Source of the DNA: Brachynemurus nebulosus
Lineage: Eukaryota > Arthropoda > Insecta > Neuroptera > Myrmeleontidae
Reading direction: 5' to 3'
NCBI GenBank assembly: GCA_035578155.1
Contig: JAPWDM010000001.1
Span: 88,360,076-88,424,075, forward strand
Length of the DNA: 64,000 nt
Of the stretch, positions 1-64,000 are shown piece after piece. The notes below the pieces were generated by a model. That model did no database searches, was not told the DNA's origin, and was given only the letters and a program-made list of their open reading frames with translations. How positions within the stretch are numbered: position 1 is the stretch's first letter; each line of letters opens with the position of its first letter. A program made the translations under genes and the position numbers.

Positions 1-120
1 AACAAACTGATAAGAAATTTGGCGATAATCAACAGAATTACGCAGCAAGAAAGGAAATTTTTCCTCTTTCAATAATAACACAATTTCGGAAAAATCTTCA
101 GTATAAAAGTCACATAACAT
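1..120 (-). CDS. Possible partial exon at window edge
   Basis: On the minus strand an ATG at 120-118 opens 40 codons that run off the left edge without a stop. The residue mix (alternating hydrophobic and charged, including DFYTEDFSEIVLLLKEEKF) looks coding rather than like translated AT-rich noise, and a possible splice acceptor (GTAGCAG) lies about 10 bases upstream. I do not recognise the family. It may be a host exon or part of another mobile element. The plus strand is also open here (3-311), so coding is not certain on either strand. Confidence 0.25.
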   Translation of the reverse strand, partial: MLCDFYTEDFSEIVLLLKEEKFPFLLRNSVDYRQISYQFV

Positions 121-911
121 TGTCAGGTCTGCTACAATGTAATTTTTGTAATTCACTGATACATACCTACTATACGTGCTATACGTATAGTATCTACTGT
201 CTGTGTCTGTCTGCTAATTGCTGTGTATATGAATACTTTATAAATGTCGTGTCTGTCACGACACGTGTCTGTGACCAAGCCCTAAGCGTGTTTGTAGAAA
301 ACTGCGGATAGCAGTGTGCCAGTGTATGCTTGATACCGCTTAAGGCATTTAGTTAGTCGGTATCGTCACTCAATGCACAACGCATTATTATGTATTGTTG
401 GACCATTGTTAGCTTGGACCCCACCTTGCTCCGTCCGACAATATATGTTTTGTAATTGTGTCTGTTTCAACTAACACAGTTGCAAAGATCAAACTAACAC
501 CACTACACACAGTGTGTACTTACACAACATAGTGGTGGGAAATAGAGGGGATTTTTTGTCTACATTGGTATCACTAGTGCAGAGATAGCAACTTGGCTTC
601 TGATTATTCTGTGTCTGTGACGTTCAGTGTCTGTAGATATGAATGAACCTTAAGAGATCGAAAACGCTCATTGAATGAAAAAATCTACCACAACGCGTTG
701 TAGTCACTAAAAATCTTCCACAATGCGAAATTCGTGTTATAACACTTGTAAAAACAGCTACAACTCGTTGTGGTCAATGCAATCGTGCATTGCCGTAGTG
801 CAATCGTCACTAGCTAATCACCGCCTAGTTAACTACCCCTAGACTTAATATTAGGATATTGAGCAAGAACAGTTAGAGAGCTAAATTATTTTAAATGGAT
901 AGAAGTTGTTA
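121..911. other. Unassigned AT-rich sequence with a duplicated block
   Basis: No gene is seen. The stretch near 817-870 (containing TAGTTAACTACCCCTAGACT) recurs in similar form at about 2505-2561 in the same orientation, so at least the right end belongs to a dispersed repeat. Short motifs around ACAACGCGTTGT recur between 690 and 780. Confidence 0.5.
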
Positions 912-1910
912 AGGTAAATGTCCTAGTTATTGACCCTGTCCCAGTTTGTGACCTTTTTGGTGCAAATTTTATTTTAATTAATGGAATTTTATTTTAACTT
1001 TAAAATAAATACCAGAATATAAAACATTGATGTATGCTTTTTTTTGTAACCAAGAATTTGTTACCATAATATACCTCTTATAAATAAAATTTCAATATAA
1101 TTATGCTCATGCAGTTTGAACACCGTTGTTAATACATCGTTACAGTTTTGTTTAGTGCAAAGTTCTTTTAAAATATAAGGTTTTTACGATGTAAGTAATA
1201 TATATAGTTATTAATTTTTTTTTAGAAATATTAGAAAAAACTCTAGATATACAATCAAAATGCTTAAAATTAATTATTTTTTTAGTTAAATATACGGGTC
1301 AGTAACTCGATCACTTACTGAGACCTATGAGCGATTTACTGAGTCTCTTATTTGACACATAATTTATTAATCTATAACAGTGGTTCCCAAAGTGGTCCCT
1401 CCGGATCCCCACGGGTCCCCGGGATCATTCAGGGGGTCCGTGGAAATTTAAAATTTATTTGAGGGTCCCTGATCAACGTCCGCGCAAGGTTTAATATAAA
1501 ATAAAAGGATTGTGACAAATTTTTATTAATATGGAAGTTAAATAACAATGAACAAATTATTAGCGATTTTTACGTCCTAAGTATAAATGTGGCCTAACCA
1601 ACAAAATTGTGAAAATTCATTTTCTTGGCCTATGTGTTTGTGAGATATGTCTCCTTTGCAATCAAAATGTTGTAAGTGCAATCTATAGTACTTCCAAAAA
1701 ATGGGAACTCCTAAACTATGTTTTGCATTAATGTTTTTGTGTTTTACGTATGCGCAATAATGGCTTAAGTTAGATAGGCCATTTTTAGGCATTTTTGCAT
1801 TAATACACCATCCGGTTTTTGTGAAGTGTATTAGCTATTAAATATTTTTTATATTAAAGAAAATGTATAATAATTAATAACACTGTAGAAGACTTTGGTT
1901 AAAAAAGTAA

Positions 1911-2075
1911 ATACCCCTGTCGCAGCATTTGCATAACATAGCGAATTTCCATTTATAAAAATCCGTTTTTCTGTGATTTTTCACCCTTCTAAGTGATTTT
2001 TCCTCTTCTTTCTAATGGCGTAAATAAATGTCGCAAAAATTTTTTAACTTGAGACAATTTTGGCAAAAAATTAAT
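1911..2075 (+). repeat. Dispersed repeat family 'TACCCCTGTCGCAGCA', copy 1
   Basis: Starts with ATACCCCTGTCGCAGCATTT and runs about 165 bases through two CTAAGTGATTTTTC-like motifs to a GACAATTTTGGCA end. Full or partial copies lie at 14881-14920 (minus), 17587-17740 (minus) and 29221-29420 (plus). The constant edge suggests a defined element terminus; the class is unknown. Confidence 0.75.
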
Positions 2076-2100
2076 TTTTGTCACTAAAAATTACCAAAAA

Positions 2101-2330
2101 AACCATGTTCCAGGCATCCGACATGGCTGGCTAACGAACTTGTCCAACGGTGTGGGACTAAATACAAATATAATACATAAATTTTAGTGAATATTATTTT
2201 CTGTTTGTAGGGACCTGAAAACAAATTTCTGCCATAGTCTCGGGCTAAAGCGCATCATGATAGTGGCTGTAATAGCTAAATTCCATTCTGAAAATTCGCT
2301 AAAACTACCCATAAAACCTATAAGTCTAGC
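2101..2330 (+). repeat. Dispersed repeat block, first copy
   Basis: This block (GGCATCCGACATGGCTGGC at its left, ATTTTAGTGAATATTATTTT in the middle, a CGCTAAAA-type end) is paralogous to 3721-4055. In that copy a long TA tract replaces the short linker. Both lie inside the hAT element. Confidence 0.7.
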
Positions 2331-3720
2331 AAGTACTTAACACATTAATATTTTTTGTATATATCAACATCTAAAAACATTTCAGTCCCTTTTTGACAAT
2401 CTTGCCAGAACTTAAACACTTTTTTAAATCTTTTTTATTGTTAAAATCGAACCGTTATTTTGAAGACGGTAAAAAAAATTAGATTTTACATCAAAATATC
2501 AACACAATCACCCCCTAGTTAATTACCCCTAGACTTGATGCTAGAAAATTGAGAAAAAACAGGTCATATAAATTTTTTAATTTAGATTTTATGTATTTGT
2601 AATGATTGAGTTACGAAATTCAAAAGGACATTTTAAAAATGTGTGTATTCGCTATGAGCTTTTGTCTGGAGGAAATCCAGCTCCTCAAAATCGGCTCCAG
2701 CGCTCAAGATAGACAGAACATATCAGTTTATCCGGACGGCATTTGTACATAATTTTAATATTTTCTTTAAGAAATAGTATTTTGTTCTAAATACTTGCTT
2801 GATTTTTCAAGACGAGTATTTATTACGATTTCTAATTACCAGCTTCTACAAAATAAAAAAAAACTCATTTGTGACACTACTATCAAAAGTTATTTTATTT
2901 TGAAATTTTCAAAAAAAAAAAAAAAAAAAAATATAAAAGTTACCTCTTATATGTTTTTTTTTTTTGGGTTAATTATTGAAAGATATTCTATTTTCCGACA
3001 TTTTTGAGGTAAAATGAGCAGATGTTTGGTTTTTATTAAACAAATTTCTGCTTTTTAATATATTTTCGCCTTAAAATATTTAATATTTTCAAAAATGTAT
3101 GATAGAATTTGTCAAAATTTAAAATTATTTGTTTTGTTGTCAAAAAAAAAAAAAAAAAATGAATGTGCAAATTTATTTACGAGTAAAATGCTGTGTTTAT
3201 ACATAACAATTATAACAGTGTTGTCATTTGGATAAAAAATTACGTAAAAATATTATTGTTTGAATATGATTTAACGTAATTTTTATGCGATTGTAGCAAA
3301 CTTTTATTAATTTTAGTAAGGTGTAAACATAATCTAAATTCTGACCGTATCACATAAAACAAATTTCCTTGGTAATTTTCCTATAAAAAAAATAGAATAG
3401 ATAGATTATAAAGATTTTCTCAACTCAGAGAAATGTAATATAACTGAATTGTTAAATTGGATTAAAAAAATCATGACACGTCACTTATAAAGCCGTTTTT
3501 TTTTAATGTAACATTGCAAAAAAAGAGACAGAAAAAAAAGACTGTGAGTCCGAGTGTAATAAAAAATGATTTCTTCCAACATATTTTCTAAATTTCCTCA
3601 AAAAGTAATTAATTTAGAGCAATGGTGTAAAAACATTTTTTACACATATTGCCTTTTATTTTGGCTTGGTGAAAAAAAAAATTTTGAAAAATTGCTTAAT
3701 TCTGGCAAAAAACTCATTTG

Positions 3721-3842
3721 GTTGACCTACTTCTGGGCATCCGACGTGTTTGGCTAACGAACCTAGCCGAGCCAATCTAGTCTTCAGTACGCACACAAAA
3801 TTTCATAAGTATTAAACGTTTCGTTTGAGAGTTATCGCGCGG

Positions 3843-3922
<80 letters not shown>

Positions 3923-4055
3923 TTTAGTGAATATCATTTTCGTATTCTAGGGGCCTCAAAACATATTTCTGTTATAGTCTCGGCCTCAGATTGCGTCATG
4001 AGAGCGGCAATAATAGCTGAATTTCGAGTTTTCGAAATTCGCTAAAAATACTGAT
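3721..4055 (+). repeat. Dispersed repeat block, second copy, with (TA)n
   Basis: Paralogue of 2101-2330, sharing GGCATCCGACGTGTTTGGCT and ATTTTAGTGAATATCATTTT. It is expanded by an uninterrupted TA dinucleotide tract at about 3845-3919. Confidence 0.7.
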
Positions 4056-4484
4056 TACTGTAATTTATGTCAGGAATTAGTATCGTTGTAGTTAGCTGTG
4101 GTCGAATAAAGCGACGCTAACATGAAAACAATGTAATAACACAAAAAATCAATATAAATAATCAATTTTAAGTAAGATTCCGCGTAGGGCAAAAGTTATG
4201 GAAGAAAATAATACCGTAGAAAATCATTTGCAACGTATGTATTTTAATAAATTTGCTATAACCACAGCGGCCATCCAATGGTACGTACTCCGATTTTAGG
4301 TAGTGACGTCAGCGATTAAGTGGGGTTCTCCTCTCACAGATATGTTGTTGTTTGTCTGTGTTGGTGAAAATTTATGTACCAAGCCAGAGTCAGGGCCGTA
4401 GGTAATATTGTCTGAGGGTCTCGTAGCCATTAAAAATTTTAAAATTTCACTGCAGATATATATGCACATATTTTGTATACAGTA

Positions 4485-4955
4485 ACGTAAAATTCTAGAA
4501 TATTCTAATTGTCAACTAGCAGAGATATCAAAAAACAGACTTCACCGTTGAATTGGTCATTAAAAATGAGATTAAACAGCGCAGTTTGATAAAAATTCTA
4601 GAATGTTCTATTTGTCAACTAGCAAAGATATTGGAAAATCTACTGCATCACTTAATTGTCCAACCGAAATTAAACTAATGTAAATCAAATGTCCGATTTT
4701 GACAAACAATTTGTGCTATTCGACAAATAGAATATTCTAGAACATTTATCAAAATGTGCTATTCCGTCTTTTATTCGATGACCAATTAAGTGGTGCAATC
4801 GATTTTTCGATATCTTTGTTAATTGACGAATAGAACATTCTAGAATTGTTGTCAAAATGCGCTGCTTAATCTAATTTTTAGTGCCCAATTCAATAGTGAA
4901 GTTTGTTTTTTGGTATCTTTGCTAGTTCACAAGTAGAATATTCTAGAATTTTTGT
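4485..4955. repeat. Imperfect hairpin carrying five heat-shock elements
   Basis: Two arms (about 4490-4665 and 4776-4951) are imperfect inverted copies around 4720. Five matches to the three-unit heat-shock element (alternating TTC and GAA separated by two bases) sit at 4493-4505, 4596-4608, 4730-4742, 4833-4845 and 4936-4948. Four neighbouring pairs are 103 bases apart except across the centre. No open reading frame overlaps. Function as HSF sites is inferred. Confidence 0.7.
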
Positions 4956-5349
4956 CAGCTTCCACTATTTGGCGTCTTTTACGCTGATGAATGCGATAGT
5001 GAAATTGATTTTTCAACAGTTTTCTAAAAGTCGTCACTCATATTCATTAGTGTAACATTCGATTTCCTTTGTCTACACAACCGAATTTTAGGTGTAAATT
5101 GTCTCTTAAGATTATATTGTTTTAAATAAGTTCAGATAAATAATGTTTACCAACCCCCGAAACAAAAGTTTACCGACGCCCCTGATCTTCCGATTTTACG
5201 TACTTCCCCTTAAATTTGCACCGACCACTACGTAAAATTGGATTTGTGGTGTAAATAAATAATAATTACAATAAGGACTAGAAATAATATAATCTAAGCT
5301 CAGATTTTTTATAATGAACGTTATTTCTTAGTTTGACGTTTATTACTTA

Positions 5350-7285
5350 AAGATTTATTCGAATCCGACAATGAAGAATTGGAAGATTCTGGTTCGGATT
5401 ATGTACCAGATGATACGAGTCTTTCTTCTGAAGAAATAGGACAAGTTTTTATTGATGGAGAAGAAACTGCAAGTTTACCAAGTGAAGATTTAGCTAACAC
5501 TGAAATCCGCACAAGGTTTAGAAAACGCAAAAGATAAGAACAGTTATGGAAGCGTAACGTTCGTAAAGGAAAGAAAATAAATGGAGAAGAGTGTACTAAT
5601 TCTAAAGGTGTCTTGGTGCCAGCTAAAAAACTTTATCCTATAACATGTTCATGTCGAAATAAGTGTCATACAAAAATAAACAATTAAGAGCAAAAACGTT
5701 TGTTTGAAAAATTTTACCAGATATCTGACTATAATTTACAAACATCGTTCCTTTACTCCCGCGTTAAAGTTCAAAATGTAGCTCGTAAAGTCACACAAGC
5801 AAATGTTTCTAGAAGAATAAATACTAGAATTTATTTTCTACCTAGTAATGGAAAGGAAATACCAGTCTGTAAGACATTATTCAAAAATGTGTACCAAGTA
5901 TCCGATGGAAGACTCACAAGACTTTTAAAATATAAATTAATTTATTCTGTTGCTGCAGTTGATCAAAGGGGAAGACAGCCATAAAAAAAAGACCAGTCAA
6001 GATAAAATTCAGTCTGTAGTCGACTTTATTAATAGATTTCCAAAATATGTGTCTCACTACACTTTACAAAAGTCATCACGTAAATACTTGCCACCGGATT
6101 TAAATTTATCAAAAATGTTTTCGATATACTGTAATGAATGTCAGGAAAATCAAACGGTTTCATACTTTGTCTTTAGAAAGATTTTTAATGAAAATTTTAA
6201 TTTAAGTTTTCATACACCGATATCGGATTCATGCCGAAAATGTGATTTTTTAGAAAATCAAATTAAATTCAAATGTGGTAACGAAAAACAAGAATATGAA
6301 AATAATAAAAAAATACATCTTTTAAAAGCACAAAGTGCACGAAGAAATTTCAAAATAGATATTGAAAAAACAGTGGCGACACAGTTGTTATATGTTTTGA
6401 CTTAATGAAAACTTTGCCAACACCAGTTTTATCAACGGGTATTCGTATTACTTATTATAATAGACAACTTTGGACGTTCTGCTTAGGTATACATGATGTA
6501 ACTACAGAGCAAGTATACATGTATATGTGGAACGAAAGCATAGCATCACGAGGACCACAAGAGACAGGATCTTGTCTAATTCATTTTATCAAAAATTTTG
6601 TGAATACCAATAAATTAATAATGTACTCCGATCAATGTGGAGGACAAAAGCAAAACATCAAAATGTCTCTTATATGCCAGTACATAATATGTAAATTCTT
6701 CGCAATTTACTGTTCAAGAAATTGACCATAAATTTTTCGTTAGCGGTCACTCTTACCTTCCTTGTGATCAGGATTTTGGATTAGTTACTCGGCAAAAAAA
6801 AATTTTTCCAACATTTACGAGCCAGCACATTGGAAAGACGTTGTACAGGCTGCGAACAAAAAAAACCCGTTCCAAATAATGTAGATGAGAAAAGAAGATT
6901 TTTTCTCAACGATGATATTGGAAAAAAATATTGTAAATAGGAAGATCTCTACTGACAGGGGAAAAGTGGAGTGGTTAAAAATTCAGTAGCTTTCATATCG
7001 TCAAACAAGTCCATTTTCATTCTTTTTTAAGTACTCAAATGACGAAGAAGTACTTTTTACAGAAAATAGTCTAAAAAAAAAAGAACAAGCAGGCCGATAG
7101 ATGATCTTGACTTAGAAGTCTTGCATCCTCAAACTAGGACAATAACTAAAGAAAAGAAGAAAGATCTTTTAGCGTTACTGGATTTCATTCCTCCAATTCA
7201 TCACGCTTTTTATCAAAATCTGAAAGATAGTGCTACCGCAATAGATGTTATTGAAGATGTAGGAATGCACAGAGACTTTATGTGA
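5350..7285 (+). pseudogene. Decayed DDE-type transposase of an uncharacterised insect-abundant family
   Basis: A nearly continuous protein-like reading runs from about 5350 to the stop at 7283-7285 but is broken by in-frame stops and several frame changes. The first part is acidic, then a Cys-rich stretch (TCSCRNKCH, about 5645), then a block near 5820-5990 containing NTRIYFLP and a VCKTLF motif. A four-cysteine segment follows near 6230-6290 (CRKCDF). The putative catalytic core lies around 6405-6780, with a YNRQLWTFCLGIHD segment, the aspartate-bearing MYSDQCGGQKQNIKM motif and a SGHSYLPCDQDFG motif. This order matches an RNase-H-fold transposase-like family common in insect genomes; I cannot name the superfamily. 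A pure T tract (7296-7324) follows. It is clearly inactive. Confidence 0.65.
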
Positions 7286-7293
7286 ATGGGAAT

Positions 7294-7327
<34 letters not shown>

Positions 7328-8439
7328 TCTTCAAATAATACAGACAATGTTTTTGAATGCTTCTAAGTTTATATACATTATACTACTAACTAATTTAAAT
7401 AAATTTAAAATATAATATTCTTAAAATTCACATTATTTTTATTATCCAAATTAGAAATCTTTGCCTAACAGAGATAAAAAAATTCTTTTAATTACCTTAA
7501 AGGTGGTTATAAAGCAGCATTAAAGGCCTAACTTTACAAATTTGATACTGCCTTCATAACTGTTAATACAAAAACGGCCTATATGCAGCAAAATTTGTCA
7601 TAGAAACTCTCAAAATAAAATTTAAGCACTTTTATATCTGAAAGGTTTTTTAAAAAAACTAAAACAAAACTAAAATGAAAAAAAAGCCCAAAGCTAAAAC
7701 AAAAATAAAATTTTAAAATTAGTACGTAACTATCATCTTCATTATCTCGTTTCAAAAAATTTGCATATAGGCCGTTCTTGTTCTCGTAGCCTGACATATA
7801 CATAGATAAGTGCATAAAACACAAGTAGTAACAGGCATCGCGGTGAGTCAGGCCTATCTATACAGGTTTATACAGGAATGCAATAGAGCCGATACCTGCA
7901 CTAACTAATTAGAACTATAAAAGAGTCGCAAATCTAATCAACAATTTAGTGGTGTTATGCGTGATGTGAAGTGCATACAACAAATTTTTTTAGTCTTGAA
8001 CAAAAAGAAGTATAATTTTGAATAAAATTGATATCTCTTTTTCATTTAAATTTATTTAAGAAAAGTTATACTCTTGTTTAAGTTGATTGCAGTTATCCCT
8101 TAACATTCACTAAGTACAATACAGTAATCCCTTAACATTCACTAAAGAATATACATATTATTAATGATCAGAGATGAGACTTATTTAAGATACAAGTATC
8201 TGAAATACAGAGTACAGATAATACAGTTCATATTGTATATGAAATACTTTTTTTAAAAAAAATTCATTTTGTATCTTGTATTTAGATACATTCTTTTGGT
8301 AGCTTAGTATTTTGTAAATACTAAGTGAGCACGATAATTCGAACGAAGTATCATATGTTGAGAAGTCCAAGTCTACTGAATGAGCATTATGGGTTATTGT
8401 GCAGAAGCTGTTGATTGCTTTTCCGTCTTCCTATTTGGT

Positions 8440-8600
8440 AAAATGTGGGTTCAGTGCAGTTATAAGCCTCATCCCAAAAAAAGAAATCGACCAGAAATTA
8501 ATACTCGTGGGGATTTGCGGTTGCTACTCACAAACATTGAGCCGGACATAAATACACTCATAACATCCTCCTATCAGGTTTATTCAAGTCATTTTTTTTT
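8440..8600 (+). pseudogene. hAT transposase C-terminal remnant
   Basis: In plus frame, residues around RNRPEINTRGDLRLLLTNIE (about 8490-8550), ending in a conserved-looking SSH, resemble the hAT C-terminal dimerisation tail of ZBED5-like transposases. It lies 220 bases from the right terminus of the hAT element, where this tail belongs. The upstream transposase is not recognisable. Confidence 0.6.
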
Positions 8601-8830
8601 GTATTTAAAAAAAAAAGTTATAATTTCAATAAATATCTACTACTTTAGCAAAATATTTTATTTATATTTTATCTTTACGCCACCATTTAGGTACCATTTC
8701 AAAATATCAAAATTAGTGTTTTTTTCTAAATTATACATTTATGTAGTTTTTCACGCAGGGTCCGTGAGCAAGTTTTAGCTATGAAAAGGAGTCCGTGGGC
8801 CAAAGGAGTTTGGGAACCACTGATCTATAA

Positions 8831-9502
8831 CCTTAAAAGTATTTTCTTTAATATTTTTGTTAAATTTATTGATGAAGTGCTCCAATTTAATACTTCGTTT
8901 ACAATGTTAAGGCTATACGAGCGTATTTGTTTCCGGGCAACTTGTTTTGGGGCGAGCAGGCGGAGGTAAAATTTTGAAAATTGTTAATATTTAACTATTT
9001 AGTTAAGAAACAAATGTGCTAACAAGAGTCGAAATATATGTTTACAATTTAAAATGTATTTTACCTCTTTTTTTATTATTTTATATATCCCCATTATCTG
9101 TCAAAAAAAAACCTAACAACAACACTTCAAATAAGGGTAGTTTAATATAATTTAGTAGTTAGTAATATGTTCATCTTTTTTTATTAGGTATTTTTATTGT
9201 TAACTTTCATATAAATGTGTGGTAGGATTCTCAAAAACCATAAGAACAACAGAAATTACACAATGATTTTACATAAAAAAAAATTATTTTTAACATTGAA
9301 AACGTTTATGGGGACTTATTTCAAATTTCAAATGTAATTGTATTGTTAGGGTATTTCTACTAGTACTAGAAATTTAAAATTTAGTATCTAAGTGTAGGTT
9401 TTGACCTAAAAGAACTTTAGAAAAATTTTTGATTAATATTTGATAATTTGTATCCATTTTATGCAATATCATAAAAATGCATATGTTTTATGCAAATATA
9501 TA
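8831..9502. other. Unassigned remnant between nested insertions
   Basis: AT-rich sequence between the hAT and the mariner, probably interior of the pogo-type element. The block at about 9345-9455 (TTCTACTAGTACTAGAAATT) is a diverged direct copy of about 11140-11235, beyond the mariner. Confidence 0.4.
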
Positions 9503-11005
9503 CAAAGTGGAAACAGATTTATTCAACATAGGGCAAATAAAATGGAAGATTTTGTATGGATCATTAATGTAATATGCTAGTGTTAAAAAACATTATAACT
9601 GTGTACTTCTATTACGCCGTTTATTAGAATAAAATGACATAGATATATTTTTTTATGGTTTATTGAAATAAAATTAAAAATTAAAAGTAAACAAACTAAT
9701 TGTTATAAATAAATACTATTATTAATTTTATTAAATTAAATTTTCAAACTTTTCTCCATTAACCGCTAAAAAATATCCCAATTTATTGTAAAATTCATTG
9801 CGAATATTTAGTTTTTTTGTTGGTAGTAATATTAAAATAGGCTGCTACAATAATACCTTGCAGAGACTGCGTATTTGGGTGGGACCTTGATGTGTAAATT
9901 TTGCTTTTTAAGTGATCTCAAAGAAATAAATTATTTAGCGGTAAATCGAGAGAATGTGGAGCCACTTAATTGCGCTCCCACGTCCACTTTAAGCATTTTG
10001 AAAATGCTGATTTAAAAAATCACGTACTGATCTATAATAATGTCCAAGTGCTCCATCGAATTTAAATCAGACTATATTGTTTTCACCATTTACCACAGCT
10101 TCGATTGTTGGATCAATGCCGTTTATTAACTGAAGGTATTTATCGCCCGTAAGTGCTCCATTCATAAAAGATGATCCTATAATATTGCCTTCCAAAATTC
10201 CTGTCCATACATTCAGCTGTTGTCAGTACTGCGTGTGACAATCTACATAAACATGTGGGTTTTCGGTTGCCCAATACTTGCAGTTTTGGAAATTGGGATA
10301 TTGTTGTAAAGTAAGTGTACATTCGTTGGTAAAATACAAAAATTTCAAAAAATCAGGATCTAGATTTGATTTGCTCATCATTAATTATCTCACATCCGAA
10401 TCTTCAGGAAAAAATTCATGCAAATGTTTATACTTGGATGCAGAGTAAATTTGCTTTTTTCAAAATTCTGTGTACATTAGTATGGCTAATATTTTTCTCT
10501 TTAGCAACTGTTCTGAAGCTTGTATTGGGATTTAGATCAAAATCAGCTAAAACATCCATCTCCAAATCTTCATTAATGTTTCTTGGATCATTTTGTGGTC
10601 TTAAACAAGCACTATTTACACAACTCGTGATACGAAATTGATCTACAATGTGTTTTATAGTACTTATACTGGGGACTTGTCTATTTTCGTAAAACACACT
10701 AAATAATTCACGTGTTTCACGATAACTATTGCCCGCCAAACATCATGAGACAAGCTGAATTTTTTTTTTTTCGATAGCATAATGAACCTTAGTTTGTCAT
10801 TCCAGCTTTCTTCTTTTTCTTGCAAGAGATAAATTCGCAATAAATTTGTGTTTTTAATCTGACAAACACAAAAATATTGCAGATCCATGGTAACACGATT
10901 TAAAAATGAAATATTATTGATCAAAAAGTGTCAGAGATCATATTGATCCTGAGAAAAATTTCTCACTATACTTGCCCTATGTTCGATAAATCTGTTTCCA
11001 GCCTG
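9503..11005 (-). mobile_element. Mariner-like element, inactive
   Basis: Inverted repeats CAAAGTGGAAACAGATTTAT (left) and CAGGCTGGAAACAGATTTAT (complement of right) extend into a shared ACATAGGGCAA block. Both sides are bordered by TA (9501-9502, 11006-11007). The interior encodes a mariner transposase on the minus strand. Confidence 0.8.
9890..10780 (-). pseudogene. Mariner/Tc1-like transposase pseudogene
   Basis: Reading leftward from the ATG at 10780, the first codons run into an A tract where the frame slips. The helix-turn-helix region (about 10428-10735) then reads GNSYRETRELFSVFYENRQV and continues through a second HTH (NISHTNVHRILKKANLL). Next comes a short gap and a DDE region: LYFTNECT near 10340, where mariners usually have DES/DEC; NCKYWATENPH near 10265; a GGxIIG-like segment near 10180; and DGALGHY near 10040, a counterpart of the second catalytic aspartate. 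Stops interrupt at several points. The order and spacing fit a mariner transposase of about 340 residues. It is non-functional. Confidence 0.75.
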
Positions 11006-11007
11006 TA

Positions 11008-12329
11008 TATGTATGCGTGTATATATTATTATTAATACCAGTTAATACTATAGTAACACAAATGAATGGAAAAAAGGTTGTTGATTTTTTTTTAAAAAAC
11101 AAATATTATTTTATATTTCCAAATAAATGGTTATTTTGTTAGAGAACTTCTGCTAGTGCTAGAAACTAGAAATTTGATCTGAGTGTTGATCTTGACCTGA
11201 AAAATTTTTGAAGAATCTTTTGCTAAAATATTTTCATTAATTGTGTCCTTCTTATATAATTTTAATAAAGAATGAGAAATAATAATAATAAACTTACACA
11301 CAAAATGTTAACTTTAAACTTTAATTAATAACTCCAAAACGTTTTCAGCGTCAACTGTTGGGTCTAGAGCGCCCCATTTCTTTTATAAAGTATTATTATA
11401 TTATAAAAAATATTATAGTATTTACAATAAAATTGAATAAATTTTACAATGGGTGTTATTATATGAAAATACAATTTTCCTTACAAGAAAAATAAAAAAT
11501 AAAAATTAGTCACAAATTTTAAGTTTTTGTGTATGTCGTGGGTCTAATATTTCGGGTAATAATTTAGAGTCATAAAATTCAATAAGTTTTTCTTCCATTT
11601 TATTTTTCCAAAAATTTTGATCCTTACAAATTTCAAATAAGAAACCTTTTGTGGTTTGTGATGTATAGCACAAATGAACAAAAATCTTTTCAAAATTCTT
11701 TCAGTTATTTCCAACTGCCCCATCACCTGATAATAATAATTGGGATTTTTGTAATCAAATCAAACATAATAATAATTTTAAAACTTGGTCGTGTAGTAAC
11801 CCATGTATATATTTTAATCAATTATATTTATGTTGAGAATCCCAGCAAAAATGAACACAATTTCATTTTTTCATAAAAATTGTAAATATATCCCTATAGT
11901 AAAAATTACAAATATTATAACGAACTCACTGCCATCTGTTAAAACTAAACTTAATTTGAAATATTCAAACCGATTTTGGCAATTTTTAAGGTTTTTAATT
12001 TTTTTTAAGGTCAGTTTTAATGTAAATGGTTTTTAAATGACCATCCGAAAAAGAGAAGGTATTTACGCAATTTTTAAAAAAAGAATCAAATTTTTTAAGT
12101 AAATACTAAAGCTTCAGTTTTGTTTCTAATATTTCAAAAATGGTGATGTTTAGAGCAATTTTTTGTAATTAAAATGATTTAACTTTTAAAAATCAATGAC
12201 CATCCGAAAAATTACAGTCTTTTTTCTACCGAATTATGTTTTTATTTTAATTTTTTAAGTTAAAATAAAGCCTCAAAATTGTTTCTAGTAAACGTTGTTT
12301 TTGGAGATTTTTGGTTGAACACTCTTAAA
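11008..12329. other. Non-coding interior of the pogo-type element
   Basis: No supported gene. ATGACCATCCGAAAA occurs twice (about 12037 and 12199). A plausible intron acceptor (TTTTTTTGTAG) ends at about 12343, directly before the transposase N-terminus. Confidence 0.4.
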
Positions 12330-14440
12330 TATTTTTTTGTAGGAGGCCAAGAAAAACCAAAAAAATTAAAAAGACAATAAATGGTAAATACAGTGCGAAA
12401 GCGTTACAGGAAGCACTAGCTGAAGTAAAACTGGAGTTCCCATTAGAACAGTGGCGAGAAAATTTAGGATTCCTAAACCAACGTTACTATATAAAAAACG
12501 TAGGATTTTAAAGCCTGAAATTAGTAGACCGGGGACAACATATTGAAAAAGTTAAAAAAATTAAAGCCTCAACATATTGTGTCAAGAGTGCCCCAATCAT
12601 GGGGTATAGGAACTTCTGATAATGGATGGATGACTGCTCAATAATTTTTTGAGTACACTGCCAACGTGTTCTATCCGTGGTTATTACAGAAAGGAATTAT
12701 ATTTCCAATTTTGCTATTTTTAGATGGGCATACATCATATTTAAGTTACGTGTTAAGTAATTTTTGTCGAGAAAAAAAATCGAATTAATAGCCCTTTACC
12801 TCAACGCAACTCATATTCTTCAGTCGATGGACGTTGCGCTCTTTCGTCCTCTTAAATCTGCCTAGTCCAATAGTACACGTCAGTAGAGGATGGAAAATAA
12901 CGGTGAACGTTAACTAAAACTGAATTTGCACCACTATTAGCAAAGCATTAGATACATTAGATACCAAAAAAAATTTTGATAAATGGGTTCTAGTCCACTG
13001 GTCTACATCCATTTTCACCTGAAAGTGTTAACTTTAAAAACTATTTTAAAACTTCAAATAATGATTATAAAACATCTGCTACGGGGTTAACTGAAATTGA
13101 AAAACATAATATTTTATTTATTGAAAGCAATGTAAATGCGGAAGTTCTCAAGAATTTCAAAAAACAGGATACCACAATTGAGTAGAGCGGAGCTATAGAA
13201 CACGAAAGTTTATTTGAGTTTTGGCGTAATGGTAAGAAGATTCAAAATTCTGTTACGGGAACTGAAAACAATAGTAAAAAACATTTATCAATGGAAGTAG
13301 AAAATACAGAAAATTTACATCCTGTAAATCAAATAGTATTTCACGGCTTTTTTTCTTATTAACTTTATTAAAATTAAATCTTTTCTATATACATAAATTA
13401 ACTTTTCGAAAGTTTTCTAATTTCTTTTAATATCTTAAATAATAATGAGTCTGTAGTTTGTTCTTTCCGTAATTTTAATGTCCGTCTATTTCAAGGGTTC
13501 CCAAACTTTTTAGACCCGCGGAGCCCTTAAGATACAAAAGGCATCTTTGCTCCTAAAAACCGAATTTTTTAAAAACTTCCCCAAATTTTATAAAAAAAAC
13601 TTGCAGTAGTAACTGTCTCTTATTTCATTATTTTTCCTGAAGAAATATAACTGACGAGAAAAATAAACAATTTCACAGCCACTCTTTTTTTACCTTTAAC
13701 ATTTACATTATTTATTTTTTTAGCGAGGCAGCCGCGGTACCCTTATAATTCTTGACGGTGCCCCAAGGCGCCTAGTTTGGGAGCTCCTGGTCTATTTTAT
13801 TCAATTTCATTTATATTATATTTGTTTTGGGATTTTATTTTCCAGCCTATTTAGATAAATCCAGATGATGTAAGCATAGAAATGAAAGGAAATGATAAAT
13901 TAACGGGAAGTGATGATTTCTCTTTCGCTAATGACCAGATGGATCAAGGCGATCAATTTGAAGACAATGTTTTTGTATTTGAGGTCGATAATAACGGATA
14001 TTTAGTGGCCGTAGATAACTATAACATTACAAGTGATCCGGAAAATCACAAAAGCATTTTAAATGAAAACTTGAGCAACGAAGTATCTGAATCCGATCAA
14101 GAAGTTGATAAAGAAAAAGGCATTAATCAACAGTCGAGTTCACAATCATAAACTTCTACACCTTCAGATATACCTTCTCCGATTAGAAGAGCATTATTTT
14201 TAAAAGCCCGGTGAAAGGAAACAACAAAAATGACAACGCAAAACCGAAAAAATACCCGCAGTACTCACATCCGATGCGTGGGTAGAATATTATAATTTAA
14301 AAATTAATGAAAAAAAGAAACTAAAAGAACACAAAAAATTAAAACGAGAAGAAAGACTAAGAAAGAAGCAATTGAAAGAAGTAGCTAAAACAACCGGGAT
14401 TCGGAAAAGGAATCCGAACATCAAAGGCAAAAATGGATAA
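12330..14440 (+). pseudogene. Pogo-type transposase pseudogene
   Basis: The pieces are in the expected order. A Psq-type helix-turn-helix follows a possible splice acceptor (about 12345-12510: NGKYSAKALQEAL, then a VPIRT-like recognition helix). Next come SDNGWMT near 12620 and the DDE_1 core with FLDGHTSYLS (about 12719) and the ATHILQSMDVALFRPLKS-like stretch (about 12808-12865). The SSGLHPFSPE-type motif lies near 13000. An acidic or coiled C-terminal tail resumes after the MITE (13882-14151 is one open frame) and ends in a lysine/glutamate-rich helix to about 14440. Many stops and a likely internal deletion between the HTH and the DDE core make it dead. Confidence 0.75.
13492..13789. mobile_element. 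hAT-type MITE
   Basis: Ends CAAGGGTTCCCAAAC and, complemented, CAGGAGCTCCCAAAC. It is flanked by identical 8-mers GTCTATTT (13484-13491 and 13790-13797). It has 298 bases and no coding, and it interrupts the pogo-type transposase remnant. Confidence 0.85.
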
Positions 14441-14880
14441 AAAAAAATATAGTATAAATTAATTTAAAAGAATTAAATAAAATGTTTGGACTATTATTTT
14501 CAATAAATTCTTAAAAATATTAACCTTTATTTATTTTATGTCACTTTTGAATTAACTTCAACTTATTTGTTGCAAACAAATCGACGGTCATTAACTAGGA
14601 CATTAGTGAGATCAGAAATTAGGACATTAAATTTTTTTAGGGTCAATAACTGGGACAAATACACATCGTATTTAAAAAATGTTTAAATAATAAAATTACT
14701 TGATATCTTTTATAAATGATTTATTATGTTCTAAGATCAATTTTCTTCCTATATTCCTATTTTATATTCCTTTCCATACAGTAATTTTAGATAAATGTAT
14801 CATAAAATGCTTCGCTTTTCCTTAAAAGGTCAGAAACTGGGATAATTACCTTATATGAGATCCGCCAGTGTCCAGTCTTT

Positions 14881-14920
14881 GGAAATTCACTATTTTATGC
14901 AGATGCTGCGACAGGGGTAT
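14881..14920 (-). repeat. Fragment of the 'TACCCCTGTCGCAGCA' repeat
   Basis: About 40 bases ending GCTGCGACAGGGGTAT match the terminus of the repeat at 1911 in reverse. It lies 30 bases outside the right end of the pogo-type element. Confidence 0.65.
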
Positions 14921-15924
14921 TTTTTTAACTTACTGTGCCTACTTGTATTAATATTAAAATAAAACATTTTAAACAGATATAACAATAACACTGAATTCCG
15001 ATGTAAATATGGGACAAGTGAGGGGCAAGGTAATATGGAATTCCTAAAAGGCACTAACTGGATACCAACTCAATACATGTACAAAATTGCAGCCCTCTAA
15101 GTTTACTCAGAGAGTCTCTAGACGTGTTAGAAAAAAAGCAAAAAAATTAAGGAAATATTGGTGCAAAAATCGTGGGGGTAAGGGTTAAAAGTTGAAACCT
15201 CCAAAAAGCAGTGGCTGGCTATTAACTTAACCTATGCACAAAATTTCAACCCTCTAGGTTTATTTCGGGAGATTTTGACCCGAACGAAACTGTTAAAAAA
15301 CAAGAAAAATCATGTTCTTTTTGGTATAAAAATGGTGGGGGGAAGGGTTAAAAGCTGAGACCTCCAAAAGGTACCCCCATGATACTAACTCAATCCGAAT
15401 GCAAAATTTCAGCCCTCTAGGTTTATTTGGGTCACTTATGCGAGTGGTACAAACTTCGAAAACGTCAAAAAAGCATGAAATTGTAGCTTAAAAATGAGGG
15501 GGGTGGGGGTAAAATATTAAAACTTCCAAAAAGCACAACCTAGGTACGAATTTTATCAACACACCAAATTTCAACCCTCTACGTTAATTCTGGGGGGCTG
15601 GGGGCGTGTTAGATCCAGCCAAAATCGTTTTTCCCCCCTCTACTCCCTCCAAATCACCCTAGGAAGCTGAATTTTGGATATGTTGTAGATAATTGATCGA
15701 AGCATTATTTCAAACCGGTTTGGAAAAATTTTATTGTTTTGTTGCCTCCCATCACCCCCTTAAAGGTTGGGTCGGATCCAAAATTTGCCCAAAATTTGAC
15801 CCCACTTAGATAGTATTGTTGTGCATCGGAATGAGCTCCGCTTACCAAATTTCTGCTCTTAACTTCCATAGAGGGGGGGCCTACACATATTAAAAGGTAG
15901 CGGGAATATATATATATATATATA

Positions 15925-16640
15925 CAGGGTGGTCCAGAATTATGTGCCGTAATTGCTGGAGCTGATAGTATGTTCAAAAATAATGGTACCTTTTCATCTA
16001 CACTTTTTCCCAAAACTCAATAATAAGGGAGATAAAGCAGAGGGGTAAAATGTAGAGGGGTGGAACGAAACTAACTTCTTCTTTTAAAAACAATTTTGGG
16101 CGCTTTTGATTATTCGATTCATAATCTAGGGGTGCGTATGAACATTACGATAATTAAATTTATGTTATCAATTATTCCATCAGTTATGATTAGGGGATAA
16201 TTTGGAAATAGATACTTCTACTTTAAATTACTCGAAAACGGTAATATTTATCGAAATGTAACAAGTATACCTTTTTTGCGTGAAATTGTCTGAGGAATCA
16301 TATTATCAAGGATTTTGTTTAAATAATTGCAAGTTAAAAAAGAAAAGACGTGATAACTCACACCTACCACCCAAAACCACCCCTTAGTCATGAGTGGTGG
16401 AATAAGTGTTGACATAAATTTAATCCTTCTAACGCAAAATAAGTACCCCTACAATATCAATCCGTTATTCAAAAGCGTTTGGAAAATATTTAAGAAATAA
16501 TGGTTTTCGTTTCACCCCTTTACAGAGTTGTATCTCCCTTATTATTGAGTTTTGAAAAAAAGTGTACATGAAAAGGCACCATTATTTTTGAACGTACTAC
16601 GAGCTCTACCAATAACGGTACATAATTCTGGACCACCTTG
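15925..16640. mobile_element. Long-TIR MITE (Tc1/mariner-type ends) inserted in (TA)n
   Basis: Begins CAGGGTGGTCCAGAATTATG and ends CATAATTCTGGACCACCTTG. The inverted similarity continues for about 150 bases on each side, including shared AACTCAATAATAAGGGAGAT-type sequence. Both sides are TA, inside the TA tract of the 1.1-kb repeat. There is no transposase. Confidence 0.8.
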
Positions 16641-16650
16641 TATATATATA

Positions 16651-16712
<62 letters not shown>
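16641..16712. repeat. (TA)n microsatellite
   Basis: Long TA tract, the right half of the tract split by the MITE insertion. Confidence 0.95.
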
Positions 16713-16716
<4 letters not shown>

Positions 16717-16797
16717 CATTTTTTTCTATATAATCGTGTTCTACGGGTCCGAAAACGGATAGCGCCCCTACTCTCGCCTCTCGCCGTTCTTATCGTA

Positions 16798-17586
16798 ATT
16801 TTTTCAGTTCTCTTTCAGTCTAATGTTTTCAAAATAATCACCAAAATTACGGAAACAATTTCTTTTTCACACACTCTTGACTGTAAATGACGATTCTTAT
16901 ATTTTAATATTCAAATCATTTTGTTAGATCAAGTTAGATGCATACATACCCACGTAAGTAATAAATACAAAAGTTTATCACAATTTATAATGATACATTT
17001 TTATTTGTAAAATGACAACTATGATCTTTCAACCCCAGCGATTCGACTAATATTCTTTTGGGGATACAAACATATTCCAACAAAAGTGCACAAGATAAAT
17101 TCGCCCTCATATTTGATGTGTACATTGACGGCGTGCATTATTAATTTATACAAACATTACAATAAATATACATAATTATATACATGTACGTACATACCAC
17201 ATGCACCATTTTCACATTTTTTTATTTTTTATTTTCAGTGTTAACAGCACTGTACTGTTTGTTAATCGTTACTCTGTTAATAGAATTTACATACGTAATA
17301 TATTTATTAAACTGGCTAAACAACTTCATTCTTATTTATTATTAGTACTGTGTTTAGGAAGTACGTATGTATCCTGTGTCTATGTCTGTTTCTGTGGCGC
17401 AGACTGCAGCCCAAACAGCTTGACGAATTTTGGTAAAGAAGGTGTCACTAGATCCGTCTTAATCTCGAGAGTGCTATAGGCTACATGAAATTTCAAAATT
17501 CATCCCCAAAGTAAGGGACGAAAAGGAAGAGGGAGAAAAGATTTATGGAAATTCATCCCCTAAGAGTATAAAGTAGGGGATAAATT
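16798..17586. other. Unassigned sequence
   Basis: No supported gene. The part from about 17400 to 17580 has a less AT-rich, transposon-like character (CAAACAGCTTGACGAATTTT) and repeated AATTCATCCCC motifs, but no termini could be defined. Confidence 0.4.
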
Positions 17587-17740
17587 GCCAAAATTGTCTC
17601 AAGTTCAAAAATTTTTGCGACATTTATTTACACCATTAGAAAGAGAAGGAAAAATCACTTAGAAAGGTGAAAAATCACAGAAAAACGGACTTTTATAAAC
17701 GGAAATTCGCTATATTATGCAGGTGCTGCGACAGGGGTAT
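17587..17740 (-). repeat. 'TACCCCTGTCGCAGCA' repeat, full reverse copy
   Basis: Reverse-complement of 1911-2075 with high similarity across the whole length, ending GCTGCGACAGGGGTAT. Confidence 0.85.
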
Positions 17741-17834
17741 TTCTTTTTGTGTACATTTCGATTTTTTTCCACCGTTTTAGTTTGCTTTTTTACGCAGTCG
17801 AGTTTTTTGATTTTTTAATTAATTTTTTTTATTA

Positions 17835-17835
<1 letters not shown>

Positions 17836-17878
<43 letters not shown>
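17836..17878. repeat. (TTA)n microsatellite
   Basis: Uninterrupted TTA trinucleotides at the 3' end of the Dong-like fragment. Confidence 0.95.
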
Positions 17879-18817
17879 GAAAGTTTAACGAGATAACGCG
17901 ACTGCACTTCAAAAACCCCCAGGCGGAGGGAAAAGTGTCCGTGCAGCGTACCAGGTCAGGTACTTCTAGGTCAGGTACGTAATGTCCGTCATACAGCATC
18001 CCCTTCCTGGTCTTCCCTACCTAATAAATCCCCGAACCTCGCTGCAAAACCATGGCAGTGGGAGATTCGAGGGCAGGTCCAATGGATGTTCGAGGACCCG
18101 CTCTAAACGGGGCATGGGGTTCAAAGGTGTTCATGAACTCCCGGAAAAAGTCGTCTCGTGCGACCGAAGCGTGCGGAGCGTCCCGATAATAACTGCTTTT
18201 TGCATTGACACCGCTAACATGTTGGCGTGAGATCTACAAGCCGGAATGATGTTAAGATTGCGCACAAAGGAGTTATGCATACCCCCCAGACATCCGATTA
18301 TAAGTACGACCAAGTGGACCGTATAGCCCGGGTACAGTTGTCGCAGCTCGTGTATTAGATCTTGATATTTAATCCTTTTTTGCTCCTCCTTTTCGACTAC
18401 GTTAGTTTCCGCCGGAGCAGAGAACTCGATAACATACATAGTCTGAGATGTTAAATCTTGGAGCACAACATCAGGCTTATTAGCGCTCAATTGCCTGGTA
18501 GTTGCAACCGGCATGTTCCAAAAGATCTTGCACTTTTGGTTGGCAACAAAGGATTCTACTTCCGCAGGATCGTAGGGCAAGACTGGTGTTTTGTCAACTT
18601 CGTAATGATGACGAAGATAAAAATAAATCACACGCAACGCTGCATTATGGCGATGGATATAGGTGGATTTAGCATAATAAGAACAACCTGAAGTCAGGTG
18701 CATTAAGGTTTCCGGGTATGCTTTGCATGCCCGACACGAGGTACTCGAAACCCCTTTATTACCCATCACATATTTTTGGTGTGTTAAGGTGTTCCACACT
18801 CCATCTTGAGCTGCAGT
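17879..18817 (-). mobile_element. 5'-truncated Dong/R4-like non-LTR retrotransposon
   Basis: On the minus strand the fragment starts directly after an ATT/TAA array (18818-18856). It carries the C-terminal part of a retrotransposon protein, then about 250 bases of 3' sequence, and ends directly at another TTA array (17836-17878). The Dong element of Bombyx is known to insert into TAA repeats, so the paired arrays read as a split or duplicated target. The reverse transcriptase portion is absent. Confidence 0.7.
18131..18814 (-). pseudogene. Restriction-like endonuclease C-terminus of a Dong/R4-type element
   Basis: One open frame of about 225 codons, continuous with the upstream edge of the fragment. 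A zinc-binding motif, CRACKAYPETLMHLTSGC (Cys-Cys-His-Cys), is followed by RHNAALRVIYFYL. The nuclease motif comes next: KPDVVLQD, then MYVIEFSAP, then a lysine/tyrosine helix (RIKYQDLIHEL), the PD...D/E layout of restriction-like endonucleases in R2/R4-clade elements. These cleave target DNA and start target-primed reverse transcription. The frame is intact here, but the element lacks its N-terminus and reverse transcriptase, so it cannot act alone. The annotated start is the fragment edge, not a true initiation codon. Confidence 0.75.
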
Positions 18818-18818
18818 G

Positions 18819-18856
<38 letters not shown>
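18818..18856. repeat. (ATT)n microsatellite
   Basis: ATT trinucleotides at the 5' side of the Dong-like fragment. Confidence 0.95.
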
Positions 18857-19047
18857 GAACTTTTATTTAACTTACTATATGTTTGTAATTAAGTACATAC
18901 CATGTAAGGAAATATGTCATTCTGTTTCAAAATTTGTACTCGAATTATAATTCAGTTTCCACTAACCGATCAAACTGAAATTTTACGTACATACGAAGGT
19001 AGTTTACATAACAATACCATATGAGGAGACTATTGAACTGATATGAT

Positions 19048-19228
19048 ACTTCAAAATAATAATAGTAAGAGCACTGAAAAGTATAAAGTAATTACGCGAT
19101 TAATCAAGACGTACCTAAATATAGAAATAAAATTTTTCAGTTTTTGATGTAAGTGCCAAGTCAACCTCCACAGGATTTTTGTAATTATTTTATAATTTTA
19201 AGTGCTCTTACTATTATTATTTTGAAGT
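19048..19228. repeat. Short element with perfect 27-bp inverted repeats
   Basis: 19048-19074 and 19202-19228 are exact reverse complements (starting ACTTCAAAATAATAATAGTA). The 127 bases between them are non-coding. It could be a small MITE or a structured-RNA source. Confidence 0.7.
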
Positions 19229-19584
19229 AGGTGTTATTTTTTTTTTCTTAAAAAGGGTTTAATTGAACCCTTGGAGTGACCCGGAATGTCTTACAAGGTT
19301 GATACAAGTGATAATTCCCAATTTTGAATTTATAATATTAACGTAATCATCCTATCCTCCTAAAGCAACAGCTTCAACGACAACTTCAAGTCGATATGCT
19401 GAGGATTTAAATTTTGCTTATGTCGATTCTGTTTTTAAAATAATTCAATCTTTTTTTTAATATTATCTAGAGTTTTCGGAATTGATACAAGCCCCTTAAT
19501 GGAATATTTTCTTTAAATTTATGGAATACTTTCGTTTCAATATTGATTGTAAAGTATAATTACAACAAGTAAAAACGGTTTAAA

Positions 19585-21270
19585 TAGTTATTTCTAAAGG
19601 TATTATAGATAAAATATAGACTACACATGTCAGATTTTACATCGAGATTTAAGCTTTTAATTGTAGCGTTACGGCTTTTAAAAAAACATAGTTGAACTAG
19701 TATTGTTAATGCAGTTTGCATATTTGATATTAATATTTTGATTGGTCAAACCAAATTCACCCTATTTCAAATTTTATACCCAATTTTATTGTCAAGACCC
19801 CTCCAATAGGTCCGAAACTGGATTTTAGTACGTCGGTAGAAAGACCTTTAAAAATAAAAGCTTGTGTCAAATTAAACTTTTTTTTTCTGATACAATTTCG
19901 TTTCAAATACAATTGAGCATGAGTCATTGTTAAAAAATTAAAAAATTCTTATATTTGAAACAAGTCAATCTTCTATTCTTTTCTAAAAACAAACTGCAAA
20001 TTTAAAATTTACGCATTTGCAACAATGAAAGATATAAAGCTAAATTTAAGTGAAATTATAGCTATAATAGTTTTCGAGTAATTTTATAAAATTTAATTTC
20101 TACGCCTATTTTGAGACCCGATTTTACTCCTTAAATGACTTTTGTGGCAGATAAAAAAATATAGGGGAAGGTAGGGCAATGTGGCCACCCTAAGATTTAA
20201 ATTGATATAATATTTTCCAAACGGTTTTAATAAATTAACATTTCTTGACATAATGCAATTACAAATTTAATATAGTCTTTATTTTAGAACATACATACGG
20301 TTTACATATTCAAAGTAACAAAAAATTTTCAATTATTTCATAAGTGACAAAGTGACCACATTACCCACCTTGGGTAGGTAAAGTGGTATAGTATTATTAA
20401 TATTAAAAATTAACATAAATAAAATTCACTTTTTAAATGACTTTTTAATTTTTAGATGAAATTATAATTTTTAATCAAAAAAATGACAATTTGCTACTAA
20501 TTAGTAATCATTAAAACAGTTTTTAATTATCCAAAGTACTCAGATTGTAGCTATTCATTTTTAAGACAAAACTCACAAGTAAAATCATCATCTTCCTCAT
20601 TCCAACCATAGCAAACTTCATGGGCTCATCTTTTGCATATCGTACATCGTACCCAGTCATCTTCTGTTTTTGATTCCGATTAAACATAATTCTGGTATCA
20701 CTACTAAATTTACTAGGCCACTTTACCTTTGCACGTAGTGGGCCACATTACCCAAAACTAAGTACAATGGAAAAATTGAAATAATTCCCGCCCCAACGGA
20801 TGATTCATAATTTTTTATTATAAAATTAATTACTTCAGAACTACAATAGACACAGGGGATATTCACAAAAACCAAGTATTTATAAAACAATATTTTTATA
20901 CAATATTTGTAAGTACTTACCTTGGATCAAAGGGCACAAGAAACACTTTTTTTAAAATAAAATTTTCTAAGTAACATCTAAAGAGTTGATATTCACCATG
21001 ACACTGTATAAATTGTCAATCTACTATTTAAACCAAATAACAAGAAACGGAAACCCTTGGTTCATTTGCAAACTAGTGGTGACCACTTTACCTGCCTGGG
21101 CCACTATGGCGAACCTTCCCCTACTTATCTATTATTTTTGTTTGTTCTATATATCTACCAAGTTTGATCAAAATCGGGAATCATCACTTCAAGACCTTCG
21201 TCATTGAGGAATTTTGTCGCGTATCTCCGAAGCCCCTGGTTCTATTTTGATCAAATTTATGTGGGGCCAC
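19585..21270 (+). repeat. Dispersed repeat also present inside the Polinton palindrome, interrupted
   Basis: About 700 bases (19585-20163 and 21122-21270) are colinear with 46261-46773 and its mirror. Shared blocks include GATATTAATATTTTGATTGG and CAAAATCGGGAA; both copies end near GGGGCCACTT. The two halves are separated by the MITE at 20164-21121. No coding. Confidence 0.8.
20164..21121. mobile_element. Pogo-type MITE
   Basis: Termini GGGGAAGGTAGGGCAATGTG and, complemented, GGGGAAGGTTCGCCATAGTG, bordered by TA (20162-20163 and 21122-21123). It interrupts the dispersed repeat cleanly, which confirms the boundaries. No transposase is seen. The ends resemble those of the element at 24946-26678. 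Confidence 0.8.
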
Positions 21271-21991
21271 TTCGGAAGTATTAGGTTCGCTAATAATTTT
21301 TTTACTCTAAATTTAATTTTATAAATCTTTTTTCGGGGCTAAAAAATTATTAACCAACCTAATACATCCTTTGACACATCCATTGAAAAAATTTCAATTT
21401 CAATTTTTTTTTTCGAAGTTCGCCATTTTGTTATTTTTCGATAGAATTTCATAATTCTAGTTCCGACCAGAACGACATATCTATAGATGAAGACTAATTA
21501 AGAATTTTTGATTTCAGATGTCCCCAAGAGTCAAAATCACACGAGCCATCCAGGTGCTTTTTCTTGAGACCCTAACTTCAAATGATAATAATAATAATAA
21601 AACAAAATTTAATTTATTCAAAAAAAAAAAATTTTTTTTGGTACCTTAAGATGTAAATAAAAACATATTAAAAATTCAAAACTTTTCATTTGTTCTTACT
21701 CAAAAGAAAAAATGCCCCTAAAAATAGGTATGAAAAACAGCGAGTTAGCAGACTACTACCTTAAACAAATTTTGCACCTTTAACTGACACGCTAACGTTT
21801 AGAAATTAAGATAAGAAGAAGCTAAAAATTATTTCAAAAAATTGTAACGGTTATTTTTATTTGCAACAAAGTAACGCTTGTTTTAAATCATGTGTGCAGG
21901 AGTACCTATATAAAAAGGATCGTATTTGAGACACGCTGAGATCGAGTATAAATTGGCAGTTGAAATAAGTTTGAAAATATACCTTGTTAAT
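21271..21991. other. Unassigned sequence
   Basis: AT-rich with a short AAT array near 21585. The part from 21280 to 21560 reads like further dispersed repeat. Nothing coding is supported. Confidence 0.4.
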
Positions 21992-24513
21992 AATTCGCAC
22001 CATGAGATTAAGACTGCACTATCTGCAAAATTATTACTTTCGAGATATCAACAGTTAAAGATTTTAAAAACTTAAAACAGCTACCAAACTTACATTTCTT
22101 AATGAATTTCTCTCAAATTTGGAATATCGTGAAATGAAAGTAAGCTACACAATATTGTTTAGTCAAATTTTATATTAAAAAACATAGTCATGTCTTTTTA
22201 CACTTAATGCTTTTTTATTTTAAACATTTATTTCATCAAAACGAAAAAAGTAATGTGTAGAGGAATTATCTACTAGCTGATGCTTTTTTATTTTAAAAAA
22301 TTATTTCATCCAGATGAAAAAAGTAATGTTTAGAGGAACTATCTGCCAGTTAAGACATTTATGATACCTACTGACTGGTATGATTTCTTTTTAGAATTAA
22401 TATTTTTTTCAGCTTGACCTGGAATAAAATTTAAAAAAAAAAGAACTCAGGTAAATAGCGTTTCAGGATGATTTTATTTAACAAAAAAATAAAAATAATA
22501 TATTCTTAAGGCGGCCAACCGTCTCGGATTCTGCGGGACAGTCCCGGAAAAGTAGCTGCTGTCCCACATTGTAATTTTTGTTAAAATAATCCCGGAATGA
22601 GTCTAATTCGTCCCGGAAGTCCCGCATTCAGTTTGAATGCACAAAATGTTTGAATGTTTTTTCCCACAAAAAATTTGATTAATAAGTAAAGGTCCCAAGA
22701 CCGGACTTATCGAGTTTGATGAAATTTGAATATATTGTAGAACAGTGTTTCTTAACCTTTCTTCAGTCACGGCTTGGTAAAATCTCGAATAATTATGTGC
22801 GGACCAGTCACATTTATAATCACATATGACAGTTATCAGTTTAAAAACATGGGATCTTTGCTTTGTCACTTTTTACAACAAAAATCGTACAAACACGAGT
22901 CGACTTTCGGCCATTACGCCATCATCAGGTGAAAAACTTAACTAAAAACTGTTCTTTTAGGCGAAACTATTTATATTATAAATTGAAGTGAATAATGTAT
23001 TAGTGGGGGATGTTAGAGATAGAGGAAGGGAAATCCCAAGTTAACAAATTTTTTTGATAAAAGTAAAATTTTTTTGTATTATTTGCATAGGTACCTACAG
23101 CGAATTTTATTTTAAAAAGGTTAAGTGTAATCTCATTAAAATGACTGAAGTAAGTTGGGTCAAAACCCGACATTTACGACACGTGAAAACAGCGGTGAAC
23201 GTTAATTACAAGAAATAAAGAATAAAATATACAGGTATCGGACGGTGCTAAATTGTCAAAAATAGAGATATGTATTGATTTGTACAAAAAGTTACACCCC
23301 CATCAGGTCGCTGCTTTTGTTAAACTAAAAGGATTGTTAAAAGGATGTAGACCTTTCTAATATTAATTAGTTATCAGTTTTGTTAAATTACACATTTACA
23401 CAATATGAAATATGTTTTTCCGAACACTTCACCTACCATCTAATTCAGATACATATCGACACTTTCTTAAGCATTAGAGAAATATTTAAAAGCCTTTCTT
23501 TTATTCTAAATAGTGTTATTGTAACCCTGAATCATTTCCCCCATTAGTTGGAATAATATTTGGTCGTGTAATATGAAATGTCGTTTTGCGACCACTTCGT
23601 CTATCATCTAATTCAGATACAATTGACACTTTCTTAAGCATTAGAGAAATATTGGAAAGTCATTCTTTAATTTTGAATAGAATTCTTGTAACCTGGAATC
23701 ATTTCCATCATTAGTTTTAATAACATTGGTCGTGTAATATGAAATGTCGTTTTCCGACCACTTCGTCTACAATATAACTATCAAGATAAATATCAATACT
23801 TTTTTTGAAAATAATTTTTTCAGAATTTTTCAAAATATTACATGAATAAAAAATAAGTTCCAATATTGTTATACTGTCCCGCATTGACTAGTGATAAAGT
23901 TGGCCAGGCCGCCTTATACATTCTTAAAATTATAAAAATTAAGTATCTCTAAAGACGTTTAGGCAAAATTAAGGATGTTTTTAGAAACAAAATAGATTTA
24001 ATTTTTTGGAAACAAATTCTTCTTATTTATATTCTGTTTTTAAATTGTTATAAAATTACTGATATCCGGAACAATTTCATTGTTAGTCATTTTTTTAAAC
24101 ATAAAAATTCGTCAAATACGAAGTGAGCACAAATACACTGTTTTTCACTAATAAAATCAAAATAGACAAACTTTGTGAAACCATAACATAATATCATTTT
24201 GAATCATTCCCACGAAATAATTCAATATAAAAAAGCATTATTTGCAGATAGTGCTTTATCATTTTCTAATACTTACCAATATACTTGACACGTTACAGAA
24301 CTAAATGCAGATAGTGCTATTTATGCATCAAATATTAACTCATAATACATATTTTAAAAAGGCCTTATCTTACATATCTTTTTTATTTTTCACGATAAAT
24401 GAATAAATTTAATATCAGATTGTAGTTCTCAAAAAACTGAATCCGAAGGTACCAATAATTCAAAATCTAAATTTTTTTGCAGATAGTGCAGTCTTAATCT
24501 CATGGTGCGAATT
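21992..24513. mobile_element. 2.5-kb TIR element of unknown class, carrying a nested insertion
   Basis: 21992-22030 and 24475-24513 are near-identical inverted repeats of about 38 bases (AATTCGCACCATGAGATTAA start). The internal motif GCAGATAGTGC is repeated near both ends. The centre is occupied by the element at 22507-23916. No coding was recognised. Confidence 0.7.
22507..23916. mobile_element. Non-autonomous hAT-like element
   Basis: Ends TAAGGCGGCCAACC and, complemented, TAAGGCGGCCTGGCCAAC. The flanking 8-mers TATATTCT (22499-22506) and TACATTCT (23917-23924) differ at one base, which fits an 8-bp duplication. Subterminal GTCCCGCATT motifs occur at both ends. The interior contains about 2.3 tandem units of roughly 175 bases (about 23404-23780), each with GTCGTGTAATATGAAATGTC and TTCTTAAGCATTAGAGAAAT. 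Confidence 0.65.
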
Positions 24514-24945
24514 GTGTAAGATTACACTAATGGTCGGGTAGATATTCAAATACCCGTAGTAGTTATTCTTGTACTTGAAAATATACCTGATTTTGGCTCT
24601 GAAATGAGGTATATTTTAAAGAGTAATTTTTTAGTTTCTGTTTTTTAAATTATACCCGATCCTAGATCGGTCAGTGACGTCACAAGCTCTGACTTCGGGT
24701 ATCTTGTAATCCTATTTTAGTTCGATTTTTTGAAATTCAAAATGGCGCCAACTGAAAATATTAAGAAAGATCATGTGCATATTTTATTATTTTAAAAATC
24801 AGTGTGCGTGCATTTTATTTTTCCATTGACATTTCAATTTTTAAATTTTTATTAAGATTAAAAAATAATGAAAAATGCAACTGTATGGTTGACATTTTAT
24901 GATATTTCATATATTTATGTATATTTTGTAATGGTCATTCAGGTA
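24514..24945. other. Unassigned sequence
   Basis: No gene. ATACCCG-type motifs in both orientations (24550-24710) hint at a small degraded inverted-repeat element, without definable ends. Confidence 0.35.
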
Positions 24946-26678
24946 GGGGAGAGACGGGTAAGATGACGAGTCGGGTAAGATGGCGAAATGCTTGGTTTTT
25001 GAATAGTGAACAACATTAGAAGTTTCATTCTTACAGTGTCATCTAATAATAGTATGTAATACTAAAATTTCTGTATCTTATGCTCAGCTGATAATTTCGT
25101 TGAACTTTATATGCAATTGTATGTGAACAAATTCATTTGACAACGGTGTTATAATATTTTTAAAAAGGAATTTAGTGAAATAGTGTATATTATCAGGTAT
25201 TTAATTAGTTTTAATAGAATTTTTTTATTAATTATCATTTATATTAATGACCCCAATTAGAATTTTAATTATTACAATTTGATGTTTTGTTATAATCTTA
25301 AGACAACTAATTTTGATGACGGAGGTAAGATGACGATCATAATTGGCGGGTATCATGACGATTCGCAACTTACCCCAGCCAAATGACAATTTAATTTCCT
25401 AACTTCTAAATTCATTTTTTGCGCAATATAGAATGGCGGGGAAGTATGTGCGGAAAAGTAAACGTCGCCTATTGTCGGATGAAGCACTTAAAGCTGCAAT
25501 TCGAGCTGTTGAAGAAGGAGATGCAGTGTGCAATGCCGCAGCGAAACCTTAACATTCCGGAACCTACACTAAGGCGTTGTTTAAAAAAACATTTTCAAAA
25601 TATTCAGTTGGCAGTACATGCTGGTAGATTTCTGGAAAACGCTTACACCCGAACAAACTAAGGATTTTGTAAATTACATTACAGAATGTAATGCTAGGGG
25701 TCTTGGGCTTACAGCTATACAAGTTCGGAAATTGGCTCTCCAATCTGCTGAGACAAATGGCATAGAGCACAGGTTCAATAAAGAGAAAAAGATTGCTGGG
25801 AAAGACTGGTTTGCATCTTTTAATGAAGAAAATAACCTTAGTCTTAGAACTCCTGAAGCAACTTCAATTGCGAGATTGCGAGGCTTTAACAAAGTAGCAA
25901 CATCTGTAGATTTAGTACAAAATAGAGATATTTCTTCCAGTGATTCTTACAGTGACCAACCTTTAATAAATATTGCAGGTAGGATTCAGTCAGCTACTTC
26001 TGCTCAAACTCACGGTGAGATATAAATAACCCCTGACACTCAAGACCAACCTAGCTGTTCTGGTGTAAGCGTTTTTAGCATTCGGCCACTGCCTTCGTGT
26101 CGTTCTAAAACAACTCGTAGGAAGATGTCATCCTGTATAATTTCTAACACTCCAGTTAAAGAAACTTTAGAAAAACGACAAAAGGAAATTGCTGAAAAAG
26201 AAAATCTAAAAAAATAAAAATGTAAAAAAGAAAATTAGGAGTAAAATCAGCAAAATCCAAGAGTATTGCAAGTAATAAAACCTATTATTGCCCGGGTTGT
26301 CTAGAATTGTATGAAGATCCTCCTATCGAAAATTGGATACAGTGTGCATCTTGTTCCAATGAAAAATTTTCATGGTGGCATGAAAATTGTACGAATTATG
26401 GGGGAGTCGAAGATTTTAAATGCAATTTATGTTTATAGTCATCTTACCCCACTAAATATGTCATCTTACCCGCTATAGTGGGTAAGATGATGAAAATGCA
26501 ATTCATCAAATTTCTTATGTTATTTACGAACTGGTTTGTTTTTCGGTTTTAAAAGTTTTCCTAATTGAAAGAGAATATATTAATTTATTTAAATTTATAA
26601 TTTCGTTGTTTTTAATAAACAAGTGTTATGATAAAATTGAGTTTTTCCTTAGTATCGCCATCTTACCCCACTTTCCCC
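24946..26678 (+). mobile_element. Pogo-type element with internal deletion of the DDE domain
   Basis: Termini GGGGAGAGACGGGTAAGATG and, complemented, GGGGAAAGTGGGGTAAGATG, bordered by TA (24944-24945, 26679-26680). GTAAGATGACGA-type motifs are repeated internally near both ends. The interior codes for the DNA-binding N-terminus and zinc-finger C-terminus of the transposase only. Confidence 0.85.
25433..26438 (+). pseudogene. Pogo transposase derivative: HTH, CENP-B-like domain and PHD-like zinc finger, no DDE
   Basis: From ATG 25433 a basic start leads into a Psq-type HTH (SDEALKAAIRAVEEGDAV, then, after a frame slip near 25545, LNIPEPTLRRCLKKHF). After another slip near 25635 comes the CENP-B-type second DNA-binding domain (TLTPEQTKDFVNYI ... 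FNKEKKIAGKDWFASF ... LRTPEATSIARLRGFNK, to about 25905). In autonomous relatives the DDE_1 nuclease follows; here the frame passes into a Ser-rich linker and stops at 26022. The downstream tail resumes in pieces (about 26090-26215) and closes with a Cys4-His-Cys3 finger at about 26290-26435 (CPGC, CASC, WHENC, CNLC). Frameshifts make an intact product unlikely without editing or splicing. Confidence 0.75.
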
Positions 26679-27309
26679 TATAATGATTTATACATATAAA
26701 TTTAGAGAGATTGTGTGAATACTTATAAGTTAATATTCTATGTAAGCGCCATTTTCTTTTTTTAAAATCGAAAGAAGAAATCGTATGTGCATAAACTCGC
26801 AAGTATCATTAAACGATTTTTATTTCGATTTTCATCCAATCAAAATCGTATGTATAAACGCTCCCTCAAGTATTTGAAGAACATTTCGAGCCATTACCGC
26901 CGATTTACCGTAAGTGACACCTTTATTAAAATTGAGATTTTTATTGTAAGTAACATTTTAAATTGTAACGGACAAAGCATTGGTAATGTTTCCCTCCAAA
27001 ATTCATTAATTACAGAGTTAACTCTATGTTAAGTTTCAATTTAATAGCACATTTCTGTGTGAAAATATTTTAAAAAACCTTCTTCTGTAAAATTTGATAT
27101 TTGTCGCTTACGATAAGTCGGTGGCAATAGCTCGATTTTCCCATAATTTACGATGCTAAGCTAAAAGAAGGCGTTTTTACAGGTCTTCAAATAAGAAAAT
27201 TAATCCAAGACAGTATTTTTATTCAAACATTAAACAAAAAATAACCTAAAAGCTTGGAATTGTTTCTTCGCAGTCATTAACGGTTTTCTCGGTAATAACA
27301 AAGCAGAAA
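26679..27309. other. Unassigned sequence
   Basis: AT-rich; the open frame at 26787-27032 has no recognisable similarity and no supporting context. Confidence 0.35.
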
Positions 27310-27995
27310 AGGATATAGCATGATAAGTATAGGTAAATCTACCCCGGAGCGAATTATTTTAATAACTGTATTATCGGTATGGTAAGGCTGTAAGTAATTA
27401 ATATCTACAATTTTGGCGGCCAAAACTGAGTAGTTATGGAGATAACTAAAAAAAAATTTAAAAAATTACAAAAATTTTTTTCTTGGTAACTACTCATTAC
27501 TCAACTTAGGAAAATAATTCCAAATCCACATGAAGGCAAACACAAGGCAATAGTAACTGTATTGTCATTTATGTGACATTGCAGGTACTTCATATGTATA
27601 ACTTCCCTAGATCAAAACAAAACCATTATGGAAATATAATAGAAAATTGTCAAAAAATGTGGTGTAGTCTATAACCCTATAAAAATAACATTGGATCAGA
27701 TACTATCCTTGTTATTATCCTTAATAACGAGGACTGATACGATAATAAATATGTCTAATATTCTTGAGAGTGTTTGCCTTCATGTGGATTTGTAATTATT
27801 TTCCTAAGTTGAGTAAGTTACCAAGAAAAAACTTTTTGTAATTTTTAAAATTTTTTTAGTTATCTCCATAACTACTCAGTTTTGGCCGCCAAAATTCTAG
27901 ATATCAATTTCTAACAGTCTTACCACACCAGTAATATAGTTATTAAAATAATTCGCTCCGGGGCAGATTCACCTATACTTATCCTGCTATATCCT
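27310..27995. mobile_element. Fold-back element with ~215-bp inverted arms
   Basis: The left arm (AGGATATAGCATGATAAGTA...) and right arm are imperfect reverse complements over about 27310-27545 and 27768-27995. Shared blocks include GGAGCGAATTATTTTAATAA and CTTCATGTGGATTTG. The roughly 220-base loop is non-coding. No flanking duplication is obvious. Confidence 0.75.
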
Positions 27996-29220
27996 TATGA
28001 AGTATTGATACAGGAACTGCCTCACCCATATCAAAACTTAGGATGCAGAATGTCATTTAGGATTAATTTTCTACATTCTCATGTAGATTATTTTCGTAGT
28101 AACTTTTGTACAGTGAATAATGAATATGGAGTTTCATCAAGGTGTCAAAACTATAGAAGTCAGCTACCAGAGTCCACCTATGATGGGCAATTTTTGTTGT
28201 TTGTTAAAAAAGGAAGATTTATCACAGCGTAAAAGGCCAATGAAAAATCATTGGTGATATTTTTTCAATTAGATCAAAATATTCTATAAAATTGAAATAT
28301 TTAAGAATTACACTTTTTGTTAAAATTAAAAATGTTTTAAATATATATTTAATTTTAAAGTAAAATTTTCTACGTATTTTCTCAATTTTTGTAGTATCAC
28401 GAAGTCTCTAAATCTACATAGACCTGTTACAGCAAACTCATTATAAGTTTTTTGTGATGCGAAAGAGATGTAATCCGAAACATATATTTTTTGTGTTGTC
28501 GACAAAAGTTGAAAATTTGTTCCCTTAAATGATAATAATTAATCAAATTTTCAACGATTTTTTCATGTCCACACACATGCACTAAAAGTTCACTAAAAAA
28601 CGGTCCTATTTGATCTCGATTTCCAGCGAGGCTAGATCAATAGACCTCTGTACACAGAACAGAATTTATAATATGAAATTTTTGGCAAAATATACTTTTA
28701 TTTAAACCAGTGTTAAAATTTAATCTAATTATTTCGAAGAGGTCAAGTCAAAAAAAGTAAATTTTTTTCGGTTTGTTGTAAAAATGAAAATTAAATAGTT
28801 TTTCAGGCATAAACTTTCCTGTCACTGATATAGATATGGGTGTAGTACAACAAATGTAAATAAAAAGGGATTGTTTATAAATGAAATGAATGTATTAAAT
28901 ATTAATGTTGAAGTAAAAGATTATATTATTATAATTAAATTATAATAACATTATGATCACATGATAGAACACACACAAGTGTATCAAGTAACTGAAAATC
29001 AAAATGTAATATTTATTACTTGCATTATTCAATCAATTCTCATCCCCTTCATATAAATGCACACAGATACAAATAGCATTCTTGTCAAGTGAATGCTATT
29101 CAGCTCCTTCTTTTTTGGCAATGTTTATTTATTTACTCTCTGTGACGAAACAAATTTTTTATTTATATTTGCTACTCAATATGCAATGATTAATCAACAA
29201 AGAACTATTTTCGGGCAAAA
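27996..29220. other. Unassigned sequence
   Basis: No supported gene or element. A 75-codon open frame (28005-28232) contains no recognisable domain. Confidence 0.4.
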
Positions 29221-29420
29221 AATACCCCTGTCGCAGCATCCTGCATAACATAGCGAATGTCCGTTTACAAAAATTAGTTTTTTTCGGAAACCAGTTTACA
29301 TACAATAATAGTTCAAAAACCTATTTTAAGTGATTTTTTCCCGTCTTTCCAGTGATGTAAAAAATGTCACAAAAACTTTTGAAAATGTACGAGTTTTAAA
29401 AAAATCTTCATAAAATTTTC
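29221..29420 (+). repeat. 'TACCCCTGTCGCAGCA' repeat, plus-strand copy
   Basis: Starts AATACCCCTGTCGCAGCATC and follows the 1911-2075 copy with an internal 45-base difference around 29280-29330. Confidence 0.75.
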
Positions 29421-29903
29421 GTCTGTTTTTGCTTTTAACAAAATCCTTTTGTTTGGTTATTATGGCGGCCACAGATTTTTTAAAGATCAAATTCCCTGAC
29501 TTTTCCAGGTTCTCCAGAAATTTTATTAAAAAATTCCCTAACTATTTTGTGAAAAATGTCGTCCCAAAAAGCTAAAAAACTTGTACACTTTTTCTTAAAG
29601 TAGATGAAGTAAATGAAGAGCAAAAAAAAATTTATCAGTAAGAGTTCAGCTGGATAGACACCGAAGTGATTGCGTCGTAAGTGTTGCGTTTTGCCAGTTT
29701 CGATCGGAACGCTAAAAAGATCATATAAAGTAGATTTTAGGATCATTATCCTACGTGAGCGAAATCTCGCAAGAAAATAATTGTTATAACTGGAGAATCG
29801 CTATCTTCAACAAGTAAGTTCGCTATGTTTCTTCTTATATACATTTATAAGGGTAAGTTAAAACACCAATTCATATTTAAAAATTTTGGAACAAAGTACT
29901 TAC

Positions 29904-30082
29904 GTGTAACCGACAGTTGTCTCCTTCGCTGTAACTCCATTGTAATGTATGTGTAACTCTTTCTCTCCATCAGGTAATACATTCATAAATATAAAATTGT
30001 TAGCACAAATGCCTTTTGTAAAATCACTTAAAATTAACAAAATAACCCAAATAAAAATTATATGCAGTCCATTTGACTTCAT
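29904..30082 (-). CDS. First coding exon of a secreted protein
   Basis: ATG at 30082 opens 59 codons plus two bases, ending at 29904 immediately before GTAAGTA (29903-29897), a perfect 5' splice site. The first 20-odd residues are a textbook signal peptide: MKSNG, then a hydrophobic run (LHIIFIWVILLIL), then a polar region with a small residue near the likely cleavage site (KGICA). The mature start is NNFIFMNVLPDGEKELHIHY. I do not recognise the family and did not find exon 2. If the intron is short it should lie below 29890; the open frame at 29480-29746 looks like repeat. The combination of signal peptide, sensible phase and donor makes this the best host-gene candidate in the window. Confidence 0.5.
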
Positions 30083-32417
30083 ATTTAACTTTCGAATGTG
30101 TCCAAAATCTTTTTCAAGTCAAATTTACGAAAATGTTCAGTACACTAACAATAAGTAAAATATTTGTTGGCATCACTAAATAAAAATATTGTATTAATTA
30201 CATTGAACTTGATACTAACAATACTGGCTAGTGAACTAACTAATAAATGATACTCTTCATATGTCACTTATGTACATGTCGTAATTATTTTTCGCAAAAA
30301 ATTGATAAGTTTTTTTTTTCTTTTAGAAATAAAAAAAAATTATCGTTTAAGCATATAATTCACTGTCTGTGTTAATGATAACTGAAATTTTATTTATCCA
30401 TTTTTATCAAAAATTCAAATAAATAATTTGCTTATTCTGAACGTTAATTTTTTTATAAACTTGTTTTTAAGATTTTTCTTTAACTGATGTATGTGATCAT
30501 CTTCTTATAATTAAATTTCGGCACCTGAAACAAAAATAATTTTTATATTAAATAATTCCAATTTTTAATTTTCTAATTTATTAATGGCTCAATAAAATAT
30601 AAATGGTCAATAAAATTAATTTTTGACTACAATAAAAGAAAGTAGCCAAAATTTTGTGCGGAGCTTTGTTTTAATTTTTTAGTTAAAACTCCAAAAGTCG
30701 TTGTACAGTACACAAAAGGTGAAGTAAATGAAAAACGTTAAATTCAGATTCAAACAGATTCAACCTCATTTTATTCCATTCAATATTACTCTTAAGGAGA
30801 GGGTAAGGTTAAAAACTTACAGTTAAAATCTCTTTATTAAAACCAGTGGTACATTAAAGTATAACATTCGAAGAAAATTGTATAAAATTTTCACGAAGAA
30901 ATATTAAAAAATACAGTAATGGCAGCAATTATTCGAACGTGTCTCGGAAAAAGTAGAACTGCAGTGCCCCTCATAACTTGGTGCTGGATCATCCGAAATA
31001 AAAAATTAAAGTTCATTCGTTAGATAATAGTTTCCCTCAGGTAACGTTGGGAGGGTTTTTCGAAATTTTAGTTTTTCACTTTTTTGGAACACTTAGAACG
31101 GAAAAACACGATTTTTGTGAAAAAAATTGGCTAATTTGTTATTGTAACATAAAAATTATTAACAAATTTGAAAAAAAACTCTCCAGCGTTACCTCGTAAA
31201 TTATGTACAGAAATACTGTTCAAAATTTCAAATGGATCGGTGCTGTAGTTTTGAAATTATGAGGGGCACCGACTTTGAAAACGTGAGCTGTGGGGAAAAC
31301 GCTTTAAAGTTTTGAACACTTAAAAATTCTTGTATAAAACTGATATAGAATACTTACTACTAAACTAAATTTTGTACCCTACACTGACAAAATATACAGT
31401 ACAGGTATAAACACATTAGTACTTCCATTGAAATTTCTATAACTGAGAGAGAGATATATATATATAGAGCGAAACATCTACCACGTAACAACAAAAATGC
31501 TTAAAACTTCGTCAATTTTGCTCCAATCAACTTGAAATTTTGAGACAATATTCTTGAGATATTATGCATTCAGTTAAAAAAATAAAAAAAATGCAAAAAA
31601 AATTATTTTAATACCATACCCTGCCCTTAAAGATACACCCCCCACCCTTACCCCCCTCACCCCCAAAAAATACTAACAAAGCTTCAAATTAAATCACTTA
31701 TTTTTAACTGATAAGTTAATGTGTACTTTTAAAATTATCTCTTCGATAATTGCTAGAGTAACAAATTTCGAAATATTTTAGGGTGTTTCAAAATCAGGGA
31801 GTTTTAAAATCCCAAAAGTCGCATCGAGATCGAAATTAGTAAATAAATGCGTACAAAACTACAAAAAATAAATCATCCATCAAACTTTATACACTATTCT
31901 TACTGCGTTTGCAAATCTATAACTTTACGCAAGAGCGCAATTTTGATTTAAATACTGGTAAAATTCAGGTGATAATTGTATAATTTTTACTTTTTTTATT
32001 AATTAGCGATAAAAAATAAATGAATGAAGTAGTTTGTTATACAGATGTATCCTTTTGCATAACAATTCCTATCTCAATTATATCCCAAAATCAGAATTAA
32101 AATTTAAAAATTTCGAAATGTCGAATTTGAAATTTCTACTATTGTCAACTTCTTTAACAGTATATATCCACCTTGGAATAAATTCTCTTGGATCAAATGG
32201 ATAATTACAGTTTTGCAGATTCTAACGTAACTACTGACAATAAGCAAGGGCATCCTTTAGTTAAATACGTCGGAAAAACTAGGCAAATGAAAGTACCTCA
32301 ATAGTCGAGACTAAGTTTTTAGCAAACAGGCTAGCAACATACATAATAGTGTTTAAAAACAGCATTACTTTACACTTTTACTATCTTGAAATGAATAAAC
32401 TTATTTAAATAAACATA
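30083..32417. other. Unassigned sequence with dispersed-repeat character
   Basis: No genes supported. Between about 30890 and 31330, motifs GCCCCTCATAACTTGG and ATGAGGGGCACCGA face each other around GGTAACGTTGGGAGGG/CCAGCGTTACCTCG, suggesting a degraded inverted-repeat element. A GA/TA-rich tract lies near 31440. Confidence 0.4.
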
Positions 32418-33759
32418 TCCTAACCAGTTAATATTATAAATGTGAAGTTTATTTATTTGTTTGTTTGCTTGTTTGTTTGTTTGATGTACTTTCACACATC
32501 AACAGCTTAACCAATCAACTTTAAACTTTTCATTAACAAAACTTGGGGTGGCGGGGGGCACTTTTTATCTTAAGAAAATATTTCACTCCTGAGGAAAATG
32601 TATTAAATTATAACATTTTACCATTTAAAAAGGGACGAGTGATTTCAAATTTTTTTACATTGTCAACGCGTATCTCAATCCCGTGGGAAAACTTATTTCT
32701 GTAGAAGAATATATTTTAAATGTAACAAAAAGAAGATTCTTTGATTTTGTTTAAACTGAGCATATGTTTAACAGAAAGAAGCGAGATAAATAAAGGTTAC
32801 TTCTTACCCAGAGAAAATATCTTACTCCCGAGGGAAAGTGTATTTAAAAGGAAACAGTGAAATAACGATAATTAACTATTAAAAAAGTCAAATGATCGAT
32901 TTCAAACTTTACATATTGTTTATAGAGGGGATAAATGTTTACAAAGGGGATAAAAAGAACACTGGCAAATTTTCACCTAGAGAAAACATCTGATTTTCGT
33001 GGAAAATCGAATTCCCATGGGAAAATGTATTTAAAACTAATTAAAAAATTTGTTTACTATTCATTTCGTTCAAACTTTACATATTGTTAGAAAAAAGAAC
33101 GGAAATGAAAATAGTTTTACTAGAAGAACATTATTGACTTCATTCGAACTTTACATATTGTTAGGAGAATGGACAGAAGTGAATATAAATTACTTTAATT
33201 TGAGAAAATATGTCATTTCCAAGGGAAGGTATACTTAAAGTGAACCAGTGAATTTTAAAAAAAATGGAGGTCAGATAGAGGCTACTTTTTACCTCGGGTA
33301 AACATTTGATTCCCGTATGAAAATATATTTAAAATAGGAACAATCGAATTGATTTCATTTGAATTTTGCTGATTTTTAGCAAAAAGGTCGTAGAAGAACA
33401 TAGAATACTTTCTTCCCCGAGGAAACATTTCATTCCTAAGGGTTTTCCCAGAATTTTCTTCGCTGCCAAAAAAAAAAAAAAAAAAAAACACTGTATTACG
33501 AGTATCCTACCTAATATTATAAATGTGAAAGTGAGATTTGTTTGTCCTTCTTTCACTCCACAACTGCTTAATCAATAGAATAGAGATAGAATAGAGAGTT
33601 ATAGACTACTTTTCACCTGAGGAAAACATTTTATTTCTGTGGGAAAATTCCCAAGAAAAAATAACAGTTCTCAATAGTGACACGATATAACTTTTATATG
33701 TATTAACTAAATGTCATAATTTAAAATACAACACGGGCGAAACTGCGGGTAATTGCTAG
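32418..33759 (+). mobile_element. Helitron-like (Lep1-type) non-autonomous element
   Basis: Starts after A with TCCTAACCAGTTAATATTAT and ends GCGGGTAATTGCTAG before T, the TC...CTAG ends and A/T insertion site typical of Helitrons. A second 5'-end-like copy starts at 33505 (TCCTACCTAATATTATAAAT), so the unit is either two nested elements or one with a duplicated head. The interior has degenerate tandem units with GAAAATGTATTTAAA-like motifs and a run of A at 33469-33488. No Rep/helicase. Confidence 0.6.
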
Positions 33760-34749
33760 TATTTTCACATACTTTCATTTTGTTCCTTTCTTTATTAACA
33801 ACACTATCTGTCGACCAATCTATGTTTCCTCATGGATTCCTTAGCAAGACTAAAATGGAAGGAATTCAACATGATATTTGCGGGCGCCCTTCTTTGATTT
33901 TTAAAAATTTTGCCCAAAATATATTTTTCGATGCCCTCTTTTCTCTGACTTTTTTGAAAAGTTTTCCCTAAAAATTAGGTGACATTCCCCCATCATCCAC
34001 TTTTATAAAATTCTACTATCTCTTTTACAGGTGCGCGGCCCCAAAAGGCGCGAAGCTAAGTGTGGTCGTACCCTTTGTATACTCTTAACACCGCCTCTGA
34101 TTGATAGTAGTCTTTCATATAAATTTCATTTGACCAACAAAACAGATAAGCGCAAAATTTTTCAACGGTATCATAGACTATGACCTTTGTTCCAGAAAAT
34201 TAAAATGTCGCCGCTTAATGATTGCCGCGACACAGCTCCATTAGGGTGTTCCATTATGTAAGGAAAAAAAATTAAATGTAAAATTTTTGCAGACTTTGCT
34301 TATGCCCCGAGTCTCAGTGATATAAAAAATATATATGCCAAATTTCAAGAAGATTGGCTAATATTTAGAGGTTGCACACTTTGATAAGTTTTGTAAAAGT
34401 ATTGTAAAGAATTGTTTCTGTTGTTCGTCCCTGACCCTCACATGGCTCTGATCGTTTCATTTCCTTTTTCTTTGTAGGTTTGGTTTCTAAATTTTTAGAC
34501 ATATTTTACTTATCAGTCTGAGTAAAACGTCCGTCCAAAAAATCCAAAAGACAAAGAAAGTTTCTAGCAAATACGAAAGATGCTTTAGGTGATTAGCAAA
34601 TATGAGAGCACTTATTAATATCTAAATCTGATAAGTGCTCAGAAACTAGCGTATCCAAATCATTATTTGGAGCCCATCGACTCACAATTGCCTCGTGCCC
34701 AAAGTGAACCTATATGAGGCTGCCAAAATGTCAAACATGTTTCATTCCT
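33760..34749. other. Unassigned sequence
   Basis: No gene supported. GGTGCGCGGCCCCAAAAGGC near 34030 looks like a transposon edge, but no partner was found. A block near 34310-34390 (GAGTCTCAGTGAT...CCAAATTTC) recurs inverted near 35510-35580. Confidence 0.4.
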
Positions 34750-34753
34750 TTAA

Positions 34754-34984
34754 CCTTTTCGCGCCGAAGACCGTATATTCCCGTGATAAAAAAATGTGAC
34801 AAATAGTCGAAGACCGTATTTATCCGACTTAGAGAAGTTTTTTTTTTTTTCAAAAAGTATTTTTTTACGAGTATATAACAACCAAATTTATATTCTACTT
34901 TAGAAGACCGTACGATTCCGCAAACCTCGAAAACTGCCCGTCTTATGGGCATACTTAATACGAAAATCGCACGTCGCGAAAGGG
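34754..34984. mobile_element. piggyBac-type MITE
   Basis: Flanked by TTAA on both sides (34750-34753, 34985-34988). Termini CCTTTTCGCG and, complemented, CCCTTTCGCG. GAAGACCGTA is repeated internally. 231 bases, non-coding. Confidence 0.8.
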
Positions 34985-34988
34985 TTAA

Positions 34989-35660
34989 TTATCATGAAAG
35001 AATATTCAGCTTTTTGGAAATTGAATGAAGTTTAGTGAAGAGGACAATTTTAAGTGCAGTTATCCTTTACCATCCACCATGCTTGATGTAGAGCCACTGG
35101 GATCCTGAAACTGAAGTCGTTTTTAGACCAGTCACCGAGGCACAGGAGTGAGAGCTGTAATAATTTTTTTGTAGTCTTCTTTTCGATAACTTTCATTTTT
35201 TAAGACATTTTGAATGTAGTTAAACATATCGACTTGTTATTCTTCTAGAAAACCTTGAATACGATTTTCCTCATCCAGCATTGTCGTATATGACTCCTTG
35301 TCAAATGAAGCCCACAGACTTTGGAACTTCCCAAAAGTTAGGTCCACTTGATTCTATGCTACAGCACACTTCTCAGACACTCCTTTCAATATTATTTATA
35401 TATATATATATATTAGTACATGAGAATTCCATTAGTACAAAGTACTGCAATATTAGCAATTTTATTAGTTAGAGAAAAAAGTGATTAATGTGTGCAACCC
35501 CTAAATATGATCCAATTTTCTTGAAATTTGGCATATATGTCTTTTACATCACTGAGACTTGGGGCGTAAGCAAAGTCAGATGAAAACCACATCTTTGTAA
35601 AAATGAAACACCCTAAGCTCCATACTTGTTAAAATACCTGTAAATGTAATGAAAAGTAAA
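34989..35660. other. Unassigned sequence
   Basis: No supported gene; a TA tract lies at about 35397-35413. The 35510-35610 block is an inverted relative of 34310-34390. Confidence 0.35.
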
Positions 35661-35665
35661 TATTT

Positions 35666-35870
35666 TTATGTCATCGAAGATGACATATTAATATGGTTGT
35701 GTGACTGAATAATTATTGAGTTGTACATCCATATTGAATAAACGCAAGAGGGCTGTAGAGTTAACAACTATAGAGTTAACGAAAAATCATAAATTAACAC
35801 TTTCACTGAGATGACATTACTTAGTGCGTGTCAAAAACACGCATTTGACGAATATTTTTGTATTTATATC
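35666..35870 (+). repeat. Dispersed repeat 'ATAAACGCAAGAGGGCTGTA', copy 1
   Basis: Contains TTGAATAAACGCAAGAGGGC and GATGACATTACTTAGTGCGT, followed by TCAAAAACACGCA. All recur in the same order at 54824-55130. Class unknown; no TIRs seen. Confidence 0.75.
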
Positions 35871-36087
35871 GTTTCCGTTACTATATGTGCAAGAAATTTT
35901 CAATATAATAATAAATCTGTTTGTAAATAAATGTTTAAAAAAAAAAAATATTTTAAACAGAAGTTAAATATAATTAAAATTTAAATAATATACAATTTTG
36001 AAGATAATAATGGTCTATTTATTATGTAAAAATGTGTAAAAATAACTAAATTGAAATGCGTTGGTTATTTAAACGAATGTATACAAC

Positions 36088-36572
36088 CAGTGGCGTAGCA
36101 AGCGGGTGGTAGGGATGGCCCCCGCCATGGGCGCTGAAATAGATGGGCGCTGCCGCTACGATTTTGCTTAATCATTAAAGTATAGGTACCACCTGATTTT
36201 GATACAAAGAACATTGAAAAAATTACTCAAAAACATAGACTGCGATAAAATCACAGTTAAGATATATGGCTACACTGGCTAGTCTTAAACTAGGCTACAA
36301 GTTGAAAATAAAATGATTTCTGGCATTTCTACAAGTCTGGAAAACAAAGGAACTGAGTGTCATTATCGCGTAATTCCGTGAAGTTCGATAATTCAAGCTC
36401 AGAAGTCCAGGTGGCTGTAGTTTGTGCAAAAGAGAAGAGGAGACATATGATGTGATTGTGGGTAGGGGGCGGATTTTTTTAAGTTACTGAACCCTCCCCC
36501 CCTCTTTCTATCAAAGAGAGGGCGCCACTTTCAAGTCTGGCCAGGGGACCAGCCACCTCAGCTACGCTACTG
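36088..36572. mobile_element. hAT-type MITE
   Basis: Ends CAGTGGCGTAGCAAG and, complemented, CAGTAGCGTAGCTGAG. Flanking 8-mers TATACAAC (36080-36087) and TATACAAA (36573-36580) match at seven of eight positions. 485 bases, unusually GC-rich at both ends, non-coding. Confidence 0.8.
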
Positions 36573-36580
36573 TATACAAA

Positions 36581-39500
36581 ATATGAAAAAAGTTAAAATA
36601 TAATATTGTTGGTTTAGTCAAAGACGTATTTATGTGTCGATGATGATACTGTTTAATGGATAAACGATAAACGTAAGTAATACAGTGTGTCGTTACTAGC
36701 ATCTTTTTTTTTTAAAATGTTTGGGATTTCAAAAATGTCAAGAATTTGTTTTACAATTGCTTTATTACCATGTGTATATGAAGCTGATGGTGTATATTCA
36801 AAGAATATAGTTTTTACGTCATTATAACCAAGAAGTGGTTATAACTCAGGTCGCTATAACTGAAATCCACTGTATTTTGACAAAGTCTGAAATATATAAA
36901 TATGTGACATCCTTGTTAACATTATTATTTAACATCCTAGTTATAAAAAATACCTAACACATAAATATTTATAAATGTGAATTTTTGAATTGAACCGTGA
37001 TGATTTGTGCAAAACACTATACAGCTGTATGTATATTTGTAGCAAATTCATAATAACAATAGATAAATAATCTATTTACTTTTCTAATTTAAAGCTCCTA
37101 CGTCATTTTATTTGTTTCATTTGCCATTTTATAAACAATCTATAGAATCTTTCGATACAAATTTACTAAATGCCTCCAATAGTGAGACGGATTTTAAAAC
37201 GAAATTATAAGCAATTACTCATTCAATCGATATTTAATATTAACTAACGTTGAATGATAAAAGCACAATGAAAATATCAAGCAGACAATATGTTACCAAT
37301 TCGGTTTAATTAATTTTTAAAAATATTATTTCACGTTTTGTCAGACAATTGCTACAGTGATTGTTTAATTAATTACAATTCGCACATTTTTAATAATTAT
37401 TAACGTCTTTAAATGAAAAAAAAATTAAAATCATCTCCTTTAATTAATATTTTAGAGGAAATAACAAATGGCGCTTCATATACACGTAATACAATTCGAA
37501 ACAATGACTTATTAAAGTTGTTCACTAAAGTGTAAATATAATACCAACATGTTTCAGAAAACGAATGGTACGGCAGCACTATCTGATTTTTGAAGACTAT
37601 AATTTCATTATTAACAGCTTGAGGCTCGAGCACTTTCACAGTAAAGTTCCCCGGAAGTCTACAATATTTTTAAAGAAACGTTATATAAACAAATACAAAA
37701 TGATTCAACATGTACATATATGTGATACGTACATACATATTTTTGACATTCAAACACATTCAAATCAATTAAAGAATTACATAAAGTTTAGATAACAAAC
37801 TGGTAAAAATAAATTTCAAAAAAAAAAAACAAGCAAATACTTTTATTAGTTTTTATATTGTTTATTTTAAAACTTTTTATAGAAACCAAGAGAGTAGTGT
37901 GTGTTGGTGTGAATTGAGTATATACACATCGGTGTGGTAACATCACACACATACATAATGCGTAATCAATTAATCATTGATCGCGATCGGCCTCTGGGTT
38001 TGTTTTGATTATTTTCGAATGCCGAAGCCGTGGGACTGAAAGTGTTAATTTGTATTGTTTATTTAATTTTTATCTAAAAAAAAAATATTAGTAAAAACTA
38101 AGAAAAACTGAAGTAAGTACCAGTATACACACTATAAAGTTGTGGTCAAAGTACCCCTTAATATGTATTTAAATCATTAGCACGTACATATAAATCCACG
38201 TAGAGTGAACTAGATAAAAATTCACAACTGGAAATACTTACTGGCACCGCCACCATAGTCAACTATCACGGAACACTTAGCTAATTTTATTTCATTCCTA
38301 GGTACAAATATTTTGGTTTAATTTTGATTTTTCGCTGGATTGTTGAAATTTGATGAATACTCGTTCTAAAAGAGACTTCGTCGATTAAATCCTTCCTAAA
38401 AATTGTCCTTTTTTATTTCAGATACCGATAATCATATATTAAGAAACTTTTAATAATAAAGTCCTCAGTGATAATAAATACTGTAGTAAACAGTATTCAT
38501 GTTAAAATAAACGGTAACTATTTCAAGTATATGCATGTAAAATTTACTTAAACATATTTTATTCGAGTTTTAACATCCAACATACTTTGGTAGTAAAAAA
38601 AAAAAAAAAAAATATAGCTAGATATTTTGTTTGAAAAAAATATTTCTTTACCTTAATTTTAGTTTTCAGTCATAGATACAAACTATGATAATTTAATATC
38701 ATAATATACCTATAGACATGAGACTTGCTAGTTTAAATGTAGATTAGTACCAATCTTTAACAAACAAAACTTACCCTTTATATTTTTTCTAAATTTACCT
38801 ACTGAATTTACTTTAGCTACACAATCATAAAATCGTCTAGTCCTAGAATATAAAAAAAATCCCCTATACCAATATGTTCAAAAGAGGTCTTTGGTTTTTC
38901 AGCTCTACCCAAATATAAAAAGAATTACAATAAAAATTTTAATTTAGATAAATCTGACTAAAAGTATTAATAACCTCTTTTTAATTTTAAATATTAAATT
39001 CATACCATTTAGACGTCCGCTCCTTAATCTTGAACAAATAAAATGCCCAGTAAAATTACAAAGGAAAATCCTAAAAACTAAATTAACTAAAAACTCTTTT
39101 ATGCATTTAACTGGTAAATTTGTTTTGCGTAAATTTATTTTATATTACCATAAGTTATATAAATTAGTCAGTGTAAATAACTATTAAAAAAGAAAGTTCC
39201 ATCTATAAATCGTAATTTTCATTAATAACAAAGATAACTTTTCCAATAATAAATAATAACTAGTGCACATCCAACTTAACGATTTATCAAACTGAATTAA
39301 GGAATTCAAAGTATTTTAATTAAAATAAATATTTATTATGGAAAATGAAACTTTTGGCCTTAGAACACATACTTTGTATTAAATGGTTCTAATCTTATAA
39401 GCGTCAATATGAATGAAATAAAATTTATTTATGCGCGTCGGAAAAGATTTTATTGTTGCAACCAACGAGTTCTTCTACTCACCTTTATTGTACGTATTAA

Positions 39501-40728
39501 GCAATGTTTCGCATTCTGTTAAAACAATCTCAATTAACTGCTCAAATATATTTTTGAATTTATATTTTATCTAATTTTTTTAGTAAGTTCTATTTAGACA
39601 TAGATACCAATTGAACTTGAAAATTACTTTTGCATAACTATATGATATAAAAATGTCATTTGCATCAAAATCATATTAACTAATTTTATAGTTAACAACA
39701 AACGCAACATTAAATTCTTAAATAATTTTTATGAAAACATACCTAAAACTCGGGAGATATAGAGTCTATCTACTATCAAGTATTATTTAGTACTCACCTC
39801 AAATTAGTAAAGAACCGAAAATTTAAATAAAATTAACAGTTTCACTTTCATGTTTTTCAAAATATAGCACAAAAGTATATATAAATTTGCTATTTTTAAA
39901 TGAATTTAACTGTTTTTTCGTTATAAATAAAACTCACAAAGTTTTAGTTAAAATGTGAAATTATTTGAAAATTAGTAAAATTCACATGTTGTAAGATTGC
40001 GCGATAAGGATATACAGTAAGTATAAGCAAACAGTGATTAGTATAGCGTAGTGCCGCTGCTGTTATTTTTACGAATGTTCGTTGGGACAGCAAGCATTCA
40101 ACTGAGCAATTCTTAGCCATACAACTTTATATTATGTATTGTGCAGGAGAAAGATATTTCTCTGTTGGTTGAATATTCACCAACCACAGATGACATGTAT
40201 TATTATTACTTACCATCGATACTCAATAGTTCAAAAGGCATTGTTAAAGTCGAAAATATACAATACATGCATACCTGCATATATGTATGTACACAGTCTC
40301 TACACACAGTTCTGACAAAAAAAGAACGCGCAATTTTAGTGGTCAAAAGAAAAGCCAGTTAGTTACATAATAAGAAGTGCAGAATTAAGTTTTACTAAGA
40401 AACTTCAAAGTATTCACTTTTTCTGATTTTGAACACATGAATTTATTTATTCCTTTACATGAAAAATTAAAGCCATGCAAATTCTAAGGCACTAGCTAAA
40501 TAACAATACATGCCGCGTTCAGCTTGAAAATTGTAAATTTTGACTTTCAGCTATTTCACATAAAACTGCATAGAATATTCCCAACCGAATGAAATTTTCA
40601 GGATCTATACAATTTTTTACGAATTGAATGATTCAAATTAAGAGACGCTTCTTTTGGGTTACACTGCAGAAACCATCTGGGCCATGCATAAATTACGTCA
40701 TATTTAAAAAAACTTGCCTTACGGTTAA

Positions 40729-40794
<66 letters not shown>

Positions 40795-41749
40795 CCAAAT
40801 TTCCAAAACTAGTAGGTAGGCAAAAAGAAAAATTCATTATATATTAATGGGAGGAGTCCATATTTTGTAAAGTAAGGTTAGATACAGTAGAATTTTAACT
40901 AAAAGAAAGAGCATAAATTCCTCTTAGTTACAATTTATCTCTTTTTATTGAATATAAAAGATATATAATTATCTCTCTTTCATTTATTTGTCAGTGTTGC
41001 CTTGGTTAACATTTAAAATATTTGTAATCCCCTTACCTCAGAATTCCCCTTAAAAAACTTTCTTTTAGTTAAAATACTACTGTAGATGGCCCCATATTTA
41101 AAATACAGAGAAAATAAGATAATTTTGGAAGTGTACGATTTTTCTAGTAAAAAAATAGTGAAAAAGTAAAAATAATAAAAAGTAAAAAAATAGTTTTTTA
41201 AAAATAGTTTTTTAAGGCAAACTTTTGTTTAAAAATGAACTAAAATGTATAAATTTTGAGTGAAGTTTGAACTATATTTTACTTTTTATTTTATACTTTT
41301 TAGTCTGATCACAATTAGTTAAAACAATAATTAAAGAAGTAATTATTTTACCTGTATGTTTTATTAATCGGTTATTTACCCTAATCAAACATATAAATAT
41401 GAAAACTAAAAACTGTAATGTAAAATCGATGGACAATATTTGTTAGTTCGAAATGTCAAAAAGTTGCACAAAACTAAAAATCAACAATTCTAGTTTTGAG
41501 GGAATTTGGGACAAAACTAATTATATAATGTTGCATTGTCATCAAAGTTATACACATACGCAAAATTTGAAACCTCAAGCTCAATTAAAATTTTGATTGC
41601 AAGATTTGATCTAACCAAACATACTAACATAGCAAGTTAAATAAAAGCTTTTTTCTACTCCTACTGAAGAACACACTCATTACATATCCGTTAATTGTTG
41701 AGAAAGTTAGGCATTATTTACAGGTGTGGAGGAATGATTATTACTCAAT
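36581..41749. other. About 5 kb without recognisable genes or elements
   Basis: AT-rich unique-looking sequence, the longest repeat-poor stretch in the window. It holds scattered A tracts (38597-38613) and an A-run plus TA tract at 40730-40791. It could be intron or intergenic DNA of a host gene; two weak exon-like signals are noted among the rejected items. Confidence 0.5.
40730..40791. repeat. Poly(A) followed by (TA)n
   Basis: About 30 A residues run directly into a TA dinucleotide tract. Confidence 0.95.
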
Positions 41750-41755
41750 ACCTTT
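41750..41755. repeat. Target-site duplication, left (ACCTTT)
   Basis: Identical to 51927-51932. Six bases is the duplication length known for Polinton/Maverick integration. Confidence 0.85.
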
Positions 41756-42487
41756 AGTAGTAAGGATTGGCCGGTTCTAGATCCACCATCCCACCATCCG
41801 ACTTTTTGAGCGACCTCGGCAGGAGGTAGGTAACCTATGTGGGTTCTAGAAGCCTGCGGCGGTGGGTGGAGCAAAATTTTTTTCTAGCCTAGCGGAACTT
41901 GATCCAGCCTAAGAGAACCTAAGGAAATTTGGTGTAACCTAACAAAATTTTTCTAACCTAAGAATTTCCCTAATAGATGGCGCAGCCACCTTCGAGCCCT
42001 GTGAATTCGCTACTAGATGGCGCGGCCACCTTCGAGCCTGTAAATTCGCTACTAGATGGCGTTGCTAGTCTGGATTCCTGTGTGTAAGTTTGAAAAATTG
42101 TCAATAGATGGCATCGAAAACCTTTTTTTTTTGATAGTTAAACTAGCCATTAAAAGATGGCCTTGCTTTCATAATTTTATAATATTTTTATCTGAAAACA
42201 GGCTTAAACTGACAGCTGACGTCACTAAAGGTAAACTGATATCAAACAGCGAAGATTTCTCTCTAATATGCGAAAATGAATTTTATCATATGATTGTATA
42301 TTTTTATCTGAAAACAGGTTTATACAGGTTTTCCTCTAAATAAAAACACATTTTATTTTTTAATTTTTAATTTTTATTTTTTTATTAAATAAAAACACAT
42401 TTTTTTTATTTTTAATTTTTTTTTAATTTTTTCTTATTTTAATAAGTTTATTTTAAAAGAAATATTTTTTTTTTACAATAAAAATGT

Positions 42488-43000
42488 TTAAATGTTATTA
42501 CAATAATATTTGTATATGGATATGACATTTTCCATGGCGCAAGTTGCTCCGGAATGATGACCGCATCGAGGACTAGTGTATGTTGATGTTATGATTCTCA
42601 ACTTGGGACAAATTGTTATTTCTTCAAAGTTCATAATGGGCGCTGATGGTAGCAGTCGTTTCAAATAGCGTACTTTCTCTTCTCCCTTCGTATAGATGAT
42701 TCGAGTTCCGTGCAGATTGTTTATTAAAATGTACTGTAGTTCCTCGTATTCAATATGTCCGTCCATCCAGGAGAACCCATGATGATTTTTCCGCAACCAG
42801 CGAGCTGTGCGTTGATCTTTTTCACTTAATCCGCAAAACGGTATTGGTGATTTGAATACATAGTGCTGTAGTATATAATCTTCACCACAATTTTCTTCGG
42901 AAGAATCGAATTTCAACACAGCCAATTCCTTTATGTAGAATTTCCCATTTGTCGAATTTGGAAATCCTTGGAAGTCAACAATTGCTGCGTCGGTCTTCAT
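42488..43000 (-). CDS. 170-residue accessory protein, left-arm copy
   Basis: Identical at protein level to 50682-51194; see that entry for what can be seen in it. It is the outermost gene of the left arm, 52 bases downstream of the capsid-like gene and pointing toward the left terminus. Confidence 0.75.
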   Translation of the reverse strand: MKTDAAIVDFQGFPNSTNGKFYIKELAVLKFDSSEENCGEDYILQHYVFKSPIPFCGLSEKDQRTARWLRKNHHGFSWMDGHIEYEELQYILINNLHGTRIIYTKGEEKVRYLKRLLPSAPIMNFEEITICPKLRIITSTYTSPRCGHHSGATCAMENVISIYKYYCNNI

Positions 43001-43052
43001 TGTGCGTTGTCTAGAGCGAAACTGACTGATTTATAGCTGGATTGCGATGTTT

Positions 43053-44258
43053 TTATACATATTTTGTAACAATATTTGTCAATGGATTATATTGAACCAC
43101 ACGATCATGTAGTAGAAGGCAAAATGCTGATGTATTCTCTGGCACCTCCTTCAACGTTTTAAATTCAATTCGAATATCCACTGGTCCACTTTTCAAAGTT
43201 TCGTTTTGATGAGAACAGTCGATGAATATAATTGGCGCGATATTCTTGAATTGCGTTTTGCTTAAAAGCGGTTCATTCTTCTTACAATCATAATATGCTT
43301 GTTGAAATTTCGAATACATGTGATATGCTACTGCATATCTATCATTACTGAAATCCAAATTCAAATCCATGTACGGGTATTTCGCAGAATTTAAATAAAC
43401 TTTGACGTCTGAAAGTTCACAGTGATCGAAAATACTGGAATCTTTATCTTTTTTATTTCGTCGATTCGTTTGTAGAGCGAATATAATGTAGCGTGGTTTC
43501 TCCAACTGAGTCGATGTTTTTACCGTCCAAATGTTTTGTCTCGCTGTTGGAATCGTTGGCTGTATATGCATATCCCATGATCGAAAAGCAATTGTAATAT
43601 CTCGACTATTTTCCACATACTTCAACAACTTCAGTTTCTGTTCATCTGCAACCGTAACGTGTGGAACCATCCATTGAATTTTATGTATATGGAAAGTGAC
43701 ATCATCCGTTGGTGATATGACTGCATCGTGATCCGTCCGAGCTCGAGTCAGAATTAGTTGATGTTTTGCATTGATGATAACTTTCTTGTAATGGTTAAGA
43801 AATCCAAACATCCGCGCCAATGGTAGACAGAAATTGAAGTAGCCTTTTTCCGTCACTTTAATTGTTTCACCTGGACACCATCCGGCGTTGTAGAGTAGTT
43901 TGCTTTCATTTTCGTTTAATGCCAAATAATTGATTAACGTTGTTGTCGGTCCCACGTACTTGCATTGATCGATTTCCACGTCGTTCAGTTCATATCGTAT
44001 TTCTTCAAACAGGTACGCCAATGAATTATTGGATAATTCCGCTGTAGTCGATACTGTTTTATCGCTCTTCAACAATTGTCCTTCCACATACAGACAACTT
44101 TCGTGCGGCAGCAGGATCAGATCTTGGTTTTGACAGCAGATTCGTATTTCGTCGCTGTTTCCAAACGCATTTAGAAATGGCGAATAGCAGTGATACTCGA
44201 TGTTTGAAATGCTCTCATCGAAATCGATTCCAGTATTGATGCTTAAAATGCTGCTCAT
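43053..44258 (-). CDS. Major-capsid-like protein (F54H12.2 family), left-arm copy
   Basis: 401 residues, identical to 49424-50629. Start and upstream stop overlap as ATGA, as in the mirror copy. Domain reasoning is given under the right-arm gene. Confidence 0.75.
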   Translation of the reverse strand: MSSILSINTGIDFDESISNIEYHCYSPFLNAFGNSDEIRICCQNQDLILLPHESCLYVEGQLLKSDKTVSTTAELSNNSLAYLFEEIRYELNDVEIDQCKYVGPTTTLINYLALNENESKLLYNAGWCPGETIKVTEKGYFNFCLPLARMFGFLNHYKKVIINAKHQLILTRARTDHDAVISPTDDVTFHIHKIQWMVPHVTVADEQKLKLLKYVENSRDITIAFRSWDMHIQPTIPTARQNIWTVKTSTQLEKPRYIIFALQTNRRNKKDKDSSIFDHCELSDVKVYLNSAKYPYMDLNLDFSNDRYAVAYHMYSKFQQAYYDCKKNEPLLSKTQFKNIAPIIFIDCSHQNETLKSGPVDIRIEFKTLKEVPENTSAFCLLLHDRVVQYNPLTNIVTKYV

Positions 44259-44416
44259 TTTCTCCTCTTCAGCTTGAAACCCAATTGTCGAAGAAATTGT
44301 TTGTTCTCTCTTGTTAATGGCGGTCGTTGTTGCTTCTTCCTCGCCGATCCGTTCACCTTGGTGGCAAGTTGTAGACTGATCGGTCGCACCACATTTTCGT
44401 CTTTAAATACCAACAT
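44255..44416 (-). CDS. 53-residue basic protein, left-arm copy
   Basis: Mirror of 49266-49427. It lies between the penton-like and capsid-like genes and overlaps the latter by four bases. Confidence 0.65.
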   Translation of the reverse strand: MLVFKDENVVRPISLQLATKVNGSARKKQQRPPLTRENKQFLRQLGFKLKRRK

Positions 44417-44418
44417 TT

Positions 44419-45117
44419 TCACGCCGGCTTCAAATGCAACTTTACTGTTATCGTTTCGCCTCGAAAATTCACTAAATTGCCGTCTTGATCCTCAATTCGT
44501 AAAACTAGAGATGTTATCCGTCTCACGGTCACCGGCATATAAATAACTGTATTCGGTGATTCGCTTATTTTATACCCAGGTTCCACTTGAATCGAAAACG
44601 AATAAATATTATGTGCTGGAACGTTGTTCAGGTAGCTGTTCGTTGTAATGTTTGTTTCAACTTGTATCAGATTCACTTTCATGATATTCGTTGGTTTATC
44701 CGAATAGTGGTAATGACCAGCTGCAAGTTTTCGCTTACTGAAGCCAAGTAGCGAGCCAATTGTTCGTTCTTGATCGAAATGAATTGTTTCCGTACATTTT
44801 ATTTCACTTTTTAGCGTATTGTTATTCGCACGAAGTATAAGTTGCGGGCTATCACCCGGTTTTCTCTTCTCTAGTATCCGATCTTCTATTTGAAACTCCA
44901 AATCTTCCAAATCATAATTGCCAACAGGTATCTCGATGCATTTCACTTCTCCATCACCGTAATGGAATAAATTATTTGTTTCGTCGATATTTGGCACTGC
45001 ATTGTATGTTTCAAAATTGACCAACCCGCATACATAATCACCCGGCAAATCGATGGGTGGAAAATACTCAGCCGTCAATATAGATGAATCACCACTTAAC
45101 GTTAATGTTAACGACAT
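44419..45117 (-). CDS. Penton-like protein, left-arm copy
   Basis: 232 residues, identical to 48565-49263. A TATA-like TTTAAATATA lies at 45158-45167, about 40 bases before the ATG, mirroring the right arm. Confidence 0.7.
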   Translation of the reverse strand: MSLTLTLSGDSSILTAEYFPPIDLPGDYVCGLVNFETYNAVPNIDETNNLFHYGDGEVKCIEIPVGNYDLEDLEFQIEDRILEKRKPGDSPQLILRANNNTLKSEIKCTETIHFDQERTIGSLLGFSKRKLAAGHYHYSDKPTNIMKVNLIQVETNITTNSYLNNVPAHNIYSFSIQVEPGYKISESPNTVIYMPVTVRRITSLVLRIEDQDGNLVNFRGETITVKLHLKPA

Positions 45118-45191
45118 GGTGACTAAGATACGAATGACAGAAACTTCTTGCCACGGGTATATTTAAAGTATAGATGAGAAGTGCAACAAAA

Positions 45192-45563
45192 TTATTGAAA
45201 ATAATTTGTATTCCATAAAAATTCTAGACATAAATGTCCGCAGTTATACTGTTCATAATTTTGGTATCTGTTATAATTATATTTAATATTATTGCCATGT
45301 AAATATTGCACAACTTCTGCGGGTGGTGGCAAATTTCCAAAACTATCAAAGTATTCGACGTTCTTGTTATCTTTGGCGTACGCTACCCAATGGCTTCCTG
45401 GTCCTGATGAATTATCCAAATTGACGACTCCACACTCCTTTCGCCTTGGCCGTTTCGGTAAATCATCTCTCATGAACACGCCACGAAAATTGGATAAATA
45501 TTTGTTTCCAAACTGATAAATGTCGCGATCAGTTAATGGTCGATCGGGTAGCTCGCTTAGCGG
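45192..45563 (-). CDS. Adenain-type cysteine protease, left-arm copy
   Basis: Mirror of 48119-48490 with all catalytic residues retained. The upper coordinate is the slip-site base where the protease frame could be entered; the first in-frame ATG is at 45473. Confidence 0.75.
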   Translation of the reverse strand, partial: PLSELPDRPLTDRDIYQFGNKYLSNFRGVFMRDDLPKRPRRKECGVVNLDNSSGPGSHWVAYAKDNKNVEYFDSFGNLPPPAEVVQYLHGNNIKYNYNRYQNYEQYNCGHLCLEFLWNTNYFQ

Positions 45564-45871
45564 TTTTTTGATTCGATGTAAAGTCCCAAACCTCTTCTGT
45601 ATGGTTTCAAATAAAGTCCAGTTCCAGATTTGGATCCAAGAGCAATTGCTTCCATCATCCTGTTATGACGTTCATTTTCATCCAATTGTTTCTTTGCTGT
45701 TTTATAAGCATTCACTGCTTTCGCAACACCGGCAGCACCTCCGGCAAGTGATCCTACAGCAGACAGGCCAGCAAAAAGTGGAACCAGGAATGGTAAAATT
45801 CCACCAGTTTTTGGAATTGGAATGATTCTCGGTGTTGAAAACTGACTGTTCTTACACCAAATTACACCAAA
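45557..45871 (-). CDS. Minor-capsid (pX-like) protein, left-arm copy, 5' incomplete
   Basis: Mirror of 47811-48125. It lacks an in-frame ATG upstream of the conserved start of the domain, exactly as in the right arm. The slip heptamer is at 45563-45569. Confidence 0.7.
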   Translation of the reverse strand, partial: FGVIWCKNSQFSTPRIIPIPKTGGILPFLVPLFAGLSAVGSLAGGAAGVAKAVNAYKTAKKQLDENERHNRMMEAIALGSKSGTGLYLKPYRRGLGLYIESKNR

Positions 45872-45924
45872 TTACACGAAAAATACACCAAATGACACCA
45901 AAATTACATAAAAAAGACACCAAA

Positions 45925-46258
45925 GAGTCACTCCCAAAATGAGTCACTCCAAAAAAGAGTCACTCCAAAAAAGAGTCACTCCAAAAAAGAGTCACTCCCA
46001 AAAAGAGTAACTCCCAAAATGAGTCACTCCCAAAATGAGTCACTCCCAAAATGAGTCACTCCCAAAAAGAGTCACTCCCAAAAAGAGTCACTCCCAAAAT
46101 GAGTCACTCCCAAAATGAGTCACTCCCAAAAAGAGTCACTCCCAAAATGAGTCACTCCCAAAATGAGTCACTCCCAAAATGAGTTACTCCCAAAAGGAGT
46201 CACTCCCAAAATGAGTCACTCCCAAAATGAGTCACTCCCAAAAGAATCACTCCCAAAG
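45925..46258. repeat. 16-bp minisatellite, left arm
   Basis: About 21 tandem units of AAAATGAGTCACTCCC with few variants. Most units contain TGAGTCA, the AP-1/TRE consensus. Sixteen is not a multiple of three, so it is not a coding repeat. It is preceded by ACACCAAATT-type short repeats. Confidence 0.95.
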
Positions 46259-46774
46259 AGAAATAGTTATTTCTAACGGTATTACAGATAAAATATAGAA
46301 TGAATATGTAAGATTTTAGATTAAGATTTAAGCTTTTAGTTTTAACGGTACGGCGTTTAGTAAAAACAGGTAACCTAATATTGATTTTGATGCAGTTTCA
46401 TATTTGATATTAATATTTTGATTGGTCAAACCATTTTCGCCCTATTTCAAATTTCACCCCCAATTTTATCGTCAAGGCCCCTCTAATAGGTCCGACCCTG
46501 GATTTGAGTATGCCAATAGAAAGGTCTTTAAAAATAAAGGATTATACCAATTTAAATTTTTCTTCTAGTTGTTATAGTTTTCGAATAATTTGATAAAATT
46601 AAATTTTCACCCCAACTTCGAAGGTCCATTTCACCCCTTAAATGGTTTTTATAGCAGATAAAAAAAATATGTGTATGGTATTTTTGTTTGTTCTACACAC
46701 TAGTTAAGTCTCATCAAAATCGGGAATTATCACTTAAGGACCTAGCCCTCTAAGTAGGTATGGGGCCACTTGGC
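46259..46774 (+). repeat. Captured chromosomal repeat, left arm
   Basis: Colinear with 19585-21270 after removal of the MITE there. It forms the innermost part of the arm and ends at the spacer. Confidence 0.8.
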
Positions 46775-46907
46775 CATCTGGTAGTGAAACTTGGAATTAG
46801 GGAAAATTTGGCTTCTTAGCTTAAGCTAAGTTCGCTTAGGTGTCTTTAGGTTATACCTAATTTCGTTGGGTTGGGTTGCCCCTTTATATAGGCAATTACA
46901 CAGCGTT
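46775..46907. other. Unique spacer at the palindrome axis
   Basis: 133 bases that are not inverted copies of each other, apart from a small perfect palindrome TTAGCTTAAGCTAA near 46816-46829. It contains TAGGTTATACCTAA and GGTTGGGTTG motifs. No coding. It would be the loop if the element were extruded as a cruciform or existed as a snap-back single strand. Confidence 0.85.
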
Positions 46908-47423
46908 GCCAAGTGGCCCCATACCTACTTAGAGGGCTAGGTCCTTAAGTGATAATTCCCGATTTTGATGAGACTTAACTAGTGTGTAGAACAAACAAAA
47001 ATACCATACACATATTTTTTTTATCTGCTATAAAAACCATTTAAGGGGTGAAATGGACCTTCGAAGTTGGGGTGAAAATTTAATTTTATCAAATTATTCG
47101 AAAACTATAACAACTAGAAGAAAAATTTAAATTGGTATAATCCTTTATTTTTAAAGACCTTTCTATTGGCATACTCAAATCCAGGGTCGGACCTATTAGA
47201 GGGGCCTTGACGATAAAATTGGGGGTGAAATTTGAAATAGGGCGAAAATGGTTTGACCAATCAAAATATTAATATCAAATATGAAACTGCATCAAAATCA
47301 ATATTAGGTTACCTGTTTTTACTAAACGCCGTACCGTTAAAACTAAAAGCTTAAATCTTAATCTAAAATCTTACATATTCATTCTATATTTTATCTGTAA
47401 TACCGTTAGAAATAACTATTTCT
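46908..47423 (-). repeat. Captured chromosomal repeat, right arm
   Basis: Mirror of 46259-46774. Confidence 0.8.
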
Positions 47424-47757
47424 CTTTGGGAGTGATTCTTTTGGGAGTGACTCATTTTGGGAGTGACTCATTTTGGGAGTGACTCCTTTTGGGAGTAACT
47501 CATTTTGGGAGTGACTCATTTTGGGAGTGACTCATTTTGGGAGTGACTCTTTTTGGGAGTGACTCATTTTGGGAGTGACTCATTTTGGGAGTGACTCTTT
47601 TTGGGAGTGACTCTTTTTGGGAGTGACTCATTTTGGGAGTGACTCATTTTGGGAGTGACTCATTTTGGGAGTTACTCTTTTTGGGAGTGACTCTTTTTTG
47701 GAGTGACTCTTTTTTGGAGTGACTCTTTTTTGGAGTGACTCATTTTGGGAGTGACTC
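47424..47757. repeat. 16-bp minisatellite, right arm
   Basis: Mirror of 45925-46258, reading GGGAGTGACTCATTTT. Unit order and variants match the left array wherever I compared them. Confidence 0.95.
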
Positions 47758-47810
47758 TTTGGTGTCTTTTTTATGTAATTTTGGTGTCATTTGGTGTATT
47801 TTTCGTGTAA

Positions 47811-48125
47811 TTTGGTGTAATTTGGTGTAAGAACAGTCAGTTTTCAACACCGAGAATCATTCCAATTCCAAAAACTGGTGGAATTTTACCATTCCTGGTT
47901 CCACTTTTTGCTGGCCTGTCTGCTGTAGGATCACTTGCCGGAGGTGCTGCCGGTGTTGCGAAAGCAGTGAATGCTTATAAAACAGCAAAGAAACAATTGG
48001 ATGAAAATGAACGTCATAACAGGATGATGGAAGCAATTGCTCTTGGATCCAAATCTGGAACTGGACTTTATTTGAAACCATACAGAAGAGGTTTGGGACT
48101 TTACATCGAATCAAAAAACCGCTAA
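47811..48125 (+). CDS. Minor-capsid (pX-like) protein, 5' incomplete
   Basis: The frame is open from 47811 to the TAA at 48123 (104 codons) but has no ATG before the conserved region; upstream it runs into short repeats and the minisatellite. The protein begins at a conserved block (IPIPKTGGILPFLVPLFAGL), then a Gly/Ala-rich hydrophobic segment (LAGGAAGVAKAVN), a basic helix (YKTAKKQLDENERHNRMMEA) and a closing motif GLYLKPYRRGLGLYI. Hydrophobic-then-basic architecture with a KPY...GLGLY tail is that of the small capsid/core proteins encoded beside the protease in Polintons and adintoviruses, comparable to adenovirus pVI/pX. A slippery heptamer (48113-48119) lies 4 bases before the stop, in the right phase to enter the protease frame. 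Confidence 0.7.
   Translation, partial: FGVIWCKNSQFSTPRIIPIPKTGGILPFLVPLFAGLSAVGSLAGGAAGVAKAVNAYKTAKKQLDENERHNRMMEAIALGSKSGTGLYLKPYRRGLGLYIESKNR
48113..48119 (+). promoter_or_regulatory. Canonical -1 ribosomal frameshift heptamer AAAAAAC
   Basis: In the minor-capsid frame the bases read as A AAA AAC (tca aaa aac cgc taa), the X-XXY-YYZ form of -1 slip sites. A -1 slip enters exactly the protease frame (ccg at 48119) and avoids the stop at 48123. A short possible stem (CGATC/GATCG) lies about 20 bases downstream; no strong pseudoknot was found by eye. The mirror copy is at 45563-45569. Confidence 0.55.
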
Positions 48126-48490
48126 GCGAGCTACCCGATCGACCATTAACTGATCGCGACATTTATCAGTTTGGAAACAAATATTTATCCAATTTTCGTG
48201 GCGTGTTCATGAGAGATGATTTACCGAAACGGCCAAGGCGAAAGGAGTGTGGAGTCGTCAATTTGGATAATTCATCAGGACCAGGAAGCCATTGGGTAGC
48301 GTACGCCAAAGATAACAAGAACGTCGAATACTTTGATAGTTTTGGAAATTTGCCACCACCCGCAGAAGTTGTGCAATATTTACATGGCAATAATATTAAA
48401 TATAATTATAACAGATACCAAAATTATGAACAGTATAACTGCGGACATTTATGTCTAGAATTTTTATGGAATACAAATTATTTTCAATAA
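48119..48490 (+). CDS. Adenovirus-type (C5, adenain-like) cysteine protease
   Basis: The protein cleaves capsid precursors during virion maturation in adenoviruses and Polintons. The catalytic set is visible: His in GPGSHWVAY (codon at 48290), Asp in YFDSFG (45 bases on), Cys in NCGHLC (codon at 48440), and a Gln seven residues before that Cys, the same spacing as the oxyanion Gln and Cys of adenain. The first ATG is at 48209; the 30 codons upstream, back to the slip site, also look conserved (PLTDRDIYQFGNKYLSNFRG). The natural start is therefore probably by frameshifting from the minor-capsid frame rather than at that ATG. It is short (about 124 residues from the slip site) against about 200 for adenain. 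It lies 75 bases before the penton-like gene. Confidence 0.75.
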   Translation, partial: PLSELPDRPLTDRDIYQFGNKYLSNFRGVFMRDDLPKRPRRKECGVVNLDNSSGPGSHWVAYAKDNKNVEYFDSFGNLPPPAEVVQYLHGNNIKYNYNRYQNYEQYNCGHLCLEFLWNTNYFQ

Positions 48491-48514
48491 TTTTGTTGCA
48501 CTTCTCATCTATAC

Positions 48515-48550
48515 TTTAAATATACCCGTGGCAAGAAGTTTCTGTCATTC
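48515..48550 (+). promoter_or_regulatory. Putative core promoter of the penton-like gene
   Basis: TTTAAATATA (48515-48524) precedes a TCATTC initiator-like motif (48545-48550) by about 30 bases, the metazoan TATA-to-start distance, 15 bases before the ATG at 48565. The mirror lies at 45132-45167. Confidence 0.4.
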
Positions 48551-48564
48551 GTATCTTAGTCACC

Positions 48565-49263
48565 ATGTCGTTAACATTAACGTTAAGTGGTGATTCATCT
48601 ATATTGACGGCTGAGTATTTTCCACCCATCGATTTGCCGGGTGATTATGTATGCGGGTTGGTCAATTTTGAAACATACAATGCAGTGCCAAATATCGACG
48701 AAACAAATAATTTATTCCATTACGGTGATGGAGAAGTGAAATGCATCGAGATACCTGTTGGCAATTATGATTTGGAAGATTTGGAGTTTCAAATAGAAGA
48801 TCGGATACTAGAGAAGAGAAAACCGGGTGATAGCCCGCAACTTATACTTCGTGCGAATAACAATACGCTAAAAAGTGAAATAAAATGTACGGAAACAATT
48901 CATTTCGATCAAGAACGAACAATTGGCTCGCTACTTGGCTTCAGTAAGCGAAAACTTGCAGCTGGTCATTACCACTATTCGGATAAACCAACGAATATCA
49001 TGAAAGTGAATCTGATACAAGTTGAAACAAACATTACAACGAACAGCTACCTGAACAACGTTCCAGCACATAATATTTATTCGTTTTCGATTCAAGTGGA
49101 ACCTGGGTATAAAATAAGCGAATCACCGAATACAGTTATTTATATGCCGGTGACCGTGAGACGGATAACATCTCTAGTTTTACGAATTGAGGATCAAGAC
49201 GGCAATTTAGTGAATTTTCGAGGCGAAACGATAACAGTAAAGTTGCATTTGAAGCCGGCGTGA
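48565..49263 (+). CDS. Penton-like (single-jelly-roll) protein
   Basis: 232 residues, all-beta in appearance (alternating hydrophobic stretches, few long helices). It starts LTLTLSGDSSILTAEYFPPI and contains VCGLVNFETYNAVPNID (about residues 30-46), a lysine/serine-rich middle (LKSEIKCTETIHF), TIGSLLGFSKRKL (about 118-130) and a C-terminal strand set RITSLVLRIEDQDGNLVNFR. It matches my recollection of a family always found between the protease and the F54H12.2-like protein in insect Polinton-type elements; assignment as penton base rests on that position and its size. The Kozak context (CACCATGTC) is good. Stop and next ATG are separated by only two bases. Confidence 0.6.
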   Translation: MSLTLTLSGDSSILTAEYFPPIDLPGDYVCGLVNFETYNAVPNIDETNNLFHYGDGEVKCIEIPVGNYDLEDLEFQIEDRILEKRKPGDSPQLILRANNNTLKSEIKCTETIHFDQERTIGSLLGFSKRKLAAGHYHYSDKPTNIMKVNLIQVETNITTNSYLNNVPAHNIYSFSIQVEPGYKISESPNTVIYMPVTVRRITSLVLRIEDQDGNLVNFRGETITVKLHLKPA

Positions 49264-49265
49264 AA

Positions 49266-49427
49266 ATGTTGGTATTTAAAGACGAAAATGTGGTGCGACC
49301 GATCAGTCTACAACTTGCCACCAAGGTGAACGGATCGGCGAGGAAGAAGCAACAACGACCGCCATTAACAAGAGAGAACAAACAATTTCTTCGACAATTG
49401 GGTTTCAAGCTGAAGAGGAGAAAATGA
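49266..49427 (+). CDS. 53-residue basic protein between penton-like and capsid-like genes
   Basis: MLVFKDENVVRPI start, then a Lys/Arg/Gln-rich centre (SARKKQQRPP) and an FLRQLGFKLKRRK end. It is strongly basic with no hydrophobic segment, so a nucleic-acid-binding or capsid-cement role is possible but not shown. Its stop overlaps the next start as ATGA (49424-49427), a compact viral-style arrangement that suggests translation of a shared message. Confidence 0.65.
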   Translation: MLVFKDENVVRPISLQLATKVNGSARKKQQRPPLTRENKQFLRQLGFKLKRRK

Positions 49428-50629
49428 GCAGCATTTTAAGCATCAATACTGGAATCGATTTCGATGAGAGCATTTCAAACATCGAGTATCACTGCTATTC
49501 GCCATTTCTAAATGCGTTTGGAAACAGCGACGAAATACGAATCTGCTGTCAAAACCAAGATCTGATCCTGCTGCCGCACGAAAGTTGTCTGTATGTGGAA
49601 GGACAATTGTTGAAGAGCGATAAAACAGTATCGACTACAGCGGAATTATCCAATAATTCATTGGCGTACCTGTTTGAAGAAATACGATATGAACTGAACG
49701 ACGTGGAAATCGATCAATGCAAGTACGTGGGACCGACAACAACGTTAATCAATTATTTGGCATTAAACGAAAATGAAAGCAAACTACTCTACAACGCCGG
49801 ATGGTGTCCAGGTGAAACAATTAAAGTGACGGAAAAAGGCTACTTCAATTTCTGTCTACCATTGGCGCGGATGTTTGGATTTCTTAACCATTACAAGAAA
49901 GTTATCATCAATGCAAAACATCAACTAATTCTGACTCGAGCTCGGACGGATCACGATGCAGTCATATCACCAACGGATGATGTCACTTTCCATATACATA
50001 AAATTCAATGGATGGTTCCACACGTTACGGTTGCAGATGAACAGAAACTGAAGTTGTTGAAGTATGTGGAAAATAGTCGAGATATTACAATTGCTTTTCG
50101 ATCATGGGATATGCATATACAGCCAACGATTCCAACAGCGAGACAAAACATTTGGACGGTAAAAACATCGACTCAGTTGGAGAAACCACGCTACATTATA
50201 TTCGCTCTACAAACGAATCGACGAAATAAAAAAGATAAAGATTCCAGTATTTTCGATCACTGTGAACTTTCAGACGTCAAAGTTTATTTAAATTCTGCGA
50301 AATACCCGTACATGGATTTGAATTTGGATTTCAGTAATGATAGATATGCAGTAGCATATCACATGTATTCGAAATTTCAACAAGCATATTATGATTGTAA
50401 GAAGAATGAACCGCTTTTAAGCAAAACGCAATTCAAGAATATCGCGCCAATTATATTCATCGACTGTTCTCATCAAAACGAAACTTTGAAAAGTGGACCA
50501 GTGGATATTCGAATTGAATTTAAAACGTTGAAGGAGGTGCCAGAGAATACATCAGCATTTTGCCTTCTACTACATGATCGTGTGGTTCAATATAATCCAT
50601 TGACAAATATTGTTACAAAATATGTATAA
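49424..50629 (+). CDS. Major-capsid-like protein, F54H12.2 family
   Basis: 401 residues with an intact frame. The N-terminal region (SINTGIDFDESISNIEYHCY, then a SDEIRI...QNQDL...LP block to about residue 60) and later DDVTFHIHKIQWMVPHV (about 186-202) are hallmarks of the uncharacterised C. elegans F54H12.2-like family, which sits next to the integrase F54H12.3 in nematode Mavericks and beside protease genes in insect elements. It is beta-rich with scattered aromatic residues, consistent with a jelly-roll capsid protein, but shorter than typical double-jelly-roll Polinton capsids (about 500-650), so the capsid role is probable rather than proven. It is followed after 52 bases by the accessory gene, with a TATA-like box between. 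Confidence 0.65.
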   Translation: MSSILSINTGIDFDESISNIEYHCYSPFLNAFGNSDEIRICCQNQDLILLPHESCLYVEGQLLKSDKTVSTTAELSNNSLAYLFEEIRYELNDVEIDQCKYVGPTTTLINYLALNENESKLLYNAGWCPGETIKVTEKGYFNFCLPLARMFGFLNHYKKVIINAKHQLILTRARTDHDAVISPTDDVTFHIHKIQWMVPHVTVADEQKLKLLKYVENSRDITIAFRSWDMHIQPTIPTARQNIWTVKTSTQLEKPRYIIFALQTNRRNKKDKDSSIFDHCELSDVKVYLNSAKYPYMDLNLDFSNDRYAVAYHMYSKFQQAYYDCKKNEPLLSKTQFKNIAPIIFIDCSHQNETLKSGPVDIRIEFKTLKEVPENTSAFCLLLHDRVVQYNPLTNIVTKYV

Positions 50630-50646
50630 AAACATCGCAATCCAGC

Positions 50647-50653
50647 TATAAAT
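50647..50653 (+). promoter_or_regulatory. TATA-like box before the accessory gene
   Basis: TATAAAT lies 29 bases before the ATG at 50682, in a 52-base gap after the capsid-like gene. A TCAGTCAG initiator-like motif directly follows but is too close to be its own start site. Mirror at 43029-43035. Confidence 0.35.
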
Positions 50654-50681
50654 CAGTCAGTTTCGCTCTAGACAACGCACA

Positions 50682-51194
50682 ATGAAGACCGACGCAGCAA
50701 TTGTTGACTTCCAAGGATTTCCAAATTCGACAAATGGGAAATTCTACATAAAGGAATTGGCTGTGTTGAAATTCGATTCTTCCGAAGAAAATTGTGGTGA
50801 AGATTATATACTACAGCACTATGTATTCAAATCACCAATACCGTTTTGCGGATTAAGTGAAAAAGATCAACGCACAGCTCGCTGGTTGCGGAAAAATCAT
50901 CATGGGTTCTCCTGGATGGACGGACATATTGAATACGAGGAACTACAGTACATTTTAATAAACAATCTGCACGGAACTCGAATCATCTATACGAAGGGAG
51001 AAGAGAAAGTACGCTATTTGAAACGACTGCTACCATCAGCGCCCATTATGAACTTTGAAGAAATAACAATTTGTCCCAAGTTGAGAATCATAACATCAAC
51101 ATACACTAGTCCTCGATGCGGTCATCATTCCGGAGCAACTTGCGCCATGGAAAATGTCATATCCATATACAAATATTATTGTAATAACATTTAA
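50682..51194 (+). CDS. 170-residue accessory protein of Polinton-type elements
   Basis: An intact frame beginning MKTDAAIVDFQGFPN. The opening strand-like VDFQGF followed by FYIKELAVLKF is reminiscent of RNase-H-fold exonuclease beginnings (DxE replaced by DFQ). The rest has an aromatic WLRKNHHGFSW segment, GTRIIYTKGEEKVRYL, and a Cys/His-rich tail (CGHH...CAMENV). Similar small proteins recur in insect genomes with these elements; their function is not known. With the usual acidic pair not evident, an active nuclease is doubtful. An AATAAA signal lies about 35 bases after the stop (near 51230). It is the outermost gene of the arm. Confidence 0.6.
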   Translation: MKTDAAIVDFQGFPNSTNGKFYIKELAVLKFDSSEENCGEDYILQHYVFKSPIPFCGLSEKDQRTARWLRKNHHGFSWMDGHIEYEELQYILINNLHGTRIIYTKGEEKVRYLKRLLPSAPIMNFEEITICPKLRIITSTYTSPRCGHHSGATCAMENVISIYKYYCNNI

Positions 51195-51926
51195 ACATTT
51201 TTATTGTAAAAAAAAAATATTTCTTTTAAAATAAACTTATTAAAATAAGAAAAAATTAAAAAAAAATTAAAAATAAAAAAAATGTGTTTTTATTTAATAA
51301 AAAAATAAAAATTAAAAATTAAAAAATAAAATGTGTTTTTATTTAGAGGAAAACCTGTATAAACCTGTTTTCAGATAAAAATATACAATCATATGATAAA
51401 ATTCATTTTCGCATATTAGAGAGAAATCTTCGCTGTTTGATATCAGTTTACCTTTAGTGACGTCAGCTGTCAGTTTAAGCCTGTTTTCAGATAAAAATAT
51501 TATAAAATTATGAAAGCAAGGCCATCTTTTAATGGCTAGTTTAACTATAAAAAAAAAAAGGTTTTCGATGCCATCTATTGGCAATTTTTCAAACTTACAC
51601 ACAGGAATCCAGACTAGCAACGCCATCTAGTAGCGAATTTACAGGCTCGAAGGTGGCCGCGCCATCTAGTAGCGAATTCACAGGGCTCGAAGGTGGCTGC
51701 GCCATCTATTAGGGAAATTCTTAGGTTAGAAAAATTTTGTTAGGTTACACCAAATTTCCTTAGGTTCTCTTAGGCTGGATCAAGTTCCGCTAGGCTAGAA
51801 AAAAATTTTGCTCCACCCACCGCCGCAGGCTTCTAGAACCCACATAGGTTACCTACCTCCTGCCGAGGTCGCTCAAAAAGTCGGATGGTGGGATGGTGGA
51901 TCTAGAACCGGCCAATCCTTACTACT

Positions 51927-51932
51927 ACCTTT
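51927..51932. repeat. Target-site duplication, right (ACCTTT)
   Basis: Exact match to 41750-41755. Confidence 0.85.
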
Positions 51933-52860
51933 AGACCAATGAAATCACCGTATTAACCATTATTCAATGGGCCGGCATTTGTTTTATGTATAATGTATGT
52001 ATCAAATTTTAATTTCATATATGTTGCATAGTAACGTCTAAGTAAACAAAGTAGTTTGTATTTTGTTTTCATCGTTTGTACATATATAAAAATGTAATGA
52101 AATTAGAGATAGATTAAAAATTGTATTCTTTTGATTTAAAATTTATATTCAATTTTATTTAAATCAAAAAGGAAAAACGTCGTAGAAAAAATATCGTATT
52201 CTACTCGCTTGCAGTGGCTATTACTCACTCAGATGCATTACGATATTCGTGTCGTAAACTCGGTTCGTGTCGCAATTTCATCTTCGTGAGTAATAGCTAT
52301 CATTACCAGCTTACTGAATAATATAAGTACTATTAAAAATACCCATAACTTATTTAATACATACTGTAGAACCCCTCACAAGTTATACCCTCATAAGTTA
52401 TAAACCTCTCGTAAGTTACATTTTGGAGCTCTCATAAGTTATATTTTCTCCTTTTCTGATGCTCCTACTACAGCTACAAGTAGGGATGCAAACGATATAT
52501 CGAAAATATCGAGACATCGGTTAAATATATCGATATTTATTCTTGATTTTGAATCATAATCTATAATTTTGAATAATTCTTTGACTACAAGCTAAAGTAT
52601 CTTAATCCTTAATGTACCAAACAACTTGTGTCTTGTGTGCCGGCCACTGCCGTAGCTAGGGGAGGCATTATAGGACAATGCTCTACCTTAAAATATCAAT
52701 GCCCTACCTTAAAAAAATACGATCAACTAAGATAATATACTAATAAGTAAGCTATTTGTTCACAGTATGAAATAATGGGAAAAAATAATTGACTAGTCTA
52801 GGGTAGCGAGATCTATACAATTTCGAATTACCAGGGTTTTTCATAATTATCATATTATAT
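51933..52860. other. Unassigned sequence
   Basis: No gene. CATAAGTTATA-type motifs repeat between 52378 and 52445. CACTGCCGTAGCTAGGGG at about 52647 looks like a hAT terminus without an identified partner. Confidence 0.4.
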
Positions 52861-52861
52861 A

Positions 52862-53245
52862 CGTTCTAACCAAATAAAACCTAACTTAATCAAATTCTGC
52901 CTTAACCTAACTTAACCAAATTCAACTTACTGAACTTAGTAAGTTATAAACAAACCCAACCTAACCAAGCCAAATCCAACGTGAACTAACCGAAATTAAC
53001 AATTTACAAACAAACCCAATCTAATCTAACCAAATCCAACCTAAACTAATCGAACTCAACAAATTATAAACAAATCCGACCTAACCTAACCGAAACCAGC
53101 CTAAACTAACCGAACTCAACAAATTATAAACAAACCCAATCTAACGTAACGAAATACAACTTAACCAAATAAAACCTAACCTAACCAAACACTACCTTAG
53201 CTAACCGAATTCAAGGAAACGTAACCAAATCCAACACAACCCAAC
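52862..53245. repeat. Degenerate CCTAA-rich tandem array
   Basis: Tandem units of roughly 55-65 bases combine CCTAACC-type pentamers with AACAAATTATAAACAAACCC. The pentamer is the complement of the insect telomere repeat TTAGG. Confidence 0.75.
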
Positions 53246-53278
53246 CATAGAGTATACCCTTAATTGTGTAAAGAGTCG

Positions 53279-53330
53279 CCCTTGAGACTTGAGACTACGT
53301 AAGTACTTATTTTATCTCAAGTCTCAAGGG
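53279..53330. repeat. Perfect 16-bp stem with 20-base loop
   Basis: CCCTTGAGACTTGAGA (53279-53294) is exactly complementary to 53315-53330. Confidence 0.8.
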
Positions 53331-53463
53331 AGGCAAATTTCATTGTTGGACAAAATTAAAATTATTTTATTCTTATTAATTAATAGATTACACAACGGTT
53401 AAATTGTCTTCAGTTAAATTGTCGTTAGGTTGAATTAGGTTTTTGAAGAAAATTTTTTTTTTT

Positions 53464-53577
53464 GTTATAAATGGAAAGATCATAATATGATCTTTCCATT
53501 TATAGCAAAAAAAATAAAAAGTTTTTTTTTTATAAAACATATATTATATAAGTTTTATAAAAAAAAAAAACTTTTTA
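53464..53577. repeat. Two adjacent palindromes
   Basis: 53464-53483 pairs with 53487-53506 with one mismatch, around AATATG. Then 53516-53538 pairs with 53554-53577 around ATATATTATATA. Both would form hairpins. Confidence 0.75.
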
Positions 53578-53749
53578 TTTTTTTTTAAACGTAATAATTA
53601 AGAAGTTATATTAAATTAAAAATAAATTTTTAAACTTAGAACCGATAACGGACCGATAGTTTCCGAGCGCCTATGTGACGTAATAAAGGTAATATGGCCT
53701 GAACATAGCTGCATTTGTATCTTTTTATTTTCAAATAGATTTTAGACCA

Positions 53750-54590
53750 AGAGCTACTGGCCGATTTGCAATGGTCATTTCAACACGCGTTAATTTGAGA
53801 AGGTAGAATCTTGGATACTTTACATAGAAATTAAGTTCTGGCAAGCCTATTCGGCCGGGTTGAGTCATCCTTAACGTTTAAAGAGCGTAAAAAATAAGGC
53901 TCAATTTATATAAAGTAGCAGTTCTGGAATTTTGATATTTGAAAGTTAAGAATATTTTTGATCGATAAAAAACGTTCTGGTAGTGTTTTCACTTCACCAA
54001 GGTGCCGCCAGAAAAATCTAAAGTTGTGATAAATTTCATAATTATTTTGACAAATATCAAAATATTGTGTATCCCTGGTAATGTGATTTAAAAAGAAGAG
54101 AGATAACGAATAAGAGATTACACTGTTCTTATGAAAAGTTTCTTATTATTATTGTCTTGACTCCTATTTATCTAAATAATTTAAAATAACAAAATTAATT
54201 TATTTACGTTTAATCTTCTGTAGTTATACAAGAAGGTCTAATTTCGCAAGTGACGCTTCAATTTTTTAATTTTAACAGTATTTATCGACTAAAATTTCAG
54301 TATATTCACATTTAAACTTCCAGATGATACCATAATCTCAGTTTTAACAATATGCTTTTGGTCTATTGTTGTATAACAGAGTCCAATTATTTACATTTCG
54401 TTTTAACGAATTTCCAAATTTAGCACAATTTACCACAAATTTACCGCAACTTTAAACGTTAAGGATGACTTAACCCAGCCGAATAGGCTTGCCAGAACTG
54501 AATTTTTGTGTAGAATATGTAGTATCCAAGATCCTATCATCTCAGTTTAACGTGTGTTGAAATGTCTATTGCAAATCGGCCAGCAGCTCT
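53750..54590. mobile_element. Long-TIR MITE
   Basis: Arms of about 145 bases (53750-53895 and 54450-54590) are imperfect reverse complements, starting AGAGCTACTGGCCGATTTGC and sharing GGCAAGCCTATTCGGC. The interior is AT-rich and non-coding. No clear flanking duplication was found. Confidence 0.75.
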
Positions 54591-54596
54591 CCTACT

Positions 54597-54672
54597 ATTA
54601 TTGTTGCTATGAAATTATTGTTACTATGAAATTATTGTTGCTCTGAAATTGTTGTTTCTATCCAAATTATTG
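54597..54672. repeat. Short tandem repeat, ~20-bp unit
   Basis: About four units of TATGAAATTATTGTTGC-like sequence. Confidence 0.8.
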
Positions 54673-54823
54673 CTTGCAATTTACAGTCGAAATATTGAAA
54701 CTAAAGAAATATCGAACTTGTTTTGTACCACTTTGTGATAGCAATACAAAAATAAATCCAGAAATAATGTCCCTCAAAATTTTGAACGCCGAAATCAATG
54801 AAACAACCACCAATCATTTTCAT

Positions 54824-54875
54824 GTCACCGAAGGATGACATATCAATCTCGTTGTGTGATTATAGTGGGGGAAAA

Positions 54876-54909
<34 letters not shown>

Positions 54910-55130
54910 TATAATATAATACTTATAGAGTTGTACATGCATATATTGAATAAACGCAAGAGGGCTGTATTCTCACTGTATTATAGAGTTGTACATGCAT
55001 ATATTGAATAAACGCAAGAGGGCTGTATTCTCACTGTACTTAAAAACGAGCCAAAAAATCATAAATTAACACTCACTGGGATGACATTACTTAGTGCGTG
55101 TCAAAAACACGCACTTGACGAATTTTTCCT
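54824..55130 (+). repeat. Dispersed repeat 'ATAAACGCAAGAGGGCTGTA', copy 2
   Basis: Copy of 35666-35870 with an inserted AAT array (54878-54908) and an internal duplication of about 53 bases (54930-54980 and 54983-55038). Confidence 0.8.
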
Positions 55131-55344
55131 ACTAAATTTTAATAGTTTTCACATCGCACAGACATCGCGTCACATATATCGCGATCTCTTGTAGTGTTGT
55201 TTTTAACCAAATGATATTTTTAAAAATTTTTCAAGTTTTAGTTTATTTATTATATACCATTTTTAAAAAATTTTTCGTATCGATTATCAATATTATTTAT
55301 GATGCAGATTTGAAATAAAAGAAAAAAAATTATATTTATGATAT

Positions 55345-55455
55345 TCAAAAACCCAATTGTTGTCGGTTGATCTATCGTCGGTCGATTTGTCATTAGGTTG
55401 ATTTGTCGTCGGTTGAAATGTCGGGGTTGAACTGTCGCGGTTGAACTGTCTGCGG
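55345..55455. repeat. GTCG/GGTTGA minisatellite
   Basis: Degenerate 12-16-base units around GTCGTCGGTTGA. Related bases occur at 53395-53430 (AAATTGTCGTTAGGTTGAA). Confidence 0.75.
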
Positions 55456-55899
55456 TTCACCAGTCGCGGCACCATTTTTAAGTGCGTGTGAAATCTGTGC
55501 TCGTATTGCAATCTGTGGTACAGGGAATCGACTTATAAACTAAAATAAGCAAATTAGAGGTTACAAGTATACGTATACAATATTCATGAAATTAACAGAA
55601 ACCAAATGTTTTGGTATAGAATTTAATAAATATGCTGACAAAGTTTAATTAGAATTTCGAAAAAGGAAAAAGAACTTACGTTTTCGTTCAGTCAAAATTT
55701 TATTTGCAAAAAGGGCGTAAGTCATGCTTCGAAAAAATTCGAAAAAATATGTAAAGGTAACCGATATTTACTGTTTCTTTAATCTTAATAGATAGTTTAC
55801 TATCAACGGTACCAATTAGATAACACTACATTGACCAGTTTTCAGTCTTCACCTTCATATTAAGCAAACTTTGAGATGATCTTTTCTTAAAACGGTATT
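55456..55899. other. Unassigned sequence
   Basis: Nothing coding is supported. Confidence 0.35.
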
Positions 55900-56600
55900 T
55901 TCAGACTGGCACCCTTTCTCCACCTAGCTCCTCAATTACTATACCTGACATGGAAACAGATTCAATGAAACACATTGACATTGTTAGCCATGGTATTCCT
56001 TCTGATATTGCACAAATCAAAGAACCGATAAAGCAAGTTATTAACACATATTCAAAAGAAAATAACGGGGCCTTTGTAGCGGACTGGTTCCAAAACACGA
56101 GAAATCCATTTCTCATATACAAGTCATAGCGATGTGGCAAGAAAAATTACTTAAAGTATCTACAACTGTTGAAACGTGTTGAAACGTTAATATATCAAAC
56201 AGCATTAGAAAAAACAGGTATTCCGTGAAATCTATTATTTAAATAATACAATGTCTAGTTGTCCACGAATTAGCATTGGGTGGAAATTATACTTTAGAAG
56301 GAAAAAAAAACGAGGATTACTTCAAAATTTGTTTGAATACACGTGCATAAAAAATTCGAAATTGAAGGCTTCTCTCAGTCGTGTACCACCAAATGCATCA
56401 TATCGTTCATCTGAAATTCAGAATCAAATAATTCAAGCAATGGTTCAAGCAGTACGAAGTTCCGTTGTTAAAGATATTAAGGAATCTGACGTGAAATGGT
56501 TTACTCTAATGAAGGATGGGATCAGAGCAAGATACATCAATCTGACACAATTTGCTAGAGAGGTAGGCCAGTTACATGTTATTGTCCTATATCTATTTTT
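55900..56600 (+). pseudogene. ZMYM1/DUF4371-like (hAT-derived) pseudogene
   Basis: An acidic segment near 55945-56090 (KHIDIVSHGIP, NNGAFVADWFQNTRNPF) runs into stops. The open frame 56251-56634 then carries VPPNASYRSSEIQNQIIQAM followed by [20 protein letters not shown]. This resembles the DUF4371 start of zinc-finger MYM-type/52-kDa-repressor-like proteins, where a catalytic-type Asp follows FT-LLxD; here the position reads LMKDG. The downstream DDE/hAT portion is missing because the 1.1-kb repeat begins at 56627. Dead on arrival of several stops and frameshifts. Confidence 0.5.
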
Positions 56601-56626
56601 AGTCGGATTTTTCCTTATACAGCCTA

Positions 56627-57744
<1,118 letters not shown>

Positions 57745-59344
57745 CGAAGACTAATTTTTTAAAATTTAAAAAAAATGAACGTACTTTTATAACAAATGAA
57801 ATACATACATATTAAGTAATTTAAAAATGTTATTAAAGTCACTGTTTATTTATAAATTAGGAATTTTGGATTTTTTTATTATTTATAAAATAGAAATGTT
57901 GGATTTTTTTGGAGAGAAAAAATATCTTCATAAAGGCCTTCCAGTTTACTATTTAAGTTCCTTTTTTAATATTTAAAAATAAAACACAAAGGCAATTGGC
58001 GGATAAGCATGGGTAGGAATGCCCTTCTACGAATTGTGTTGGCTTTTTCCCTGCTAACTGCTATCGGCACAAAATTGAAATTTACTGAGATTCAGCCCTT
58101 AAAAACTTAAAACCTTTTTTTAAAGCCCCGATCAACCGGACACTCATCATCAGTTTTGAAACCACCAAAATGACAAATCGCTTGTGGACTTTCAATTACA
58201 TTTCGCTTGTAGACATTCAATACCGAAGATGAAAGGAAAAATTCGACTTCTGTGATGGGGCTCCGCTGCTCACGGCGTTTTCTTACTACAGCTTACTACA
58301 GGCAAGCCATCTCCGTAGTTACAAAGGTAAACAAATCTTTAATTACCATAGTAAATATCACAATTACACAAAAATTTTGTAATTTTCATATATTTTACCA
58401 GTGACGTCCAACTAGGTAAAAAGTATAATTTAAAAATGGAAAGCAGATTTTTTATTTAAAGTAAGTAAATACTCGCCAATCCACCTTCATCAAGACGAGG
58501 TTAGTTATTTTCGATTTCCGAAAGCACACGTTTGTAAAAATTTTTCTTTTACACGTACGCATATCATATAAACCCATTTAGTTTGCAATTTTTTAATAAT
58601 TAGATTCTACGCCACTGAGTTATATATGCATTTAAAAATTGGGACCAAAAAACTAGCGAAACTGGCTAACCTGTATAGTATAATATACTAATCAATCAAA
58701 TGATCTTGAGACCAGAGGTAAAAATAACCGTGAAAATATTGCAATAACAATCGACGAAAGTACAACGAAAGTCGATTTACTAGATCAAATCATATAAAAT
58801 TTTTATTTCCGCCCGACCTGTAACTACCGCTGCCCTACCTTAAATTCAGCTCTAACTACAGCCCTTTTAAGTGCCAGGTTTTTTTAAAATCTAATTTATA
58901 TACGTACACATCTGGAATTATTATTTATGATATCTGACTGGCTTCACAGACATTAAAATTTTGACTTATAAGCAGTGCCGGTACATTAAGTATTAAGTCG
59001 ACTTAACTCAGAAATGAGATTTATACTAATTATTTTATTTAGCCATACTCACGTTTTTCCTCACATAGAAAAAACTTTACAATAGAGAAACATAACATCT
59101 TACTATGAAAATCAGAGGCTCTGTCAAACTTTAAAACTCGCTTTCTGTAAACATTTAATTACACTTAAATTACTTTGGCTTGTATCTACAGAAATATGAT
59201 GTATTAACTAAATTTAGAAAATATTTAATATTACATAAGACATAAAAATAAATAATAAACAACAGAAAAAGTAAATAATATTATTGTTAAATCTAACATA
59301 GGTATGCAATATATTCTTCAAACATAAAACGGTATTTTCATTTA
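57745..59344. other. Unassigned sequence
   Basis: AT-rich, no supported gene. A CTGCCCTACCTTAAA motif near 58830 recalls ATGCCCTACCTTAAA near 52690, suggesting a shared degraded element. Confidence 0.4.
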
Positions 59345-60518
59345 ATATATACATTCAATAAAAATGATCCTAATTATTCATCATCATTAAGCAAACCAGT
59401 TTTCTACAATACAATATTATCTCGAAGATCATTCTTTAATTCTGCGCCTAAAACCACTGATTTTAAAAATATTAATTTTATAAGAAACTCCGAATATAAT
59501 TTTTCAATAATTTCAAACAATAATGAGAATGATAAAATAAAAGATCCACCTTTGAAGGAAGAAAACAAACGGAACCGGGCACCAATATCGGAAGATAGAG
59601 CCACCAAAAAAACGTGAAAAATCTGTAACACCGTGTGTTGACATGGAAATTATTCATTAGAAACCATCTGGACAGTTATTATTTAAAGACGTAGTACAAA
59701 ATGGTAATGGTCTTCAACCAAGAACAATTAACAAACATTACAGTCAAAAACACTTGCCCTTTTGATTCATTAGCAGAGGTAATTTGTAATGCATATCGAA
59801 ACAGTAAAAAATTTCGTAATTTTGTGTTACTACGATCGAATAATTCAAATTCGTTTTTCTCAACTATAGTAGATTATGCTACGAATGGCTTTTGAGCATC
59901 TTTTTACAAAAAAACTAGACTTATTGTTGAATCGTTTGTACGCAATTGAAGATAATGAAATGCAGTGTAAGGAAAACATTATATTACTTTTTGAAAGGAT
60001 TATCGAACCATATGATTGTTTGAAAGCTCGTAATAACAAATATAAAATCGGAATCAATTTGGTCTAGAGGCACAGAATCATTAGAAGAGTGTATTCGAGA
60101 AAAATTTACGGAAAAGCAAGTTACATGTAAAAAATGTCACAATACATTCACTACAATTAAATACATATTAGGTAATTATATATGTTTGAACACTGAATAT
60201 TACTATAGAAAAATAAAACCCCTTTCTCTAAAAAACAAAAATTCAAAGAAAGAATATGAAATACTATCATCATTTAATTTAAACCAAATCGGAAAAAGTT
60301 TGACAATTAAAGGAAAAACTTATATTTTGTGTGTAGCAATCGCTTTTGAAGCTTCTGTAGTACCATCCGGAATCGGACATTATATTATAGCATATTGCAG
60401 GACAGTCAATGATACATGGAAAGTTGCAAATGACTTAGAGAAATACGTCAAATATAATATTAATAAGTCAAATAAGTTCCTTCCAGACGTCAAAATATCC
60501 TTATTATTTTATGCATAA
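59345..60518 (+). pseudogene. Transposon-encoded ubiquitin-protease-like (USP) domain, broken
   Basis: An acidic/Asn-rich leader (59345-59617) is followed by a stop and frame changes, then NTCPFDSLAEVICNAY (about 59749-59796). This has the form of a USP Cys box, with Cys as the candidate nucleophile. Further pieces are at 59876-60065, a Cys-x2-Cys pair near 60135 (CKKCHN) and the C-terminal open frame 60186-60518, with GIGHYIIAYCRTVNDTW (about 60374-60424) in the position of the USP His box. Families of insect transposons carry such domains fused to other enzymes; I cannot name this one. At least three frame breaks make it a pseudogene. Confidence 0.55.
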
Positions 60519-60660
60519 ATATAGATGTATATTTTTATAATAAATGTATCAACTATCAATGTATGTAATTTTATTTTGAAAATCACATTATTACCAAAAA
60601 CGTATATAGTAGTAACAAAATACATACTTCTATCGACACAAACATACGAATGTGTTAGTG

Positions 60661-61194
60661 TAATGCCGCTGCTACACGATGCTACGAACACCTTCCAACA
60701 TTCGACGTTGGATGGTTCATAGCATCGTGTAGCCGTTGTTCGAACCTACGAGTGTCCAATGTCGAGCGTCAAACATTCGCATTTGGTCGTGTCCCGTTCG
60801 ATGTCGGTATTCTTGCACCGAGTCAAAGGGATGCTTCGAACGTTTGAAGGTCAATGTTGGTTGTGTTCGTTGGTTGCGCACGACTCGTTCATGTGAAGAG
60901 AGACAACATCAGTGTATAACATTAGAGATAACATCAGACAGATAACATCTTCGTCACGTTTGTCCCAACACATTATACAAGAGAGACAACATCAGTGTAT
61001 AACATTAGAGATAACATCAGACAGATAACAGCGTTGTCGACTGAGTACCAACACTTCATCATTCGTATTGGATCAAACATTCGACTCACCGTGTAGCAGA
61101 TACATTCGTCGCACCAACTATCGAACTTAATTGCCTCAAACGTTCGATCGAATGTTGGAAGGAACGTTCGTAGCATCGTGTAGAACCCGCTTAA
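60661..61194. mobile_element. MITE with CTACACGATGCTACGAAC ends
   Basis: The left end (CTGCTACACGATGCTACGAA) and right end (TTCGTAGCATCGTGTAGAAC) are inverted repeats of about 40 bases including CCTTCCAACATTCGA. A 55-base block (GAGACAACATCAGTGTATAA) is duplicated at about 60898-60955 and 60982-61036. Confidence 0.75.
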
Positions 61195-61622
61195 TATGTT
61201 GACGAATGACTAGGCAGCTTGCCTTGATAGTATATGTTATATATTATGTATTTTTACACTTAAATACGACAAACTTCATATTTTTTACTGTTTAAATTTC
61301 ACAGTTGATTAACAAAACAATGATACTCGTTACGACGCGGTAGCGATGTAAATTACAACTTATTGCGATTTACAAACGAAAAATTTTTATATGTAAGCTG
61401 CTTCTAAAATGTTCTGTGCCTATTCTGTGGTGGAGCCCGACAGATATCATAGATAATAATTCCTAATATTGTATAAATGAGTTTTTAAAAAAAGTTAGCA
61501 AAAAAGTATAACTGGCACACAAGACAGAAGTGTGCAAAACTTTTTTGGCCCACTAAAGGTTTAAAAATACAAGTTCATGAATAATATTTTTCATGCTGGG
61601 CATAAATCCAACCTCACGTCCA

Positions 61623-62096
61623 GTCTTAAGCGGCCCTTACACGCTCAATAATATTGCACAAAATCCGAGATTGTACAATATTATGGATCGTCTGTAAGTT
61701 ATATTGAAGGGTTGTACAATACATTGTGCTGATCAAAAATATTTTGAATGCATTGTGCAATGAATGAATATTGTAACGTCTGTAGGCTTTGTAGATTTTA
61801 CTGCGCAATACTACTTCATTTGTTTGATTTGTTTGTTATTGTGTAATGTCACATTTGATGACTATTATTTGAACCAGTATGAATTATTAATTTGCAATAA
61901 TAATTATTTATTGCTTTGCAACATCTTTATCACTTAATATTTAAAATTAAGCAACAGTTTAATTAAGTACAATTCTTATATTCAATTTATTGCACAAATT
62001 TCTTTAACAACATTATCGAACTGACTGGAGGGGCGTTCAATAAATTGCACAAGTTGATTGCACAATATTATTGAGCGTGTAGGGGCCGCTTTAGAC
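61623..62096. mobile_element. MITE with TTAAGCGGCCC ends
   Basis: GTCTTAAGCGGCCCTTACAC on the left pairs with GTGTAGGGGCCGCTTTAGAC on the right; pairing continues through CTCAATAATATTGCAC. The outer sequence resembles that of the MITE at 60661 (TTAAGCGGG), so the two may share a transposase source. Confidence 0.75.
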
Positions 62097-62640
62097 TACG
62101 TGCTCGGCGGGCAACAGCTTCGGTGAGCAGGCCAACGAGGCTTTGGTAGTTCATTTTTTAACCATTATTATTATTTCATTTCGTTTTTATTGTTTTTTGT
62201 TTTCGTTATTTTTATTTCTTTTTGTTTCAGGTTTCCATTTTTCTTTTGTTTCTTTTTGTTTTTGGTTTTATTTTGCTCTCGTTCCTCTTTGTTGTGCCAA
62301 CTTCATATAATCTACCCACACTAACTCGTGTGTGGCTTAGCGGAATTGCTTGGAAAAGGGGATCCTGGTGACTGAGGGAAGTCGTACTTGCGAGTACGGT
62401 GGAACAACATTTCACTTTAACCCTGGCTTCTAGCATAGACCGTGGCTGCGGTTATGCACCGGCTGCAGTAAATTCGAGCGCCCCGGGGTCATGCGTGTCA
62501 CTGGGGCAATGGGCTTATCCCTAGGGCTCCTCATTCTGTATACTTGGCATGGAAGTCCCACCTCCCTTATGAGGCTCCGTGGAGGGTGGGGAGCGGAATG
62601 GGGGTTTTTCTGTCTATTAGTGTATAGAAACCGAACTAAT
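62097..62640 (+). mobile_element. 5' leader of a non-LTR retrotransposon
   Basis: A sharp shift to GC-rich sequence (from about 62285) without open frames precedes ORF1. It looks like the untranslated, promoter-bearing leader of a Jockey/I-type element. The exact 5' end is uncertain. Confidence 0.5.
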
Positions 62641-62649
62641 TAATTTAAC

Positions 62650-63922
62650 AGGCGAGTGCGGGCCTCAAAATTCAGACGCGAACCCAGCTCTACAATCATC
62701 GTGTAGGAGCAACAGCAGCGAGGATATATCCAATAAACCTGCTGGATCATCGAATGTAGCCCTACCGTCAACCAGTGGTATGGTTACGAAACCAACGGGG
62801 GTTAATCTTCCTCCAAGAAAAACAAAAAGGCCCAAGATCGTCAGTTGAATTTATAAAGTTTTTTATTTTAAAACCGACTGAAGTGGATTTTAGTAAAATA
62901 AGCCCCTTCCTTCTAGCCAAGTTACTAAAGGACCATATTGGGCAGGTTGGAGATGCAAAACTATCGGGCAAAAGGTTGCTTGCGGAGGCATTCTCGGCGG
63001 CACAGTCAGAGAGGATCCAAAGTTTAAAGACTTTAGGACAGTACGCAATAGATGTGGTGCCCCATGCAGTATTAAATTACTCTCGGGGTGTCATCATGCA
63101 CCCATCATTAGCATACTGTACTCCTGATGAGATAGTGTTGGAGATGTCTTCACAGGGGGTCATAGAGGCAAGGAGACTGAAATATAATAAGGGGAATAAA
63201 TCCGAATTCCCTAGTTATATTGTTAACACTCAACACGACCACCTTGCCAAGAGAGGTGGTCGTACGTCTCTTTACCAAAATCGACGTGCGTCCGTACATT
63301 CCAGCACCCATGCGGTGCTTTAACTGCCAAAAATACGGACACGTATCACAAAAATGTAATGTCGATCAACAGATCTGCGTGTGTGGTAGGCCGTTGCATG
63401 AAGGACGGCCATGCGGCGAGCCCGTTAAATGTATAAACTGCGGGGGTAATCACTCGGCCAAGTCGAGGAATTGCCCCATCTTTAAGCGAGAGTCTGCTAT
63501 TCAAAAGCTGAGGGCCCGGGAGAGATTAACATATCCAGAGGCCAGACGTAAGCTCCCAGGCAATACGCCCCATCTCTCAGCTCTTGGCGGATACTGTTGC
63601 AACCCCCACTCCTGCAGCGGCTGAGACAACTAGCGAAATAAAAGAATTAAAAGAAACGATACGATAAATGCGAGCAACAATGCAATCTATGCAACAAAAC
63701 CTATTGCGCTCAGTGGGTGTAACAGTACTAATACCCACACCAGCCGCTGTCGCGCCAGCTAAGATCCCTGAGACAAAGAGGGTAATACCTCAGGGACCAA
63801 TCGTAAAGAATGTGGTATCTTTCCCTGGGAAAAAATCTTCACCTAATAAGACAACGCCCGGGAGACGACGTAGTAGTGAGGGGGAAAAAGAATTGACCAA
63901 ATCAAGGTTCCCCCAAAAGTGA
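62650..63922 (+). pseudogene. Non-LTR retrotransposon ORF1 (Gag-like, CCHC zinc knuckles), frameshifted
   Basis: The reading starts in a Ser/Pro/Asn-rich segment (about 62652-62847) and slips near 62848. It continues as the conserved RNA-binding part (VEFIKFFILKPTEVDF ... SPFLLAKLLKDHIG, to about 63230) and slips again near 63235 to reach the zinc knuckles: CFNCQKYGHVSQKC (63313-63354), then CVCGRPLHEGRPC and CINCGGNHSAKSRNC (to about 63475). A third slip near 63570 and a stop at 63664 precede a Pro/Lys-rich tail ending at 63922. Such ORF1 proteins coat the retrotransposon RNA; the layout matches Jockey-superfamily elements. ORF2, if present, lies beyond the window. Confidence 0.75.
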
Positions 63923-64000
63923 CCTTTCACCTCAAAATCGGAGATGAAATTTCTTCCGCCTCCAAAACCCTTGGCGACTCCACAAACAACTTCAGCGGAG

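Follow-up and report, generated by a model that had tools for sequence, protein, structure and literature searches.

Deletion forms of the yeast plasmid pGKL1 are palindromic dimers of protein-primed linear plasmids, and symmetric adenovirus recombinants are comparable snap-back forms. The Foldback (FB) transposons of Drosophila have long inverted arms with tandem repeats inside, make 9-bp duplications, and carry no capsid genes. The snapback genomes of AAV are inverted-duplication defective genomes (PMC8235507). Vertebrate Mavericks are described with a 6-bp target duplication and (AGT)2//(ACT)2 ends (PMC8097293), and Polintons provide the comparison for elements that combine a double jelly-roll capsid protein with an adenovirus-like protease (PMC4028283). 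A literature search that took in only a minority of subscription journals and not Repbase, judged by titles and the beginnings of abstracts, showed no palindromic Polintons and nothing relevant on defective interfering forms of Polintons among the papers listed.

Here we analyze an element within a 64,000-nucleotide stretch (the window) of the genome of Brachynemurus nebulosus (Neuroptera, Myrmeleontidae; GCA_035578155.1, contig JAPWDM010000001.1). We consider it probable that this element belongs to a family of Polinton satellites, non-autonomous and fully palindromic, that originated by fold-back and depend on a helper for replication and insertion. Such palindromic satellites may represent an apparently undescribed class.

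The palindrome and its ends

The palindrome in the window is real. An inverted-repeat search placed the arms at 41755-46774 and 46908-51927 with 133 nt between them, and alignment of the 5,019-bp arms (Table 1) revealed 2 substitutions (42101 versus 51581 and 42133 versus 51549) and no gaps (99.96% identity) about a symmetry axis at 46841. An inverted repeat of this length and identity cannot be due to chance. The element terminates in AGTAGTAAGG...CCTTACTACT, reading AGTAGT...ACTACT. The sequence-only reading had proposed two mirrored 5,019-base arms around 46841, with AG...CT ends and ACCTTT on both sides, and the alignment bears this out, the ends being those of a Polinton and the flanking bases a 6-bp target duplication. 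Palindromic reads do exist in long-read data, but an assembly artefact is exceedingly improbable here: the flanks differ on the two sides and target duplications are present, the arms contain real mismatches, many loci are involved on contigs of up to 196 Mb, and the symmetry stops exactly at the Polinton ends.

Table 1. Features of the palindromic element, in window coordinates
Feature	Position	Mirror position	Strand (mirror)	Basis
Target-site duplication ACCTTT, left copy	41750..41755		.	Identical 6 bases at 51927-51932
Left arm of palindrome, 5,019 bp	41756..46774		+	Inverted-repeat search
TIR-equivalent of full-length Polinton	41756..42325 (left arm)		.	Arm 1-570 versus L029 8955-8410, 89%
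170-aa ORF, no family assigned, open	42488..43000	50682-51194	- (+)	ORF list
Major capsid protein, 401 aa, double jelly-roll	43053..44258	49424-50629	- (+)	PF21738, E 7.5e-121
53-aa ORF	44255..44416	49266-49427	- (+)	ORF list
232-aa ORF, penton (minor capsid) by position only	44419..45117	48565-49263	- (+)	One gene from capsid gene
Adenovirus-type cysteine protease ORF without upstream ATG	45192..45662	48020-48490	- (+)	PF02902, sub-cutoff
PLA2-pX-like protein, C-terminal 98 residues, 5'-truncated	45557..45852	47830-48125	- (+)	Comparison with L022-L028
ACACCAAA-type repeats and 16-bp tandem array (GAGTCACTCCCAAAAT, 20.9 copies)	45853..46257	47425-47829	.	Repeat search
Inner half of palindromic core, dispersed in genome	46261..46774	46908-47421	.	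Genome search
Non-palindromic centre, 133 bp	46775..46907		.	Partial similarity to subterminal Polinton TIR sequence
Right arm	46908..51926		-	99.96% reverse complement of left arm
Target-site duplication ACCTTT, right copy	51927..51932		.	Matches left copy

Gene content and full-length relatives

Both arms hold the same gene set: ORFs of 170, 401, 53, and 232 aa, a protease-like ORF, and a pX-like C-terminal piece. The predicted structure of the capsid protein (pLDDT 87.5) matches the capsid proteins of PBCV-1, Sputnik, and mavirus; comparison of this protein with viral contigs and with a plasmid collection recovered no relative, and searches against PHROGs and NCBIfam returned nothing useful. 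The Pfam search gave no family above its cutoff for the 232-aa ORF, and a single-sequence model of it, meant to show whether it has a penton fold, was discarded (pLDDT 30.8). The protease-like ORF falls below the PF02902 cutoff (E 0.0017; 18.6 bits against 20.7), and PF00770 is present in 4 of the 90 relatives among the matches listed.

The modules in the arms are incomplete. The sixth gene corresponds to residues 180-277 of a 277-aa protein of the full-length copies, with no ATG and with the phospholipase-like front part missing, and the protease ORF lacks an ATG at the position at which the three relatives that were read start. The ORF lists and a three-frame translation of one arm contain no ORF for a polymerase, an rve integrase, or a packaging ATPase in 41756-51926, and we therefore class the element as a non-autonomous derivative rather than a Polinton proper. 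The earlier claim that both arms carry the same six genes thus holds for the mirrored set, although the sixth is only a 98-residue fragment, and the reported lack of replication genes is correct and extends to integration; the description of two complete modules fails, given the truncated pX-like gene, the absent ATPase, and the protease ORF without its start.

Arm positions 1-4098 are common to seven Polinton stretches of the same genome; the table of this shared left end in the full-length copies covers rows other than L025, L027, and L028. The shared 4.1 kb carries the TIR, the 170-aa gene, the capsid gene, the 53-aa, 232-aa, and protease genes, and the 3' end of the PLA2-pX gene, the whole 277-aa product of which is present in L022-L028 (PF08398, E 1.3e-14 in L022). 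One Polinton that we followed to its other end (L022/L029) spans 17,984 bp with the target duplication AACTGT and encodes an rve integrase, an A32-type ATPase, and a 1,365-aa ORF with what we take to be B-family polymerase motifs; this ORF had no Pfam polymerase match. Polintons sharing the left end, the candidate parents that had been suggested as a search target, are present in the same genome, and this one has been traced from end to end. Its TIR is only ∼0.6 kb, which rules out that the long arms are merely the TIR of a full-length Polinton.

Because the Polinton stretches share arm positions 1-4098 only, each arm is, on this comparison, a Polinton left end (∼4.1 kb) that passes at a fixed point into one half of a ∼2-kb palindromic core, with the joint between capsid module and core at 45852/45853. 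The view that the whole element is a TIR is accurate as to a near-complete inverted repeat, but past position 4098 the arms leave the Polinton for the core.

A shared core and a family of palindromes

The core, itself an inverted repeat (46261-47421), has at least 99 matches in the genome, with 40 scored of 4,408 candidates. Neither L022 nor L029, the two stretches of the full-length copy, yielded a match to its inner arm (46261-46774), and derivation of the inner arm from that Polinton was rejected; in the palindrome only the 133-bp centre is TIR-like. The core is also found between other arms, which carry a polymerase fragment or a zinc-finger gene; the polymerase modules next to it are cut and broken. 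We did not accept the zinc-finger ORF C390 as a homologue of the 296-aa ORF of the helper, since the best blastp match covered 15 residues at E 0.023. At all 16 places from the scored core list with one flank fetched, the flank was Polinton-related or L011-like sequence, so that for near copies there is no support for a core repeat that stands free of Polinton arms. An old core copy at 19582-21197 of the window has no arrays and leaves a free-standing core possible for distant copies. Judged from these arrangements, the palindromes are a modular class of satellites with one core and differing arm modules.

A 28-base pattern over the inner joint had 60 matches in the 960-Mb genome (0 for the reversed control), of which 52 formed 26 convergent pairs and 8 were unpaired, with no divergent neighbours. 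Both arms were read at 5 of the 26 pairs (the window copy, L009, L013, L017, and L021), and six further pairs were read on one flank, the core there occurring in both orientations; one further genome match list, with 40 of 2,501 candidates scored, is a lower bound. A 6-bp target duplication was present in each of the 11 palindromes for which both ends were fetched (the window copy, L009, L011, L013, L015, L017, L019, L021, L046, L048, and L049), although L009 has two extra ACT units before the right copy, that of L049 lies inside a CA repeat, and the view of the right arm in L046, L048, and L049 was limited to its end and the core. Three copies (L009, L015, and L017) have the same axis and centre as the window copy, each with its own target duplication, and 61-112 bp of the centre recur in them at 89-92%; L013 and L021 resemble central deletions of this type. 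The element first read as a single palindrome is thus one copy of a family, and the further copies proposed, which share the axis but have duplications of their own, do exist.

Within copies, the arms are nearly identical: substitutions per aligned position (gap columns in parentheses) were 2/5,019 (0) in the window copy, 0/4,514 (1) in L009, 1/4,521 (0) in L017, 1/4,788 (18) in L015, and 2/4,650 (100, partly from unequal piece cutting) in L013. The exception is L021, with 38/3,993 and 82 gap columns. Between palindromic copies, divergence was 0.86-1.76% in the capsid region, which is missing from L011, L012, L016, L019, and L020, and 1.8-8.2% in the core (five copies, L021 having given no row). 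The two arms of each copy were sisters in the tree in all six copies. Arm differences so far below copy differences indicate joint renewal of the two arms, whether by fold-back replication or by gene conversion.

It is unlikely that host gene conversion after insertion, as in sex-chromosome palindromes, keeps the arms alike. In its favor, adjacent 5-kb inverted arms are good substrates for conversion, and the far-apart TIRs of L022/L029 are patchy, with identity over the first 118 bp followed by a stretch that contains 31 substitutions and 75 gap columns. Yet arm divergence is near zero in five of six copies (L021 excepted) whatever their distance from other copies, and the copy-variable outermost bases also agree at both ends of the non-palindromic L022/L029, where pairing of adjacent arms is no help. 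L015 carries an identical new joint in both arms, leading into an inner segment that is 93% similar to L042 and L043; conversion could produce this, but only with a long tract.

In the tree, capsid genes from palindromes are interspersed with those from full-length copies, which points to exchange between them and not descent alone. This mixing is also what would be seen if each palindrome were made anew, a single-armed Polinton end with the inverted-repeat core folding back so that copies share an axis without common descent. The inverted-repeat nature of the core, its occurrence with capsid, polymerase-fragment, and zinc-finger arms, and the 8 of 60 unpaired joints fit this idea, but core distances of 1.8-8.2% show a diverse core lineage, and no single-armed progenitor occurs among the copies read (the unpaired joints fall outside them). 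We consider repeated formation somewhat doubtful.

In five of the six palindromes read, both arms have all five whole capsid-module ORFs open; the exception, L015, is broken. In the pooled gap-free full-length ORFs of four genes, excluding the L015 protease and the L026 232-aa ORF and skipping stop codons, pN/pS was 0.09. Of the changes private to palindromes, 18 were synonymous and 15 nonsynonymous, whereas neutrality would make 79% of them nonsynonymous (binomial p 2.4e-5 under a neutral model without transition bias). A functional multipartite system, with capsid palindromes, zinc-finger palindromes, and full-length helpers as separately packaged segments, would account for this constraint and for ends and core common to several gene modules. 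The polymerase modules are cut and broken, however, the full-length copy has everything, and private changes in full-length copies are alike (8:8, with the near-identical L023, L025, L027, and L028 represented by one), so that the constraint could come from exchange. In L015 taken alone, none of the private changes is synonymous and 5 are nonsynonymous, with a stop. We regard such a system as very unlikely. It is quite unlikely, too, that the core serves as a fold-back centre at which end modules are exchanged and then symmetrized in a multipartite-virus-like arrangement, with capsid segments under purifying selection and packaged beside the helper.

Probable fold-back replication and comparison with known systems

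Under the satellite explanation that we favor, a replicating linear genome would, on reaching the core, fold back or switch template and thereby copy one of its ends twice. The polymerase of full-length Polintons would then replicate the palindrome from both ends in trans, and their integrase would insert it in trans, presumably because the palindrome keeps two good ends. In each cycle a single strand would fold on itself and one arm would template the other; arms would thus stay alike and a new recombinant would become symmetrical, as with the joint of L015. Slide-back happens in protein-primed initiation, and the ends of L009, (AGT)4 on one side and (AGT)2 on the other, fit it. L021, with its arm divergence and outer ends that differ between arms, speaks against this explanation. 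The inner core is absent from the full-length copy, so simple fold-back of that Polinton is insufficient and the core had to be acquired. The snap-back origin with a helper integrase first put forward is largely supported: a full-length helper candidate, the shared ends, and the target duplications were found, but the core is not from the helper, and fold-back is the probable rather than the observed origin. From sequence comparison, the palindromes appear to be copied and inserted by full-length Polintons of the same genome, and their packaging in virions is possible.

To our knowledge, protein-primed replication has not been watched directly for Polintons, and a family with jointly renewed arms is a natural record of Polinton genome replication. 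The family also suggests that fold-back satellites are produced, and spread in the germline, by virus-like transposons as well. With helper and satellite in one genome, Polinton particles and Polinton parasites become testable questions.

The window copy resembles Polintons/Mavericks in its 6-bp target duplication, AGT...ACT ends, double jelly-roll capsid protein, and adenovirus-like protease. It differs in that almost its entire length forms a single inverted repeat with the capsid genes present twice, polymerase, integrase, and ATPase are missing, and a palindromic core of different origin occupies the middle. As in snap-back defective genomes, one genome end is duplicated head to head around a short loop (5,019-bp arms, 133 bp), and the element would depend on a full-length relative; unlike them, it belongs to a chromosome-integrated multicopy family whose members have target duplications and vary in their arm modules, and the sequence at the fold site (46261-46774) is not helper derived. 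The pGKL1 forms likewise keep one end of a protein-primed linear DNA twice, but the pGKL plasmids are cytoplasmic and without integrase or capsid genes. With FB transposons the family shares long inverted arms that contain tandem repeats, but it is set apart by its capsid genes, by its 6-bp target duplications, found at every one of the 11 palindromes whose two ends were fetched, and by its Polinton ends.

Structure and genes of the window element

Alignment of the two mirrored arms proposed by the sequence-only reading bore them out at 5,019 bp each, on either side of a 133-bp centre, and ACCTTT is indeed present at both flanks in the sequence read there. The element's first bases are AGTAGTAAGG and its last bases CCTTACTACT. 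All six outward-reading genes claimed for each arm were recovered in the ORF lists of both arms (53-, 170-, 232- and 401-aa ORFs, a protease-like ORF and a pX-like piece), but the claim that the set is complete did not hold, as the sixth gene is cut to residues 180 to 277 of a 277-aa protein, which we take to be pX-like. The missing part holds a phospholipase A2 (PLA2)-like domain (PF08398, E 1.3e-14, residues 35 to 94).

We identify the 401-aa protein as a capsid protein of the double jelly-roll type. It matches PF21738 in a Pfam search (E 7.5e-121) and has 1,647 homologues at E ≤ 0.001 among 3,176 candidates, the few named ones among the 120 matches listed belonging to insect genera (among them Hermetia, Chrysoperla, Eupeodes, Venturia and Athalia), which points to an insect host. 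Its AlphaFold model (pLDDT 87.5, 30-row alignment) matches capsid proteins of PBCV-1, Sputnik and mavirus, and also those of adomaviruses and virophages. For the protease-like ORF, the match to Peptidase_C48 stays below the Pfam cutoff; of its 90 homologues at E ≤ 0.001, 4 contain PF00770, the adenovirus protease domain. The ORF lacks a methionine at the position where three relatives that we read begin with one. In a full-length Polinton (L022) the protease ORF overlaps the PLA2-pX gene in another frame and has no ATG of its own, which suggests expression by frameshifting, splicing or a non-ATG start. We call the 232-aa ORF a putative penton solely from its place one gene from the capsid gene, a place commonly held by the penton in Polintons according to PMC4028283.

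Features of the window and of related stretches of the same genome (arm differences in aligned parts; - marks the minus strand)
Feature	Coordinates	Target duplication	Arm substitutions; gap columns	Remark
Window copy, arms	41756-46774 / 46908-51926	ACCTTT	2/5019; 0	arms differ at 42101/51581 and 42133/51549
L009		AAGGAG	0/4514; 1	two extra ACT units precede the duplication
L011		GTCGGT		
L013		CTATTC	2/4650; 100	some gap columns due to unequal cutting
L015		TATATA	1/4788; 18	
L017		ATTTAC	1/4521; 0	
L019		ACTATG		
L021		TCGGCT	38/3993; 82	
L046		AATATC		
L048		TGAATT		
L049		CACACA		inside a CA repeat
Further convergent joint pair	C1:88228525-88230429			same contig; distance to the window copy about 177 kb
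PLA2-pX gene	L022 4831-5661 (-)			parvovirus-type phospholipase A2 domain fused to pX-like protein
Protease ORF	L022 4466-4900 (-)			
390-aa zinc-finger ORF	L011 4367-5536; L048 4418-4999			C2H2; pX-like C-terminal tail GLGLYLRPYRR
Old inner-core copy	window 19582-21197			77-83% similar; without arrays or Polinton arms
Interrupting element	window about 20166-21122			apparent ~0.95-kb TIR element, GGGGAAGGT...ACCTTCCCC
Inverted pair	window 14937-15924 / 56788-57745			989 bp, 86% identity; unclassified repeat
Two overlapping ORFs	window 62760-63624			CCHC zinc knuckles in the second; probably gag-like part of a retroelement
ORF	window 25585-26025			weak, sub-cutoff match (E 0.019) to the DNA-binding domain of Tc5 transposase

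A palindrome family and its full-length relatives

The palindromes derive from Polinton ends, have a fixed joint and a palindromic core, have inserted repeatedly and have equal arms. Within the 960-Mb assembly (138 contigs; window at C1:88360076-88424075), a 1-kb arm piece gave at least 41 matches at 92 to 100%, mostly 96 to 98% (40 of 2,501 candidates scored), and several of those listed form inverted pairs. Twenty stretches were fetched for the best matches and then 26 more, and 18 of the 41 listed arm matches were read, either as pieces of >4 kb or with the two arms of a pair.

A search for a parental Polinton with a common end found, among the stretches fetched, seven (L022 to L028) that share arm positions 1 to 4098, counted inward from the element end, and that carry the whole PLA2-pX ORF beyond them. 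An ATPase and an integrase follow in the four copies tabulated (L022, L023, L024 and L026); the integrase is split in two pieces in L026, as is a 296-aa ORF in L023, L024 and L026. One copy, followed end to end through the adjacent stretches L022 and L029, measures 17,984 bp, with AACTGT at both flanks, terminal inverted repeats (TIRs) of about 0.6 kb, an A32-type ATPase (PF04665, 2.9e-7) and an integrase (PF00665, 1.5e-12). Its 1,365-aa ORF carries zinc fingers and what we take to be B-family polymerase motifs; no Pfam polymerase family matched it. This Polinton is a plausible helper.

Other copies with the same axis and their own target duplications were found as the palindromes L009, L015 and L017, whose centres match that of the window copy over 61 to 112 bp at 89 to 92% identity. 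The middle is absent from L013, which has most of the inner arm, and from L021, which has the arrays together with the initial ~85 bp of that arm; we read both as central deletions. All 11 palindromes with both ends at hand have a 6-bp target duplication (table). L011 and L019 form a different type, with only arm positions 1 to 1450 in common and inverted arms at 99.7 to 99.8% identity that are interrupted on one side or mid-element, and L016 (ACCGTA) has 1.6-kb inverted ends around a middle without a match.

A 28-base pattern that bridges the pX-like fragment and the ACACC repeats at their joint has 60 matches in the genome (reversed control, 0). Convergent pairs, 26 in number, account for 52 of them at spacings of 0.69 to 4.5 kb (median, 1.98 kb); 8 are unpaired, and no divergent neighbours occur among the 60. 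Both arms were read in 5 of the 26 pairs (the window copy, L009, L013, L017 and L021) and one flank in another 6, where both orientations of the core are present; the palindrome L015 does not contain this joint.

One core joined to several arm types

With 46261-46980 as query (inner half, centre and 73 bp of the mirror half), at least 99 matches were found (40 of 4,408 candidates scored), many in both orientations around one axis. One side of the core was read at 16 places: the joint to the capsid arm falls on the same base in 6 (L031, L034, L035, L039, L040 and L041, the six pairs with one flank read), an N-terminal part of the polymerase gene, cut, broken and reading inward, in 6 (L032, L036, L037, L038, L044 and L045), the 390-aa zinc-finger ORF in 1 (L033) and a further type related to L011 in 3 (L030, L042 and L043). 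Reading further along the sequence places Polinton-type ends on elements without the capsid arm as well: the 136-aa gene of the full-length Polinton's right end is in L048 (zinc-finger type) and L047 (one end read), and the polymerase-type L046 and L049 have ends that begin AGTAGT and AGTAGA, respectively. In L015 the capsid arm joins, at position 3538, an inner segment of the L011-related type, 93% like L042 and L043, and this new joint is identical in both arms. The 390-aa ORF has identical amino acids in L011, L016 and L019 and no match within the full-length copies L022, L023, L024 and L026.

The five uncut ORFs of the capsid module are open in both arms of the window copy, L009, L013, L017 and L021, and L015 has a capsid-gene stop and a truncated protease in both. 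The pN/pS ratio is 0.09 among palindromes and 0.08 among full-length copies. Changes private to single palindromes number 18 synonymous and 15 nonsynonymous, against a neutral expectation of 79% nonsynonymous (p 2.4e-5, with the expectation calculated without transition bias); L015 has 0 and 5, respectively, and the full-length copies have 8 and 8. These results fit proteins in use, or repeated exchange with full-length copies.

Arm equality and its possible origin

Arms are nearly equal within copies, L021 being the exception (table), although its arms are merely 0.24% apart in the capsid region. Between palindromes the difference is 0.86 to 1.76% in the capsid region (six copies) and 1.8 to 8.2% in the core (five copies). 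The two arms are sisters in 6 of 6 copies in a tree in which 4 of 12 inner branches are well supported and palindromes are mixed with full-length copies, requiring three label changes. The outermost ~22 bases differ from copy to copy and are equal at both ends in 7 of 10 copies (the window copy, L011, L013, L015, L017, L019 and L022); the ends agree save the extra ACT units in L009 and save one base in L016, and disagree in L021. The palindrome lineage has therefore diversified while the arms within each member were kept equal, and palindromes exchange capsid sequence with full-length copies or were repeatedly drawn from them. The L009/L010 element has (AGT)4 at one end and (AGT)2 at the other, a difference that slide-back in protein-primed initiation would give.

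We propose that a helper polymerase copies the palindrome from both ends by protein priming, that the displaced strand would fold into a hairpin at the core so that one arm templates the other, and that a helper integrase would insert the product. The main rival for the equality of arms within copies is host gene conversion between them; another is that every insertion creates the palindrome afresh out of a single-armed element carrying the core. The palindrome centre is similar to subterminal TIR sequence, that of L015 reaching E 1.5e-16 at best in a comparison with seven TIR pieces, which suggests a former element end at the axis. The old core copy in the window is a possible hint at the origin of the core.

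In the part of the matching papers covered, we found no Polinton derivatives that are fully palindromic, bear capsid genes, have a core in common and form a family in the germline. Snap-back genomes occur in adenovirus and yeast linear plasmids. They are also known in AAV (PMC8235507). The palindrome family has the ends and target duplications of Mavericks as described in PMC8097293.
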